This document shows, piece by piece, positions 1 through 50,457 of a stretch of 50,457 bases of DNA; the first letter of the stretch is position 1; every line of letters begins with the position of its first letter. The notes beneath the pieces are model-generated. The model was not told the DNA's origin. It saw nothing but the letters and a program-made list of their open reading frames with translations, and did no database searches. Made by a program: the position numbers and the translations under genes. Origin of the DNA: Candidatus Cloacimonadota bacterium (GTDB lineage Bacteria > Cloacimonadota > Cloacimonadia > Cloacimonadales > Cloacimonadaceae); NCBI GenBank assembly GCA_029561955.1, contig JAKQWO010000052.1, positions 1 to 50,457 of the forward strand, in the 5' to 3' direction.

Positions 1-177
1 CACGGTTATGTTTTCAAGTGTGTAATCAGGCAGAGTGAAACGGATGTTCATCTGACCTGAACTACCGTTGGTGACCTTGAAGGCTGAACTATAGTCGACA
101 GGGACATAGTCATTGATCGCAGCAAAAGCAGAAGCGGCAATCAACGCCAACACGACAAACAAAATGTGTTTTTCCAT
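1..177 (-). CDS. Gingipain-like (C25) secreted protein, N-terminal fragment cut by window edge
   Basis: An open frame reads from ATG at 177 to the window edge (59 codons). It begins with a signal peptide (MEKHILF then a hydrophobic stretch ending ASAFA). The following residues match the N-terminus of the complete C25-like protein at 458-5956 almost residue for residue. A GGAGAG ribosome site lies 5 bases before the start. The rest of the gene lies to the left, outside the window, so its length and activity cannot be judged. It is a tandem paralogue of the next gene: bases 1-98 are identical to 5780-5877, while the signal-peptide part has diverged. Function is inferred only from this match. 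Confidence 0.8.
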   Translation of the reverse strand, partial: MEKHILFVVLALIAASAFAAINDYVPVDYSSAFKVTNGSSGQMNIRFTLPDYTLENITV

Positions 178-400
178 TGTTCTCTCCATTGTTTTGTAGG
201 TTTATCACTTTTGCTTAACTGAAATGCAATTATTGTTCCAAATATGCATCACATTGATCAATGCCTACACAATGCTGCATTTGGCCGCTAACTACCTATG
301 CCTATCCGGATGTTTGTGCCGTCAATCAGGGTATTCCCATTCATTACATAACGCCCAACATCTTCATCAAAAACCTCGCCTGCGGAGTCTGGAATACAAA

Positions 401-426
401 AGAGGGGATCAAGACTGATCCCCTCT
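401..426 (-). terminator. Intrinsic terminator of the C25-like gene
   Basis: Perfect 10-bp inverted repeat (AGAGGGGATC / GATCCCCTCT) with a 6-base loop, 32 bases past the stop codon of the gene at 458-5956. On the minus strand it is followed by a short T-run (TTTTGT). The rest of the 178-457 gap holds only the leader of the partial gene at the window start. Confidence 0.75.
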
Positions 427-457
427 GCACTAACCTTACTCTTGGTTTTACAAGATT

Positions 458-3400
458 TTACTTCATCAAGACCATCTTGTGGGTTTTGCTGAAATCTTTG
501 GTTTCTAAACGGTAGTAGTAGATTCCGGAGGCAACTCTGCGGTTGCGGCTATCGGTTCCATTCCAGATCACCTTATGGCTGCCTGCGTAGAGGTCTTCAT
601 TCACCAAGCTACGCACCAATTGTCCTTTGATGTTGTAGACGTTTAGCTTCACCTTGCCGGCTTTGGCTAGGTCAAAGCTAATCGTGGTAGTGGGATTGAA
701 AGGATTGGGGTAGTTTTGTGCCAATTTGGTGACCAGGCCGGGAACTTCGCTTTCGTCATTGGAGACATACGGGAAGCTGAACGCCACGGTATTGGTTGGC
801 TCGCCTTCGGTATTGAGATACTTGGCGGTGACGTAGTATTTGTATTCACCGAACAGGCTAATCTGATCCACGAAGGTGAGGTCGGAATCGCTGGCGGCAA
901 TTTCCTGATACTTCACAAAGGGACCGGTATTGAAGCGCTTATACAGATTGTAGCCCATGACTTGGTGCACGGGGTCATGAGGTTGCTCCCAGGAGAGGAT
1001 CACAGTTCCAGTATCATTGTACACATCAAAACTCAGGTGTCCTGGAGCAGGCAGATTGATGAGGGTAAAATCCTGCTCATATGACGGAGCTGCTGGTGAG
1101 ATATTGATATTGTTTACAGTGGAAGACTGGTGATAAAGCAGGGATGCCGTAACGCTGTGGGTTCCATTGGGCAGATACAGCGTATAGAAGCCTGTCTGAT
1201 CCGGATTGGTGGAATAGAATGTATTGGCTCTGACATTTGTTTTGGTGACGTCGGCATCGGAGGTGGGATACACCATTCCTTTGATGTAACCTGTCTTTTG
1301 GTCTACGCCGCTAAGCTCAAAATTGTCTATAAACCAACCTATGGATTCATTGCTTGAATCAGCACCAACGCGGAATCTAAACATCACCATCTGGTTTGCA
1401 TAGCTGCTGAGGTCACAGACCACTGGCTGCCAGATGCTGAGGAAGCCGGAGAAGCCAGCTTGTCCCTCCAAGCCCACCAGGCTATTGTTTGTATAGCCTC
1501 CGGTGGGCACGAGCACCGTCCAAGTGTTTCCATTGTTGGTCGAGATGGCGATATTGCCACCGTCAAAGCCATTTTCAAATCCATAACGGTGCATGAACTT
1601 GAGCTGTGATCCCGTCTGCAAGGCATAGACAGGCGTGTAGAGATCCCAAGTAATGGAGTCTGGATAGTTTCCGCTCAGCGTGGTAGCCCAGAGTTTGGTT
1701 CCGGAGAAGGGTGTCACACCTGGCTGAGTGGGTGTACCCCAAGCCCAGCCTGTTTCTGAGATGAATCCGCCATTCTCGGTCTCAAAATCGCTGAAGATAT
1801 TGTTCATATTGAAGGGCACCATGATCGTAGTGCTCATGGGTTGACCGTTATCCGTAGATACGTTGAATTGCAGCGACTTATATGTGCTTGCGGGGTCAGT
1901 GATATTGAACTGCAGATCAAAGACAAATTGGATGATGTCGTTGGGGTCTACAGATTCTTTCATGATAATGGGATCACCGATGACTATGTTGGGATCAGAG
2001 GAACTGAGTGTCGCCTGTAGATTTCGGGCTTCAACGGCAGAGTTGTTCTTCACATTGATGGCCAACTTGATGTTTTCCATAGGTTCGATCACACCGTCAT
2101 AGTTGGCATCTGCATCGTTGATCAAGAAGCCCAGATACTCCATGTGCGAAGCATCAACTCTGAGGCTGAAGGGCCTTGACCAGCTACCATCTTCGCCATC
2201 TGCGATATCGAGGTTAAATTCCACCACCGTTCCGTCTGGACAATCCTCAGAGATAGTAAAGACGAAGGAGGTGCGGTTGTAACCAGTACCCTCGCCATCG
2301 ATGGGATAGTAAGAAGCGGTATCTCTGACCACGGTGACGTAGGGGTTGATGGTGGTCAAAGTAGCCATGAGCTGGTCTGCGACTGTGTTGCCAATGTTGC
2401 TGAGTTCCACTCCCAGATTGATAGTTTCGCCGGGTTCACACACACCGTTACCGTTTGTATCACTCACGTGTGTTTCACCGATCACCATGTGAGGAGCTTC
2501 ATAGTGGATCGGGACATTGGTAATATAGAGCGCACGGTTGTTTCCCAGCGGTGACGCTGCGGTGGGATAAGTATTGGCAAAGCTATACTCCAAGCCGATG
2601 TTGGCCATCTCATTTTGGATGCCGATAGTAGCATGACGTCCGTGTTTACCTGGAATTGAGGTCGTTGCGTCTACATTGTTGAAGGTGTGGTATTGGATCT
2701 TGATGGGGCCATCGCCCATGGAGCCAGCATGAACTGCAGGGTCATACAAGATCACTTGGAAGGTTTCCGGATCGGTGCCGTTGGAACCGTTGCGCATATT
2801 GTACCATTCGATGATGAAGGCATGATTGCTCCGGTCAAATAGGGTGTAAATACCGCTACCGGTATGCGTGGCCAAGTCATCCCAGAAGGGAGCAATCATG
2901 GGGCCAGGCGCCATAGGGCCAGGCAGGCGATAGTTTCTAAATGCACCATCTTCTGTCGCTCCAAAGACGAGGAAGCCGTTGGAACTCACGGTGATTTGGT
3001 TGTAAGTAATTCCATAAAACTGGAAAGGGAAAGGCAGCGTGACCAAGGCCAGCGCATTGCTACCCACTTGGTCGCCTTCGTTGTTGGAAGCATAAGTGTC
3101 TGAAATAGACAGAGCTACGCCAACACCACCTTCTGCAGGTGCGATTCCCACCCAGTCATAGATAGGACACTCTTCATAGAACACATCTCCATCATCGTAG
3201 ATCACGTATCCATATTCATCAGGGCCCAAAGGATCATACACGGTGACATTGCCCACCGTAAAGGTAAAGTAAATCCATTGTTCAAATCCGCTGTCGTTGT
3301 AGAGTCGCATCCGCATGGGAATCGTCATTCCAGGCAGGACTTGTGCTCTGGCGTTGAGGCCAAAAGCTACATCCATAGGTGTAACCTGGATATTTTGCAG

Positions 3401-5956
3401 CAAGTCTCCATAAAACACGGTATGGGCGCTTGGCACCACAGATACCAGATCGTTGTCGCTATAAAGCCTGCCATAGACATTGGTTAGACCCTGAGCTCCG
3501 ATATTGCTCACCGTCACTCTCAAACCACCTGTTTCTCCCGGATCAAGCACGTTGTTTGTGCCGGCATCTACCACCATGTAATTGTGATACATGATCTCAG
3601 CGTTGTTGATCATCAGTTGGTCAATCACTTGATATTGGTTGTTTTGGCTGTCTGTCAAATGCAGGGTGAACCTCACAAATGTCCCGTTGGGAATATCGTT
3701 GGCAATTTGCATCACGATGGCAGGGCTGTTCAAGCTTATCTCCCCGGCCGGGATGTTTCCGTAAGTCGCAGTGGAATCCGCGATAGTCACATAGGGGCTA
3801 TCACAGCTCAAGTAGCCACTCACACCGTTGACAGCTTCAGTTTTGGTGTTGTTGATCCCAAACATAAACTCAATCGTCTCCCCCGCATTGGCCATTCCAT
3901 CGGCATTGCCTTGTGAGGCGCCTTCGTTGTCATCATCCACCATGAGTATACCGGGGGTCAAAGTGCCGCTACCGTCCACGGTGATGGTAAGCTGAACGGG
4001 CTTAAAATTATGTTTGCTGATGGTGAGCACGCAGTTTGTGCTGTCCATAACGGTTGGCAAAGGCAGGGTAACAGCTCCGTTTGCATCGGTGTAGCCTCTG
4101 CTGAGGATGCTTTGCCCTTGGGAAAGCGTCACACTGGCTTCAGCTACATGGTCGAGGGCACCATTCATAGCAACCACGTCCAAGAGACGGTCTCCCAGAT
4201 TGATGGTAGTGGGAACGATCGCACTGAAAGTATCGGGAATTCCGCAGTAGACTTCCATGGTGGGATCGCCCATCAGGTTGTACCAGGAAGCGTGCGGCAA
4301 AACGGTGGAAGCATAGGATGGGGCATACACATTGTTTATAAAGGTCTTTCCGTTCAGTATAGCCTCGCCCATGGTGCGCATTCCAAAGGAGAGGATACCG
4401 CCAAAGGTGCCACCCATAAGAGCGTTGTTGGTAATAGTCTTAGTACTGGAAGTACACATTCCCGTGGCGGTCACAGCTCCCTTGGGCACAGTTGCCGAGC
4501 CTAATCTGATAAAAGCTTCCGAGGTGGCAGGACTTGAACCGCTATAGTTTCCGCTGGAACAGGTAGGAATAACGGCATGCAGCAGTTTGTAGCTATTGGA
4601 AAGCGATTCACTGGGGCTCCAGCCGCTCATATTGATCCATCCACGATATGCAAAGAAACCCACACCATTGTTGATAGCCTGGTTCATGCTGGAAGGCGAA
4701 GGATCAGCACCATAAAGTTCGGTGAAGGTATAGTCTGGGTTGACTCTGAGCGCCATTTCCTTGACGTATTTGTTGATATATACACAGCTCTGACCGCTGG
4801 GGCTGGTGTCTCCCACCAAGAGCATTTTATTCAGCCACTCTGCAGTATTGATGTTCAAATCCCTCTCATAGAGATAGATCTTGGCAAAGAGGGTCTGCAA
4901 TTGGCTAAAGTTTTCCACAGAAATGCGGCCTATCATCACATCGCCCACCTGATCGTTGCCAGCCAAGTGCGTATAGTTATAGTCTGTAGACCCATAGCCT
5001 TGAGTAAAGCAAGGAATGGTATATGAACCTTGGGTATCTCCGAGCAGGATTATAAAGTCGGGACGGGTAAGCGGATTGTCATACCTGCCCTGGATATAGT
5101 TTTTGATGCTTGTGGTTGAACTACCAGCTTCGCTCGCGGCAGTCGTGGCCAAATCAACATCGGCGCCCTTTTGCCTCTTCCAAAGCACAAAGCTGTTTAG
5201 CGCATTTTGGAAGGCTTGGTCATGGTTGCTACCGCCGTAGATGAGCAGATAGCGGGGCGGCTGGTTCTCCATCACCATATAACGGTATTCGGCAAAGTTG
5301 TGGATGTTGGCTTCATAGACCTTTTTGAAGGCGGGAGAATAGCCAGTAAACTCACCGTCCATTTCGTTTACACTGGGTTGATCCACAAAGTCCAGCACAA
5401 ACTCCATACTCTCGTTGACGGTAAGCTCCTGCGTACTCGCATTGTAGCTGAAGGGATTTACTTGGATGTTAACCAACCTGAAATCTCTGAGGATGTAGGG
5501 CTCGCTGCATACCAAGGGACTTTGAGGGTAGAGAGTGTCGGTCTGATAAAAGTCTTCGTTATAGATAAAACCCTTGGGGTTTTCATTTGCCATCCCCTCC
5601 TGAACGGGATAGGCTCTAATGTTGCTGATCACTTGCGTTTCTGTGTTGGACAAGCTAAGCTGTGGTGCCCCCTGACGCGGAATGGCAAGCGTGATTGTTA
5701 AAAAAGGAAGTTGGGGTAGACCATCGTCCAAAGTGTGTCCCGCATCCTTGATGTGAACCTTTTGGAACTGTGTGTCTCCCACGGTTATGTTTTCAAGTGT
5801 GTAATCAGGCAGAGTGAAACGGATGTTCATCTGACCTGAACTACCGTTGGTGACCTTGAAGGCTGAACTATAGTCGATTGGAACATAGTCGTTGACTGCA
5901 GCGAAGGCAGAACCTACAATTAACGCCACCACGATAAACAGAATGTGTTTTTTCAT
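458..5956 (-). CDS. Very large secreted C25 (gingipain)-like protein with FlgD-like C-terminal sorting domain
   Basis: 1832 aa, exported and probably surface-bound or released. Residues 1-19 are a signal peptide. About 20-225 resemble a C25 propeptide. About 230-570 match the peptidase C25 core, including the Cys466 region (PTCSSGN) and a closing GDPTMEV. Then follow four copies of a module marked by a D-rich, P/A-GET turn (near 670, 800, 1155 and 1272), a MAM-like segment (near 1390), a carboxypeptidase-regulatory-like fold (near 1556), a fibronectin III-like domain (near 1636) and the FlgD/T9SS type A domain (about 1740-1832, NYPNPFNP core). Known gingipains use a His-Cys pair; here the expected GHG is Y437-R438-G439, so the His is absent. 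It may be an inactive or altered protease. The start has AGAGGA 7 bases upstream. It has its own terminator and a tandem partial copy downstream. Confidence 0.85.
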   Translation of the reverse strand: MKKHILFIVVALIVGSAFAAVNDYVPIDYSSAFKVTNGSSGQMNIRFTLPDYTLENITVGDTQFQKVHIKDAGHTLDDGLPQLPFLTITLAIPRQGAPQLSLSNTETQVISNIRAYPVQEGMANENPKGFIYNEDFYQTDTLYPQSPLVCSEPYILRDFRLVNIQVNPFSYNASTQELTVNESMEFVLDFVDQPSVNEMDGEFTGYSPAFKKVYEANIHNFAEYRYMVMENQPPRYLLIYGGSNHDQAFQNALNSFVLWKRQKGADVDLATTAASEAGSSTTSIKNYIQGRYDNPLTRPDFIILLGDTQGSYTIPCFTQGYGSTDYNYTHLAGNDQVGDVMIGRISVENFSQLQTLFAKIYLYERDLNINTAEWLNKMLLVGDTSPSGQSCVYINKYVKEMALRVNPDYTFTELYGADPSPSSMNQAINNGVGFFAYRGWINMSGWSPSESLSNSYKLLHAVIPTCSSGNYSGSSPATSEAFIRLGSATVPKGAVTATGMCTSSTKTITNNALMGGTFGGILSFGMRTMGEAILNGKTFINNVYAPSYASTVLPHASWYNLMGDPTMEVYCGIPDTFSAIVPTTINLGDRLLDVVAMNGALDHVAEASVTLSQGQSILSRGYTDANGAVTLPLPTVMDSTNCVLTISKHNFKPVQLTITVDGSGTLTPGILMVDDDNEGASQGNADGMANAGETIEFMFGINNTKTEAVNGVSGYLSCDSPYVTIADSTATYGNIPAGEISLNSPAIVMQIANDIPNGTFVRFTLHLTDSQNNQYQVIDQLMINNAEIMYHNYMVVDAGTNNVLDPGETGGLRVTVSNIGAQGLTNVYGRLYSDNDLVSVVPSAHTVFYGDLLQNIQVTPMDVAFGLNARAQVLPGMTIPMRMRLYNDSGFEQWIYFTFTVGNVTVYDPLGPDEYGYVIYDDGDVFYEECPIYDWVGIAPAEGGVGVALSISDTYASNNEGDQVGSNALALVTLPFPFQFYGITYNQITVSSNGFLVFGATEDGAFRNYRLPGPMAPGPMIAPFWDDLATHTGSGIYTLFDRSNHAFIIEWYNMRNGSNGTDPETFQVILYDPAVHAGSMGDGPIKIQYHTFNNVDATTSIPGKHGRHATIGIQNEMANIGLEYSFANTYPTAASPLGNNRALYITNVPIHYEAPHMVIGETHVSDTNGNGVCEPGETINLGVELSNIGNTVADQLMATLTTINPYVTVVRDTASYYPIDGEGTGYNRTSFVFTISEDCPDGTVVEFNLDIADGEDGSWSRPFSLRVDASHMEYLGFLINDADANYDGVIEPMENIKLAINVKNNSAVEARNLQATLSSSDPNIVIGDPIIMKESVDPNDIIQFVFDLQFNITDPASTYKSLQFNVSTDNGQPMSTTIMVPFNMNNIFSDFETENGGFISETGWAWGTPTQPGVTPFSGTKLWATTLSGNYPDSITWDLYTPVYALQTGSQLKFMHRYGFENGFDGGNIAISTNNGNTWTVLVPTGGYTNNSLVGLEGQAGFSGFLSIWQPVVCDLSSYANQMVMFRFRVGADSSNESIGWFIDNFELSGVDQKTGYIKGMVYPTSDADVTKTNVRANTFYSTNPDQTGFYTLYLPNGTHSVTASLLYHQSSTVNNINISPAAPSYEQDFTLINLPAPGHLSFDVYNDTGTVILSWEQPHDPVHQVMGYNLYKRFNTGPFVKYQEIAASDSDLTFVDQISLFGEYKYYVTAKYLNTEGEPTNTVAFSFPYVSNDESEVPGLVTKLAQNYPNPFNPTTTISFDLAKAGKVKLNVYNIKGQLVRSLVNEDLYAGSHKVIWNGTDSRNRRVASGIYYYRLETKDFSKTHKMVLMK

Positions 5957-6127
5957 TGATATTTCCTCTGTTTTCCAGGTTTGATCTTATTACCTATACG
6001 GCATGCAATTATCGTTCCAAACACGATTGAACGTGCCGCCGAATGCTGTCATCAGCCAGCTCTCTATTTGTAACTGACTCATACTCACCCAGTTATAGCT
6101 TTTCATATTACGCTATTTCCCCTAAAT

Positions 6128-6781
6128 CTACATCACGCCCAAGAGCCTCATCATGAACCTCACCGGCGGGATTACCACTCTGCCGATGATATTCAAGCCC
6201 ATTATATTGGAAGCTACAATGATTATAAACAGAATCATCATACCCTTTCTTTCTTGATAAGTCCACTTCAGATAAGCCTCATCTGTCATAAACATTCCCA
6301 GCACCTTGGAACCATCCAAAGGCGGAACGGGGATGAGATTGAAAAAAGCCAGCAGGAAGTTTAGATAGATCACATTCCAACATATCTGACTCACGATGTA
6401 GCTCCCTGTACTCAAGTGGAATAACAGGGCAAAAACGATGCCGATTAGGATATTGGAAAGCGGCCCCGCCGCTGCGCTCAGCCCCATATCTCGTTTGGGA
6501 TTCTTAAAGTTATAGGGGTTTATAGGAACCGGCTTGGCGTAGCCCCAGATAAATCCGAGGGTAAAGTACGTCAACAAGGGCAAGATCACCGTGCCGAATA
6601 TGTCTATGTGTTTAAATGGATTGAGGCTTAGGCGACCCTGCCTCTTGGCGGTATCATCACCCAGCCATTTGGCTACCACGGCGTGACTGATCTCGTGTAA
6701 GATAATGCTATAAAACACGATGACGATCATCACCGCCTTGATGACCCAAAGCATGAGCTTAAGCTGTAATTCTATGCTCAT
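6128..6781 (-). CDS. Site-2 protease family (M50) membrane metalloprotease
   Basis: 217 aa, with several hydrophobic segments spanning most of the protein. The zinc motif HEISH lies at residues 29-33 inside the first membrane segment. The second family motif, N-x-(I)PxPPLDG, lies near residue 150; its Asp is the third metal ligand in known M50 enzymes. It belongs to the short group lacking a PDZ domain, and the substrate cannot be told. It follows tyrS with a one-base TAATG overlap, so translation is probably coupled and the two share a promoter. The pairing with tyrS looks like operon convenience rather than a shared pathway. About 170 bases separate its end from the C25 gene start, without a clear terminator. 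Confidence 0.88.
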   Translation of the reverse strand: MSIELQLKLMLWVIKAVMIVIVFYSIILHEISHAVVAKWLGDDTAKRQGRLSLNPFKHIDIFGTVILPLLTYFTLGFIWGYAKPVPINPYNFKNPKRDMGLSAAAGPLSNILIGIVFALLFHLSTGSYIVSQICWNVIYLNFLLAFFNLIPVPPLDGSKVLGMFMTDEAYLKWTYQERKGMMILFIIIVASNIMGLNIIGRVVIPPVRFMMRLLGVM

Positions 6782-7983
6782 TATGCCTTTACCAGCTTAA
6801 GATACCTTCTCTTGCCTGCTCTTATTATGGCTTCAGCTTCAAAATTCAATACGTGATCCCAAGCTTCGATCCTCTCACCATCCACGCTCACGCCTCCACC
6901 TTGGATCAAGCGCTTGGCTTCTCCTTGTGAATTGCACAACCCGCTGTCTACCAATATATTGGTCAGCCTGTATTCGCCGCTTGCCAAGATATACTCAGGC
7001 ATCTCATCCGGAACTTCCCGCTGAGAAAACTGCCGATCGAAAGCATCTGCAGCCTCATCTGCCTCGGCATCGCTGTGGTAAAAGCTTACAATCCTATGCG
7101 CCAAACGCTTCTTGAGCAGCATCGGATTGGTGCCCTGCTTCAGCTCCGCTTCGACTTCCTTGATCTCTTCTTCCAGCGCAAAAGCGGCATAGGTAAAGTA
7201 GTTTATGATCAGGCTATCCGGAATGGACATCACCTTGCCATACTTATCGTTGGGTGTGTCAAAAACGGCGATGTAGTTGTTCAGAGATTTACCCATCTTA
7301 TTCACACCGTCCGTTCCGGTGAGGATGGGAGAAAGCACCGCCACCTGCTGTTCCTGGCCAAAATAGCGCTGCATATCACGGCCGCAGAGGATGTTGAATT
7401 TCTGCTCTGTGGCTCCTAACTCCACATCACTCTCCACCGCCACCGAATCATAGCTCTGCAGAATGGGATACATCAGCTCGTGCATACCCAGGCTCAAGCC
7501 CTGTTCATAGCGGTTGCGGAAGGTATCATGTGCCATAAACTGAGCCAAGGTAAACTTGCCCAAAAGCTGCAGCACATCATGCAAGGTCATGCCGCCAAAC
7601 CACTCCGTCTGATAGCGAATCTCGGTCTGCTCTGGGATCAAAATGGTGTGAAGCTGCTCCATATAACGCTCGCTGTTGTACATGATCTCTTCATGTGTGA
7701 GCGGCGGACGCGTCTCATCCCTACCGGTGGGGTCACCTATCTGGGCAGTAAAATCTCCGATAATGATCACGCCCTGATGACCTAAATCCTGAAAGTCACG
7801 CATCTTACGAATGGGAACCAGATGCCCCAAATGCACATCATAACCCGTGGGATCAATACCAAACTTGATCCGCAAGGGGTTGCCTGTCTTTTCGCTCTTC
7901 TCAAGCTTGGCGATGAGATCTTCCATGGGGACAATCTCATCCACCGCACGCTTGAGCAACTTTATTTCTTTTTCAAAACGCAT
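6781..7983 (-). CDS. tyrS: Tyrosine--tRNA ligase
   Basis: 400 aa, a usual length for bacterial TyrRS. It charges tRNA-Tyr with tyrosine in the cytoplasm. The class I signature appears as FGIDPTGYDVHLGH (HLGH at 51-54), and the KMSKS loop as KMGKS near residue 230. The last 55-60 residues look like the S4 RNA-binding domain (LVDSGLCNSQGEAKRLIQGG). The GDFTAQIGDPTGR stretch after the HIGH motif favours TyrRS over TrpRS. It is first of a two-gene unit with the M50 protease. No T-box leader is visible upstream; instead there are a plain promoter-like TTGACA and a large inverted repeat. Confidence 0.95.
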   Translation of the reverse strand: MRFEKEIKLLKRAVDEIVPMEDLIAKLEKSEKTGNPLRIKFGIDPTGYDVHLGHLVPIRKMRDFQDLGHQGVIIIGDFTAQIGDPTGRDETRPPLTHEEIMYNSERYMEQLHTILIPEQTEIRYQTEWFGGMTLHDVLQLLGKFTLAQFMAHDTFRNRYEQGLSLGMHELMYPILQSYDSVAVESDVELGATEQKFNILCGRDMQRYFGQEQQVAVLSPILTGTDGVNKMGKSLNNYIAVFDTPNDKYGKVMSIPDSLIINYFTYAAFALEEEIKEVEAELKQGTNPMLLKKRLAHRIVSFYHSDAEADEAADAFDRQFSQREVPDEMPEYILASGEYRLTNILVDSGLCNSQGEAKRLIQGGGVSVDGERIEAWDHVLNFEAEAIIRAGKRRYLKLVKA

Positions 7984-8024
7984 TGTTGTTTCCTGTCTTA
8001 TGGTTGAATTATCATTTGGGGTTC

Positions 8025-8053
8025 ACTAATTCCTTGAAGCCCGATTTTGTCAA
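8025..8053 (-). promoter_or_regulatory. tyrS: Candidate promoter for tyrS-M50 protease
   Basis: TTGACA (minus strand, 8053-8048), a 17-base spacer, then ATTAGT, which matches the -10 consensus poorly (3 of 6). It sits about 42 bases before the tyrS start. The -35 is perfect; the -10 is weak. Confidence 0.35.
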
Positions 8054-8083
8054 GCAATTCAAAATGTCAATACCCCCAATTAT

Positions 8084-8280
8084 CATAAACCGGAACAATG
8101 CACTACACTATTTCCCCAAGATTGAGACTTATCCCCTATCACCCACTTCGCCCTTGCTTAGCCGCAGGGTGATGCCGTGGTGATACTCGGGAAAAACCCG
8201 AGTGGCTCCGAGTAATCACCGGGCGGGTAAGCAAGGAAGAAGCGGGTAAGAGCACGCCACAGCATTGTTCGGTATAAAAT
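8084..8280. repeat. Nested imperfect inverted repeat, about 195 bp (structured RNA or palindromic element)
   Basis: Three layers of inverted repeat share one centre. Outer: GAACAATGC (8093-8101) with GCATTGTTC (8262-8270), extended by CC/GG and A/T pairs. Middle: CCTTGCTTA (8152-8160) with TAAGCAAGG (8228-8236), extended outward through CTTC/GAAG and ACCC/GGGT. Inner: GGTGAT-ACTCGG (8179-8190) with CCGAGT-a-ATCACC (8208-8220); a competing short hairpin CTCGGG/CCCGAG lies inside. Folded, it is a long rod with an asymmetric bubble (8102-8140 against 8248-8261). No convincing protein is encoded. It lies between the terminator of the next secreted-protein gene and the tyrS promoter. It could be a 6S-like RNA, a MITE or a palindromic repeat; the sequence alone does not decide. 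Confidence 0.6.
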
Positions 8281-8322
8281 CCCATGCTGGTTAGCCTGAA
8301 TGTGAGATTAGCCCCAAGAATG

Positions 8323-8352
8323 ATTTAACGGCCCTATAAAGAGCCGTTAAAT
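8323..8352 (-). terminator. Terminator of secreted paralogue 1
   Basis: Perfect 10-bp stem ATTTAACGGC / GCCGTTAAAT with a 10-base loop, 32 bases past the stop of the gene at 8385-10223. The T-run on the minus strand is weak. Confidence 0.6.
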
Positions 8353-8384
8353 CCAGGTAAGCATCATGAAAAGGTCTTGATTGG

Positions 8385-10223
8385 TTATTTAGCTAAAATC
8401 ACCTTGCGGGTGTTGCTCCTACCGTTTGCGGTGAACTTTACCAGGTAGATACCGCTGCCGAGCTGTGGTTCCCACCTGTGTCTATGGAAACCTTCGCTTC
8501 TATTGAACAGTGTAAAATAGTCCACCAACTGCCCCTTGAGATTGAAGACTTCAAAGGTGACGTTAGCGTTTCTTTCTAAATAAAACTCCAGGTGGGTGCT
8601 GGGGTTGAATGGGTTGGGATAGTTGCGGATAAAGCTGGTATCGAAAGGCAGCCCTGGGGTATAATTACCATCGGCTGTCAAGAACACTTGCACCATGACG
8701 GGGCCATGCAAATATACCTGACCTGAAATTGAGACATCTTGCAGCCAATAATGGTAGGTGCCATCGTGATATAGCTCTTTATCCTCAAAGTAATAGACCG
8801 CACCCTGAGAGCTGTTGGCTGATGGAATCAGCGGCGAGACAAGAATGGCATTGGCATCCTGAGAATCCTCAGACCTATAGACGTAAAAGCCGAGGTTATT
8901 GGTCTCAGACTGCGTCTCCCACTGGATCACCACGCTATCATAACCATTGAAATAGGCGTTGAGATAGCTCAAGGTCACGGGCAGGGTAATCACCACGTAA
9001 TAACCGGTAATGGTTCCAGGCGGTTCCACATACAGCACCCCATGAATAGTCAGAGGGTAAAAATCAGGACATAGCGTCAATCCATTGGGGTTGAGCACCG
9101 TGAGGTCATTCACGGTATCTGCATCAGGAGTAGTGGTAAAACAGCCGCTGAATTGATTGGGCACATTCCCACTGTAGGTATAGTTTGCCGCACTGGAATA
9201 CACGGCATAGTTAGTTTGGATGGAGCCTCTGTCGATCTTGCCGTTTACTGTATGGGAAGAAATCCCATCTGCGTGAGCGGTGATGATTGTGGCTCCTTCA
9301 TCCAAATAGAACACCGAAGTTCCGTTGTTCTGCGATGAGATAATATATGAACCAACATCAAGGGCTGACCCCTCGTGCACGCGAAAATAAGGCTCTCCTC
9401 GTGCAGGATTGGTAGCAGAAGTCATGTTCACTTGCGCAGAAAGGGTTAGTGTATGACCGCTAACAACATCAAGAGAGTAGACGGTACCGGGAAGAGTACC
9501 TGTGACCTGATCTTCATCTCCATTGAAGACATAGCTGACGTTGTAAAACCTCGCACCTCCAGTAAGCTGGAAAGCCTCGTTATACCCGCCCACATTGGCA
9601 ATTTCGATCATAAAGCCATTATTGTAGGAATAATAGTTGGACGCCCTCCCAGGACCTGTGATCGTAGCACCTTCCTTGGAAATAATTTTGGCGTTCTGGT
9701 AAGCGTAGAGCGTACCCGCAAAATCTATAATGCCATGGTTTTCCAATACACCCCCAGCTCCCATCGAAGTGCCACCCATCAAATTGATCCTAGAGCTGGT
9801 ATCAGTCGCTGTAACGTTGCCAAGGTTGACAAACTTAGCTCCAGCCAGCACTCTTATCTGCCTAAGCTCATAATTGCCGCTTGAAGTAAAAGCAGCGTTG
9901 TTCCTGACCTCAATTATAGTGCCGGTATTGGGGCTGATAATGTCTCCCGTGATGTGAAAATCCACATCCACATTTATGTTGTGGTTGGCATAGATATCCC
10001 CCTCAAAATCTGGCAAATAGCCGCTCAAGGGCACAGTCGCCGGCACCCAAGCCCCTCCTTGGTAAATTTGCCAGCCCGCGACCCCGCTGACTGTAGCCGG
10101 AGTCGACACAGTCTGATAGTCACCCTCTTGGGGGACTGCATAAGCCAGACAGATCAAAGAAAGCAACGCCCATAAAAGGAGAATGCGTTTCTTAAAAAAA
10201 TCGTCACTTGTAGGTTTGATCAT
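8385..10223 (-). CDS. Secreted beta-helix-like protein with FlgD-like sorting domain (paralogue 1 of 4)
   Basis: 612 aa. A signal peptide of about 29 residues (KKRILLLWALLSLICLAYA) is followed by a GDYQ...W(Q)IY(Q)GG-W-V segment, common to all four paralogues. A long Gly/Asn/Thr-rich region (about 60-400) has short repeating strands like those of right-handed beta-helices; a shared GDEDQVTG turn lies in it. From about 413 comes the LPVTLSYLNA...WETQSETNNLGFYVYRS domain, and from about 530 the FlgD-like domain (NYPNPFNPST) ending RKVILAK. Such C-termini serve as type IX-like sorting signals in Bacteroidota and are abundant in Cloacimonadota; export by that route is inferred. The start has AGGAG 6 bases upstream. 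The ligand or function is unknown; an adhesive or structural role is only a guess. Confidence 0.85.
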   Translation of the reverse strand: MIKPTSDDFFKKRILLLWALLSLICLAYAVPQEGDYQTVSTPATVSGVAGWQIYQGGAWVPATVPLSGYLPDFEGDIYANHNINVDVDFHITGDIISPNTGTIIEVRNNAAFTSSGNYELRQIRVLAGAKFVNLGNVTATDTSSRINLMGGTSMGAGGVLENHGIIDFAGTLYAYQNAKIISKEGATITGPGRASNYYSYNNGFMIEIANVGGYNEAFQLTGGARFYNVSYVFNGDEDQVTGTLPGTVYSLDVVSGHTLTLSAQVNMTSATNPARGEPYFRVHEGSALDVGSYIISSQNNGTSVFYLDEGATIITAHADGISSHTVNGKIDRGSIQTNYAVYSSAANYTYSGNVPNQFSGCFTTTPDADTVNDLTVLNPNGLTLCPDFYPLTIHGVLYVEPPGTITGYYVVITLPVTLSYLNAYFNGYDSVVIQWETQSETNNLGFYVYRSEDSQDANAILVSPLIPSANSSQGAVYYFEDKELYHDGTYHYWLQDVSISGQVYLHGPVMVQVFLTADGNYTPGLPFDTSFIRNYPNPFNPSTHLEFYLERNANVTFEVFNLKGQLVDYFTLFNRSEGFHRHRWEPQLGSGIYLVKFTANGRSNTRKVILAK

Positions 10224-10298
10224 ATTAATCTCCTATTCTATCTCCACATACACGAGGTATGAAACCGGTTATAAATTATGTATTCTTCCATTGGGTGC

Positions 10299-10327
10299 AT
10301 TCTTTCATACCACCTTTATTTTGTCAA
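10299..10327 (-). promoter_or_regulatory. Candidate promoter of secreted paralogue 1
   Basis: TTGACA (10327-10322 on the minus strand), 17-base spacer, AAGAAT (4 of 6 to the -10 consensus). It implies a leader of about 65-70 bases before the start at 10223. Confidence 0.5.
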
Positions 10328-10493
10328 CCACTTATTTCAAGGATTTGAAAATTCTTTAATTTCACAGAGCTGATCGGACATGAGAGCGACAGACCTAACT
10401 CCTTTGATTTAGTAAGTTACGAGGGTGATCCGTATTTGATTCGCAGGTTTAAGAAATTTGTAGAAAGTTCCATCTGAGCCATCCCCAAAAAAG

Positions 10494-10532
10494 GATTTAA
10501 CGGACATCTTGACGATGAATCCGCTAAATCCA
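10494..10532 (-). terminator. Terminator of secreted paralogue 2
   Basis: 12-bp stem GGATTTAACGGA / TCCGCTAAATCC with one non-Watson-Crick pair and a 15-base loop. On the minus strand a CCTTTTTTGG T-run follows directly. It lies 32 bases past the stop at 10564. Confidence 0.8.
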
Positions 10533-10563
10533 GACAGGTATCACTATGAAGGGATGCTAAGTT

Positions 10564-12438
10564 TTACTTGGATAAAACCACTTGGCGGGTATTGTTCTTG
10601 CCGCCTGCGGTAAAGCTGACCAGATAGACACCGCTCTCGAGCTGTGGCTTCCATGCGTATCTATGGAAGCCGCTGGTTTGATGACGCAGGGTAAATTGGT
10701 CTACCAACTGCCCCTTTAGGTTATAGACCTTAAAGTCCACATCTGCACTTTCCTCCAGATAGTATTCCAGTTGTGTGCTGGGATTGAAGGGATTGGGATA
10801 GTTGCGGATCAAGCTGGTCTTGAGTGGAATATCCGGCGTATAATTTGAATCACCTTGCAAGCTCACCTGCGCCATTGCGGGTCCATGCAGCTCCACTTCG
10901 CCGGAGAAGGAGACGTCCTGCAGCCAATAGAAGTAGATGCCATCAACATCGAGGCTGTTATCCTCAAAGAAGTAGGAGGCGCCCTGAGAGCTATTCGCTG
11001 CGGGTATAAGTGCTGATATGATACCAGTATGCTCAGCATCTGGTACATCGGATCTCAGAATGTAAAAGCCCAGGTTATTGGTCTCAGACTGCGTCTCCCA
11101 TCTAAGCGTGACGCTATCAAAACCATTGAAGAAGGCATTGAAATAGCTCAGGGTCACGGGAAGGGTTGGTTGATGGTTAACATAACCGGGACCGCCGTTA
11201 ACCGTACCTTGAAAATCCCCTGTAACGGTCAGAGGTTGAAAGTTAGAGCAAAGCGTCAAACCATTAGGGTTTTCTATGATAAAGTCGTGCACCTTATATG
11301 ACGCTGGATTAGTGGGAGGATCTGTAATAAAACAGCCGCTGAATTGATTCGTCGTATTACCATAGTAGACATAGTTAGCCTCTTCGGAATAGGTGGCATT
11401 GTTGGTTTGAATAGCTCCACTCGTAATCTTGTTACCACTCTTAACCGAGGATATGCCGTTTACATTGGGAGTGCGGATCGTAGCACCGGAATCTAGGACA
11501 AACTGCGCTTCCGAACTTTGATTAACTTTGTCTGTAGTAATTATAAAATTGCCGGTATCAAGGGTTCCGCCGCCCTCCACCTTGAAGGTAGGGGTACCAT
11601 CTTTATGTTCGTTGATCAGAACTATATTCTTGGTCAAAGTTAGATTGGTGCCATCGGCAACGGTCACTTTATAGATATTATCAGGGGTATTGCCGGTGAT
11701 TTGATTTCCTGCGCCACTAAAAACAATACAGGCATTGTGGATGTTCTGATGCCTGGTCAACTGTATAGCTGCACTATAGCCGCCTGGATTTTCAATATAA
11801 ATAGTGGCACCAGCAGCCTTAACATCCAAAAGCGCTCCGCCCTTGATAACTCCATTGGGACGGGATATAATGACAGAATTAGCCTCTTTATCAATAAAGC
11901 CTGCAGTGTCTATCATCCCTCTGTTCTCCAGAGTTCCTCCCGAATCCGGAGTGGTACCCGCCTTCAATAAGATTTTAGAAGTCATGCTCGTTGATGTCAT
12001 GGAACCGTTGTTGATGAAGCGAGCACCCGCTTCGACCGTTAGATTGGCAAGGTCATATCTACTATTCAGATTGGTTCCAAATTCGAAAACCTTGCCTGCT
12101 TTGACGGTTACCAGCTTGTTATTGGTGGAACCAACAAAATCACCACGCAATATGAAGTTGCTGTCGACTTCTATGCCTTCGGCAGCACCCATGAAGATTC
12201 TATTCGTAAAGGGTTGCTGATAAGCCAAGGGTGAAAGGGTTGCATTTACCCAATTGCCTCTATCATAGATCTGCCATCCAGTCGCACTACTGATCTTGGG
12301 TGTAATCTTAGTACCATTTGCCCTATAGTCTCCCTGCTGCGGAATAGGTGAAACTTGCCCATAAGCCAAACAAGCCACCGCGAGCAATACCCAAATTACG
12401 AGCATGCTCTTCCTTAATGTAATAGTATTCTTCTTCAA
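10564..12438 (-). CDS. Secreted beta-helix-like protein with FlgD-like sorting domain (paralogue 2 of 4), TTG start
   Basis: 624 aa from a TTG start at 12438. That codon has AAGGAG 7 bases upstream and gives a normal signal peptide (MKKNTITLRKSMLVIW...LAYG). An in-frame ATG at 12489 would add 17 Arg-rich residues and has no ribosome site, so it is not preferred. Order of parts: signal peptide, QQGDYR and W-Q-I-Y-D segment, strand-rich middle with a GAGNQITG turn, LPVTLSYFNA...WETQSETNNLGFYILRS domain (about 424), FlgD-like domain (about 546, NYPNPFNPST). The C-terminal 200 residues are much closer to the sister genes than the middle is. Function unknown; exported by inference. Confidence 0.83.
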   Translation of the reverse strand: MKKNTITLRKSMLVIWVLLAVACLAYGQVSPIPQQGDYRANGTKITPKISSATGWQIYDRGNWVNATLSPLAYQQPFTNRIFMGAAEGIEVDSNFILRGDFVGSTNNKLVTVKAGKVFEFGTNLNSRYDLANLTVEAGARFINNGSMTSTSMTSKILLKAGTTPDSGGTLENRGMIDTAGFIDKEANSVIISRPNGVIKGGALLDVKAAGATIYIENPGGYSAAIQLTRHQNIHNACIVFSGAGNQITGNTPDNIYKVTVADGTNLTLTKNIVLINEHKDGTPTFKVEGGGTLDTGNFIITTDKVNQSSEAQFVLDSGATIRTPNVNGISSVKSGNKITSGAIQTNNATYSEEANYVYYGNTTNQFSGCFITDPPTNPASYKVHDFIIENPNGLTLCSNFQPLTVTGDFQGTVNGGPGYVNHQPTLPVTLSYFNAFFNGFDSVTLRWETQSETNNLGFYILRSDVPDAEHTGIISALIPAANSSQGASYFFEDNSLDVDGIYFYWLQDVSFSGEVELHGPAMAQVSLQGDSNYTPDIPLKTSLIRNYPNPFNPSTQLEYYLEESADVDFKVYNLKGQLVDQFTLRHQTSGFHRYAWKPQLESGVYLVSFTAGGKNNTRQVVLSK

Positions 12439-12771
12439 TTTACGTCTCCTTGGTGTCGTCCCATCTCTCAAGCACAGCATTGGCCTCATCCATGCTCTTT
12501 GAGATATGTTTTTCTTTGGATTGTCAGTTTTGCCGTATAGTCAAACCCGTAACTACCACGTCGCGCTTCTACATGTATCCAGTCCTAAATTTGTGCATTT
12601 GGGTTTACGGCCTGACGCAGGTCAAGCAATTTGAAACTCATTTTCTGTCAATAACTATTTCACATTTATGGAGTAACGGCTCTTTAATATAATGACATTC
12701 ATGTAGTTACAAAAACAGCCGAGTACGATTTCTGGACATAGCAACACCATCTTTGGGCTGAAATAGAAAAA

Positions 12772-12800
12772 GGATCCAGCGGAATAGTCCCGTTGGATCC
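12772..12800 (-). terminator. Terminator of secreted paralogue 3
   Basis: 10-bp stem GGATCCAGCG / CGTTGGATCC with one G-T pair, then CTTTTTC on the minus strand. It is near-identical in stem sequence to the terminator of paralogue 4 at 15281. Confidence 0.8.
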
Positions 12801-12832
12801 TGACAGGTGTTATTATGAAGGGTTGCTAAGTG

Positions 12833-14662
12833 CTATTTGGTTAAAATCACCTTACGCGCATTGCTCTTGCCTTCTGCGCTAAACTTGATCAGATAGGTTC
12901 CGCTGCCCAGTTGAGGCTCCCAAGTGTATCTGTGTAAGCCGCTGGCTTGGTTGCGCAGGGTAAATTGATCCACAAGCTGCCCTTTCAGGTTATAGACCTT
13001 AAAGCCTACATCTGATCCCTTCTCCAGATAGTATTCCAGTTGCGTGCTGGGATTGAAGGGATTGGGAAAGTTGCGCACCAAACCAGTCTTCAAGGGAATA
13101 TCCGGAGTCTGGCTTGAGCCGGCCAAAAGGGTTACCTGCGCCATGGTGGGCCCATGCAGCTCAATCGCACCGGAGAACGAGACGTCCTGCAGCCAATAGT
13201 AATAGATGCCATCATCATCGAGGCTGTTATCCTCATAGCAGTACGCGGCACCCTGAGAGCTGTTTACTGCCGGGACAAGCGCTGATATCTTACTTGCTTT
13301 GGTGGCATCCGGCTCAGTCGATCTCAACACGTAAAAGCCGAGGTTATTGGTCTCAGTTTGAGTCTCCCATTGCAACACAACGCTGTCAAAACCATTGAAG
13401 AAAGCATTGAAATAGCTCATGGTAACGGGTAGGCTGGGGGAGTCGTCATTAATATAACCCTCAGGGATGTCTGGATCAGTATTCAAATTACCGCTATATG
13501 TACCTGTAACATTTAGCGGCCTGAATCTATTACCAAGGTTCAACATCCCGTCGCTGAGGTTGGTAATGCTATTCACTGTGTTTTCATCAGGATAAGTTAT
13601 AAAGTTACCACTATTCTGTCGTCCACCAGGACCAGTTCCATTGAAGACGTAATTTGCCTTGCTGGAATAAGAGGCATTATCCATTTGAACTGCACCTGTA
13701 TTGATGATGTTTCCGGGGCCTTCGGGGAATGAAGATATACCATCAGCATTGCTAATAACAATAGTAGCACCCTCTTCTAAGGTAAACTGGCTACCATATC
13801 CGCCAGAAATTACCTTGTTATTCGTTTTAAGAGTTGCGCCATTCTTTACAGTGAAGGTATTCAAGTTTACACTATTGGTTAGAGTAAGGTTTGTACCATC
13901 AGCAACAGTCACATGAGCGACTGCTGGGGGTACGGTGCCGGTAACTTGGTCTCCGTCACCATTAAACACGACACTGACATTATCATTGCAGTTTTGACAA
14001 TTCAAATTAATCGCTTCAAAACCAATCGGATTGGCAATTTGGATTTCAGAGCCCGCACCTTTATCCTTGTGGATTCTTCCTGAACCACCAATGGTTCCAG
14101 CCGCACCAACTATAAGCTTAGAGCCTTCGCCCAAGTCTATTTTGCCGTTCATGGTCAAACTACCTTGGTTCTCAAAAATACCACCAGGCTGCGACGTAGT
14201 ACTATCCTCTAGGGTTATATCGCCTTTGTTATGTGTCGCAGATGTCATTGTGCCGTTGTTTATAAAGCGACCGCCTGGGTTTACCACCAGACTGTAATTC
14301 GAAAACTTTCCGTTTGGGCTTGGACCAAGCGTAAAAACAGCCGTTGTAGCGACAGTCATAGTACTACTATTAGGGTTTACTATTTCGCCATTGACTACAC
14401 AACTTAAATCCGCCAAAATAGCGTGATTCATAGTGATCTTTCCTGCAGCAGCTAAAAGAGCGGTTATGTTCCCAGTAGCAGTTGCCCAATCATCAGAACC
14501 GGGCCCAGTGCGTATTTGCCAATCGCCTACTGTACCAGTCCTCGCCGGACTACGATTGGTCCTAAGGTCCCCCACATTTTGCGCGTGAGCCCACCAAACA
14601 CTTAAAAGCAATATCCACGCGACGATAATGCCTTTCTTAACATTGAACGTACACCTGTTCAT
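12833..14662 (-). CDS. Secreted beta-helix-like protein with FlgD-like sorting domain (paralogue 3 of 4)
   Basis: 609 aa. The signal peptide ends near WWAHAQ (about 28). The W-Q-I-R-T-G-P segment replaces the W-x-Y-x-G of the sisters. The middle (about 60-400) is strand-rich with the GDGDQVTG turn and an ISSFPEGPGN insertion. The LPVTMSYFNA...WETQTETNNLGFYVLRS domain begins near 411 and the FlgD-like domain near 529 (NFPNPFNPST rather than NYPNPFNP), ending RKVILTK. The start has AGGAGA 6 bases upstream. It is separated from paralogue 2 by a terminator and about 340 bases, so it is a separate unit. Function not known. Confidence 0.84.
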   Translation of the reverse strand: MNRCTFNVKKGIIVAWILLLSVWWAHAQNVGDLRTNRSPARTGTVGDWQIRTGPGSDDWATATGNITALLAAAGKITMNHAILADLSCVVNGEIVNPNSSTMTVATTAVFTLGPSPNGKFSNYSLVVNPGGRFINNGTMTSATHNKGDITLEDSTTSQPGGIFENQGSLTMNGKIDLGEGSKLIVGAAGTIGGSGRIHKDKGAGSEIQIANPIGFEAINLNCQNCNDNVSVVFNGDGDQVTGTVPPAVAHVTVADGTNLTLTNSVNLNTFTVKNGATLKTNNKVISGGYGSQFTLEEGATIVISNADGISSFPEGPGNIINTGAVQMDNASYSSKANYVFNGTGPGGRQNSGNFITYPDENTVNSITNLSDGMLNLGNRFRPLNVTGTYSGNLNTDPDIPEGYINDDSPSLPVTMSYFNAFFNGFDSVVLQWETQTETNNLGFYVLRSTEPDATKASKISALVPAVNSSQGAAYCYEDNSLDDDGIYYYWLQDVSFSGAIELHGPTMAQVTLLAGSSQTPDIPLKTGLVRNFPNPFNPSTQLEYYLEKGSDVGFKVYNLKGQLVDQFTLRNQASGLHRYTWEPQLGSGTYLIKFSAEGKSNARKVILTK

Positions 14663-14862
14663 CTGTTTCTCCTATTATTGTCCTTTGGTGTCTTGAGGCA
14701 TAGCAATAGGATCAACACTTGCTCAAGGAGCAGTCGCACTGAGTTTCCACTTGGGGTAGAAACTCGGGGCAACAAGACCAGTCCTCAGTTGGTCAGTATA
14801 CATAGAAGTACTACTGTCCTCAATCAGTGCTCCATTGTATTGTTAGCCTATAGACGGTGGAC

Positions 14863-14890
14863 ATTATTACACACCCCCGTTTTCTGTCAA
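14863..14890 (-). promoter_or_regulatory. Candidate promoter of secreted paralogue 3
   Basis: TTGACA (14890-14885, minus strand), 16-base spacer, AATAAT (5 of 6 to the -10 consensus). It predicts an unusually long untranslated leader of about 195 bases before the start at 14662. The same TTGACAGAAAA string occurs upstream of paralogue 2 (12651-12641). Confidence 0.6.
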
Positions 14891-14897
14891 CAGCAAA

Positions 14898-14938
14898 ATG
14901 ATCTAACTCATTGCTCTATGATCTAACTCATTGCTCTA
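14898..14938. repeat. 20-bp tandem direct repeat, two copies
   Basis: The unit ATCTAACTCATTGCTCTATG at 14901-14920 is repeated at 14921-14940 with only the last two bases changed. It lies just upstream of the promoter of paralogue 3. It could be a regulator site or a replication slippage product. Confidence 0.8.
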
Positions 14939-15010
14939 CAATATGATACCACTCCCACAGTCTGCTTGAACAAATCTTACATCTCCTTAGGCTATAGAAG
15001 CTTAGGCAGG

Positions 15011-15074
15011 TGAACCGAAATACGGTTCATAATTGTAAGAATTTTAGAGGGTTAGCAGAAAATGCCCTCTTTTT
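15011..15074 (+). terminator. Two hairpins ending in a plus-strand terminator, possible small RNA end
   Basis: TGAACCG/CGGTTCA (15011-15017 with 15023-15029, 5-base loop) is followed by AGAGGG/CCCTCT (15046-15051 with 15065-15070) and a TTTTT run on the plus strand. Neighbouring genes all run on the minus strand, so a plus-strand terminator has no annotated gene to end. The rest of the 14663-15340 gap shows no gene. Confidence 0.4.
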
Positions 15075-15280
15075 GCAGGGAGCTAAGGATACCGGAGCTA
15101 AAACGATGCACGGAAACGATCTAACAGGCTGTTGCTTATACTCTTACACAACCGTCACGCCTAAAAAGAGCCCGTAGCGATAACCAGAAACAGCCCAGAG
15201 AAAAGCTGATGGCTGCAGCTTGCCAAGCTCTGCCCAAAAAGCCCACGCTTCACAGCCTGAAACGGACAGACACAAAAAAA

Positions 15281-15309
15281 GGATCCAAGGGAAAGTCACC
15301 GTTGGATCC
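15281..15309 (-). terminator. Terminator of secreted paralogue 4
   Basis: Stem GGATCCAA / TTGGATCC with a 13-base loop that can shorten by further G-C pairs. A T7 run follows on the minus strand. 32 bases past the stop at 15341. Confidence 0.82.
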
Positions 15310-15340
15310 TTCAGGTGTTATTATGAAGGGTTGCTAAGTC

Positions 15341-17230
15341 TTATTTGGTTAAAACCACTTTACGGATATTGCTCTTACCATCCGCAGTAAACTTGATCAG
15401 GTAGATGCCGCTGCCCAGTTGCGGCTCCCAAGTGTATCTGTGGAAGCCTTTGTCTTGGTGGCGCAGAGTAAATTGATCCAACTTCTGTCCCTTGAGGTTG
15501 TAGACTTCAAAAGCCACGTCTGATCCTTCTTCCAGATAGTACTCAAGCTGAGTGCTGGGATTGAAGGGATTGGGATAGTTGCGCACCAAACTGGTAGTCA
15601 GAGGCAGGTCCGGCACATGATTTGAACCGGCTCCCAAAGTCACCTGCACCAAAATAGGCCCATGCAAATCCGCTAAACCGGAGAAAGAGACATCCTGCAG
15701 CCAGTAGTAATAGATGCCGTCTTCATACAAATCCTTGTCCTCAAAGTAGTAGGTGGCACCCTGAGAGGTATTGGCTGCCTGGATCAGATCTGATATAACA
15801 CCGGCAGAGGCAGGCTCCAGTTCGGTAGCTCTAAGCACGTAAAAGCCGAGGTTATTGGTCTCAGTCTGCGTCTCCCACTGCAAGACCACGCTATCAAAAC
15901 CATTGAAGTAGCCATTGAAATAGCTCAGGGTGACTGGGAGGGTTTGGCCTTCAACATAGCCCTCTCCGATGCCTGAATCAGTGTTGATATTACCTTGATA
16001 GCCACCATCAACACGTAATGGCCGGAAGTTACCATTATCAAGTAACAACATATCGTCGCTGAGGTTAATAATGTTATTCACATGGTATTTACCTTCACTA
16101 TCTGGATTAGATGTCACGAAAGCACCGCTGTATTGACGTTGACCAGGAGTACCACTGAAAATATAGTTTGCTCCACTGGAGTAGGTAACACTATCAAGCT
16201 GAATGCTGCCCTGATTTATAGGGCCTCCTTGATAAGATGCTTCTGATGATATACCTTGTGGATGTGCTGTAACAATTGTAGATCCTGAATCCAATATAAA
16301 CTCTGTAGTTCCATTCCACTGACGTTTAATCTCATAGGTTCCGACATCAAGAGTTGAATTGCTGGTTACCCATACCATAGGCTCATTTCGTCCAGAGTCG
16401 CTCTCAGGATAAACCGTAATCGTCTTGCTTAAGGTTAGCTTTTGGCCACCGTTAACGATCAAATAAAACAGAGGGACTGGAAGCTTACTGCCGGTAACTT
16501 GATCTTCATCACCATTGAACATGAAGCATGCTCTGTAGACATTATGAGGGCCAGTCAGTTGTATGGCTTCGTCATAACCGCCTACGTTGGCAATTATGAA
16601 TCCAGCACCATCATAAGTCGTGGTAATCTTTCCGGGACCAGTTATACTTGCGCCTTTCTTGGATATGACCCTTCCAAAGGTACTAATAAATAGCTCACCT
16701 TCAATATTGACAGTGCCATGGTTTTCCAGTATACCACCTTCTCCCATATTCGGACCACTGTCTAAGGCTATCCTGGAACCTGTTTCCTTCGATGTGACGG
16801 TGCCATGATTGATAAAATGAGCAAATTGACTTACAACCATTTGCCGCAGCTCAAAGGTGCTATTGGGGCCTAAGCTAAAAGTCGCACCAGTAGCGACGTG
16901 AAGAGTTGTACCAGCATTCGGACTATAGATATTGCCGGCCATGGTAAAGTCAGCATCCACAACCATGTTATGGTCAGCATAGATATTTCCAGTAAATGCA
17001 GGTTGATAATAAGTTAGTGGATGGGGAGCTGTAACCCAGTTGGCCCCATCGTACATTTCCCATTTAACCTTATTTTCAGAAACAACGGCGGATACCAAGG
17101 CAACATTCTCCGTGTTTCTATAGTCGCCCGTTTGTGGTGGCGGTTGATATTGCCCATATGCCATACAGAATAAAGAAAGCAGTACTCCGATGATGAGTAG
17201 CTGTTTCTTAAAGGTAAGGATTGTTTTCAT
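15341..17230 (-). CDS. Secreted beta-helix-like protein with FlgD-like sorting domain (paralogue 4 of 4)
   Basis: 629 aa. The signal peptide ends near FCMAYGQ (about 27). QTGDYR and W-E-M-Y-D-GANWV follow, then a strand-rich middle with the GDEDQVTG turn (about 60-420). The LPVTLSYFNG...WETQTETNNLGFYVLRA domain begins near 430 and the FlgD-like domain near 549 (NYPNPFNPST), ending RKVVLTK. A consensus AGGAGG lies 6 bases before the start. It is first in transcription order of the four-gene array and lies next to the palindrome cluster. Function not known; a surface or extracellular location is inferred from signal peptide plus sorting domain. Confidence 0.85.
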   Translation of the reverse strand: MKTILTFKKQLLIIGVLLSLFCMAYGQYQPPPQTGDYRNTENVALVSAVVSENKVKWEMYDGANWVTAPHPLTYYQPAFTGNIYADHNMVVDADFTMAGNIYSPNAGTTLHVATGATFSLGPNSTFELRQMVVSQFAHFINHGTVTSKETGSRIALDSGPNMGEGGILENHGTVNIEGELFISTFGRVISKKGASITGPGKITTTYDGAGFIIANVGGYDEAIQLTGPHNVYRACFMFNGDEDQVTGSKLPVPLFYLIVNGGQKLTLSKTITVYPESDSGRNEPMVWVTSNSTLDVGTYEIKRQWNGTTEFILDSGSTIVTAHPQGISSEASYQGGPINQGSIQLDSVTYSSGANYIFSGTPGQRQYSGAFVTSNPDSEGKYHVNNIINLSDDMLLLDNGNFRPLRVDGGYQGNINTDSGIGEGYVEGQTLPVTLSYFNGYFNGFDSVVLQWETQTETNNLGFYVLRATELEPASAGVISDLIQAANTSQGATYYFEDKDLYEDGIYYYWLQDVSFSGLADLHGPILVQVTLGAGSNHVPDLPLTTSLVRNYPNPFNPSTQLEYYLEEGSDVAFEVYNLKGQKLDQFTLRHQDKGFHRYTWEPQLGSGIYLIKFTADGKSNIRKVVLTK

Positions 17231-17432
17231 ATCATCCTCCTAAAATTGTTTTGGATATCTAAAGTATTGGTTTGAAAAAGATCTACCCAAGCAGAATCAC
17301 AGTCTCCACAGGTCTCCTGCGCCTGAAGAGCTTCAGTCTTGAGCATTGAGCCTAAGCCTTTTGTAAATAGAATGTCTGAGTCCATTTTCGTTGTCCTCTT
17401 TTTATGGTTTGTTTAGCCTAACGACCGGTGTC

Positions 17433-17460
17433 ACTCTACAGCACTGTGATTTTTGGTCAA
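17433..17460 (-). promoter_or_regulatory. Candidate promoter of secreted paralogue 4
   Basis: TTGACC (17460-17455, minus strand), 16-base spacer, TAGAGT (4 of 6 to the -10 consensus). The implied leader is about 195 bases, like that of paralogue 3. The 17231-17710 stretch holds nothing else recognised. Confidence 0.4.
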
Positions 17461-17710
17461 TTCTTTTTTGAGGTTATGTTGTTATGCTTTAACGGATTAC
17501 TGATTAGACGATTGGTTTATCAGTTTCGTAACCTCATATAATAAGAGGCTTACATACATGAATTTGAATACAGTTCACCGTTCTAAACTGATATGCACTT
17601 TTTGGGGCAAGAGCTCAGATTGGCTGGAAAGAAGGTGAGCAACCTTTTCATGATGCAAGTAAGCGGGATAAGGGGTTGGTTTTTAGGGTGTTATGACGCT
17701 GTTGTGAGCT

Positions 17711-18310
17711 TGTACGATCGCTCGCCGAAGCGCCGCTGTTCTGACAGTGCTGTACGGGCTGGACTGTACGGGCGCTCGCTGAAGCGCCGTAAATGTAGCC
17801 GGCGGTCGCCGCACCGCCGCCAGCCGGCGAAGCTGGCTTCATAATTGCAGGCTGCGCCTGCATTGGTCGCTTCGGCGAGCGACTGTACAGGAGCGCCGTG
17901 TGTAGATGCGGACTGAATTTCTGTAGATGATGAGCTTGCTGTAGTCGTAAGTAATCAAGCTGCGCTTGATGGCGGCGGTGCGGCTAACGCCGGTACCTTC
18001 GGTGCGCGGCGAGCGCCGGCTACAGGTGGTTGGTAGCTTCGGGGTGTGTGCGTGCAGAACGGCGCTTCAGTGAGCGACCGTACTGACGTGTGTATAGATC
18101 GGCGTGCGGCGAGCGCCCGTACAGAAGCGCCGTATTCTGACGCGGACTGAATTTCTGTAGATGGTGTTTTTGCTGTAGTCGTGTGTAATCAAGCTACGCT
18201 TGATGGCGGCGGTTCGGCGACCGCCGGCTACGGGAGATTGGTCGCTTCGGCGAGCGACCGTACTTACGTGTGTGTGTAGATCGGCACTTCGGCGAGCGCC
18301 CGTACAGAAG
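17711..18310. repeat. GC-rich palindromic repeat cluster I
   Basis: At least six copies of a hairpin unit with consensus GGYCGCTTCGGCGAGCGMC followed by YGTACA. Two are inverted (17711-17734, 17765-17789) and the others direct (17865-17889, 18061-18083, 18101-18124, 18240-18263, 18283-18306). Between them lie other small palindromes: TGCAGGC/GCCTGCA (17846-17862) and ATCAAGC/GCTTGAT (near 17955 and 18188). A larger unit of about 234 bp is tandemly duplicated: the GCGGACTGAATTTCTGTAG block begins at 17908 and again at 18142. The base composition is well above that of the neighbours. Open frames across it are made of repeat sequence and are not accepted as genes. Confidence 0.85.
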
Positions 18311-18360
18311 CGTCCGCACAAGGGACACTCCGCAGAGTATCCCTTGTGTCTCGGAATCAT

Positions 18361-19014
18361 TTAGTCATCATGCTGATGGTGTTTAATCACGATACCATCC
18401 ACGAAGTAGATGGTGCTTTCAGCGATATTGGTGGATAGGTCTGCGATTCTTTCCAAGTTGTTGGCAATGCGGATGATGTGAAGATATACCTCAATATGCT
18501 GAGGATTTTCCTTCATCAGTTTGATCATTTGGGCGGTGATGGAGCGTTCGTAGTCGTCCACGATGCTATCATCTTCGCACACTTTATGGGCGAGTTCGGT
18601 GTTTTCATTAGTGAAGGCGTCTAAGCTCTCTTTGAGCATTTTCAGGGCGCTTTCCTTCATTTCTTTGATTTCAGGCATTTGGGCTGGAATGGGGTTTAAG
18701 GAGAGATCGACCACGCTTTCGGCGATGTTTACCGCTTGGTCTCCCAGTCTTTCCAGATCGTTGTTGATCATATAGATCATCAGAATGGTGCGGAGGTCTT
18801 TGGCGGCGGGTTGATGCAGAGCGATGGTGGTGGTGCATTTATTGCCGATTTCCACCTCCAGTTGGTTCACTCTTTTTTCAAAGACGAGCACATCGTCAAA
18901 GCAATTCTTGGTATCGCTACTGAGTCCCATAAAAGCCATGGAAACCATCTTCTCAACTAAGGAAGCCTCGGCCATGAGTAGCTTTTTAAGCTCTATAATC
19001 TTGGTGGTAAGCAT
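18361..19014 (-). CDS. phoU: Phosphate transport system regulator PhoU
   Basis: 217 aa, the family's usual length. PhoU is a cytoplasmic helical-bundle protein that links the Pst transporter to the sensor kinase and holds the Pho response off when phosphate is plentiful. The sequence shows two related three-helix halves, each with the metal-binding-type pattern (NDLERLGDQAVNIAE and NNLERIADLSTNIAE). The start chosen is ATG 19014 (MLTTKI), with AGGAG 5 bases upstream; a longer frame to 19086 would overlap pstB and lacks a site. It is the last gene of the porin-pst operon, 64 bases after pstB, and is followed directly by the palindrome cluster. Confidence 0.93.
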   Translation of the reverse strand: MLTTKIIELKKLLMAEASLVEKMVSMAFMGLSSDTKNCFDDVLVFEKRVNQLEVEIGNKCTTTIALHQPAAKDLRTILMIYMINNDLERLGDQAVNIAESVVDLSLNPIPAQMPEIKEMKESALKMLKESLDAFTNENTELAHKVCEDDSIVDDYERSITAQMIKLMKENPQHIEVYLHIIRIANNLERIADLSTNIAESTIYFVDGIVIKHHQHDD

Positions 19015-19078
19015 CTGTTCTCCTAACATGATTTTTCTTCTAAAATAATTGGGTTGGGCAAAAAAGCAAAGAGTCTCA

Positions 19079-19837
19079 TCAACCAAATGCTCCGGTGAGA
19101 TAGGCTTCGGTGCGGCTATCTTTGGGGACGGTGAATAGCTGGTCGCTGGGGCCGAATTCCACCAGCTCGCCCAAATACATAAATGCCGTATAATCCGAGA
19201 TTCTGCCGGCCTGGGCGATGTTGTGCGTCACGATCAGGATGGTCACCTGATTCTTTAGGTTGACGCACAGTTCCTCGATTTTGGCGGTGGATTGTGGATC
19301 GAGGGCGGAGGTAGGTTCGTCTAGGAGCAACACTTCCGGGTTGTTGGCCAAAGCGCGGGCGATGCAGAGACGCTGTTGCTGTCCACCTGAAAGTGAGAAG
19401 GCGGATTCGTGGAGTCTATCCTTGACTTCATCCCAGAGCCAGGCGTCTTTGAGGCTCTGCTCCACTCGCTGGCTGATTTCATGTTTGGAATGCTTGCCCT
19501 GGATGGCGAGGCCGTAGGCCACGTTGTTGTAGATAGATTTGGGGAAGGGGTTTGGTTTTTGAAACACCATCCCGATGCGGGTGCGGATCTGGGTGACTTG
19601 GGCACTGGGAGCATAGATATCTTCATCGTGCAGCAGTACTTGACCCTTGATCTTGGTGCTGTCTATCAGGTCGTTCATCCGGTTGAAGCACCTCAGCAGG
19701 GTGGACTTGCCGCAACCTGAGGGGCCGATCATGGCGGTGATCTTCTTTTCATAGATCGTGAGATTCACATCTTTGAGGACGTGGTTCGAGCCGAACCAGA
19801 GATTGAGGTTTTCGGTCTTTATCTGTTCTTTTACCAT
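19079..19837 (-). CDS. pstB: Phosphate ABC transporter ATP-binding protein PstB
   Basis: 252 aa. ATPase subunit powering phosphate import at the inner membrane. Walker [10 protein letters not shown] is at 38-46, the ABC signature LSGGQQQR near 148-155, and Walker [12 protein letters not shown] follows, with the switch His in VTHN. These are all intact, and the length is normal for PstB. AAGGA lies 10 bases before the ATG; the start overlaps the end of pstA by 7 bases, which suggests translational coupling. Confidence 0.96.
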
Positions 19838-20685
19838 TTTCTGGTCTTCCTTATTTTATATCTGATAGCGATTGCAATCGCACTAATACTAAGCACTAAA
19901 AACATCAGCACCAGAGCGGTTCCATAGGCGATGGGCACCTGTTTGGCGGCATGAGTTCCTTCTGTCATGAGAGCGTAAATGTGATATGGCAGAGCCATCA
20001 CTTCATCAAATGGGGATTGAGGTAATCTGCGTGAATAGAAAGTGGCAGCGGTGAACATAATCGGCGCCGTCTCGCCTGCCACGCGACCGATGCTGATGAT
20101 GGTTCCGGTGAGGATATTGGGGAAAGCGGTGGGCAGGATAACGCGCAGGATGGTCTGTCTTTCCGTGGCGCCCAGAGCAAGTGACGCTTCTCTGAATTCA
20201 TGGGGCACACCACGCATGGCTTCTTCGGCGGCATTGATGATTACCGGCAAGGCCAGCACAGCCAGGGTAAGCGAACCGGCCAACAGCGAGACGTCCATCT
20301 TCATGAGATTGACAAAGATAGCCATACCAAAGAGGCCATAGATGATGGAGGGCACGCCAGCCAAGGTATTGATGGCGATCTTGACGATCTGCACAAACCA
20401 ACGAGGCTTGCCGTAGCTGACCAAATAGATAGCCGTCAAAATCCCCAGGGGCAAGGCGACTGCGATCGAGACAACTGTGAGCCAAAAGGTGCCGATAATG
20501 GCAGGATAAATGCCACCCGCCGTCATGGCTTCACGGGGTGGACTGCTGATGAATTCCCAGCTCAACACATCGTAGCCCATGTGGAAGATACGTGCCAAAA
20601 ACACGATCAAAAACAGGGCTGTGAAAAACAGCATCAACCCCAAAATAGCTATTCCCAGCGAGTTTTTTGTCTTTCTCACTATCAT
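19831..20685 (-). CDS. pstA: Phosphate ABC transporter permease PstA
   Basis: 284 aa with about six hydrophobic segments. It forms, with PstC, the membrane channel of the high-affinity phosphate importer. The ABC permease coupling loop ([20 protein letters not shown], near the middle) is intact, and the [13 protein letters not shown] stretch is typical of PstA. AAGGAG lies 6 bases before ATG 20685; that start overlaps the pstC stop in an ATGA arrangement. Confidence 0.95.
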
Positions 20686-21551
20686 CTGCTACTCCTTTTG
20701 AGAAATACCAGTTCGGTGATCAGGTTGGTGATAAAAGTGATGATAAAAAGCACGATTGAGATGGCAAAGAGAGATTGATAATGCAAATCTCCGATCACAG
20801 TCTCCCCCATTTCTGCCGCGATGGTGGAGGTCATGGGGCGCACGGAGTCGAAGATGCTTTTGGGGATCTGAGCGCTGCCACCGGACACCATCAAAACCAC
20901 CATGGTTTCGCCAATAGCGCGGCCAAAACCCAAGAGCACGCTGCCGATAATGCCGCTTTTTGCTGCGGGAAGCACGACTCTGGTGATGGTTTCCCACTTG
21001 GTGGCGCCCAGGGCAAAGGATGCTTCCCTGAGGCTCTTGGGCACGGTGGAGATGGCATCTTCAGACATCGATGCGATAATCGGCACCACCATCATCCCCA
21101 AGATAATCGAAGAAGAAAAGATATTGAGCCCCGTCTGCAAATCTAACCATTCACGCAGCAGCGGAGCCAGGAAAGCCATACCGAAGAGTCCGTAGACCAC
21201 AGAAGGGATGCTGGCCAGCAGCTCGATCACCGGCTTGGCAATTTCTCTGAGTTTGGGGCTGGCCACCTCCGAGATAAAGATGGCTGAGCCCAAGCCCAGA
21301 GGTATTGCTATGAGCAAAGCCCCCAGGGTCACATAAAAGGAACCCAAAAGCAGGGTGTAAATGCCAAATTCCGGCTCAGCATGTGTGGGATACCACTCAG
21401 TGCTGGTGAGGAACTCCTTGATGGAGACCACATTAAAGAGGGGCAATCCCTCCCGAAAGATACTATAGATTATCCCAAAGAGAAACACTATTACAAAAAG
21501 GGACGCCACGTAGGTGATCCCTTTGAATAGCTTATCTTTATAGCTGATCAT
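20682..21551 (-). CDS. pstC: Phosphate ABC transporter permease PstC
   Basis: 289 aa with about six membrane segments, partner of PstA. The coupling-loop pattern EDAISTVPKSLREASFALGAT and the following GRAIGETMVVLMVSGG are characteristic of PstC. It follows pstS after 71 bases that contain a strong hairpin, so its expression may be set below that of the binding protein. AGAGGA lies upstream of the ATG. Confidence 0.95.
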   Translation of the reverse strand: MISYKDKLFKGITYVASLFVIVFLFGIIYSIFREGLPLFNVVSIKEFLTSTEWYPTHAEPEFGIYTLLLGSFYVTLGALLIAIPLGLGSAIFISEVASPKLREIAKPVIELLASIPSVVYGLFGMAFLAPLLREWLDLQTGLNIFSSSIILGMMVVPIIASMSEDAISTVPKSLREASFALGATKWETITRVVLPAAKSGIIGSVLLGFGRAIGETMVVLMVSGGSAQIPKSIFDSVRPMTSTIAAEMGETVIGDLHYQSLFAISIVLFIITFITNLITELVFLKRSSR

Positions 21552-21573
21552 GAAAATCCTCTAAGTAAACACG

Positions 21574-21606
21574 GGTGGTGCAAGGCATTATCCGCCCTGC
21601 ACCACC
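21574..21606 (-). promoter_or_regulatory. Intercistronic hairpin between pstS and pstC
   Basis: Stem GGTGGTGCA / TGCACCACC with three further G-C pairs after a mismatch and a 7-base loop. No T-run follows, so it is more likely an mRNA-stabilising or partial-termination hairpin. That would suit higher output of the binding protein than of the membrane subunits, a common arrangement in ABC operons. Confidence 0.6.
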
Positions 21607-21622
21607 ATTGAAAGGGTGAATT

Positions 21623-22444
21623 TTAGTTGAGACTGATGAATCCCTGCTTCTTGACAATCTCCTGTCCTTCTGCAGATTGGATGAAGACGATGAACTTGCC
21701 GATCTCACCTTTGGCTTTGCCATTGGTGAACATATACAGCTTGCGAGAGAGGGGATAGCTGGCGTTTTTGATCGTAGCTTCGGTGGGAGTAACGCCGGCG
21801 ACCTGAATCACTTTGACGTCCTTATTCACATAACCCAGACCGGCATATCCGATTGCGCCGGGAGTGCTGGCCACGGTGGTAACAACAGCATTGTTGGAAG
21901 CGAGCATCTGAGCGGTTCCATCCACTTTGGCGCTCTTGAGGGCTTTTTCGTTGAACACTTCAAAGGTTCCGGAGGCCACGTCACGGGAGATGATCACGAT
22001 GGGAAGATTGGGGCCGCCAACCTTATTCCAGTTTTTGATCTTGCCGGTGTAGATGTCACGGATCTGAGCAACGGTGAGGTTTTTCACGGTATTGCTGGGG
22101 TGCACGACCATGGCGATTCCATCGTTGGCGATAGCATAGAAAGAAGGACTGATGCCTTTGGATTTGCAGGCGGCTATCTCTTTGGATTTCATGGGACGTG
22201 AAGAATTGGCGATGTCGACTGTTCCATTTTGCAGAGCAGCCACGCCCACACCGGAACCACCACCGCGCACTGAGATGTTGATGTTGGGATATTTGTCCAT
22301 ATAGGCTTCAGCAGCGGCTTGAGCTATGGGCAACACAGTGGTCGAACCAGAAGTGGTGATCTGGTTACTTCTCTTTTGGGCAGAGAGGGGCAGGGTCAGA
22401 AGCAGAGCTACGACGATGCTAAGTAGAATTATGGTTTTCTTCAT
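21623..22444 (-). CDS. pstS: Phosphate ABC transporter substrate-binding protein PstS
   Basis: 273 aa. A cleavable signal peptide (about 1-22, ending LPLSAQ) sends it to the periplasm. The ligand-site pattern of PstS proteins is present: TTSGSTTVLPIAQAAAEAY near the mature N-terminus, RGGGSGVG, then SSRPMKSKE, and the RDVASGTFEVF loop. AAGGAG lies 7 bases before the ATG. It comes 11 bases after the porin gene, so phosphate passes from porin to binding protein within one operon. There is no lipobox Cys, so it is probably soluble. Confidence 0.95.
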   Translation of the reverse strand: MKKTIILLSIVVALLLTLPLSAQKRSNQITTSGSTTVLPIAQAAAEAYMDKYPNINISVRGGGSGVGVAALQNGTVDIANSSRPMKSKEIAACKSKGISPSFYAIANDGIAMVVHPSNTVKNLTVAQIRDIYTGKIKNWNKVGGPNLPIVIISRDVASGTFEVFNEKALKSAKVDGTAQMLASNNAVVTTVASTPGAIGYAGLGYVNKDVKVIQVAGVTPTEATIKNASYPLSRKLYMFTNGKAKGEIGKFIVFIQSAEGQEIVKKQGFISLN

Positions 22445-22455
22445 TATAGAACTCC

Positions 22456-23562
22456 TTATTTAATGGTGCTGCTAAACTTGTACTTGAGCTGCATCATCAC
22501 GGTGGTGGTGTCCTTCTTCTTGCCAGCATAGCTGGAGCTCGATTCATCTTCATCATAGGCCTTCTGGACGAGGTTGAGCTGCAGTTGCATCTTGGGACTT
22601 TCCTTTTCATCGTGCATGAAGTTGTAGTTCACGCCACCGGTGATGGTATTCAAGAGATATTTGTCTTTGGGGTTGTCTGTATGATCCCATCTGTCATAAC
22701 GACCGATCAGCTGGATGTCGGAGCCTATGAGGCTGCGCAGGGAAAGAATGGGCATCACCATGATTCCGTTGGCGGTGTAATCTCTTGAGCCATCGGCAAT
22801 ATTGGGATATTCCACATCCTTGTAGATGTACTCCATCCAGACATCCACGGGGCCATAAGCCAGACGTGCCATGCCGTCCATCAGCATTTGTTTCTGATAC
22901 TTGGACGCATCAACCACACAGGTGTCTTGATCGACGCTGTTGGTCATGAAGGAACCACCCAGGGTCACTCCAGCGATAGGAACCAAGCGGATATTGGCCA
23001 AAAACTCTGGAGAGATGTTGAGGGTTTTACCAAAAGCTTTGTAGCCTTCACCGTTGTAGACACCAACAGCATACTCGCCAAAGCCGGAGGGAAGCTGTCC
23101 GTTGAGGGTGATACCATAGTCAGCAGAGTTGGCCACCTTGTACTCATCTGTGGGTGCCTTGGTGATCAGGGAGTAGTCCCAATCGTAAATGGTACCAAAA
23201 TACACCTTCTGGAGTCCAGCGGTGAGGGTCATATCCGGAACTGGGATCAGGTTGTTGAAGTCGATGAAGCCATATTTGAGCTTCAGACCGGCACCGTCTT
23301 TTTGACTGTCGGTTGAAAACATGTCTACGGTGAAACGGCCTGAAGTGTTCTCAGAAAACTTGGGACGGAGATCAAAGTAACCTCTTTCCAAAGCAAAGTA
23401 GTTCTTGAGAGTGGTAGCATCTGATCCTTCAGGCTTGACGCTCTCATAGGTCCAACGATTCCAAATTTCGCCACCTACTCTTAGCTCCTGTGCGAAGCTG
23501 AGTGCTGGCATTACGAAGATGATCGCCGCAATTGCGGGAACAATCCATTTTAATGATTTCAT
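22456..23562 (-). CDS. Outer-membrane porin of the phosphate operon (OprP/O-like)
   Basis: 368 aa from ATG 23562, which has AAGGAG 7 bases upstream; a frame open to 23583 lacks a ribosome site. Residues 1-24 are a signal peptide (ending LSFAQ). The rest alternates polar and hydrophobic residues as in a beta-barrel. It has RVGGEIWNRWTYE at the mature start, repeated KYGFIDF/LQKVYFG strands, and ends in a short aromatic-poor strand (LKYKFSSTIK). Position as first gene of the pst operon is the main reason to call it phosphate-related; family assignment to phosphate-selective porins is moderate. It could be a general porin under Pho control. Confidence 0.7.
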   Translation of the reverse strand: MKSLKWIVPAIAAIIFVMPALSFAQELRVGGEIWNRWTYESVKPEGSDATTLKNYFALERGYFDLRPKFSENTSGRFTVDMFSTDSQKDGAGLKLKYGFIDFNNLIPVPDMTLTAGLQKVYFGTIYDWDYSLITKAPTDEYKVANSADYGITLNGQLPSGFGEYAVGVYNGEGYKAFGKTLNISPEFLANIRLVPIAGVTLGGSFMTNSVDQDTCVVDASKYQKQMLMDGMARLAYGPVDVWMEYIYKDVEYPNIADGSRDYTANGIMVMPILSLRSLIGSDIQLIGRYDRWDHTDNPKDKYLLNTITGGVNYNFMHDEKESPKMQLQLNLVQKAYDEDESSSSYAGKKKDTTTVMMQLKYKFSSTIK

Positions 23563-23608
23563 GAAGGTTCTCCTTGTTTGCATGATGACTTGTTATACGG
23601 AAGAAATG

Positions 23609-23648
23609 TTAAGATTTTATAAAGGCGAAGTTAAGAATCCTTTAAGAA
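23609..23648 (-). promoter_or_regulatory. Candidate Pho box: 11-bp phased TTCTTAA repeats upstream of the porin-pst operon
   Basis: On the minus strand TTCTTAA occurs at 23648-23642 and again exactly 11 bases on at 23637-23631. ATCTTAA lies 22 bases further at 23615-23609, and a degenerate copy falls on the skipped 11-base step. PhoB-type regulators bind direct repeats with 11-bp spacing. The same TTAAGAA word occurs once before the phoB-like gene (24630-24636). The box is about 50-85 bases before the porin start, and the regulator is encoded next door. Confidence 0.5.
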
Positions 23649-23806
23649 GTGCTAAGCTGTGTGTGAGTGGAGTGTTAGGTTTTTTATCCACGAAGGGGGC
23701 GACTTCGTCGCAGTCGTCAGTCGTCTGTAGTCAGTCGCTTCGCTGGAGGAGGAGGTGCGGGTACTTGTGGTGTGGATGCGCATGGCTTTGTGGCTTATTT
23801 TTAGTC

Positions 23807-23834
23807 CACGAATTACACGAATTAACACGAATTA
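23807..23834. repeat. Three near-tandem CACGAATTA repeats
   Basis: CACGAATTA at 23807-23815, 23816-23824 and 23826-23834. The surrounding 23650-23860 stretch is otherwise low-complexity (repeated CAGTCG-type words near 23710-23750) and has no gene. Confidence 0.8.
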
Positions 23835-23869
23835 TAGGGACAGCTACTTTTATACTTGCGGTCGTCGAT

Positions 23870-24075
23870 GCGACCCTGTACAGGCGGTCGCTGAACCGAC
23901 CTTTTTATGTAGCCGGCGTTAGACGTAGCGCCGCAATCAAGCGAAGCTTGATTCTTAACGCAGTTAAGCCGCTTTATACAGCAGTTCATCCGGTGCTCTT
24001 CGCTTGTATGAGCGGCTGAACTTGCTGGTCGCTTCGGCGAGCGCCTGTACACGCTACGAGCGATCGTACAAGGTG
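23870..24075. repeat. Palindromic repeat cluster II
   Basis: It shares the units of cluster I: an inverted copy (CTGTACAGGCGGTCGCTGAAC, from 23874), the word TGTAGCCGGCG (from 23905), the palindrome AATCAAGC/GCTTGATT (near 23934-23952) and a direct GGTCGCTTCGGCGAGCGCC-TGTAC copy at 24027-24050. It lies in the divergent region between the porin operon and the phoB-like gene. Confidence 0.75.
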
Positions 24076-24084
24076 TCATTTGGG

Positions 24085-24430
24085 GCTTTAATTACACCTG
24101 AAAAGCCGAGAATATATCGAAACATTTGACTTTTTGAAAAGGTTCACCTCCTTTCTTGGCCCTTCCCCGCTCAAACGTGTAAGCTATTGCAATCCTATGC
24201 CGTTCCTGCTCGATGGAGGAGGAGCCGAGCAGGGGCGGGGCAGGGACGCCGCATAAACAGCGGCTTTAAGGGGAGTCAAAAACGGCTGTTTCCTGTTACT
24301 TTATCACGTACTGAGGTCAATATTTTCAGAAACACCTCATTATTCAGGAGCCGGAGGCGAGAAATGAATTCCTACTAAAATAGTAGGTGTTTGATGTGTT
24401 TTTTCTACAGGAACGAGGCGTGCTCCGCTA
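24085..24430. other. Gene-free stretch with several hairpins and an anti-Shine-Dalgarno-like word
   Basis: Between clusters II and III. It holds GGTTCACCTCCTTTCT (24141-24156), 15 of 16 bases like a 16S rRNA 3' end (minus strand: a perfect Shine-Dalgarno run without a start at normal distance). It also has the stem CCTGCTCG/CGAGCAGG (24205-24212 with 24226-24233) and the short stem CCTACTA/TAGTAGG (24371-24377 with 24381-24387), followed by a TTTTTT run at 24399-24405. It may contain an untranslated RNA. No credible protein was seen. Confidence 0.4.
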
Positions 24431-24442
24431 AGCAGTTGTCAG

Positions 24443-24610
24443 TAGGCTTGTTCGGGCGGTCGCTGAAGCGACATTTTTGTAGCCGGCGGGCTCCCGTACA
24501 GAGCAGCTCAACGGGTGTACATACAGGTAGCTGTGGAGAAGCAGCGGTTCGAGGAGTGTACGTATGGGTAGCTGTGCAGACCGGCGCTTCGGCGAGCGCC
24601 AGTACATGGC
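24443..24610. repeat. Palindromic repeat cluster III
   Basis: Same family as clusters I and II: an inverted copy (GGGCGGTCGCTGAAGCGAC, from 24450), TGTAGCCGGCGGGC (from 24478), a degenerate GTAGCTGTG-containing middle present twice, and a direct GGCGCTTCGGCGAGCGCC-AGTACA copy at 24583-24606. It ends about 110 bases before the phoB-like gene. Confidence 0.75.
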
Positions 24611-24721
24611 AGCTTGACTGAGCTGATTGTTAAGAATTATTGATGCCAAAATAACACTTTTCACTTGTCAAAAACAGCGGCTTTAGAAAAGAGTGTATTC
24701 AACCAATTTGAGGAGTATTTC

Positions 24722-25417
24722 ATGCAGAAACTTATCTATATAGTAGAAGATGAAACCGACATCCTGGAGCTGGTTTCCATGAAACTGCAAGCGGCAGGAT
24801 ATGAGACAAAGTGCTTTGAGCGGGCACTGCCGATGCTCAAGGCTCTGGAGACAGAAGTTCCAGATCTGATCATTCTGGATCTGATGTTGCCTGATCTGGA
24901 CGGTATGGAAGCCTGTAAACGGATCAAGGGCAATCCCGCTACGGAAAACATCCCAATTTTGATGCTTACCGCCCGGGTCGGGATTGAAGACCGGGTTTTG
25001 GGTTTGGAGCTGGGTGCGGATGACTATGTCACCAAGCCTTTCGACAGCAAGGAATTGGTGGCGCGTGTGCGTGCCATTCTGCGCCGGGCGAGCTGGGAAA
25101 CCGCCAAGAATGAACTCAAGATCAGCGAGGATTTCAGGCTGGATTTCAACCGTTATGAGGCTTTCCTCTACGGAAGGCGCATCGACCTCACGCTCACCGA
25201 GTTTAAGATCCTGCAATTGCTAACCAAGCGTCCGGGCTGGGTTTACAGCCGTAGCCAGATTTTGGATCACCTCTGGGGAAATGATAAGATCGTGATCGAA
25301 AGGACGGTGGACGTGCACATCAAAAACCTGCGCGACAAGATAGAAGATTATAGCACCAGCATCGTGAATGTGCGCGGTGTGGGCTACAAGTTTGAGCCTC
25401 CCGAGGAAGGCGAATAA
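24722..25417 (+). CDS. phoB: PhoB-like response regulator (OmpR/PhoB family)
   Basis: 231 aa. Cytoplasmic DNA-binding regulator: receiver domain about 1-120 with acidic pocket E9/D10, phospho-acceptor Asp53 (LILDLMLPD), Thr83 and Lys105, then a C-terminal winged helix (about 130-230). ATG 24722 is chosen because TTGAGGAG lies 6-9 bases upstream; the frame is open to 24665 but without a site. It overlaps the kinase gene by one base (TAATG). It lies back to back with the porin-pst operon, so it is very likely its phosphate-starvation regulator; direct proof of the target is lacking. Confidence 0.88.
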   Translation: MQKLIYIVEDETDILELVSMKLQAAGYETKCFERALPMLKALETEVPDLIILDLMLPDLDGMEACKRIKGNPATENIPILMLTARVGIEDRVLGLELGADDYVTKPFDSKELVARVRAILRRASWETAKNELKISEDFRLDFNRYEAFLYGRRIDLTLTEFKILQLLTKRPGWVYSRSQILDHLWGNDKIVIERTVDVHIKNLRDKIEDYSTSIVNVRGVGYKFEPPEEGE

Positions 25418-26736
25418 TGGAAAAACATAGCCTCAATGGCACTTTGATTATTTTTAATGGCTTTAACCTCGTGCTGTTGGGGGTGTTGCTGCGCTCTGGA
25501 ATGCAATTGCTACCCACCCTGCTCATCATGTTGCTTTCCACCTCGATGGTCCAATTTCTCACCTTCAGACTTCTCAATCGCCAGTATAAAGAGATCAAAG
25601 ACATTACAGAAAAGGTGAGCATGGGCGACCATAGCCAGCGCATCCCCACACTTAATGTAGAGGAATTTAACGAGCTGGGGCAAAGCATCAACAAGATGTT
25701 GGGCAAGTTAGACGGCACCATCGGCCATTTGGCCATTCACCGAGAAGAACTGCGGCTCATCGTGGGCACCATCCAGGACGCCCTTTGGTCGATCAACGCC
25801 GAAGGCAAGATAGAATGGGCAAATAGCGCATTTGCTCAGCTCTTTAACCTCTATGATGAGACGAGGATGCAGTATTATTGGGAGGTCATCCGTGAGGTGT
25901 CGCTGCTCAACTATATCAGGGAATTTGACAGCAGCCCGGAGAACAGGATACAGGAGATCAGCCTTGGCGAACATGCCTACCTCTTGAGTGGCTCGCAAAA
26001 TCCGGATGCCCAGCGAACCGTGCTGCTTTTGCAGAATATAGATGATATACACCGGGTGGAGCAGATGAAGAAGGACTTTATCGTAAATCTCGCTCATGAA
26101 CTGCGCACTCCGCTCACGGCGATCAAGGGCTTCTCTGAGGCGATGGAAGAAACTGCAGATAATACCAATATGCGCTATCTGAAGATCATCCAAAACCACA
26201 CCAACCGCCTGATCAATCTGATCAACGACTTGCAGACGCTCATCCGCCTTGAGCAAAACTACTCGATCAACCTCAGGGAAATCAATTTACTCACCTTTTT
26301 TGACAATATCAAGCTGATCTTGAGTCCACTTTTTGAAGATAAGGAAGTGGAGCTCGAGATAGATATAGACCCGGCGCAGCCACGTTTTTGTGTCGATCCC
26401 TTCAAATTTGAACAGATCTTCATCAACTTGGTGGAAAACTCGCTACGCTACACCGAGAAGGGCAAAATCCTGATCAGAAGCAAGGCTACGGATAAAGACC
26501 TCACGATCGAAATCAGCGACAACGGTAGCGGCATTGCACCGGAGCATCTGCCCCGTATCTTTGAGCGCTTTTATGTGGCGGATAAATCCCGCAACCGCAA
26601 CAGTTCAGGCACAGGCTTGGGGCTGTCCATCGTAAAACACATAGTAGCGCTGCACAACGGCACCATAGACGTCAGCAGCGCTTTGGGCAGGGGCACCACC
26701 TTCACGATCGTCATCCCAGCAGGAAAAGCTTCATAA
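25417..26736 (+). CDS. phoR: PhoR-like sensor histidine kinase
   Basis: 439 aa. Two membrane segments near the N-terminus (about 8-25 and 30-50) have almost no periplasmic loop, as in PhoR kinases that sense through Pst/PhoU rather than a ligand. Then come a HAMP-like linker (about 52-105), a PAS domain (about 115-210), a HisKA dimer with His227 in NLAHELRTPL, and a HATPase domain with N-box (LVENSLRYTEKG), DNGSGIAPEHL and GTGLGLSIV motifs. Start coupled to the regulator by TAATG. It phosphorylates and dephosphorylates the partner regulator when phosphate is low or high, by family analogy. Confidence 0.88.
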   Translation: MEKHSLNGTLIIFNGFNLVLLGVLLRSGMQLLPTLLIMLLSTSMVQFLTFRLLNRQYKEIKDITEKVSMGDHSQRIPTLNVEEFNELGQSINKMLGKLDGTIGHLAIHREELRLIVGTIQDALWSINAEGKIEWANSAFAQLFNLYDETRMQYYWEVIREVSLLNYIREFDSSPENRIQEISLGEHAYLLSGSQNPDAQRTVLLLQNIDDIHRVEQMKKDFIVNLAHELRTPLTAIKGFSEAMEETADNTNMRYLKIIQNHTNRLINLINDLQTLIRLEQNYSINLREINLLTFFDNIKLILSPLFEDKEVELEIDIDPAQPRFCVDPFKFEQIFINLVENSLRYTEKGKILIRSKATDKDLTIEISDNGSGIAPEHLPRIFERFYVADKSRNRNSSGTGLGLSIVKHIVALHNGTIDVSSALGRGTTFTIVIPAGKAS

Positions 26737-26744
26737 AATCAACC

Positions 26745-27236
26745 ATGCCACAAGACTATCCCCAAAATCATGATGAGCTGATCCAAGAGTATACCAAGCT
26801 GGCCAACGGAATCTGTAAGACTTATCAAAACTATGGGATGCCCCTGGAAGACCTGAGACAGGAGGCCATGATCGGTTTGCTGATGGCATATGAAAGATTT
26901 GATCCCTCCAAGGGAACGCAGTTTTCCACCTATGCCGTTTACTGGATCAAAAAGCAAATCTTGCAAGCGCTGGATCAGGAATTTATCGGCTCCAGCTACG
27001 TTGAAAACATGGCGGAGCACAATCCGGAAACCAGCAATCCGGAGAAGGTGAGCGAGCGGCTCAAGCTGCCAGAGGATATGCCCGAGCGTGAAGCTATCGT
27101 GCTGAGGCTGAGCTATGAAAAGAAGCTCACCATCAAAGAGATTGCCCAGAAACTGAACATCACCAACGAACAGACTAAGCAACTGCGCAGTAAGGCACTG
27201 CGCCGCGTAAAAGGGCACTTCAAAAAGAGCGAATGA
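26745..27236 (+). CDS. Small sigma-70 family RNA polymerase sigma factor
   Basis: 163 aa. It contains region 2 (about 30-80: DLRQEAMIGLLMAYERFDPSKGTQFSTYAVYWIKKQI, quoted here only as a span; the FSTYA..WI core is region 2.3-2.4) and a region 4 helix-turn-helix (about 118-155: IKEIAQKLNITNEQTKQLRSK). Region 3 is missing or reduced. Region 2 looks more like that of primary sigma factors than of ECF factors. It starts 8 bases after the kinase stop with no clear ribosome site, so it is probably translated by coupling and belongs to the phoBR unit. No anti-sigma partner is visible nearby. Confidence 0.85.
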   Translation: MPQDYPQNHDELIQEYTKLANGICKTYQNYGMPLEDLRQEAMIGLLMAYERFDPSKGTQFSTYAVYWIKKQILQALDQEFIGSSYVENMAEHNPETSNPEKVSERLKLPEDMPEREAIVLRLSYEKKLTIKEIAQKLNITNEQTKQLRSKALRRVKGHFKKSE

Positions 27237-27303
27237 GCGGAAGAGCAAAAAAGTGGTGGACAAAAAAAGTGGACATTATTAAATGGAATAAAGGAGGTAA
27301 GTC

Positions 27304-27552
27304 ATGACTTACAAAGTTATTTTAGTCAAGGTAGATCACCGTTCGAGTGAGGCAACCAAAGTACAGGATATCCTCACCGAATACGGCTGCAACATCAAAG
27401 TGCGTCTTGGTTTGCACGAAGTTTCCAAGGATTTCTGTGCCAATGATGGCCTGATCGTATTGGAAGTTGAAGGCAAGGATGAAGAGCTTAATGCCCTCGT
27501 TGGCAAGCTCAATGAGCTCAACTATATCCAGGCCAAGATGATCGAGATGTAA
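27304..27552 (+). CDS. Small ACT/NikR-C-like protein (TM1266-type, putative hydrogenase-system regulator)
   Basis: 82 aa with a strong AAAGGAGG 6 bases before the ATG. The pattern beta-alpha-beta-beta-alpha-beta with KVRLGLHEV and LEVEGKDEELNALVGKLNEL matches the small family annotated as iron-only hydrogenase system regulator (TM1266-like). No hydrogenase gene lies in this window, so that role is an annotation carried from the family. It lies 67 bases after the sigma factor and could be co-transcribed. Its stop lies one base from the converging stop of the glycosyltransferase. Confidence 0.7.
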   Translation: MTYKVILVKVDHRSSEATKVQDILTEYGCNIKVRLGLHEVSKDFCANDGLIVLEVEGKDEELNALVGKLNELNYIQAKMIEM

Positions 27553-27553
27553 T

Positions 27554-28651
27554 CTACTTCCAGCGGTATTTCCCGATGCTACCCCAGATCGCATAGAGGA
27601 TAAACTGTGCGGGAAAGGCGACGATGGCAACGGGATACAGGGCTCCGAGCCAGGGCAACTTGATCGCAACAGAATGCGAAATAGAGAGCCCGAGCTCGGC
27701 GCCCATTTTTATGGCAATGGCCAGATAGAGCAGGTTGGTGCCGGGATATTTGAAGAGCAAAAGCAGCGAGAGATAAAAGAGGATGAAGTGGAGAAAGGCG
27801 CCCACACCTATGCCCTGCAACCACAGGGGAAAGTATTGCAATTTGGAGGCTCGTCTGATATTGGTGTGATGTCTCTTGACAACATCACGTCCCTCATATG
27901 ATCTCACCCTCATCTCCGGTGAGGGGTAATAGATGGCTTTGCGGATATAAGGCATCATCTTCATCAGCAGCAGATCATCATCTCCGGAAGCCAGATGCCC
28001 GATGCCATCAAAGCCGCCTGCCTTGTAGAAGGTGCTCTTACGGTATGACATATTGCAGGCAACACTGGTGAAGGGACGCCTGATGCTCATCCCCAAGGCG
28101 GCTAAACTGTAATAGATACCATCTTCAAAGCATTTCATCCGCAGGTAGCTATCCTTTTCATCCCGCAAAATGAGGGCATGTCCCAGCACGTAATCCACGT
28201 CCTCAGCATAGGCCATTGCCCAGCCTCGCAGCCAATTGGGCGGCACTACACAGTCTGCATCCGTGAAGGCTAAGATGTCATGCTTGGCTGTAGAAATCCC
28301 CTGCAGAAGTGCCGCTTTTTTGCCGACAACGCCCTCCAGCTCGCCCTGCCAATCCAGGTAGCGGAAAACGTAGTCTGCCTGGTGTTGGGCGAGGATTTCC
28401 AAGGTGGCATCGGTGGAGTGGTCGTTGATGATGATGACCTCATATAGCTCTTTGGGGTAGTTTAGCTGATCCAGAGATTTTAGCAGGCGGGGCAGGTTTT
28501 GCTCTTCATTTCGGGCAGCGATGATCACGCTGATGCCGGGAGTTTGGCTCGACTCCTCACTCCTATTGATGAAGAGATTGATCGCCGCAGCCAAAAGCAG
28601 AAGCACATAGAGGGGTGTGCTAAGGATGAAGAGCAGAAAGATCAGATTCAA
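27554..28651 (-). CDS. Membrane-attached glycosyltransferase family 2
   Basis: 365 aa. An N-terminal membrane segment (about 3-27) is followed by a GT-A domain: SVIIAARNEEQNLPRLL, the DAD metal motif (FTDADCVVP near 130), a GDDDLLL acceptor-site acidic cluster near 227, and a basic RRASK motif before three C-terminal membrane segments (about 285-360). It probably transfers a sugar from a nucleotide donor to a lipid or surface glycan; donor and acceptor are unknown. The likely start is TTG 28651, overlapping the dnaX stop (TTTTGA); there is no in-frame ATG in the first 100 codons. It is co-transcribed after dnaX. Confidence 0.83.
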   Translation of the reverse strand: MNLIFLLFILSTPLYVLLLLAAAINLFINRSEESSQTPGISVIIAARNEEQNLPRLLKSLDQLNYPKELYEVIIINDHSTDATLEILAQHQADYVFRYLDWQGELEGVVGKKAALLQGISTAKHDILAFTDADCVVPPNWLRGWAMAYAEDVDYVLGHALILRDEKDSYLRMKCFEDGIYYSLAALGMSIRRPFTSVACNMSYRKSTFYKAGGFDGIGHLASGDDDLLLMKMMPYIRKAIYYPSPEMRVRSYEGRDVVKRHHTNIRRASKLQYFPLWLQGIGVGAFLHFILFYLSLLLLFKYPGTNLLYLAIAIKMGAELGLSISHSVAIKLPWLGALYPVAIVAFPAQFILYAIWGSIGKYRWK

Positions 28652-30345
28652 AATCCGGGGCCCAATTTGGATTTGGTGACGTCTATATACTTGGCAAGCA
28701 GAGGGTCTTCATTTTTGATGTCGATGATGCTCTTGCCTTTGATCTCCAATTTGGGTGCTACTCCATTTTTGGCAAGCTCGACCGAAATGCGCACGTTTTG
28801 ACCGAAGAATTCGCCCAATATTTTTTCTATGTCTTCCCTATTAGAGATGAGGGCATCATATAAGGTTGGACTTTTGCTGATCAAACATAGCCTATCCGCC
28901 TCACACTTCACAATATCAGCTTCCGTGAAGGCATGGGCGGGGCCAAATCTAAGCTTCCTCTGCAGACGTGACTTGATCTTGTCCTTGTGCAGCTCGATGG
29001 TTTCTTTGTCAAACTTGAGGTTGGAGGGTGGAGCGGGCTCAGGCTCTGGCTCTGGTTCGGCTTCGGGCTCGGGTTCAGGTGTCGGCTCTGGCTCTGGTTC
29101 TGGTTTAGGAGCTGGGGCTGCCGGTTTTGCAACAGTGGGAGGTTTGGGAGGCTGGCTTGGGGCTGTGGGCGCGGCTTTAGCTGGAGTTGCCGGTCTGCTG
29201 GGAGCCGGACTCGCACTGGGAGCGCCGCCCTTGAGCAGCTTGATCAGCTCGCTCACCTGACTCATCTCTTCAATCTTGCAGAGCCTCAGCATCAGCACCT
29301 CTAACAGCAATTGCGGGTTTGAGCTGCTTCGAATTTCATTTCTGGCCTGGATGAGGGTGGAGATCAGGTAAAGCAGGTCGTCCTGCTCAAAGAGTTCGGC
29401 CACTTCATCGTAGATGTGATACTCCTCGGAGGTGATGTCAGATGGGGCTACTCCCACCTTGCGCAGCAGTGCGACGCGGATGAATTCTATCATATTTACG
29501 AGCAGCTCGCCTGCATCCATGCCAGCTTCCAATACCTCGTGAAGTCGATTGATCAAGGTAGCAGAGTCACGGGCTTTGGTGAGCTTGAACATCTCGCTGA
29601 ACACCAGGGTGGGAACCACGCCAAAGATCTCCCTCACCTTGCTCACACTCACGTCGTTGAGACAATAGGAGAGCACCTGATCCATCAAAGACAGAGCATC
29701 GCGCATCCCGCCATCAGCCTTGCGGGCGATGAGGTGCAGGGATTCCGCATCTATCTTGATGTTTTCCAGTTTGCAGATTTCACGCAGACGGCGCACGATC
29801 GCCTCAACGGGAATGCGCTTGAAATCGTGACGTTGACAGCGGGAAACGATGGTGGGCAATACCTTCTGAGCTTCGGTGGTGGCAAAGATGAAGACCACGT
29901 TGTCCGGCGGCTCTTCCAGCGTCTTGAGCAAGGCGTTGAATGCGCTCTTGGAGAGCATGTGCACTTCGTCGATGATATAGATCTTGTATTTGGACTGGGT
30001 GGGGGCATAGACCAGCTCTTTTTGCAAATCTCGCACGTCATCGACGCTGGTGTTGGAAGCACCGTCTATTTCAATCACGTCCGATGAAACTCCCGCCGTG
30101 ATGTCGACACAGTTGCCGCACACATTACAGGGATGGGCGGTGGGGCCATTGACGCAGTTCAGACTTTTGGCCATAATGCGCGCCATAGAGGTCTTCCCCA
30201 CTCCTCTGGGCCCCGTAAACAGGAAGGCGTGGGCAATCCTGTTTGCCTCAATAGAGTTTTGCAAGATCTCGGTTACATGATCTTGGGCGTAGACCTCAGA
30301 AAAGGATTGAGGTCTGTATTTTCTGGCTAAAACGATGTAGTTCAT
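28648..30345 (-). CDS. dnaX: DNA polymerase III subunit gamma/tau
   Basis: 565 aa from ATG 30345, which has CGGAGG 5 bases upstream; an open frame to 30393 has no site. It is the clamp-loader ATPase of the replisome. Walker A GPRGVGKT at 45-52, zinc ligands C64, C73, C76, C79, Walker B IIDEVHML near 120 and a sensor ATTEAQKVLPTI region follow the family. About residues 375-445 form a low-complexity Pro/Ala then Pro/Glu linker, ahead of a small C-terminal tau-like domain. No A-rich slippery run for making a shorter gamma was noticed. The glycosyltransferase gene follows with overlap. Confidence 0.94.
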   Translation of the reverse strand: MNYIVLARKYRPQSFSEVYAQDHVTEILQNSIEANRIAHAFLFTGPRGVGKTSMARIMAKSLNCVNGPTAHPCNVCGNCVDITAGVSSDVIEIDGASNTSVDDVRDLQKELVYAPTQSKYKIYIIDEVHMLSKSAFNALLKTLEEPPDNVVFIFATTEAQKVLPTIVSRCQRHDFKRIPVEAIVRRLREICKLENIKIDAESLHLIARKADGGMRDALSLMDQVLSYCLNDVSVSKVREIFGVVPTLVFSEMFKLTKARDSATLINRLHEVLEAGMDAGELLVNMIEFIRVALLRKVGVAPSDITSEEYHIYDEVAELFEQDDLLYLISTLIQARNEIRSSSNPQLLLEVLMLRLCKIEEMSQVSELIKLLKGGAPSASPAPSRPATPAKAAPTAPSQPPKPPTVAKPAAPAPKPEPEPEPTPEPEPEAEPEPEPEPAPPSNLKFDKETIELHKDKIKSRLQRKLRFGPAHAFTEADIVKCEADRLCLISKSPTLYDALISNREDIEKILGEFFGQNVRISVELAKNGVAPKLEIKGKSIIDIKNEDPLLAKYIDVTKSKLGPGF

Positions 30346-30475
30346 TCTACCTCCGGATGCCATTAAAATATAGGACGTTATTTGGGCAAGCATTTTCTGC
30401 TGGACAAGAAAGCGAAGCTGAGAAAAGTGGGCTTTTCAAGCGATATTATATATTAACCTATAAAGGAGGTTTGTG
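30346..30475. promoter_or_regulatory. Divergent promoter region between dnaX and the phosphofructokinase gene
   Basis: 130 bases. A small hairpin GAAAAG/CTTTTC (30423-30438) precedes an AT-rich block (near 30441-30456, containing TATTAT and TATATT words suitable as a -10 for the plus strand), then the AAAGGAGG of the kinase gene. No clear -35 was found for either direction. Confidence 0.3.
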
Positions 30476-31699
30476 ATGAAGTTGGAAGGAAAAGTGTTAA
30501 TCGCTCAAGGCGGCGGCCCTACTGCCGTCATCAACCAATCCTTGGTGGGAGCCACGCTGGAATCCAGAAAATTCCCGCAGGTGACGCGGGTTTATGGGGC
30601 GCTGTATGGCGTTCAGGGAATCTTGAACGAACAATTTGTCGACCTCACTCAGGAAACCACGCAGAATCTGGAATTGGTGGCAGATACGCCCTCCAGTGCG
30701 CTGCTCTCAACCAGAGATAAACCGGATGAGAAGTATTGCAAAGAGATCTTCAAGGTGATGCAAGCTCACGGTGTGAGGTATTTCTTCTACATCGGTGGAA
30801 ACGACTCTGCGGATACGGTGCGCATCGTAAATGAAGAAGCCGATAAAGCGGACTATGAGCTCAGAGCAATCCACATCCCCAAGACGATTGACAACGACTT
30901 GATGATGAACGACCACACGCCCGGCTATGGTTCCGCAGCCCGCTATGTGGCTTCTGCCTTTGGTGGAGTGAATCTTGATAACCGTGCGCTTCCCGGAGTT
31001 TATATCGGGATAGTGATGGGCAGGCATGCAGGTTTTTTGGCTGCTGCTTCCGCACTGGCTCAGAAGTATCCGGATGATGGGCCACATCTGATCTACCTGC
31101 CCGAACGTGCCTTCCATAGAGATAAGTTTTTGGCAGACGTGAAAGCGGTCTATGATCGCTATGGACGCTGCGTGGTAGCCGTTTCTGAAGGTATTGTGGA
31201 TGAAAAGGGAACGCCGATGATCACCAAACTCACCGAAACTGTCGAAAAAGATGCACATGGCAACGTGCAGCTCTCGGGAACGGGGATGTTGGGTGATCTG
31301 CTCAGCGATCTGGTCAAGCAGAAACTAGGAATCAAGCGCGTGCGCAGCGATACCTTTGGCTATCTGCAACGCTCGTTTTTGGGCTGCGTCTCCGATGTGG
31401 ATCAGCGTGAAGCCCGTGAGGTGGGCGAACGTGCGGCTCACTTTGCGCTTTGGCACAACCTCGATGGCTCCGTTAGCATCCAGCGCACCGGCTTTTACAG
31501 CGTGAACTATCAATTGGAAAAGCTGAGCGACGTTGCCCGGAAGACGCGACTCATGCCGGATGAATATATCAATGCGGAAGGCAACAACGTCACAGACGCC
31601 TTCAGATACTACCTGCGACCCTTGCTGGGATCAGGTTTTCCCACGCCTTACAGACTGCGTGCACCCAGAGTGGAAAAGATTCTTTCACAGAATCCTTGA
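30476..31699 (+). CDS. pfp: 6-phosphofructokinase, probably pyrophosphate-dependent
   Basis: 407 aa. It phosphorylates fructose 6-phosphate in glycolysis. The substrate-choice residues are GGNDS (Asp where ATP enzymes have Gly in GGDGS) and PKTIDND (Lys where ATP enzymes have Gly in PGTIDND); both are the pyrophosphate type, which makes the step reversible and saves ATP. The catalytic TIDND and the GRHAGFLA and PE motifs are intact. ATG 30476 is chosen with AAAGGAGG 7 bases upstream; a GTG one codon earlier is less well placed. It lies 59 bases before gdhA, and no terminator was seen between them. Confidence 0.88.
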   Translation: MKLEGKVLIAQGGGPTAVINQSLVGATLESRKFPQVTRVYGALYGVQGILNEQFVDLTQETTQNLELVADTPSSALLSTRDKPDEKYCKEIFKVMQAHGVRYFFYIGGNDSADTVRIVNEEADKADYELRAIHIPKTIDNDLMMNDHTPGYGSAARYVASAFGGVNLDNRALPGVYIGIVMGRHAGFLAAASALAQKYPDDGPHLIYLPERAFHRDKFLADVKAVYDRYGRCVVAVSEGIVDEKGTPMITKLTETVEKDAHGNVQLSGTGMLGDLLSDLVKQKLGIKRVRSDTFGYLQRSFLGCVSDVDQREAREVGERAAHFALWHNLDGSVSIQRTGFYSVNYQLEKLSDVARKTRLMPDEYINAEGNNVTDAFRYYLRPLLGSGFPTPYRLRAPRVEKILSQNP

Positions 31700-31758
31700 C
31701 ATAATTTGCCCTCAAATAATCATGGCTTAAACATGAAAAATAAGAATGGAGGAACACC

Positions 31759-33096
31759 ATGACCTTTAACGAATTCATGGACAAAGTCGCTGCAAGAAAC
31801 TCTCACGAACCTGAGTTTATGCAAGCCGTAAAAGAAGTTATCGAGACTGTTTGGGATGTGTATGAAGCCACACCCCGCTACCAGCAGTACAACATTCTCG
31901 AGCGCATCGTCGAACCCGAAAGAGTAATCCAATTTGCCGTCCCCTGGATGGATGACCAAGGCAAAGTGCACGTGAACCGCGGCTATCGCGTTCAATTTAA
32001 TAGCGCCATTGGCCCCTACAAAGGTGGCATCCGCTTCCATCCCAGCGTCAACCTCTCTGTAATGAAGTTTTTGGGCTTTGAACAGACCTTCAAAAACAGC
32101 CTGACCACGCTGCCTATGGGCGGTGGAAAAGGCGGAGCAGATTTTGACGCCCGCGGCCGTTCCGATGGTGAGATCATGCGCTTTTGCCATAGCTTTATGG
32201 CTGAGCTCTATCGTCACATCGGCCCCAATACCGACGTCCCTGCAGGCGATATCGGCGTTGGCAAGCGTGAGATCGGCTATATGTTTGGCTATTACAAGAA
32301 GCTTGTAAATGAATTCACCGGTGTTTTCACAGGTAAAGGCTTTGAATGGGGCGGCAGCCGCATTCGTCCTGAGGCAACAGGCTTTGGCGTGGTCTACTTC
32401 ACCGAAGAAATGCTAAAAGTCAAAGGCACCAGCTTCGAAGGCAAGAGAGTAGCCCTCTCCGGCTTTGGCAACGTGGCCTGGGGCGCAGCCCAGAAGATCA
32501 ACGAGCTGGGTGGCAAGGTCGTCACCATCTCCGGTCCTGACGGATACATCCTCGATGAAGATGGCATCAGCGGCGATAAGGTCGAATATATGACCGTGCT
32601 GCGTGCATCCAACAACGACCGCGTTAAGGACTATGCAGACGTGTATCCCAACGCCAAGTTCTTCCCCGGCAAGCGTCCTTGGGAAGTGCCGGTGGACATC
32701 GCAATCCCCTGCGCTACTCAAAACGAGCTGAACGAAGAAGATGCCCAGAACCTGATCAACAACAAAATCATGTGCCTCACCGAAGCTGCCAACATGCCCT
32801 GCACACCCAAGGCAATCGAGATGATCCAGAAAGCTGGCATCCTCTTTGCACCCGGCAAGGCTGCCAACGCAGGTGGAGTGGCTACCAGTGGCTTGGAAAT
32901 GACTCAGAACAGCAACCGCCTTAGCTGGCCGGCTGAAAAAGTCAATCAAGAGCTGCACGCCATCATGAAAGGCATCCATGAAGCTTGCCGCACACACGGT
33001 ACCCAACCCGACGGCTATATCAACTATGTCAAAGGCGCCAACGTGGCTGGCTTCGTGAAAGTAGCCAACGCCATGTGCGATATGGGCCTTATCTAA
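31759..33096 (+). CDS. gdhA: NADP-type glutamate dehydrogenase
   Basis: 445 aa, the usual size of hexameric bacterial GDH. It interconverts 2-oxoglutarate plus ammonia and glutamate. The substrate-binding segments GPYKGGIRFHP and LPMGGGKGGADFDP-like (here ADFDARG) hold the catalytic and ammonia-site residues; GFGNVAWGAAQ is the dinucleotide fold; ATQNELN and ANAGGVATSGLEM follow. In amino-acid fermenters it may run in the deaminating direction. GGAGG lies 6 bases before the ATG. A strong terminator follows. The cofactor call (NADP) rests on family resemblance. Confidence 0.93.
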   Translation: MTFNEFMDKVAARNSHEPEFMQAVKEVIETVWDVYEATPRYQQYNILERIVEPERVIQFAVPWMDDQGKVHVNRGYRVQFNSAIGPYKGGIRFHPSVNLSVMKFLGFEQTFKNSLTTLPMGGGKGGADFDARGRSDGEIMRFCHSFMAELYRHIGPNTDVPAGDIGVGKREIGYMFGYYKKLVNEFTGVFTGKGFEWGGSRIRPEATGFGVVYFTEEMLKVKGTSFEGKRVALSGFGNVAWGAAQKINELGGKVVTISGPDGYILDEDGISGDKVEYMTVLRASNNDRVKDYADVYPNAKFFPGKRPWEVPVDIAIPCATQNELNEEDAQNLINNKIMCLTEAANMPCTPKAIEMIQKAGILFAPGKAANAGGVATSGLEMTQNSNRLSWPAEKVNQELHAIMKGIHEACRTHGTQPDGYINYVKGANVAGFVKVANAMCDMGLI

Positions 33097-33122
33097 AATA
33101 GCTCTCAACAAGCCTCACATAG

Positions 33123-33150
33123 ACCCCGGAGTTAGCTCTGGGGTTTTTTT
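33123..33150 (+). terminator. Terminator of gdhA
   Basis: Stem CCCCGGAG / CTCTGGGG with a 4-base loop, then T7. 27 bases after the gdhA stop. The following 33151-33540 stretch shows no gene, repeat or clear regulatory site. Confidence 0.92.
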
Positions 33151-33540
33151 ATTACCTGATAAAAAGTGGCTCAAGTTCAAACTGGGTGGGTGGAAGTCTG
33201 TAACCTCTTTATCCGAGCATAATACCCAGTTGCGGTGCGGGTTTTAGTGAATGTGGCTTATGCAATATCGGAATGATACGGCTCTTGGGGTGTTTTTCCT
33301 TCCATCAGAATGGGTCGATATTGACCGATTTGTATCGCCTTCCTTGTCAGCCTGATACATGTTTTATTTTCCCTTTTTTGGCCTTCCAGCAACATCGCCA
33401 GAGTATATAGTGAGGGGACATTCCTGCGGGCTGAGATTTATGATTTGTGGTACCAGCACCCGCTGGAGGTATCCTGTGTTTGCCAAAACGGGCTGGCCTG
33501 ATACTCATCCACTATCCTCCGAACAAAGACCGCAAAAAAG

Positions 33541-33576
33541 GAAAGCTTGTAAATACAGAGGTATCCACAAGCTTTC
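33541..33576 (-). terminator. Terminator of the 1299-aa secreted protein gene
   Basis: Perfect 10-bp stem GAAAGCTTGT / ACAAGCTTTC with a 16-base loop. On the minus strand CCTTTTTTGC follows. 25 bases past the stop at 33602. Confidence 0.85.
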
Positions 33577-33601
33577 TGTCTATTGAGAGGCGATGTTAAT
33601 C

Positions 33602-36600
33602 CTATTTCATCAGCATCACTTTGACGGCCTGGCTGTGTTTGCCACTTTGGATTTTCACAAAGTAGACACCGCTGGCAACGCTGCTGCCATGGCTGTCTCT
33701 TCCGTTCCAATGCAGGGTGTGATTGCCAGCTTGCATGGCGCCGCTGCTGAGGTTGCGCACCTTTTGACCGCGGATATTGAAGACATCTACGCTCACGTTG
33801 CCTGCTTGCCTCAAGCTAAAGGCGATGTTTACATCCGGATTGAAGGGATTGGGATAGGCCAAAGGTTTGCCGATCATCGCAAGCACAGGTCTCTCGTTGG
33901 GAACCTGATAGTTGCTGAGGCGAATGGTGCAGTTGTAGGAGCCGGCTTCGGTGGGCGTAAAGACCAAGTCCTCGGTGGAGATGGTATAATACTCCTGGTC
34001 TCCGATAAAGAAGGCCACCTGCCAGTCGTCCGGAAGCAGGTTTTCGCCCCAAGAGAAAGTGACGGGGTCGGTGTTGTCAAGCTCCAAGATCAGTTCATAA
34101 TAGAGATGCTGTTCGATCTCATCGGATATCACCATGGGGCTCTGGAAGAAGCCGTGATATTCTTGAGTGGTTTTCGCTAAGGGGACGGGGTAGATCACAC
34201 TCAGACGAGACATCTCAAAAGGTGGCTTGGGTGGCTTTGGAAGGTTGATTTTGAAGCCCACTTCGGTGTCGATATACTCATGGGTGCCCACTCTGACCCA
34301 GTCTGCACCACTGGAAGTTTCAGCCATCAGGTCGATGAAGCTCTGCGGCGTGGGTGGTGTCACATCATGAGATTCAAAGTAGGGGAAGAAGTTGATCTGG
34401 CTAACGACTTGATCGCTGGCGTAATACTTGATATAGAAGGCTTCAAACGGCTCTATGCGTTCAACTAACTGATAGCGCCCCTCTTTAAACGAGAATACCG
34501 CATTGGAGACCAAGCCCTGGTTTACCATTTCACCAAAGCGATAGATGTTTCCATTTACGTTGAATCTCAGGTTTTCCAGCTCGTAGACGCAGAGATGGGG
34601 ATTGCCGATCAGATTCCAGCCATCATGCAGATCCACACTGTATTCCTCTCGCTGGAGCTGAGTCGCAGAGCCAAAGAAGGCTATATCAACCGGATTTACC
34701 CAGATGGGGTTATTGAAGGCAAAATCTTGCGCTGGGAGCCAGTTTCCGGCCTCGTCCACAGAGTAGGCGAGGGAACCATTCCCAAAGGCTTGAGCTACGG
34801 TGGCGGGATAGCTGGGCCAAGGATTGGCCAAAGTCTGCCAGCCCGGCGCAAAAATGGTATTGTTCATCGAAGGAACCAGAGCAAACGTGAAGGGCGAAAT
34901 GACACGTGTGTGCACTCCATCTATCGCATACACATCCCAAACCGCCTTGGTGTAGGGCATATCAGCCTGTTGAGGCACGGTGTAATCGACAGAATACTGA
35001 GCATTGGTCATAAAACTGCTCACCAAGAGGCTGTCGGTCTCATTTTGCAGAGAGAGCTCTACATGCTCCACCAGGAAGGGATAGGTAAAATTCCAGTTGA
35101 AGCTGATGGTGTTGCCACCTTGCAGCACTTGATTGGGAAGGACAGTCGGCTTGAGCGTTGGCTGCATATTGCCCCAGAAGAGGGTGAATTGACGCACGTT
35201 TGAATTGGCGTTTTCAAAGGTGTAAGGCCCTTCAAGCAGGTTGTGATAGATGCCGGCATCAGCCAGCCAGAGCTTTTCGGCTCTACCGAAGGTATCGCTA
35301 GCTTCAATCGTGATCTGCTCTATTTGGTTGCTGCGTGTGCGCAGATACCAGGTTTTGATCTCGTTATCGACATCATAGCCGCCTTTGATTTCTTGGGAGA
35401 GATGGGTGCCCTGATTGCCCCAATATGGCTCCCAAAAAGCATTCCAGACGTAGTTGCCGCTGGGATTGGTCTTGGTAATATCCCAATAGCCGTCCCTGTC
35501 GTCTGTAGCAAAGCGGTTGTTGCCAAAGGTGACGCTATCCGTGAGGTTGCCGGCCGCGTTGCGGACGCTGATCGTATGTATGGGCATGGCATGAGCTGAG
35601 GTGGGGAAATTGTGCATATACTCCACACCGGCAGTGTTTGTGCTGCTGATCATGTAAGTGTATAGATCATGATTTGCCACATCAAGGTCCCACCATTCAA
35701 AAGCACCCAAATTTGCAGCCAAACCGGCATTGGTGAGCCAGCTATCCACCAACACGTAATCCGTATTTTCAGATTTGCGGTAAATCTTGAAGCCTTGATT
35801 GTTATTTTGCGCACCAACACTCCACGCTACTCTGATGCTTTGGTTCATCCCGTTCACCATCAGGTTGCTGATGCTTGCGGGTGCCAGAGCGGTAAAAACC
35901 TCGTTGCTCAGCTCGGAGTAGTTACCGTTCTTGTCTTTGGCACGGATCTTGAAGTAATAGATGTTTTCGTTGGTGAGCCCGGTAACGGTGGTGCTTTCAC
36001 AGGCTTGCGAGGCCAAGAAGACGTTGTTATCACGATTGAAGATGTTATAGTTGTCCAAGCCGATCGGCTCTGTGGCGTAGAGGATTTCATAAGTATCAAA
36101 ATCGTAATCAGAGCATCTTGTCCAAGAGAGGGTCACGGTAGTCAACCCCGCAGAGACCAGGGCAAGGTTTTCCACCGGTGTGGGAGCCTGGCCGTTGTCC
36201 ATTTCTATCACATCATCAATCACAGCCTTCAGGTGATAAACCCAAGGTGAATAGAACTGCAAAAATCTGGTAAAACGGTTTTCCAAACTCCACCGCTGAG
36301 TTGTTTCTTCCCAGCCGTAAAACCAGTGGAAGTTGTTGACCGTCTGCTCATAACAAATCGGCAATTCGTCCATCTCAATGTGGAACCAGGGATCAAAGAC
36401 GTCATAATCATTCCAGCCGGAGAGGGTGTAGAGCATCTGGGTGCTCAATGAGTAGCCCGGCAGGTCGATTTTGTCGTTAACTGGGTATTCGTTTATCCCA
36501 TCACTCCAAGTAAAATCGTGGATATTGTAATGGACACTATAGAAATCCCTCACATGCACCGCTGCATTGGTTCCGATGGAATTTGCAGGATGGATATACT

Positions 36601-37501
36601 CAGGCGCCTGGTTGATCATATCGTTGCGGGCATTTGAGAGGTCACGAATCGGGAGATTGGGACAGAGATTCTGATTGCCTGCGGAGATCTGATTGTTGGG
36701 ATAGTCGATGTGCAAATCATAGTCATAGCTGTGAATCTGCAGCGAAAACTCCCTCCTATCGTATTGGGTTCGGATATAATCTGCCATCTTTTCATAGGCA
36801 TAATTGAAAGGATGGGCAACGGCGCGAGTGGGATCGGAGAGAGATTTGCTGTTGTAATACTGGCCAGATTGAGTCCACTTTGCCTCACGACCCGCACCGT
36901 TAATCAGCAAAAAGCGGGGGTCTAACTCTTCCAGAGCAAGAGCCGCAGTGGCAGGCGTGGGAAAGTCGTCACAGGGATGTGGAGCGGTGATGATGATTGG
37001 CCTGGTGCCTTGAGGATTGAAGACATACAAGCCCCAAGCATAGCCAAAAGCACCGATTTCATCATCATGAGGATCATCCGGCGTGCCATTGTCATCGTAA
37101 TAGCTCATGTCGAGGGTTTCCCTCAAGAGATAGTAGGTGCGGTCTGTGTCGGTATCGTTAAACTGCACAACCTGATAGGGGAATTCGTTACTCTGGATCA
37201 CGGCTTCCGCTTGGGCATAGTTTTCAGCAAGCATGTAGTCAATGATGCTCTTCCACTGAACGGTCTCCAACACATTGATGATGCGGAAATTGCCAAAACC
37301 GTTGGTCTGCCTGTCGTAAGGAGCATAATGGTTGTAACCGGGCGAAGCAAGACCTTCGGCAAGGTGCGAGACCCAGTTATCATATGCGCAGGCTGGCTCC
37401 GTGCCATACAGGAAGTTGCGGAAGGAGCCAGTTTCAATGACTATGGCGCTCGCCAAACTGAGCGTAAGCACCATAACCAAGATTAGATAGCATTTCTTCA
37501 T
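33602..37501 (-). CDS. Large secreted protein: unrecognised N-terminal domain, fibronectin III-like repeats, FlgD-like sorting domain
   Basis: 1299 aa. Signal peptide 1-18 (ending LSLASA). The N-terminal half (about 30-430) is one domain I do not recognise. Its conserved-looking polar clusters, TAPHPCDDFPTP near 172, NGAGREAKW near 200 and QIHSYDYDLHID near 253, suggest a metal-dependent hydrolase (the first is loosely like N-formylglutamate amidohydrolases), but this is a guess. Fibronectin III-like domains follow at about 440-535 and 540-640, then a long strand-rich region, and a FlgD-like domain at about 1205-1299 (AYPNPFNPDV). CTGGAG lies 6 bases before the ATG. It is a single-gene unit with its own terminator. 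Confidence 0.85.
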   Translation of the reverse strand: MKKCYLILVMVLTLSLASAIVIETGSFRNFLYGTEPACAYDNWVSHLAEGLASPGYNHYAPYDRQTNGFGNFRIINVLETVQWKSIIDYMLAENYAQAEAVIQSNEFPYQVVQFNDTDTDRTYYLLRETLDMSYYDDNGTPDDPHDDEIGAFGYAWGLYVFNPQGTRPIIITAPHPCDDFPTPATAALALEELDPRFLLINGAGREAKWTQSGQYYNSKSLSDPTRAVAHPFNYAYEKMADYIRTQYDRREFSLQIHSYDYDLHIDYPNNQISAGNQNLCPNLPIRDLSNARNDMINQAPEYIHPANSIGTNAAVHVRDFYSVHYNIHDFTWSDGINEYPVNDKIDLPGYSLSTQMLYTLSGWNDYDVFDPWFHIEMDELPICYEQTVNNFHWFYGWEETTQRWSLENRFTRFLQFYSPWVYHLKAVIDDVIEMDNGQAPTPVENLALVSAGLTTVTLSWTRCSDYDFDTYEILYATEPIGLDNYNIFNRDNNVFLASQACESTTVTGLTNENIYYFKIRAKDKNGNYSELSNEVFTALAPASISNLMVNGMNQSIRVAWSVGAQNNNQGFKIYRKSENTDYVLVDSWLTNAGLAANLGAFEWWDLDVANHDLYTYMISSTNTAGVEYMHNFPTSAHAMPIHTISVRNAAGNLTDSVTFGNNRFATDDRDGYWDITKTNPSGNYVWNAFWEPYWGNQGTHLSQEIKGGYDVDNEIKTWYLRTRSNQIEQITIEASDTFGRAEKLWLADAGIYHNLLEGPYTFENANSNVRQFTLFWGNMQPTLKPTVLPNQVLQGGNTISFNWNFTYPFLVEHVELSLQNETDSLLVSSFMTNAQYSVDYTVPQQADMPYTKAVWDVYAIDGVHTRVISPFTFALVPSMNNTIFAPGWQTLANPWPSYPATVAQAFGNGSLAYSVDEAGNWLPAQDFAFNNPIWVNPVDIAFFGSATQLQREEYSVDLHDGWNLIGNPHLCVYELENLRFNVNGNIYRFGEMVNQGLVSNAVFSFKEGRYQLVERIEPFEAFYIKYYASDQVVSQINFFPYFESHDVTPPTPQSFIDLMAETSSGADWVRVGTHEYIDTEVGFKINLPKPPKPPFEMSRLSVIYPVPLAKTTQEYHGFFQSPMVISDEIEQHLYYELILELDNTDPVTFSWGENLLPDDWQVAFFIGDQEYYTISTEDLVFTPTEAGSYNCTIRLSNYQVPNERPVLAMIGKPLAYPNPFNPDVNIAFSLRQAGNVSVDVFNIRGQKVRNLSSGAMQAGNHTLHWNGRDSHGSSVASGVYFVKIQSGKHSQAVKVMLMK

Positions 37502-37778
37502 TTGATTCTCCAGGGCTTTCTTTTCTTTGAGACACGCTTATCCAAACGTGAGCAAATTGGTCAAGTGATTTCTTTACTATTATGCAATTTTGGAGCCAAT
37601 GTGGAAAATGACACCATGGATAGTGCTGATCTGGGATTCTGTTTTGCTCTGGATTCATTGGTCTGATAACATACCTGTTACCAATTCGTTAGCACCTGTC
37701 TTGGGGCTAAAAATGAAATTACTCTTGACAAAAAAGGTCATCCTGATGGAAGTGAGCCTAACAATCGCGAAACTGATT

Positions 37779-37854
37779 GGGGCATTAGCTCAGTTGGGAG
37801 AGCGCATGACTGGCAGTCATGAGGTCAGGGGTTCGACCCCCCTATGCTCCACCA
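37779..37854 (+). tRNA. tRNA-Ala, anticodon GGC
   Basis: 76 bases with encoded CCA. Acceptor GGGGCAT pairs with ATGCTCC (one G-T pair). D arm GCTC/GAGC, anticodon stem CATGA/TCATG around loop CTGGCAG (anticodon GGC, reading GCC and GCU), T arm AGGGG/CCCCT around TTCGACC. A TTGACA lies upstream at 37725-37730 but no matching -10 was found at 16-18 bases. A hairpin terminator follows. Confidence 0.97.
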
Positions 37855-37866
37855 CTTTATAAACGA

Positions 37867-37895
37867 CCCCTTCGCTGCCCCAAGTAGCGAAGGGG
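37867..37895 (+). terminator. Terminator after tRNA-Ala
   Basis: Perfect 10-bp stem CCCCTTCGCT / AGCGAAGGGG with a 9-base loop, followed by ATACTCTTTT. It lies between the tRNA and the transketolase gene. Confidence 0.75.
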
Positions 37896-37932
37896 ATACT
37901 CTTTTGAGCCCATACAAATCCATGAGGTAAAA

Positions 37933-39831
37933 GTGAGCAAGCAAGAATTGACCGGCATCCCCATGCTGGAAGCCCGCAGTAAAGAAGCCCGAGCAGCCAT
38001 TTTGACCATGACTACCCTCGCTGGTTGTGGCCATCCCGGAGGCTCTATGAGTTCCATTGATATTTTAAATTGCCTTTATCACACCATCCGCCACGATCCT
38101 CAGAATCCATACATGGAAGAGCGTGACAGAGTGGTAGTTAGCATCGGCCACATCTCCCCCGCCGTTTACTCCATCTTGGCTTTGAATGGTTATTTCCCCT
38201 TGGAAGATGCCATCACCGGCTACCGCGTCCTGCACAGCCGCTACGAAGGCCATATTGAAAGGGAAACCCCCGGTGTGGAGTGGACTACCGGAAACTTGGG
38301 ACAGGGGCTCTCTGCCGCTGTGGGTATGGCTTTGGCAGCAAGGATCAAAAATAGCGACGCACGCGTGTATGTCTTGATGGGCGATGGCGAGCAACAGAAG
38401 GGTCAACAGGCAGAAGCCAGGCTCATGGCTGCCAAGTATCAGCTCAACAACCTCTGCGCTATCGTGGATTACAACCGCTTGCAGATCAGCGGCTCCATCA
38501 ACGATGTGATGCCCCAAAACATCCGCAAAAGCTACGAGGCGGATGGCTGGATGGTCATGGAAGTAAATGGGCATGACATCAGGCAGATTCTCAGCACCTT
38601 AGAGCAAGCTAAAAAGCAGGAAAAGCCGGTGATGATCCTGGCACGCACCGTGATGGGTAAAGGTGTGGACTTCATGGAAAATCAGCATAGGTATCACGGT
38701 TCCGCACTCAAACCAGAGCAGCTTGAAGCAGCATTGAAGCAGCTTGGCGAGCCCAACCGCTTTGAGGAATATAAGGCACTCCGCGCCGTAACCCCGTTTG
38801 CACCTGCTTTGGCACTGGGTGAGCACTTCAGCCTGAAGACCGATCTCCAAGCCGGACAGCCCATTGTCTACGAAGAAAAGACTGATAACCGCAGCGCTTG
38901 GGGAGCAGCGATCAAGGACTTAGGCGAGATCAACCAAGCTGCCGAGACGCCTATCGCCGTCTTCGATTGCGACCTTTCCGGAAGTGTGAAAACAGACGGC
39001 TTTGCCAAGGCTTTCCCAGAGAGATTCTTCCAGGCAGGCATCATGGAACACAACACCTGCGTGGCTGCGGGAGCAATGTCTTCTTGCGGTATCCAAACCT
39101 TCTGGGCGGATTTTGGCATGTTCGGCTCAGCAGAAGTATATAACATGCAGAGGCTTAACGACATCAACCACGCCAACCTCAAGGTAGTGCTCACGCACTC
39201 CGGCATAGACGTGGGCGAAGACGGAAAGACGCATCAAAGCATAGATTACATCTCCTTATGCAGAACTCTGCCCGGTGTCCGAATCATCCTCCCAGCCGAT
39301 CCAAACCACACAGACCGCATCATCAGATGGCTAATAGACAAGCCTGGTAACTATGTGGTCGCCATGGGACGCTCCAAAATCCCCATCCTCAGGACAGAAG
39401 CAAACCAACTGATGTATCCCATGGATTACAACTTTGAATATGGAAAGGCAGACCTGCTAAGAGAGGGAAATCAAGGCTGCGTGCTGGTTTGCGGTACACC
39501 CGTAGCCAATACAATCAGAGCGGTGGATGCCCTGCGTGAACAAGGCATCTTCCCCAAACTTTACTACATCTCCAGCCCCCTGAGCTTGGAGAGAAGCCTC
39601 TTGGAAGAGATAGCCAAAACGGGCAAAGTGGTCACCATCGAGGATCACTTCATCCGGGGCGGCTTGGGAACAACGTTAGCTGAACGCTTGGCCGAAGAAG
39701 GACTCTACGCCCAACAACTGAAGCTTGGCGTGGATAAATATGCTCCCAGCGCACCCTCAGATGAGCTTTACCAATACTTTGGCCTGGATGCTCAGTCCCT
39801 GATCAAAAGCATTGGTGACTGGGTGCAATAG
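37933..39831 (+). CDS. tkt: Transketolase
   Basis: 632 aa in one chain. Thiamine-diphosphate enzyme of the pentose phosphate pathway, moving two-carbon units between sugars. The N-terminal part has the GHPGGSMSS substrate loop and the thiamine motif GDGEQQKGQ...IVDYN; the middle part has the pyrimidine-domain pattern (EHNTCVAAGAMSSCG, with the catalytic Glu in GIMEHN); a C-terminal transketolase domain begins near 510. The start is GTG 37933 with GAGG 5 bases upstream. The next in-frame ATG (10 codons on) has no site. The chain is slightly shorter than the 660-670 aa of enteric enzymes. A related thiamine enzyme such as DXP synthase is less likely, as its motifs differ. Confidence 0.88.
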   Translation: MSKQELTGIPMLEARSKEARAAILTMTTLAGCGHPGGSMSSIDILNCLYHTIRHDPQNPYMEERDRVVVSIGHISPAVYSILALNGYFPLEDAITGYRVLHSRYEGHIERETPGVEWTTGNLGQGLSAAVGMALAARIKNSDARVYVLMGDGEQQKGQQAEARLMAAKYQLNNLCAIVDYNRLQISGSINDVMPQNIRKSYEADGWMVMEVNGHDIRQILSTLEQAKKQEKPVMILARTVMGKGVDFMENQHRYHGSALKPEQLEAALKQLGEPNRFEEYKALRAVTPFAPALALGEHFSLKTDLQAGQPIVYEEKTDNRSAWGAAIKDLGEINQAAETPIAVFDCDLSGSVKTDGFAKAFPERFFQAGIMEHNTCVAAGAMSSCGIQTFWADFGMFGSAEVYNMQRLNDINHANLKVVLTHSGIDVGEDGKTHQSIDYISLCRTLPGVRIILPADPNHTDRIIRWLIDKPGNYVVAMGRSKIPILRTEANQLMYPMDYNFEYGKADLLREGNQGCVLVCGTPVANTIRAVDALREQGIFPKLYYISSPLSLERSLLEEIAKTGKVVTIEDHFIRGGLGTTLAERLAEEGLYAQQLKLGVDKYAPSAPSDELYQYFGLDAQSLIKSIGDWVQ

Positions 39832-39856
39832 ATACAATCCAGATTTAATATAGGTC

Positions 39857-39910
39857 AGCAGAACATTCTGGGCTTCGGCCCTCTCCTTGTGTTGTTCTGC
39901 TGCCTTTTTT
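39857..39910 (+). terminator. Terminator of transketolase gene
   Basis: Outer stem AGCAGAACA / TGTTCTGCT (39857-39865 with 39893-39901) encloses a GGGC-TTCG-GCCC tetraloop hairpin (39870-39881). A T6 run follows at 39905-39910. The remaining gap up to 40048 shows nothing. Confidence 0.88.
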
Positions 39911-40047
39911 GTGGCGTAAATAAAGATACGGAGGGAACTGAGGATCAGATAAACGCTTAATGGCTCTGCATCAGCGTTCTGGAGGGTATTTCAGTAGTAT
40001 TTGCGCAGATAAGCATCAAAATACGGATTAGCAGTCTCACTTTTCGA

Positions 40048-40075
40048 TTGACAATTTAGCAACCTTGATTATCTT
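40048..40075 (+). promoter_or_regulatory. hrcA: Promoter of the hrcA-grpE-dnaK-dnaJ operon
   Basis: TTGACA at 40048-40053, a 16-base spacer and TATCTT at 40070-40075 (4 of 6 to the -10 consensus). The predicted transcript would begin at or just before the CIRCE operator. That suits repression by HrcA. Confidence 0.7.
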
Positions 40076-40084
40076 GTCCATAAG

Positions 40085-40111
40085 TTAGCAGTTCGATGAC
40101 CGAAGTGCTAA
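40085..40111 (+). promoter_or_regulatory. CIRCE operator (HrcA binding site)
   Basis: TTAGCAGTT-N9-AAGTGCTAA, a perfect 9-bp inverted repeat. It differs from the known consensus TTAGCACTC-N9-GAGTGCTAA in two bases of the left arm and two compensating bases of the right. It lies 10 bases after the -10 box and 26 bases before the hrcA start chosen here. Confidence 0.93.
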
Positions 40112-40137
40112 AATACGAAAAAGGCAAGGTGCAATAC

Positions 40138-41184
40138 ATGACAAAGATACAAAGACGTTTGAGGCAAGCGCTCACTGCAGTGATAGATGAATTCATCCTC
40201 TGTATGGAGCCGGTTTCTTCTCGCATGCTCAATGAAAAGTATCTCACGGAAGTGAGTTCTGCCACTTTGCGCCTTGATTTGATGAAACTGGAAGAACGTG
40301 GCTTCATCAGCCAACCTCACACTTCTGCCGGTAGAGTGCCCACCATCAAGGGCTATCGGGAATATATCAGTCTGATAGCGCCGCAGATAGAGAGCACTAC
40401 TTTTGAACGCATGGCTCTCTTGCGTGAGCTTTTGGTGCGCTATTACAAGGATACGCCCCGAGCGCTGCATGTGATTTTGCAACTGCTTGCCCGTGAGACG
40501 GAACAGCTCTGCTTCGTCGCCGAGCCGGAAGTTTCCAGCGGCTATCTGGCAAATCTGGAGGTCTTCCCCATCGGCAACGGCAAGTTTATCTTTGTGATGA
40601 GCCTCGATAGCGGTTTGGATAAGACCATGGTGATGCGCTTTGATCATGACATCACCGATGCCCAACTGCGCAGGCTGGTTCGCTATCTCAACGATGAACT
40701 GGTAGGCCTGAGGGTATACGATATCGCCAATAAGGTCTTGGTGGAAATGCGTGAGGAGATGCACAAGGACAACTTTTTGGTAAACATGTTCCTCAAGGAG
40801 CTGCACAAGGCTTTCATCGAGATTTCAGACTTTTATATCAATTTCGATGGCAGCATCAGCTTTTTGGAGCAGCCCGAATTTGATGACAAAGGCAATATCC
40901 TCAGTTTTATGAACCTGATCCAGAGACAGGACTTGCTGCTAAAAATGATGCGAGACAGCGATACCGGCGCCAGCGTCACCGTCTTGATAGGCGAGGATAT
41001 GGGTCAGCCACAATGGCAGGACTTTTGCCTCATCTATGGGCGTTATGAGGTATTTGGCATTCCCGGTTACTTGGGAGTTGTCGCACCGCTGAGGACAAAC
41101 TATCGCAAGCTAATCCCCTTGATCCGGGAGATGTGCTTCACCATAACAGACACCACCAAGCGTGGAATGATGATACCGAGATAG
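40138..41184 (+). CDS. hrcA: Heat-inducible transcription repressor HrcA
   Basis: 348 aa, the family's usual length. An N-terminal winged helix (about 1-75; SSATLRLDLMKLEERGFISQPHTSAGRVPT is the recognition part, given as a span) binds CIRCE; a GAF-like domain and dimerisation part follow. ATG 40138 is chosen because an earlier in-frame ATG at 40096 lies inside the CIRCE operator and would leave no room for a leader; AAGG lies 9-10 bases before 40138. First gene of the chaperone operon, so it represses its own synthesis together with grpE, dnaK and dnaJ. Confidence 0.95.
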   Translation: MTKIQRRLRQALTAVIDEFILCMEPVSSRMLNEKYLTEVSSATLRLDLMKLEERGFISQPHTSAGRVPTIKGYREYISLIAPQIESTTFERMALLRELLVRYYKDTPRALHVILQLLARETEQLCFVAEPEVSSGYLANLEVFPIGNGKFIFVMSLDSGLDKTMVMRFDHDITDAQLRRLVRYLNDELVGLRVYDIANKVLVEMREEMHKDNFLVNMFLKELHKAFIEISDFYINFDGSISFLEQPEFDDKGNILSFMNLIQRQDLLLKMMRDSDTGASVTVLIGEDMGQPQWQDFCLIYGRYEVFGIPGYLGVVAPLRTNYRKLIPLIREMCFTITDTTKRGMMIPR

Positions 41185-41195
41185 GAGATTTATCA

Positions 41196-41771
41196 GTGAC
41201 AAGTAGTAAGAAACAAAAAGAAACAGAAAACAGCCAAGCTGAAATGCAGGCGCCAGAGATAGAACTCACTCCTGAGGAAAGGATTGCAGAGCTGGAGATT
41301 GAGATCGCCGAGCTGAAGGACAAATACATCCGTTCAATGGCGGAGTTTGAGAATTACCGCAATCGCAGCAATAGAGAAAAAGCGGATTGGATCAAGCTTT
41401 CCACTCAGAAGCTGGCTTTGAAAGTGTGTGATGTCTTGGACAACCTGGAACGTGCTTTGGATCAAATAGATGAAGAGGCCAAGGAAGACAAGCTGATCAG
41501 AGGCTTTGTCCTGATTGAGCAGCAACTCAGAAAGGTCTTGGAAAGCGAAAACGTGCGCAAGATCGAGGCTCTGGGCGCAGAGTTTGATCCCGCTCTTCAT
41601 GAAGCTCTGGCACACATCCCTTCCGATGAGGCAGAAAACACTATCACGGCCGTGATCCAGAACGGCTATACGAGCCATGATGTCGTGATTCGTCCAGCAA
41701 GAGTGGCTGTTTCATCTGGTCAAGCCATAGAAATTAACAACAATAATAATGAAAGTACCATGGAGGAATAA
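41196..41771 (+). CDS. grpE: Nucleotide exchange factor GrpE
   Basis: 191 aa from GTG 41196, which has AGGAGA 7 bases upstream and lies 11 bases after the hrcA stop. An ATG at 41133 would overlap hrcA by 52 bases and add an odd His-rich head, so it is rejected. An acidic coiled coil (about 25-65: ELEIEIAELKDKYIR) precedes the four-helix and beta-wing part (FDPALHEAL near 130, NGYTSHDVVIRPARVAV near 155-172). It releases ADP from DnaK. The end is Asn-rich, and the last codons carry the GGAGG for dnaK; the dnaK ATG follows the stop with no gap. Confidence 0.94.
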   Translation: MTSSKKQKETENSQAEMQAPEIELTPEERIAELEIEIAELKDKYIRSMAEFENYRNRSNREKADWIKLSTQKLALKVCDVLDNLERALDQIDEEAKEDKLIRGFVLIEQQLRKVLESENVRKIEALGAEFDPALHEALAHIPSDEAENTITAVIQNGYTSHDVVIRPARVAVSSGQAIEINNNNNESTMEE

Positions 41772-43709
<1,938 letters not shown>

Positions 43710-43725
43710 ATAATACTTGTTACAT

Positions 43726-43751
43726 GGGGGTGGAGCGCTGCCTCTGCCCCC
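43726..43751 (+). promoter_or_regulatory. Intercistronic hairpin between dnaK and dnaJ
   Basis: 10-bp stem with two wobble pairs (GGGGGTGGAG / CTCTGCCCCC) and a 6-base loop, without a T-run. It probably protects or sets the dnaK message level relative to dnaJ. Confidence 0.55.
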
Positions 43752-43781
43752 TCAATTTAATAAAGATGAACGGGAGTATAA

Positions 43782-44939
43782 ATGGCAAATAAGAGAGATT
43801 ATTATGAAGTGTTAGGCGTCAGTAAAGATGCAGATGAAGCTGAGATTAAAAAGGCATACCGCAAACTTGCCATGCAACTTCATCCGGACAAGAATCCGGG
43901 CAACAAGGAAGCAGAAGAGAAGTTTAAGGAGGCAAGTGAGGCTTATGAGGTGCTTTCTGACAAGGATAAACGTCAGCGCTATGATCAATTTGGCCACGCT
44001 GGGATGAGTAGCCAGTTCGGTCAGGGCGGCTTCCAATGGAGCGACTTCAGTCACTTTGAAGACCTCAGCGACATCTTTGGCTCCGGAGGCTTTGGTGGAA
44101 TTTTTGAGGGACTTTTTGGCGGAGGATTTGGTGGAATGCGTTCCAGACAAAGCTCAAACCGCGGTCAAGATATGCAGATTGAGCTTTCTTTGGACTTGAA
44201 AGAAATCGCTTTGGGCACCACGAAGAAGATCAAGATTGCTGTGAAAGACCAATGCGACAAATGCAAAGGCTCAGGCAGCGAAGACGGTGAGGCCGAAACC
44301 TGCTCCCAGTGTAAAGGAACAGGTCAGGTGAGAACCATGAGACAGAGCCTCTTTGGCCAAATGCAAACGATTACCGAATGCCCCTCCTGTGGTGGAGAAG
44401 GAAAGATCATCAAGAACCGCTGTTCAAAGTGTCGCGGAGATGGCCGCCAGGACAAGGTCAAAGAAATGGACATCGATATCCCATCCGGAGTGGAAGAAGG
44501 TCAATACATCAGGCTGCGCGCCAAAGGCAACGTCGGCCCCAGAGGCGGCACACGTGGCGACATCCTCGTGCTCATCCATGAAAGAGAAGATGATGTCTTC
44601 TACAGAGAGGGAAACAACATCGTGCTGGATCAAGCCATCACCATCTCTCAAGCGGTTTTGGGAGACGAAATCACCGTGCCTACCATCACCGGGCAAGCAA
44701 AGATGAAGATCCCTGCCGGAACGCAGTCAGGTAGCTCGTTCAGGCTGCGTGGACAAGGCATCCAAGGCTTGCGCAGCAAGGAAAGAGCAGACCAGATCGT
44801 GAGAGTGACGGTCGTAACACCTACACGTATCAGCAAAGAGGAAACCGAACTCTATCAAAAGCTGAGGGAGTTTGACCGCAAGCGGGATATGAAGCCTGGT
44901 CACAGCTTCCTGCATCGCCTCAAGAATTTCTTTAACTAA
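43782..44939 (+). CDS. dnaJ: Chaperone DnaJ (Hsp40)
   Basis: 385 aa. J domain 1-70 with the HPD motif (LHPDKNPG), a Gly/Phe-rich segment (about 75-125), and a zinc domain with four CxxCxGxG-type repeats ([32 protein letters not shown]), followed by the two substrate-binding beta domains. All key residues are present. It delivers unfolded clients to DnaK and stimulates its ATPase. Last chaperone gene of the operon, 72 bases after dnaK; rsmE follows 9 bases later. Confidence 0.98.
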
Positions 44940-44948
44940 GCCAAGTTC

Positions 44949-45653
44949 ATGCCCTCCATCTATCACCCTCAACTCAATGAAGAACACTGCATCACTGGGC
45001 AGGAATATCATCACCTCAGCCGCGTGCTGAGAACAAAGCCTGGTGATGTCATCCTGCTCAACGACGGCCAGGGCAGCTTGGCAAAAGCCGTCATCAAGAA
45101 TATAGACAAAAAGTGTGCACACTTCGAGCTCTTGGAAGCGGCTATTTACCATGAGCCTACCAGCCATTTTGCCATCGCCTTTTCGCTGCTGAAAAACAAG
45201 CACGATGAGCTGATCGTGGAGAAGTGCACCGAGCTGGGCTGTAGAGAGTTCTATCCTTTTATCAGCGCTTACTCAGTGCGCAAAGGCGAGGACATTTCTC
45301 GCTTTGAACGCATTGCTCTTTCGGCAATTAAGCAGTGTGACAACCCTTGGTTGCCGCATGTCAACCCCGTTTACACCCTCAAGAAATCCATCAAGCAAGC
45401 AAAAGAGCAAGGCTATACTCCCGTCTTCTGCAGCGAATTCAGGCCTGATACATGGCTAAATGACTTGAAGCTGCCCGCAAATGCCAAGCCCTGCTTCTTT
45501 ATCGGGCCGGAGGGTGGATTTGGCACTGAGGAATTGGCTTATTTAGAACAAGAAAAGATAGATCAGATCACGATCAGCCGGCTGATACTCAGGGCTGAGA
45601 CCGCAGCCATCGCTATTGCCGCTCAGTATGTAAGCCTAAGCAAACCAAGTTAG
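44949..45653 (+). CDS. rsmE: 16S rRNA (uracil(1498)-N(3))-methyltransferase
   Basis: 234 aa. SPOUT-type enzyme that methylates U1498 of 16S rRNA with SAM. N-terminal PUA-like part (HHLSRVLRTKPGD), then KNKHDELIVEKCTELG, and the knot region with FIGPEGGFGTEE and LILRAETAAIAI, the SAM-binding signatures. It follows dnaJ closely and is probably read from the heat-shock operon, an arrangement common in other bacteria. Its 3' end overlaps the converging permease gene by 18 bases. Confidence 0.95.
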   Translation: MPSIYHPQLNEEHCITGQEYHHLSRVLRTKPGDVILLNDGQGSLAKAVIKNIDKKCAHFELLEAAIYHEPTSHFAIAFSLLKNKHDELIVEKCTELGCREFYPFISAYSVRKGEDISRFERIALSAIKQCDNPWLPHVNPVYTLKKSIKQAKEQGYTPVFCSEFRPDTWLNDLKLPANAKPCFFIGPEGGFGTEELAYLEQEKIDQITISRLILRAETAAIAIAAQYVSLSKPS

Positions 45654-46925
45654 CACAATTGGGACGACGTAGTTCACCCAAGCGGTGATTGCAACTAAGG
45701 AAAAGATATTCATCAGCATGCCTGCCGTCAACATATGAGGCAGGCTTAGTTTTTTGATGCTCCCAAAGCCCAAGCCATTGGAAGGCGTGGCGATAGGGCT
45801 CATGAAGGCACACCCACTGGTGAGCGTGATTACCAGCATCGTCTGCCAGCCTATATCAGGATACACCTTCGTGAGCGGAAAGAGACTGATAAACATTGCG
45901 ATCTGAATCACTGTATTGCTCATCAGCTCCGTTGCAAAGGTGGCGATAGCTCCCACGATGAGCAGCAACAGAAATGCAGAACGCTCATTGGTGATCCAGG
46001 TAACTGCCAAGCCCGCAACGGCCTTAGGCACCTTGAGTGTCACCAGGATCAGGGTGACAACCCCTCCTGCAGCGATCCACAACAGTCCCTTACGCGGCAG
46101 GTCATGCAATATGTATTCTTTGGGCAGCAAAATACCTCGCGGCTTGCCATCTTCCAGCCTAAACTTATGAATAAAGAAGATATAGAGAAAAGCCAGAGTC
46201 CAGACAATGCTCAAGATCAACATCGAGTTCTGCAGCCAATTGAAAGCCTGACACTCCTCCGCAGCCACTCTGTTTTGATAAGCGTTGATCAAGCTCACTC
46301 CAGTGGATAGCAAAGTGGCGGAAGAGATAAAGATAATCGCCAAGATGATGGATATCCTCTCACCCCGAGAGATGGGGCCCTCACAGCAGAGCTCCGAGCG
46401 CAGTTCTCCGCCTTTCATGCTACTTTTGGGATTGAAAACCCGCATCAGGATCAACCACCCTCCCAAGCAGAGGATGAAAGAAAGTGGCATGGCCCAAGTC
46501 ATCCAGGAAAGGAAGGTAAACTGTCTGCTAATGGGAAACTTATAAGCTTCATACAAGGCTACCAAAATGCCATTGGTAGTGGTACCTGTGAGCATACCCA
46601 TTCCTCCGATATTGGCTCCCCACACGGCTGAAAGGATCATCAAAGTACCAAAGCGAGACTCGTTTTTTGGGGAGCCTCTATACTGCTTTTGCACCAGCTC
46701 CAGCACGGGAATCATGGTCATCAGTGTAACCACGTTGGCGATCAGCATCGAAAGCAGAGTCGTGCCAAAGATGATGAACCAACTGAGCTTGGAGATAGTG
46801 ATATGCTTTTCTTCTATCAGCCACCACACCAAACGCTTAGGCAGCTCAAAGCGCACAAATACCCTCGACAGCAGGTAGGATATGAGAAAGAAGAAGACCA
46901 ATTGCAGCTTATCGACGTGGATCAT
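45636..46925 (-). CDS. SLC13/DASS-like anion permease (ion transporter superfamily)
   Basis: 429 aa from ATG 46925 (AAGGA 8 bases upstream; an open frame to 46955 has no site). About 10-11 membrane segments. Two family-like signatures occur, GANIGGMGMLTGTTTNGI near 120 and GCAFMSPIATPSNGLGFGS in the C-terminal half. The repeated SNT/TPSN-type ends are as in sodium-coupled dicarboxylate, sulfate or arsenite permeases. The substrate cannot be named. It is the last gene of the minus-strand run and overlaps lpxK by ATGA. Confidence 0.75.
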   Translation of the reverse strand: MIHVDKLQLVFFFLISYLLSRVFVRFELPKRLVWWLIEEKHITISKLSWFIIFGTTLLSMLIANVVTLMTMIPVLELVQKQYRGSPKNESRFGTLMILSAVWGANIGGMGMLTGTTTNGILVALYEAYKFPISRQFTFLSWMTWAMPLSFILCLGGWLILMRVFNPKSSMKGGELRSELCCEGPISRGERISIILAIIFISSATLLSTGVSLINAYQNRVAAEECQAFNWLQNSMLILSIVWTLAFLYIFFIHKFRLEDGKPRGILLPKEYILHDLPRKGLLWIAAGGVVTLILVTLKVPKAVAGLAVTWITNERSAFLLLLIVGAIATFATELMSNTVIQIAMFISLFPLTKVYPDIGWQTMLVITLTSGCAFMSPIATPSNGLGFGSIKKLSLPHMLTAGMLMNIFSLVAITAWVNYVVPIVLTWFA

Positions 46926-47983
46926 AGCTCTATCCTTCGTCTGATTGCTTGCCATAAGGCGTTAATTTGAAAGGGGTTTGCCTCAATCATTATCACCCGC
47001 AAGAGGGACAAAATGTCCTTGTGAGGCAGGAGCTTGGGAAGGTCTTTGAAACTGCAGAATACCTGCTGAATTCCTTCAGCTTTGATCTGCTTAAATAGTG
47101 GCATCAAGGCCTCACGACTCCGAAATGAATAGTGATCAGGGAAGCTGAAATGATTTAGGTAGTTTATAGTCAAGGACTGTGCAGTCGCTTCAAAGCTCTG
47201 AGGTGAAGCCAGTGCAGAAAGCAGCAGCGAGGGCTGAGTCACTTCCACCTCCACGGCATTGCCTTGATAATCCTCAAAGCCACTGAAGCCATGCTCCACC
47301 ATGAAAACAAACTCACACAACTTGCTCAGTTCTTCTTTCAAGAAAGCCACATCTACGCTGGGGTCTTTGCGGTTGATGACGCAGATGTCTGCCCTGGCTA
47401 CGGCTGAGACGGATTCTCTGAGGTATCCGGCGGGGATCACTCTCCCATTTCCCAAGCCCATCTGCGCATCAAAGCAGACTATGCTTGCATCCTTGATAAT
47501 GCTTTGGTTTTGAAAGACATCATCCATAAACACCAGCTCAAGAGGCTGTTCTAGCGCAGCCAATTGCTCAAGTTGTGCCACCCTATCCCTTCCCACGCTC
47601 ACGTAGGCTTTGCGCAGCTTGGTTGCGCTCATCCAAGCCTCGTCACCACATACATTTGCCCCATAGAGACATCCATCTCCCAGAGAGACAATTCCCGCCT
47701 TCTTTTCCATAGCGGATTTATAGCCTCGATGTGAGACGGCAGTTTTGAAGCCCGATTCTATTGCTACTTTAGCTAAGGCCATGGTGAGGGGAGTCTTACC
47801 GCTTCCTCCACTGCTGATATTGCCAATGCCAACCACCTTGAAAGGTGGGATACAGGCCTTCATGGCCTGTCTCATTTGCTTGAAAAGCCCCAATCTTTCA
47901 TAGAGCAGAGACGCCGGATAGAGCAGGTCGCTTAGTAGTGAACGCTGCTGCCAGTATCTCTGAATCAAGCGTCGTCTTTTCAC
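46922..47983 (-). CDS. lpxK: Tetraacyldisaccharide 4'-kinase
   Basis: 353 aa, near the usual length. It adds the 4'-phosphate to the lipid A precursor at the inner face of the inner membrane. It has a short hydrophobic or amphipathic N-terminus (about 10-35), a P-loop in GIGNISSGGSGKTPL (about 52-66), a SHRGYKS motif, and LVFMDDVFQN with the DD-x-Q-H/N catalytic pattern. Its presence implies a lipid A-bearing outer membrane. It follows the CheY-like gene after 5 bases. Confidence 0.93.
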   Translation of the reverse strand: MKRRRLIQRYWQQRSLLSDLLYPASLLYERLGLFKQMRQAMKACIPPFKVVGIGNISSGGSGKTPLTMALAKVAIESGFKTAVSHRGYKSAMEKKAGIVSLGDGCLYGANVCGDEAWMSATKLRKAYVSVGRDRVAQLEQLAALEQPLELVFMDDVFQNQSIIKDASIVCFDAQMGLGNGRVIPAGYLRESVSAVARADICVINRKDPSVDVAFLKEELSKLCEFVFMVEHGFSGFEDYQGNAVEVEVTQPSLLLSALASPQSFEATAQSLTINYLNHFSFPDHYSFRSREALMPLFKQIKAEGIQQVFCSFKDLPKLLPHKDILSLLRVIMIEANPFQINALWQAIRRRIEL

Positions 47984-47988
47984 TTTTC

Positions 47989-48369
47989 CTAATCGTCTTG
48001 GCTCAATAGCTTATCTATCCGCTCCAGTAGCTCTTCTATGTCAAAAGGCTTGTAGATCACTTCTTTGAGTCCGTCCACTTTGGCTCGCACCAACACATGA
48101 TTGGCGTCATAGCCAAAGCCGGTCATCATCATCACACGAATCTTGGGATCGTAATCCATGATGCGCCAACACAGCTCGTAGCCATCCATATCAGGCATGG
48201 CGATATCCATGAGTACAAAATCCACTTTTTCGCTGTGGATCACCTTCAAGGCGTCAATACCATTGGAAAAGGCCATTACCGTCCACTCTGGACGCATCGC
48301 TTCCAATTGCACCTTGAGATTGATGGCCAATTCTTCTTCATCGTCCACGATACAGATGAGTTTTTGCAT
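47989..48369 (-). CDS. Single-domain (CheY-like) response regulator
   Basis: 126 aa, receiver domain only. Acidic pocket D9/D10, phospho-acceptor Asp55 (FVLMDIAMPD), Thr83 and Lys107 (YKPFD) are in place, so it should accept phosphate. There is no output domain and no kinase next to it; it may act by protein contact or as a phosphorelay step. Its N-terminus (MQKLICIVDDE) is strikingly like that of the PhoB-like regulator at 24722 (MQKLIYIVEDE). TAATG overlap with purC suggests one transcript. Confidence 0.9.
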   Translation of the reverse strand: MQKLICIVDDEEELAINLKVQLEAMRPEWTVMAFSNGIDALKVIHSEKVDFVLMDIAMPDMDGYELCWRIMDYDPKIRVMMMTGFGYDANHVLVRAKVDGLKEVIYKPFDIEELLERIDKLLSQDD

Positions 48370-49250
48370 TACAATGTTTCTCCGGTGATAATCTTATGTA
48401 TTTGCAGGTATTTATCTCTGGTTTGGGCTATCACTTTTTCCGGCAACTGCGGAGCTGGCAGCTGTTTATTCCAGCCGATGCTCTGCAAGTAGTTGCGAAT
48501 GAATTGCTTATCAAAACTGGGTGGGCTGATGCCGATCTCATAGCCATCTACCGGCCAAAACCTTGATGAATCTGGCGTCAATGCTTCATCAATGAGCACA
48601 ATCTTGCCCTGATAAGTGCCAAATTCAAACTTGGTATCCGCCAGAATTATGCCTTTCTTCAAGAGCATATCATGCCCAAACTGATATAATTGCAGGGATT
48701 TATCCTTTAGCTCCTCAGCAATCCATTCATCCATATGTGCCATCATGGTTCGATAGCTGATGTTGATATCGTGCCCTTCCTCTGCCTTGGTAGAAGGCGT
48801 AAACATTGGATGTTCAAACCGTTGGCTCTCTTTCATCTCGTCAGAAATCATCATGCCACCCACCGTGCCCGTCTTGCTGTATTCGCTATAGGCGCTGCCG
48901 CTGATATAGCCCCGCACAATGCACTCAAAAGGAATGACCCGTGTCTTTTGCACCAACATACTGCGCCCCTGTAGGTAATCATGATACTCATGGAACTCAC
49001 TCGGATAATCCTTTACCTCAGAGCTGATTAGGTGATTTTCGACAATGTGTGAGGTGGCTTTGAAGATGCTCACGGCAATCTGGTTGAGGATGATGCCCTT
49101 ATCCTTGATGGGCTGATCAAATACCACGTCAAAAGCGGAAATCCGATCCGAGGTAACCAAGAGCAGTTTATCGCCTAAGTCGTAGATATCTCTCACTTTA
49201 CCCTGACGGGCTTGTTTTACACAATTGAGCTTACTGATTTTATCAAACAT
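48369..49250 (-). CDS. purC: Phosphoribosylaminoimidazole-succinocarboxamide synthase
   Basis: 293 aa. It ligates aspartate to CAIR in de novo purine synthesis. Hallmarks: GKVRDIYDLGD (17-27) and SDRISAFDVVF near the N-terminus, then VIPFECIVRGYISGSA, GIILADTKFEFG and LIDEALTPDSSRFWP. All fit the longer, eukaryote-like and bacterial single-function form. It overlaps the UvrC-like gene by 8 bases, and no other purine gene lies in the window. Confidence 0.95.
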   Translation of the reverse strand: MFDKISKLNCVKQARQGKVRDIYDLGDKLLLVTSDRISAFDVVFDQPIKDKGIILNQIAVSIFKATSHIVENHLISSEVKDYPSEFHEYHDYLQGRSMLVQKTRVIPFECIVRGYISGSAYSEYSKTGTVGGMMISDEMKESQRFEHPMFTPSTKAEEGHDINISYRTMMAHMDEWIAEELKDKSLQLYQFGHDMLLKKGIILADTKFEFGTYQGKIVLIDEALTPDSSRFWPVDGYEIGISPPSFDKQFIRNYLQSIGWNKQLPAPQLPEKVIAQTRDKYLQIHKIITGETL

Positions 49251-50199
49251 TTTCTTTTCCTTGATGTTGGCTCATCCAGTAGTCATAGAGGATGCGGGCT
49301 TCATCCACATCCGCCAGATTGAGAGCCAATCTCTCATTGTCACGATATATAGTATTATCAGGCAAGAAGTTATGCTCCCTGTCTTTAACTTTTACTTTAA
49401 TTATGCGTCCATTTTGAACCTGAACACGGTCATCCTCCCAAGAGAGCTGTCGTGCCACATAGAGAAACTGTAGCCAATCCCGATATTTAGCCTGAATCTC
49501 TATCTCATCACTAAGCAGATCCGCCTTGGCAAATTCAAGATCATTGAAGTATTTATCCTTTTCATAGATAAGCATTTCCAGCACTCCATCCGAGGGCTTA
49601 AGAAAGCTCTCTTTTAGCAAAGCATCCAGCTTATCCAGGGAATACTCCTCATCTGCATCTTCCTCATTAAGGCTCCTACACCAACCTGCACAAATGCCGT
49701 CATCCAGCTTATGACATGGCCAATCCCCCGTTTCACATCTTGGTAAACGCAGGATTTTACACACCGTGTCCAAAGCATCAACCAGCGCAAATCTATCACG
49801 AAAAGGCCCCAGATAGAACCACTCGTCATTGGTATCAGCAGTGGTGCGGATAAAGGGAAACACATAGGCGTTAAGTGAAAGATAGACATAGCTTTCCCAA
49901 CGATTGAAGACATGTTGCAGAGTGGGAGGATTGTCGTGGAGCATCATCTTATAGCGGATCAAGCCCTGCATAGCGTTTTCCATAGGTTCTATCTGGATAT
50001 GGTCTGCTTTGTTAATTAGCTCCAAGATAAGGATATTATCCTCAATCTTCTGCTTCATCAGCTCGTAGCGACGGCGAGGATTTGGCGTCAAAGAAAGATG
50101 CAACAGCTCGCCCCGAGCCCAAAAACCCATCAGGCTCCATCCTTTCGGAAACTTTTTAACATCAACAGCATCAAGACGCTGCAAAACAATTTCTCGCAT
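49243..50199 (-). CDS. UvrC-like protein with Fe-S cluster cysteines but no recognisable GIY-YIG or RNase H nuclease
   Basis: 318 aa. The central part matches UvrC: GPFRDRFALVDAL (compare GPF/Y in UvrC), then C155-x6-C162-x7-C170-x3-C174, the pattern and position of the UvrC iron-sulfur site, and a helical UVR-like segment (about 190-240, FNDLEFAKADLLSDEI). The first 100 residues occupy the place of the GIY-YIG nuclease but the GVY..YVG core is not seen (GWSLMGFWARGELL instead). The UvrC RNase H and helix-hairpin-helix parts are absent; the last 70 residues are unrelated to them as far as I can tell. It may be a catalytically dead or repurposed Cho/UvrC relative. ATG 50199 has only a weak AAAGA site. 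Confidence 0.65.
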   Translation of the reverse strand: MREIVLQRLDAVDVKKFPKGWSLMGFWARGELLHLSLTPNPRRRYELMKQKIEDNILILELINKADHIQIEPMENAMQGLIRYKMMLHDNPPTLQHVFNRWESYVYLSLNAYVFPFIRTTADTNDEWFYLGPFRDRFALVDALDTVCKILRLPRCETGDWPCHKLDDGICAGWCRSLNEEDADEEYSLDKLDALLKESFLKPSDGVLEMLIYEKDKYFNDLEFAKADLLSDEIEIQAKYRDWLQFLYVARQLSWEDDRVQVQNGRIIKVKVKDREHNFLPDNTIYRDNERLALNLADVDEARILYDYWMSQHQGKENV

Positions 50200-50457
50200 G
50201 AATTACATCTTTTTCAGATTGTGTTTTGTGTCAACGGATAAGTGATGTTCAAAAGTCAAAATGCTGCCATAGAACTCGGACTAATCCACAGATACGCCAT
50301 TTTCAAAGAAATGCTCAGAAATCAGAAGCCTCTGCAGGAGTAAAACTTCCGTTTTATCTTGTGACGTGCCAGTATACCGGACTGTTTTTTGTTTGTTTTT
50401 AGTGTTATTTCTCTACGCATTTTTTGCTCCGCGTAGTGGGTTTTAATATTGCCTGGT
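50200..50457. other. Upstream region of the UvrC-like gene, no gene seen
   Basis: 258 bases to the window edge. A 6-bp inverted repeat CTACGC / GCGTAG (50413-50418 with 50431-50436) is the only structure noted. No clear promoter was identified. Confidence 0.4.

What the first reader, a model, noticed from the sequence alone, without database searches (positions are those of the whole stretch)
8385..17230. Four-gene array of secreted paralogues with conserved ends and diverged middles
Each gene has its own signal peptide, W-x-Y segment, strand-rich variable middle, shared LPVTxSY...WETQ(S/T)ETNNLGFY domain and FlgD-like sorting domain. The 3' ends stay very similar at base level (for example the GAGGTTATTGGTCTCAG block occurs near 8893, 13341 and 15848, with one change near 11075), whereas the middles differ. 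This is the pattern expected of a repertoire where the display and export module is fixed and the exposed part varies.
Basis: partly seen in the sequence, partly recalled or inferred. Interest (0 to 1): 0.6.

Follow-up and report, generated by a model that had tools for sequence, protein, structure and literature searches.

The report
Recombining surface genes with shared tails
Four neighbouring genes in an uncultured bacterium encode secreted surface proteins with shared export tails and different bodies, and comparison with related species shows that the pieces have been reshuffled among the copies rather than inherited whole.

Summary
Confirmed: four intact tandem paralogues (46-53% aa to the first). 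Each has a signal-peptide-like helix, a beta-helix body, an Fn3-like domain and a type IX secretion (T9SS) type A sorting domain. The genome is a Cloacimonadota MAG with about 100 T9SS tails and SprA.

A congener (G003) has at least four copies at the same locus. N-terminal segments are mostly collinear orthologues, but the second half of the beta-helix pairs differently, and the 3' ends of two copies resemble each other more than any orthologue. Trees for these segments reject one another (12 of 12 cross tests p<0.05; 6 of 6 with a second alignment).

A second array family replicates it. A gene pair 89% identical in nucleotides over the body falls to 74% over the last 96 codons, where one partner is 91-93% identical to neighbours with unrelated-looking bodies. 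The break lies 14 residues before the sorting domain's NPFN motif.

So the fixed-tail, variable-body reading is largely right and recombination is demonstrated between species. Population-level variation, antigenic switching and ligands are not shown. Two other arrays show no homogenisation.

The parts
8385..10223 (-). Array gene 1 (W1, 612 aa): signal-peptide-like helix, beta-helix body, Fn3-like domain, T9SS sorting domain
10564..12489 (-). Array gene 2 (W2, 641 aa as listed; start probably further in)
12833..14662 (-). Array gene 3 (W3, 609 aa)
15341..17230 (-). Array gene 4 (W4, 629 aa), nearest to phoU
   Evidence: AlphaFold2 model mean pLDDT 84.7
17153..17230 (-). W4 signal-peptide-like helix (residues 1-26)
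   Evidence: Predicted helix 2-26; first window about 89% aa to Jb against 69% to Ja
15956..17143 (-). W4 body (residues 30-425), predicted beta-helix
   Evidence: Model of this stretch alone: pLDDT 88.9, pTM 0.89, nearly all strands; aligns to solved beta-helices, e.g. 6f7k Z 14.2, 5.7 A over 295 residues
15635..15943 (-). W4 Fn3-like domain (residues 430-532), containing LPVTLSYF...WETQTETNNLGFY
   Evidence: 5e4s Z 10.0, 2.6 A over 97 residues
15344..15601 (-). W4 T9SS type A sorting domain (residues 544-629)
   Evidence: TIGR04183; PorU sorting domain 6za2 Z 9.3, 2.7 A over 85 residues
8388..8984 (-). Conserved 3' module of W1 (Fn3 + sorting domain)
10567..11163 (-). Conserved 3' module of W2
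12836..13432 (-). Conserved 3' module of W3
15264..15340 (-). Non-coding 3' flank of W4 with a terminator-like inverted repeat; about the first 45 nt nearly identical to that of W3 (12755-12832)
   Evidence: (D14)
7996..27249 (.). Block holding the array, phoU, pst genes, a porin O/P-like gene, and a response regulator/histidine kinase pair; absent from the contiguous locus of congener G001

Best explanation
The four genes are tandem T9SS cargo genes for beta-helix surface proteins. Each has its own promoter-like upstream region (inferred), is exported through Sec and the T9SS by its signal peptide and sorting domain, and is anchored on or released at the cell surface with the beta-helix outward (inferred from the family). 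The copies recombine with one another. Homologous recombination (gene conversion and/or unequal crossing-over) is seeded in the stretches of highest DNA identity, the 3' Fn3-sorting module and to a lesser extent the signal-peptide region. It re-copies the tail between neighbours and swaps beta-helix halves between copies, so the tails stay alike within a genome while the bodies diverge and become mosaic (shown between species; the molecular event is inferred). The beta-helix most likely binds or processes a polymer or a surface (inferred, weak).
For: Syntenic array in G003 (Ja, Jb, Jc and a fourth copy cut by the contig end) beside phoU-pst, flanks 83-85% nt. Segment-wise partners differ: columns 100-260 give W4+Ja (bootstrap 99) and W3+Jc; columns 400-530 give W4+Jb and W2+Jc; the 3' end gives Ja+Jb (94). 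All 12 of 12 cross tests reject the other segments' trees by AU at p<0.05; with a second aligner, ungapped columns and another model, 6 of 6 at p<=0.00053. Permutation tests: four key triplets p=2e-5 or lower. Synonymous differences: W4-Ja 0.49 in the N segment and W4-Jb 0.48 in columns 400-530, like flanking pst/phoU orthologues (0.41-0.47), against 0.78 and 0.70 for the reverse pairings; Ja-Jb 0.28 at the 3' end. At amino-acid-invariant 3'-end positions codons match more within genomes (0.63 and 0.70) than between (0.55); 1 of 35 label partitions reaches this. Homogeneity runs into non-coding DNA past the stop: Jb/Jc about 74 nt, W3/W4 about 45 nt. Independent replicate: G0d-G2e bodies 89.4% nt, last 96 codons 74.0%, while G2e is 91.3-93.1% to G2b/c/d there and 46.6-50.9% in the body; tract p at the floor of 1e-5 against each of 3 donors. 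SprA in the genome.
Against: N-terminal segments are mostly collinear orthologues, so recombination is not rampant. Two further arrays (G000:C47, 3 genes; G003:C10 near 119-123 kb, 3 genes) show 3' ends of only 69-72% nt within the array, no better than between genomes. Synonymous differences of ordinary T9SS cargo orthologues range from 0.31 to 0.63, so the W-J 3'-end values of 0.65-0.75 are not by themselves proof of replacement. Direction is ambiguous in the G0d/G2e case: a body imported into a gene with a resident tail would look the same, and the body's pS of 0.26 is below the species level. All sequences are MAGs. No secretion, expression or binding data exist here.
Confidence: 0.75

Rival explanations
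1. Ordinary tandem duplication followed by divergence, with purifying selection keeping the tails alike. No exchange is needed.
For: Tails are under stronger constraint (dN 0.11-0.30 against up to 0.95 in bodies). N-terminal segments are collinear between the two species. Two arrays lack homogenisation.
Against: Constraint on protein cannot lower synonymous differences (Ja-Jb 0.28 at the 3' end against 0.78 in the N segment), make orthologues less alike than paralogues only in the tail (G0d/G2e 74% against G2e/G2d 93%), equalise DNA past the stop codon, or make segment trees reject each other.
Confidence: 0.12
2. A true diversity-generating or antigenic-variation system: frequent recombination or switching within a population, driven by a host, phage or grazer.
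For: Architecture (fixed ends, variable exposed middle, tandem copies, mosaic joints) matches the H. pylori Bab type of locus (PMC4552749, passages read). Several other arrays share the same module in relatives.
Against: No within-population data. All five G000 copies are open, with no silent-cassette layout. No simple-repeat tract was seen in the coding starts that I read, but phase variation was not tested systematically. Orthology of N segments has survived speciation.
Confidence: 0.2
3. The mosaics are chimeric assemblies of near-identical tandem paralogues.
For: All genomes are MAGs; the G003 contig breaks inside the array with a run of C.
Against: The longest exact match between window copies is 15-32 nt, and 41-64 nt in G003, whose contig name carries k201. 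The joints lie inside diverged stretches. Two unrelated assemblies (G003, G002) show the pattern.
Confidence: 0.06

Closest known systems
T9SS type A cargo proteins (TIGR04183 / PF18962), as in Porphyromonas and other FCB-group bacteria
   Same: Signal-peptide-like start, C-terminal Ig-like sorting domain with PorU-like fold, SprA in the genome. PMC11285876 (passages read) says T9SSs may be present in Cloacimonadota.
   Different: Tandem array with recombining tails; bodies have no Pfam or NCBIfam match.
Porphyromonas gingivalis gingipain/Kgp and other surface-protein allele exchange (PMC5266723, passages read)
   Same: Surface-protein diversity through domain rearrangement and allelic exchange in a T9SS bacterium.
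   Different: There it is mainly described among strains by allelic exchange; here it is among tandem paralogues, and in one case the tract coincides with the sorting domain.
Helicobacter pylori babA/babB/babC (PMC4552749, passages read)
   Same: Nearly identical ends, divergent middle, gene conversion producing chimeras. Works alike.
   Different: Different secretion route and fold (beta-barrel outer membrane proteins, recalled). babB has CT-repeat phase variation; here no phase variation is shown.
Beta-helix adhesins and polysaccharide-active beta-helices (SRRP, antigen 43, tailspikes, PL6 lyases)
   Same: Fold class of the body: Z 11-14 over 230-310 residues.
   Different: Sequence identity 5-16%; no Foldseek match at E<=0.001; fold class does not give function.

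Membership tests
T9SS type A cargo | C-terminal sorting domain over the curated cut-off | tested here: met
   TIGR04183 39.8-47.4 bits, cut-off 23, 4 of 4
T9SS type A cargo | Sorting domain fold like solved T9SS domains | tested here: met
   W4 residues 544-629 against PorU 6za2: Z 9.3, 2.7 A, 85 residues; Z is moderate and Fn3/Ig domains score alike
T9SS type A cargo | T9SS translocon in the genome | tested here: met
   SprA_N in a 2102-aa frame at G000:C51; other components not searched
T9SS type A cargo | N-terminal signal peptide | tested here: inconclusive
   Hydrophobic helix 2-26 then a small-residue A-x-G/A end; no signal-peptide predictor at hand
T9SS type A cargo | Actual secretion and tail cleavage | not testable with these tools
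   needs bench work
Gene-conversion surface family (Bab-like) | Recombination among paralogues | tested here: met
   AU tests 12 of 12 and 6 of 6; tracts
Gene-conversion surface family (Bab-like) | Recombinants segregating within a population | not testable with these tools
   one genome per species is held
Antigenic variation with silent cassettes | Promoterless or partial donor copies beside one expression site | tested here: not met
   5 of 5 G000 full-length copies are open frames; the frameshifted single copy in G003:C10 is not in the array
Phase-variable genes | Simple-sequence tract or invertible promoter | not tested
   no dedicated search made

The most novel reading that the evidence does not exclude
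In this Cloacimonadota lineage the T9SS address tags behave as a shared, genome-wide pool: gene conversion re-copies the sorting domain (with or without the Fn3 domain) and the signal peptide from gene to gene across cargo with unrelated bodies. Export tags therefore evolve in concert with the genome's own translocon while bodies evolve and shuffle separately, which makes the tandem arrays engines for new surface proteins.
Probability: 0.3. Interest if true: 0.7.

Novelty: new variant of a known kind. Interest (0 to 1): 0.5.

Why it matters
Recombining paralogous surface proteins are known, but here the exchange can be resolved to protein modules in a secretion system where the tag is a separate C-terminal domain, in an uncultured phylum. 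A tract that coincides with the sorting domain suggests that the tag can spread between unrelated cargo by homologous recombination. That would explain how organisms with about a hundred T9SS cargo keep their tags compatible with one translocon, and how new cargo are made. My literature searches (open PMC papers only) listed no description of this for Cloacimonadota or for T9SS sorting domains.

Tried and rejected
Absolute synonymous divergence as sole proof that 3' ends were replaced: dropped after the control, because C25 peptidase orthologues reach 0.62-0.63 in their tails.

Purifying selection alone: rejected on synonymous, non-coding and tree evidence.

Generality: the second-family test over 13 genes in three genomes is mixed. 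Within-genome codon identity is 0.653 against 0.604 between (permutation p 0.0062), but this is driven by G002 (0.731); G000 is 0.583 and G003 0.624. The G034:C27 array has 3' ends at 73-83% nt with no outgroup comparison made.

Triplet scan: 58 of 504 ordered triplets reached the floor of 2000 permutations. The floor cannot reach Bonferroni and the test reacts to rate differences along the gene, so I rely on the AU tests and on the named triplets.

Fold search with the whole W4 model covered only residues 430-629. The body was therefore predicted alone; Foldseek gave no match at E<=0.001, and the VIA-align Z values of 10-14 indicate the beta-helix class only.

Rows dropped before counts: the segment trees used 9 sequences, leaving out the two more distant single copies (G032, G007) and both halves of the frameshifted G003:C10 copy. 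The codon-identity test used 7 sequences (W1-4, Ja-c), leaving out the C61 and G002 copies. One search left out two ORFs with other tails (in L094 and L096) and all of L097. One search's upstream row for W2 used an assumed inner start and is not relied on.

Literature searches returned nothing; two returned nothing relevant.
Full report
What is there. The window (G000:C76, 2.13 Mb genome, 99.5% complete) holds four tandem genes on the minus strand at 8385-17230, between tyrS (6781-7983) and phoU (18361-19086). The products share 46-53% identity with the first. Pfam and NCBIfam recognise only the T9SS type A sorting domain and FlgD-Ig at the C-terminus. A fifth full-length copy lies on contig C61. 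Thirteen more proteins in the genome match about the last 200 residues only, and weaker matches are limited to the tail. The genome has 104 places matching the sorting domain and one SprA.

Which organism. G003's array contig has the same length and match as JAKOXG010000012.1 (Candidatus Cloacimonadota bacterium), and G002's has those of DGFM01000007.1 (Cloacimonetes bacterium UBA3900). Both are of the window's genus. The identity of records is inferred from lengths and matched places.

Architecture. AlphaFold2 gives W4 a helix 2-26, a body made of strands, and two beta-sandwich domains (pLDDT 84.7). Residues 428-532 resemble Fn3 (5e4s Z 10.0, 2.6 A, 97 residues) and 544-629 the PorU sorting domain (6za2 Z 9.3, 2.7 A, 85 residues). 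The body alone is a confident beta-helix (pLDDT 88.9, pTM 0.89), structurally nearest to tailspikes, SRRP adhesins and alginate-active enzymes (Z 10-14, 5-6 A, 5-16% identity). That names a fold class, not a function.

Orthologous array. In G003 the same locus beside phoU-pst carries Ja, Jb, Jc and the first 126 readable residues of a fourth copy, Jd, at the contig end. Of 60 genomes searched with W4 at E<=1e-60, 5 matched. With the 13-row alignment, 40 of 117 genomes matched at E<=1e-60, mostly with the C-terminal 200 residues alone. Matches along the whole model occur in 7 of those genomes (one of the G003 places as two halves), and tandem full-length arrays only in G000 and G003. A few relatives (G035, G023, G014) match the body without the tail, so body and tail are separable. 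In congener G001 the contiguous locus lacks window 7996-27249, that is the array with phoU, pst, porin and two-component genes; 240 bp remain. Whether this is gain or loss is unknown.

Mosaic structure. Pairwise profiles show W4 at 67-76% aa to Ja over the first third, 32-58% in the middle and about 80% at the end. To Jb it is 89% at the signal peptide, 35-50% through most of the first half and 63-72% in columns 420-500. N-terminal trees pair W4-Ja (98), W2-Jd (89), W3-Jc (69) and, for the separate syntenic copy, C61-C10 (92), nearly collinear with Jb as the odd one out. Columns 400-530 pair W4-Jb (91) and W2-Jc (89). The 3' end pairs Ja-Jb (94). AU tests reject every cross assignment among four segments (12 of 12, p<0.05; among N, mid2b and 3' end p<=0.0024). 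With E-INS-i, ungapped columns and WAG the result stands (6 of 6, p<=0.00053). Longest exact matches between copies of 15-64 nt make assembly chimeras unlikely.

Concerted tails. Ja-Jb synonymous difference is 0.28 in the 3' end against 0.78 in the N segment. At 88 amino-acid-invariant 3'-end columns, codon identity is 0.63 within the window array, 0.70 within G003 and 0.55 between; at 70 invariant columns elsewhere the excess is absent (-0.04). Jb and Jc share about 74 nt of terminator DNA past the stop, and W3 and W4 about 45 nt, which protein-level selection does not explain.

Replicate in another family. Cargo with the same C-terminal module but other bodies form arrays in G002:C34 (5 genes), G000:C47 (3), G000:C75 (2 whole) and G003:C10 (3). 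G0d (G000:C75) and G2e (G002:C34) are 89.4% identical in nucleotides up to column 682, 83.2% to 792 and 74.0% in the last 96 codons. G2e against G2d runs 50.9, 76.8 and 93.1%. The tract is columns 792-884 of 888 with donors G2d or G2c and 781-884 with G2b, p at the floor of 1e-5 each. It begins at residue 699 of 794; NPFN is at 713. Signal-peptide codons of G2b, c and d are also 84-90% alike while bodies are about 50%. Control: in two ordinary T9SS cargo orthologues (window 33602-37501; C25 peptidase 458-5956) tails are not more diverged than bodies beyond error.

Limits. The G0d/G2e body (pS 0.26) is nearer than ordinary cargo orthologues (0.55-0.58), so part of it may itself have moved between species, and the direction of exchange at the tail is open. 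G000:C47 and G003:C10 arrays show no tail homogenisation (69-72% nt). All data are one MAG per species; nothing here shows variation within a population or what the beta-helices bind.

Comparison with the known. It works like H. pylori bab genes (PMC4552749, passages read) and like surface-protein exchange in P. gingivalis (PMC5266723, passages read). By tested features it belongs to T9SS cargo. It is not a silent-cassette system on present evidence. PMC11285876 (passages) and PMC8542988 (passages) already place T9SS-type C-terminal domains in Cloacimonadota; neither passage describes arrays or recombination.

Verdict. Observation confirmed. The fixed-tail, variable-body reading is supported and strengthened by demonstrated recombination; the population-level repertoire is unproven. 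New variant of a known kind, interest 0.5.

Noticed in passing
window 17719-18315, 24030-24598: Palindromic G+C-rich repeat CGCTTCGGCGAGCG and longer repeats around it: 7 matches with at most one mismatch, all between 17.7 and 24.6 kb, 0 expected. They flank the phoU-pst genes.
   Followed up: partly
window 7996-27249: Block with the array, phoU-pst, a porin O/P-like gene and a response regulator/histidine kinase pair is missing as a unit in congener G001.
   Followed up: partly
window 458-5956: 1832-aa gingipain-like C25 peptidase with its own T9SS tail; a 75% identical paralogue lies at G000:C35:65435-70918.
   Followed up: partly
L040:8443-10276: The G003 copy syntenic with the G000:C61 copy is split into two overlapping frames, a pseudogene or a sequence error.
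   Followed up: no
L039:1-26: The G003 array contig ends in a run of about 24 C inside the fourth copy, probably an assembly artefact.
   Followed up: no
L098:1969-4350 and L095:15890-18274: Cargo body 89% nt identical between species with pS 0.26, lower than ordinary cargo orthologues; possible transfer between species.
   Followed up: partly
upstream of W2, W3, W4 and of Ja, Jb, Jc: A shared TTGAC element about 200 nt before the start suggests separate promoters and a long leader.
   Followed up: no
window 8144-8240: Inverted repeat downstream of W1 that recurs in both orientations against L039:1075-1176 at 76-81%.
   Followed up: no

Follow-up and report, generated by a model that had tools for sequence, protein, structure and literature searches.

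A UvrC/Cho-like protein with a GIY-YIG fold lacking the catalytic set, encoded beside a lone receiver in Cloacimonadota

A 'Cho-like' subfamily of GIY-YIG proteins has been described, in which the C4 and UvrBb parts are present and the EndoV-HhH part is absent, with an example in Gloeobacter and a Cho-like+Exo form in Actinobacteria; Cho itself is an active enzyme with a C-terminal domain of its own (PMC1564403). The corresponding loop of Escherichia coli UvrC carries an O2-sensitive [4Fe4S] cluster and is involved in complexes with dsDNA, according to the account of Silva 2020 given in PMC9426483, and a role of UvrC that is independent of its catalytic sites has been reported for Helicobacter microimports (PMC9426483). 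In the gacA/uvrY-uvrC neighbourhood of Gammaproteobacteria, a response regulator gene lies beside uvrC, and this regulator acts on numerous other targets (PMC10875052). A dead paralogue of the UvrC/Cho incision nuclease was not found described in the open-access papers searched.

We analysed a window of 50,457 nucleotides, positions 1 to 50,457 of contig JAKQWO010000052.1 from a Candidatus Cloacimonadota bacterium, with a focus on the following gene, the open reading frame of which starts with ATG.

49243..50199 (-): UvrC/Cho-like pseudo-nuclease gene, 318 aa (TIGR00194 match; orthologues in 91 genomes of the order; purifying selection)

Relationship to UvrC and Cho-like proteins

The window protein alone matched the NCBIfam uvrC model TIGR00194 over residues 102-234 (37.4 bits, E=1.2e-9), remaining below the curated cut-off of 285 bits, and the NCBIfam DEDD-exonuclease/Cho-like model NF005906 (E=2.2e-9), far under the cut-off of that model. 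Both E values are well beyond chance, and the relationship to UvrC claimed in a preliminary description of this DNA was borne out by these HMM searches, in which the UvrC and the Cho-like models both matched. A 47-member profile separated the short family members from full UvrC in 125 genomes of the phylum; among these members, TIGR00194 matched 42 (best E 2.4e-24), NF005906 matched all 47 (best E 1.3e-27), and the Cho model matched 9 weakly (best 1.1e-6). A Pfam search with the window protein returned no match, and PADLOC made no assignment for it. A glycoside hydrolase, retrieved when the single sequence was compared with the PDB by phmmer, was a chance match and was superseded by the family profile. 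In profile-profile comparison, the family aligned with UvrC at 99.5% over 261 columns, ending just past the UVR region, and with the intact short Cho-like paralogues of the phylum at 99.7% over 295 columns, end to end.

The homology to UvrC covers UvrC residues ~1-290, with an equal position of the C4 loop. The two proteins differ in that the UvrC-like protein is without the RNase H and HhH parts and the catalytic GIY-YIG, its 37 bits standing against the 285-bit cut-off. It stops after the UVR-like region and a small domain, EndoV-HhH being absent, and its length of 318 aa leaves no room for either the RNase H or the HhH part, the loss of which the preliminary description had correctly noted. 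A search of the window genome with the UvrC RNase H domain (PF08459) found the true uvrC as the sole matching place. Thus, both by its score under TIGR00194 and by its lack of the RNase H-like (EndoV) and HhH C-terminal half, the protein falls outside UvrC proper.

By layout, the 'Cho-like' class is the closest. The order of GIY-YIG, C4 loop, and UVR-like region followed by the end of the protein is shared, in line with the match of NF005906 throughout the family; however, the window family has no active site in any member, no exonuclease domain, and a fixed receiver neighbour, and its UVR part lies below the Pfam threshold, being an aligned helical hairpin with an invariant Phe. E. coli Cho is similarly a short protein with GIY-YIG and C4 but is active, and its placement in our tree was without confidence. 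The preliminary suggestion that the Fe-S module might be used in a new fold was not supported, as known 'Cho-like' proteins share this layout and the GIY-YIG fold of the window protein is complete, though dead.

Short intact Cho-like proteins were also observed in one family of the order, f9, at three loci (L055, 4385-5317, -; L096, 2957-3928, -; L097, 3670-4638, +). They resemble the window family in length, layout, C-terminal region, and C4 and UVR-like parts, but they form a separate clade with a patchy occurrence in f9, L055 has all seven catalytic residues, and the GIY-YIG motifs of L096 and L097 look intact by eye. No receiver was found beside L055.

GIY-YIG fold, C4 loop and UVR-like hairpin

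The protein can be divided into four parts as follows.

49900..50166 (-): GIY-YIG fold with the active site lost, residues ~12-100 (profile against PDB, residue table, AF2 and Foldseek)
49678..49737 (-): C4 loop, C155-x6-C162-x7-C170-x3-C174 (alignment to own UvrC)
49453..49587 (-): UVR-like helical hairpin, residues 205-249 (AF2 model, alignment, dN/dS)
49246..49452 (-): small C-terminal beta plus helix domain, residues 250-318 (AF2 model, alignment)

The Pfam GIY-YIG model gave marginal matches in just 4 of the 47 family members. The family profile built from these members matched UvrC GIY-YIG structures in the PDB over residues 7-104, with E=1.4e-10 for 1yd6. An AlphaFold2 model based on 36 sequences had a pLDDT of 88 and a pTM of 0.85, and its nine best PDB matches by Foldseek were all UvrC GIY-YIG domains, with a target TM of 0.70-0.84, an rmsd of 1.9-2.6, E values of 0.01-0.06, and a probability of 1.00; on the Thermotoga maritima UvrC GIY-YIG structures 1yd2-1yd5, it superposed with a target TM of 0.82-0.84. 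The profile and the predicted structure thus both place the protein in the GIY-YIG superfamily. It had been stated from the sequence that the GIY-YIG core was not recognisable: this was right as to the catalytic residues, which are missing, and wrong as to the fold, the model of the N-terminal part being predicted as a complete GIY-YIG fold without an active site and not as a new fold.

The window protein has other residues at six of the seven catalytic positions, and in the aligned model Arg44, corresponding to R39 of T. maritima UvrC, is the only one left. In T. maritima numbering, the substitutions are Y29->H34, K32->L37, Y43->M48, E76->Y83, and N88->Q95, and Y19 corresponds to M24 by MAFFT or to S22 by hand alignment. 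The complete set Y19/Y29/K32/R39/Y43/E76/N88 was present in none of the 66 distinct members, and the family thus lacks the Tyr, Tyr, Lys, Arg, Tyr, Glu, and Asn of active GIY-YIG nucleases. As controls in the same alignment, the UvrC of the same genome, the UvrC of locus L054, and the intact short paralogue L055 retained all seven. Another lysine, K84, located one column past the lost catalytic Glu, occurs in 63 of the 66 members, with Ala in the own UvrC, and one might speculate about a new role for it, for example in standing in for the metal.

Such a residue may be taken to favour a nuclease that stays active through a rearranged catalytic centre, as may the single retention of K32, E76, or N88 in some deeper members and the existence of unusual GIY-YIG active sites, as PMC2630997 indicates for R.Hpy188I. 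However, most members have Y, Q, L, F, H, K, or M in place of the catalytic Glu, the K32 position is hydrophobic or aromatic in most members, and the catalytic columns hold no substitute set of conserved polar residues; we consider retained activity very unlikely. Taken together, the UvrC-like protein is very probably a nuclease-dead Cho-like paralogue.

In the own UvrC, the cysteines are arranged as C159-x14-C174-x7-C182-x3-C186. The match to UvrC that had been proposed for C155, C162, C170, and C174 therefore stands for the presence of four Cys and for the last two spacings, which are identical, and not for the first spacing, which is shorter in the window protein (x6 vs x14). All four Cys follow the GIY-YIG domain, as in Cho-like proteins, in 62 of the 66 members, including that of the window. 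The whole loop is deleted at L046, L051/L052, and L053, with L046, L052, and L053 sitting in three separated clades of the tree; its conservation across the clade is thus broad with lineage-specific losses, indicating that the C4 loop is usual and not indispensable. By analogy with E. coli UvrC, it is probably a [4Fe4S] site.

The hairpin after the C4 loop consists of helices 205-219 and 223-249 in the AF2 model. Its F223 is invariant (66/66) and falls in the alignment column of the UVR-motif Phe, and L221 is present in 64 of the 66 members; the Arg in the LRD part of the motif is not conserved in the family, and the Pfam UVR domain was recognised in 0 of the 47 members. The Phe of the UVR motif is presumably of importance for UvrB binding in E. 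coli, and our literature search found no F223 mutants of UvrC. In the C-terminal domain, conserved residues are G264, N288, E289, A292, and E300. This domain aligned with intact Cho-like proteins inside the full-length profile alignment, and gave no significant match to intact Cho-like proteins or UvrC when used alone.

Distribution, selection and the true uvrC

The UvrC-like protein has homologues in 56 of the 61 close relatives and in all eleven sampled families of the order of the window (f1-f11), and only full-length UvrC was found in f12 and f13, the remaining families of the class. A GTDB contig scan with the motif Y[LIV]GPF[RK][SD]RF identified 35 relatives, all in Cloacimonadota, the scan being based on a 16-row subset of the alignment and one motif, such that distant homologues outside the phylum could escape it. 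In the tree, the family was monophyletic with a support of 100/99, apart from UvrC and from the three short intact Cho-like proteins of f9, and its branches were longer than those of UvrC, indicating faster evolution.

The dN/dS of the window gene against its two nearest relatives was 0.13 overall, with 0-0.03 in residues 201-250 (UVR-like) and 0.22-0.28 in residues 1-100 (GIY-YIG). Thus, constraint is strongest on the UVR-like part and weaker, though still present, on the dead domain. The loss of the active site and an evolution faster than that of UvrC could be expected of a decaying uvrC pseudogene, to which we give practically no credence, as the frame stays open across 11 families and the dN/dS of 0.13 and the conservation of invariant residues refute it.

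In the window genome (G000, 99.5% complete), contig C42 carries a uvrC that is complete (618 aa, 561 bits, E=1.2e-168), a gene that had been named earlier as one to look for, and the genome also has uvrA and uvrB outside the window. A replacement of uvrC by the UvrC-like gene can accordingly be ruled out for this genome. The gene ahead of its uvrC is murJ, and uvrC in the phylum is usually preceded by an overlapping gene of ~520 aa, as at L137 (5886-9268). Most relatives sampled carry a full uvrC too. Two models found none in G008, G016, G021 (genus g4), G023, and G046, where the UvrC-like gene is kept; a loss of uvrC is possible in these genomes, which are incomplete. In G008 and G046 (81% and 93% complete), uvrA and uvrB are present together with the UvrC-like gene, and its retention in these two incomplete genomes, where uvrC was not found, disfavours a strict UvrC helper.

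The lone receiver and the proposed function

The neighbourhood of the gene in the window is as follows.

50229..50234 (-): TTGACA, possible -35 box (conserved in an alignment of upstream regions from three congeners)
48369..49250 (-): purC (SAICAR synthetase), 8-base overlap with the UvrC-like gene (Pfam PF01259)
47989..48369 (-): lone receiver, 126 aa (Pfam PF00072)
46922..47983 (-): lpxK, neighbour in family f1 (Pfam PF02606)
45636-46955 (-): CitMHS-type transporter overlapping the lpxK end (stays beside lpxK in several relatives)

The order of UvrC-like gene, purC, lone receiver, and lpxK, with ends that overlap or nearly touch, agrees with the operon-like arrangement described at first, all three neighbours being identified by Pfam. 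Of the 91 genomes of the order having both genes, 90 have the receiver on the strand of the UvrC-like gene and downstream of it; in the exception, G037, each gene is on its own contig. There is no gene between them in 32 of these 90 genomes, one in 56, and a larger gap in 2. The receiver is a single-copy orthologue throughout the phylum, whole ones scoring 130-207 bits vs at most ~88 bits for the next receiver in any genome. Its phosphorylation residues are conserved, D9, D10, and D55 in 64/64 and T83 and K107 in 63/64, and a GFGYDPNH-like motif is nearly fixed. In families other than f1, the next genes of the run often encode a 300-aa predicted membrane protein containing HExxH, then MazG, and then a histidine kinase. 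The 300-aa protein (L036, 6367-7269, and orthologues at ~22 loci), which is located after the receiver and before MazG and the histidine kinase in many families, has a signal-like start, HEYIHH...WFHEG, and a C-terminal membrane segment; this predicted membrane peptidase-like protein had no Pfam match.

The sister order (f13) has no UvrC-like gene but does have the receiver, in most cases behind purC. At 11 f13 loci with uvrC visible on the flank (L117-L121, L123, L125, L128, L129, L131, and L132), uvrC is convergent to the receiver, several other f13 contigs ending too early to judge this proximity. Mostly one ORF of ~110 aa without a Pfam match lies between the two genes, and two ORFs do at L125 and L131. 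The receiver is thus found near a uvrC-type gene in two ways, beside the UvrC-like gene in the order of the window and near the true uvrC in f13.

The purC-receiver pair of f13 also means that the adjacency may be an inherited operon order. According to such a passive linkage, the UvrC-like gene would head an old purC-receiver transcript, with the receiver being unrelated to it; inheritance alone can conserve gene order, and the gacA/uvrY-uvrC neighbourhood, with its regulator of many further targets (PMC10875052), provides a parallel. This neighbourhood resembles the present one in that a response regulator gene adjoins a uvrC-type gene, and it differs in consisting of a full response regulator and an active UvrC, whereas in the window the receiver stands alone and the UvrC relative is dead; since it too pairs a response regulator with uvrC, caution is needed with neighbourhood evidence. 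However, f9 has lost the intervening purC, and yet the UvrC-like gene and the receiver stay adjacent there, overlapping or within 1-23 bases, and the receiver is separately close to the true uvrC in the sister order. We regard passive linkage as rather improbable and a functional link of the UvrC-like protein to the receiver as fairly probable.

The fold, the C4 loop, and, above all, the UVR-like hairpin are retained, and the UvrC-like protein is therefore best read as a binding protein. Its identity is well supported, and its function is what we infer. From knowledge of the family, we take its expected partners to be DNA, for the GIY-YIG face and the C4 loop, and UvrB, for the UVR part. Our best explanation, which we hold with evenly divided confidence, is that the dead UvrC/Cho paralogue acts as a non-cutting adaptor, competitor, or sensor tied to the receiver. 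It would bind DNA and/or UvrB through the GIY-YIG surface, the C4 loop, and the UVR-like hairpin without cutting and, as an adaptor or competitor, would alter the timing of UvrC loading on the UvrB-DNA complex; alternatively, it might be a sensor of DNA state. Its output would be coupled to whether the receiver encoded by the downstream gene is phosphorylated. The DNA-damage adaptor or UvrB-binding regulator suggested in the preliminary description thus remains the leading candidate. Several observations count against it: the Pfam UVR domain was recognised in none of the 47 members, the LRD Arg is not conserved, the C4 loop has gone from three separated lineages, uvrC was not found in the incomplete genomes G008 and G046, and f13 has the purC-receiver pair without the UvrC-like gene. 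The UvrB/DNA adaptor mechanism and a regulation of UvrC loading are put forward tentatively, and we see little likelihood in the most specific version, in which phosphorylation of the receiver controls the pseudo-nuclease and gates UvrC recruitment to UvrB-DNA as a two-component control of incision.

It may otherwise be that the scaffold has been redeployed without a repair role, as an output or partner of the receiver in signalling with MazG and the histidine kinase. The close linkage to a receiver whose phosphorylation residues are all conserved, the extension of the gene run to MazG and the histidine kinase in several families, and the retention of the UvrC-like gene in genomes where uvrC was not found are consistent with this. 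On the other hand, selection is strongest on the UVR-like segment with its invariant Phe, the complete GIY-YIG fold is maintained, and a real uvrC accompanies this receiver in the sister order. Such a redeployment is unlikely in our view, while deserving serious attention, and we think the same of a structural or redox-sensing use of the C4 loop in that setting.

Dead enzyme paralogues often turn into regulators. In the present case, a whole bacterial order keeps a dead UvrC/Cho paralogue beside a receiver that adjoins the real uvrC in the sister order. The non-cutting adaptor, competitor, or sensor proposed here is therefore a concrete, testable candidate for how excision repair might be regulated in bacteria, or for how the UvrC scaffold might be used outside repair.
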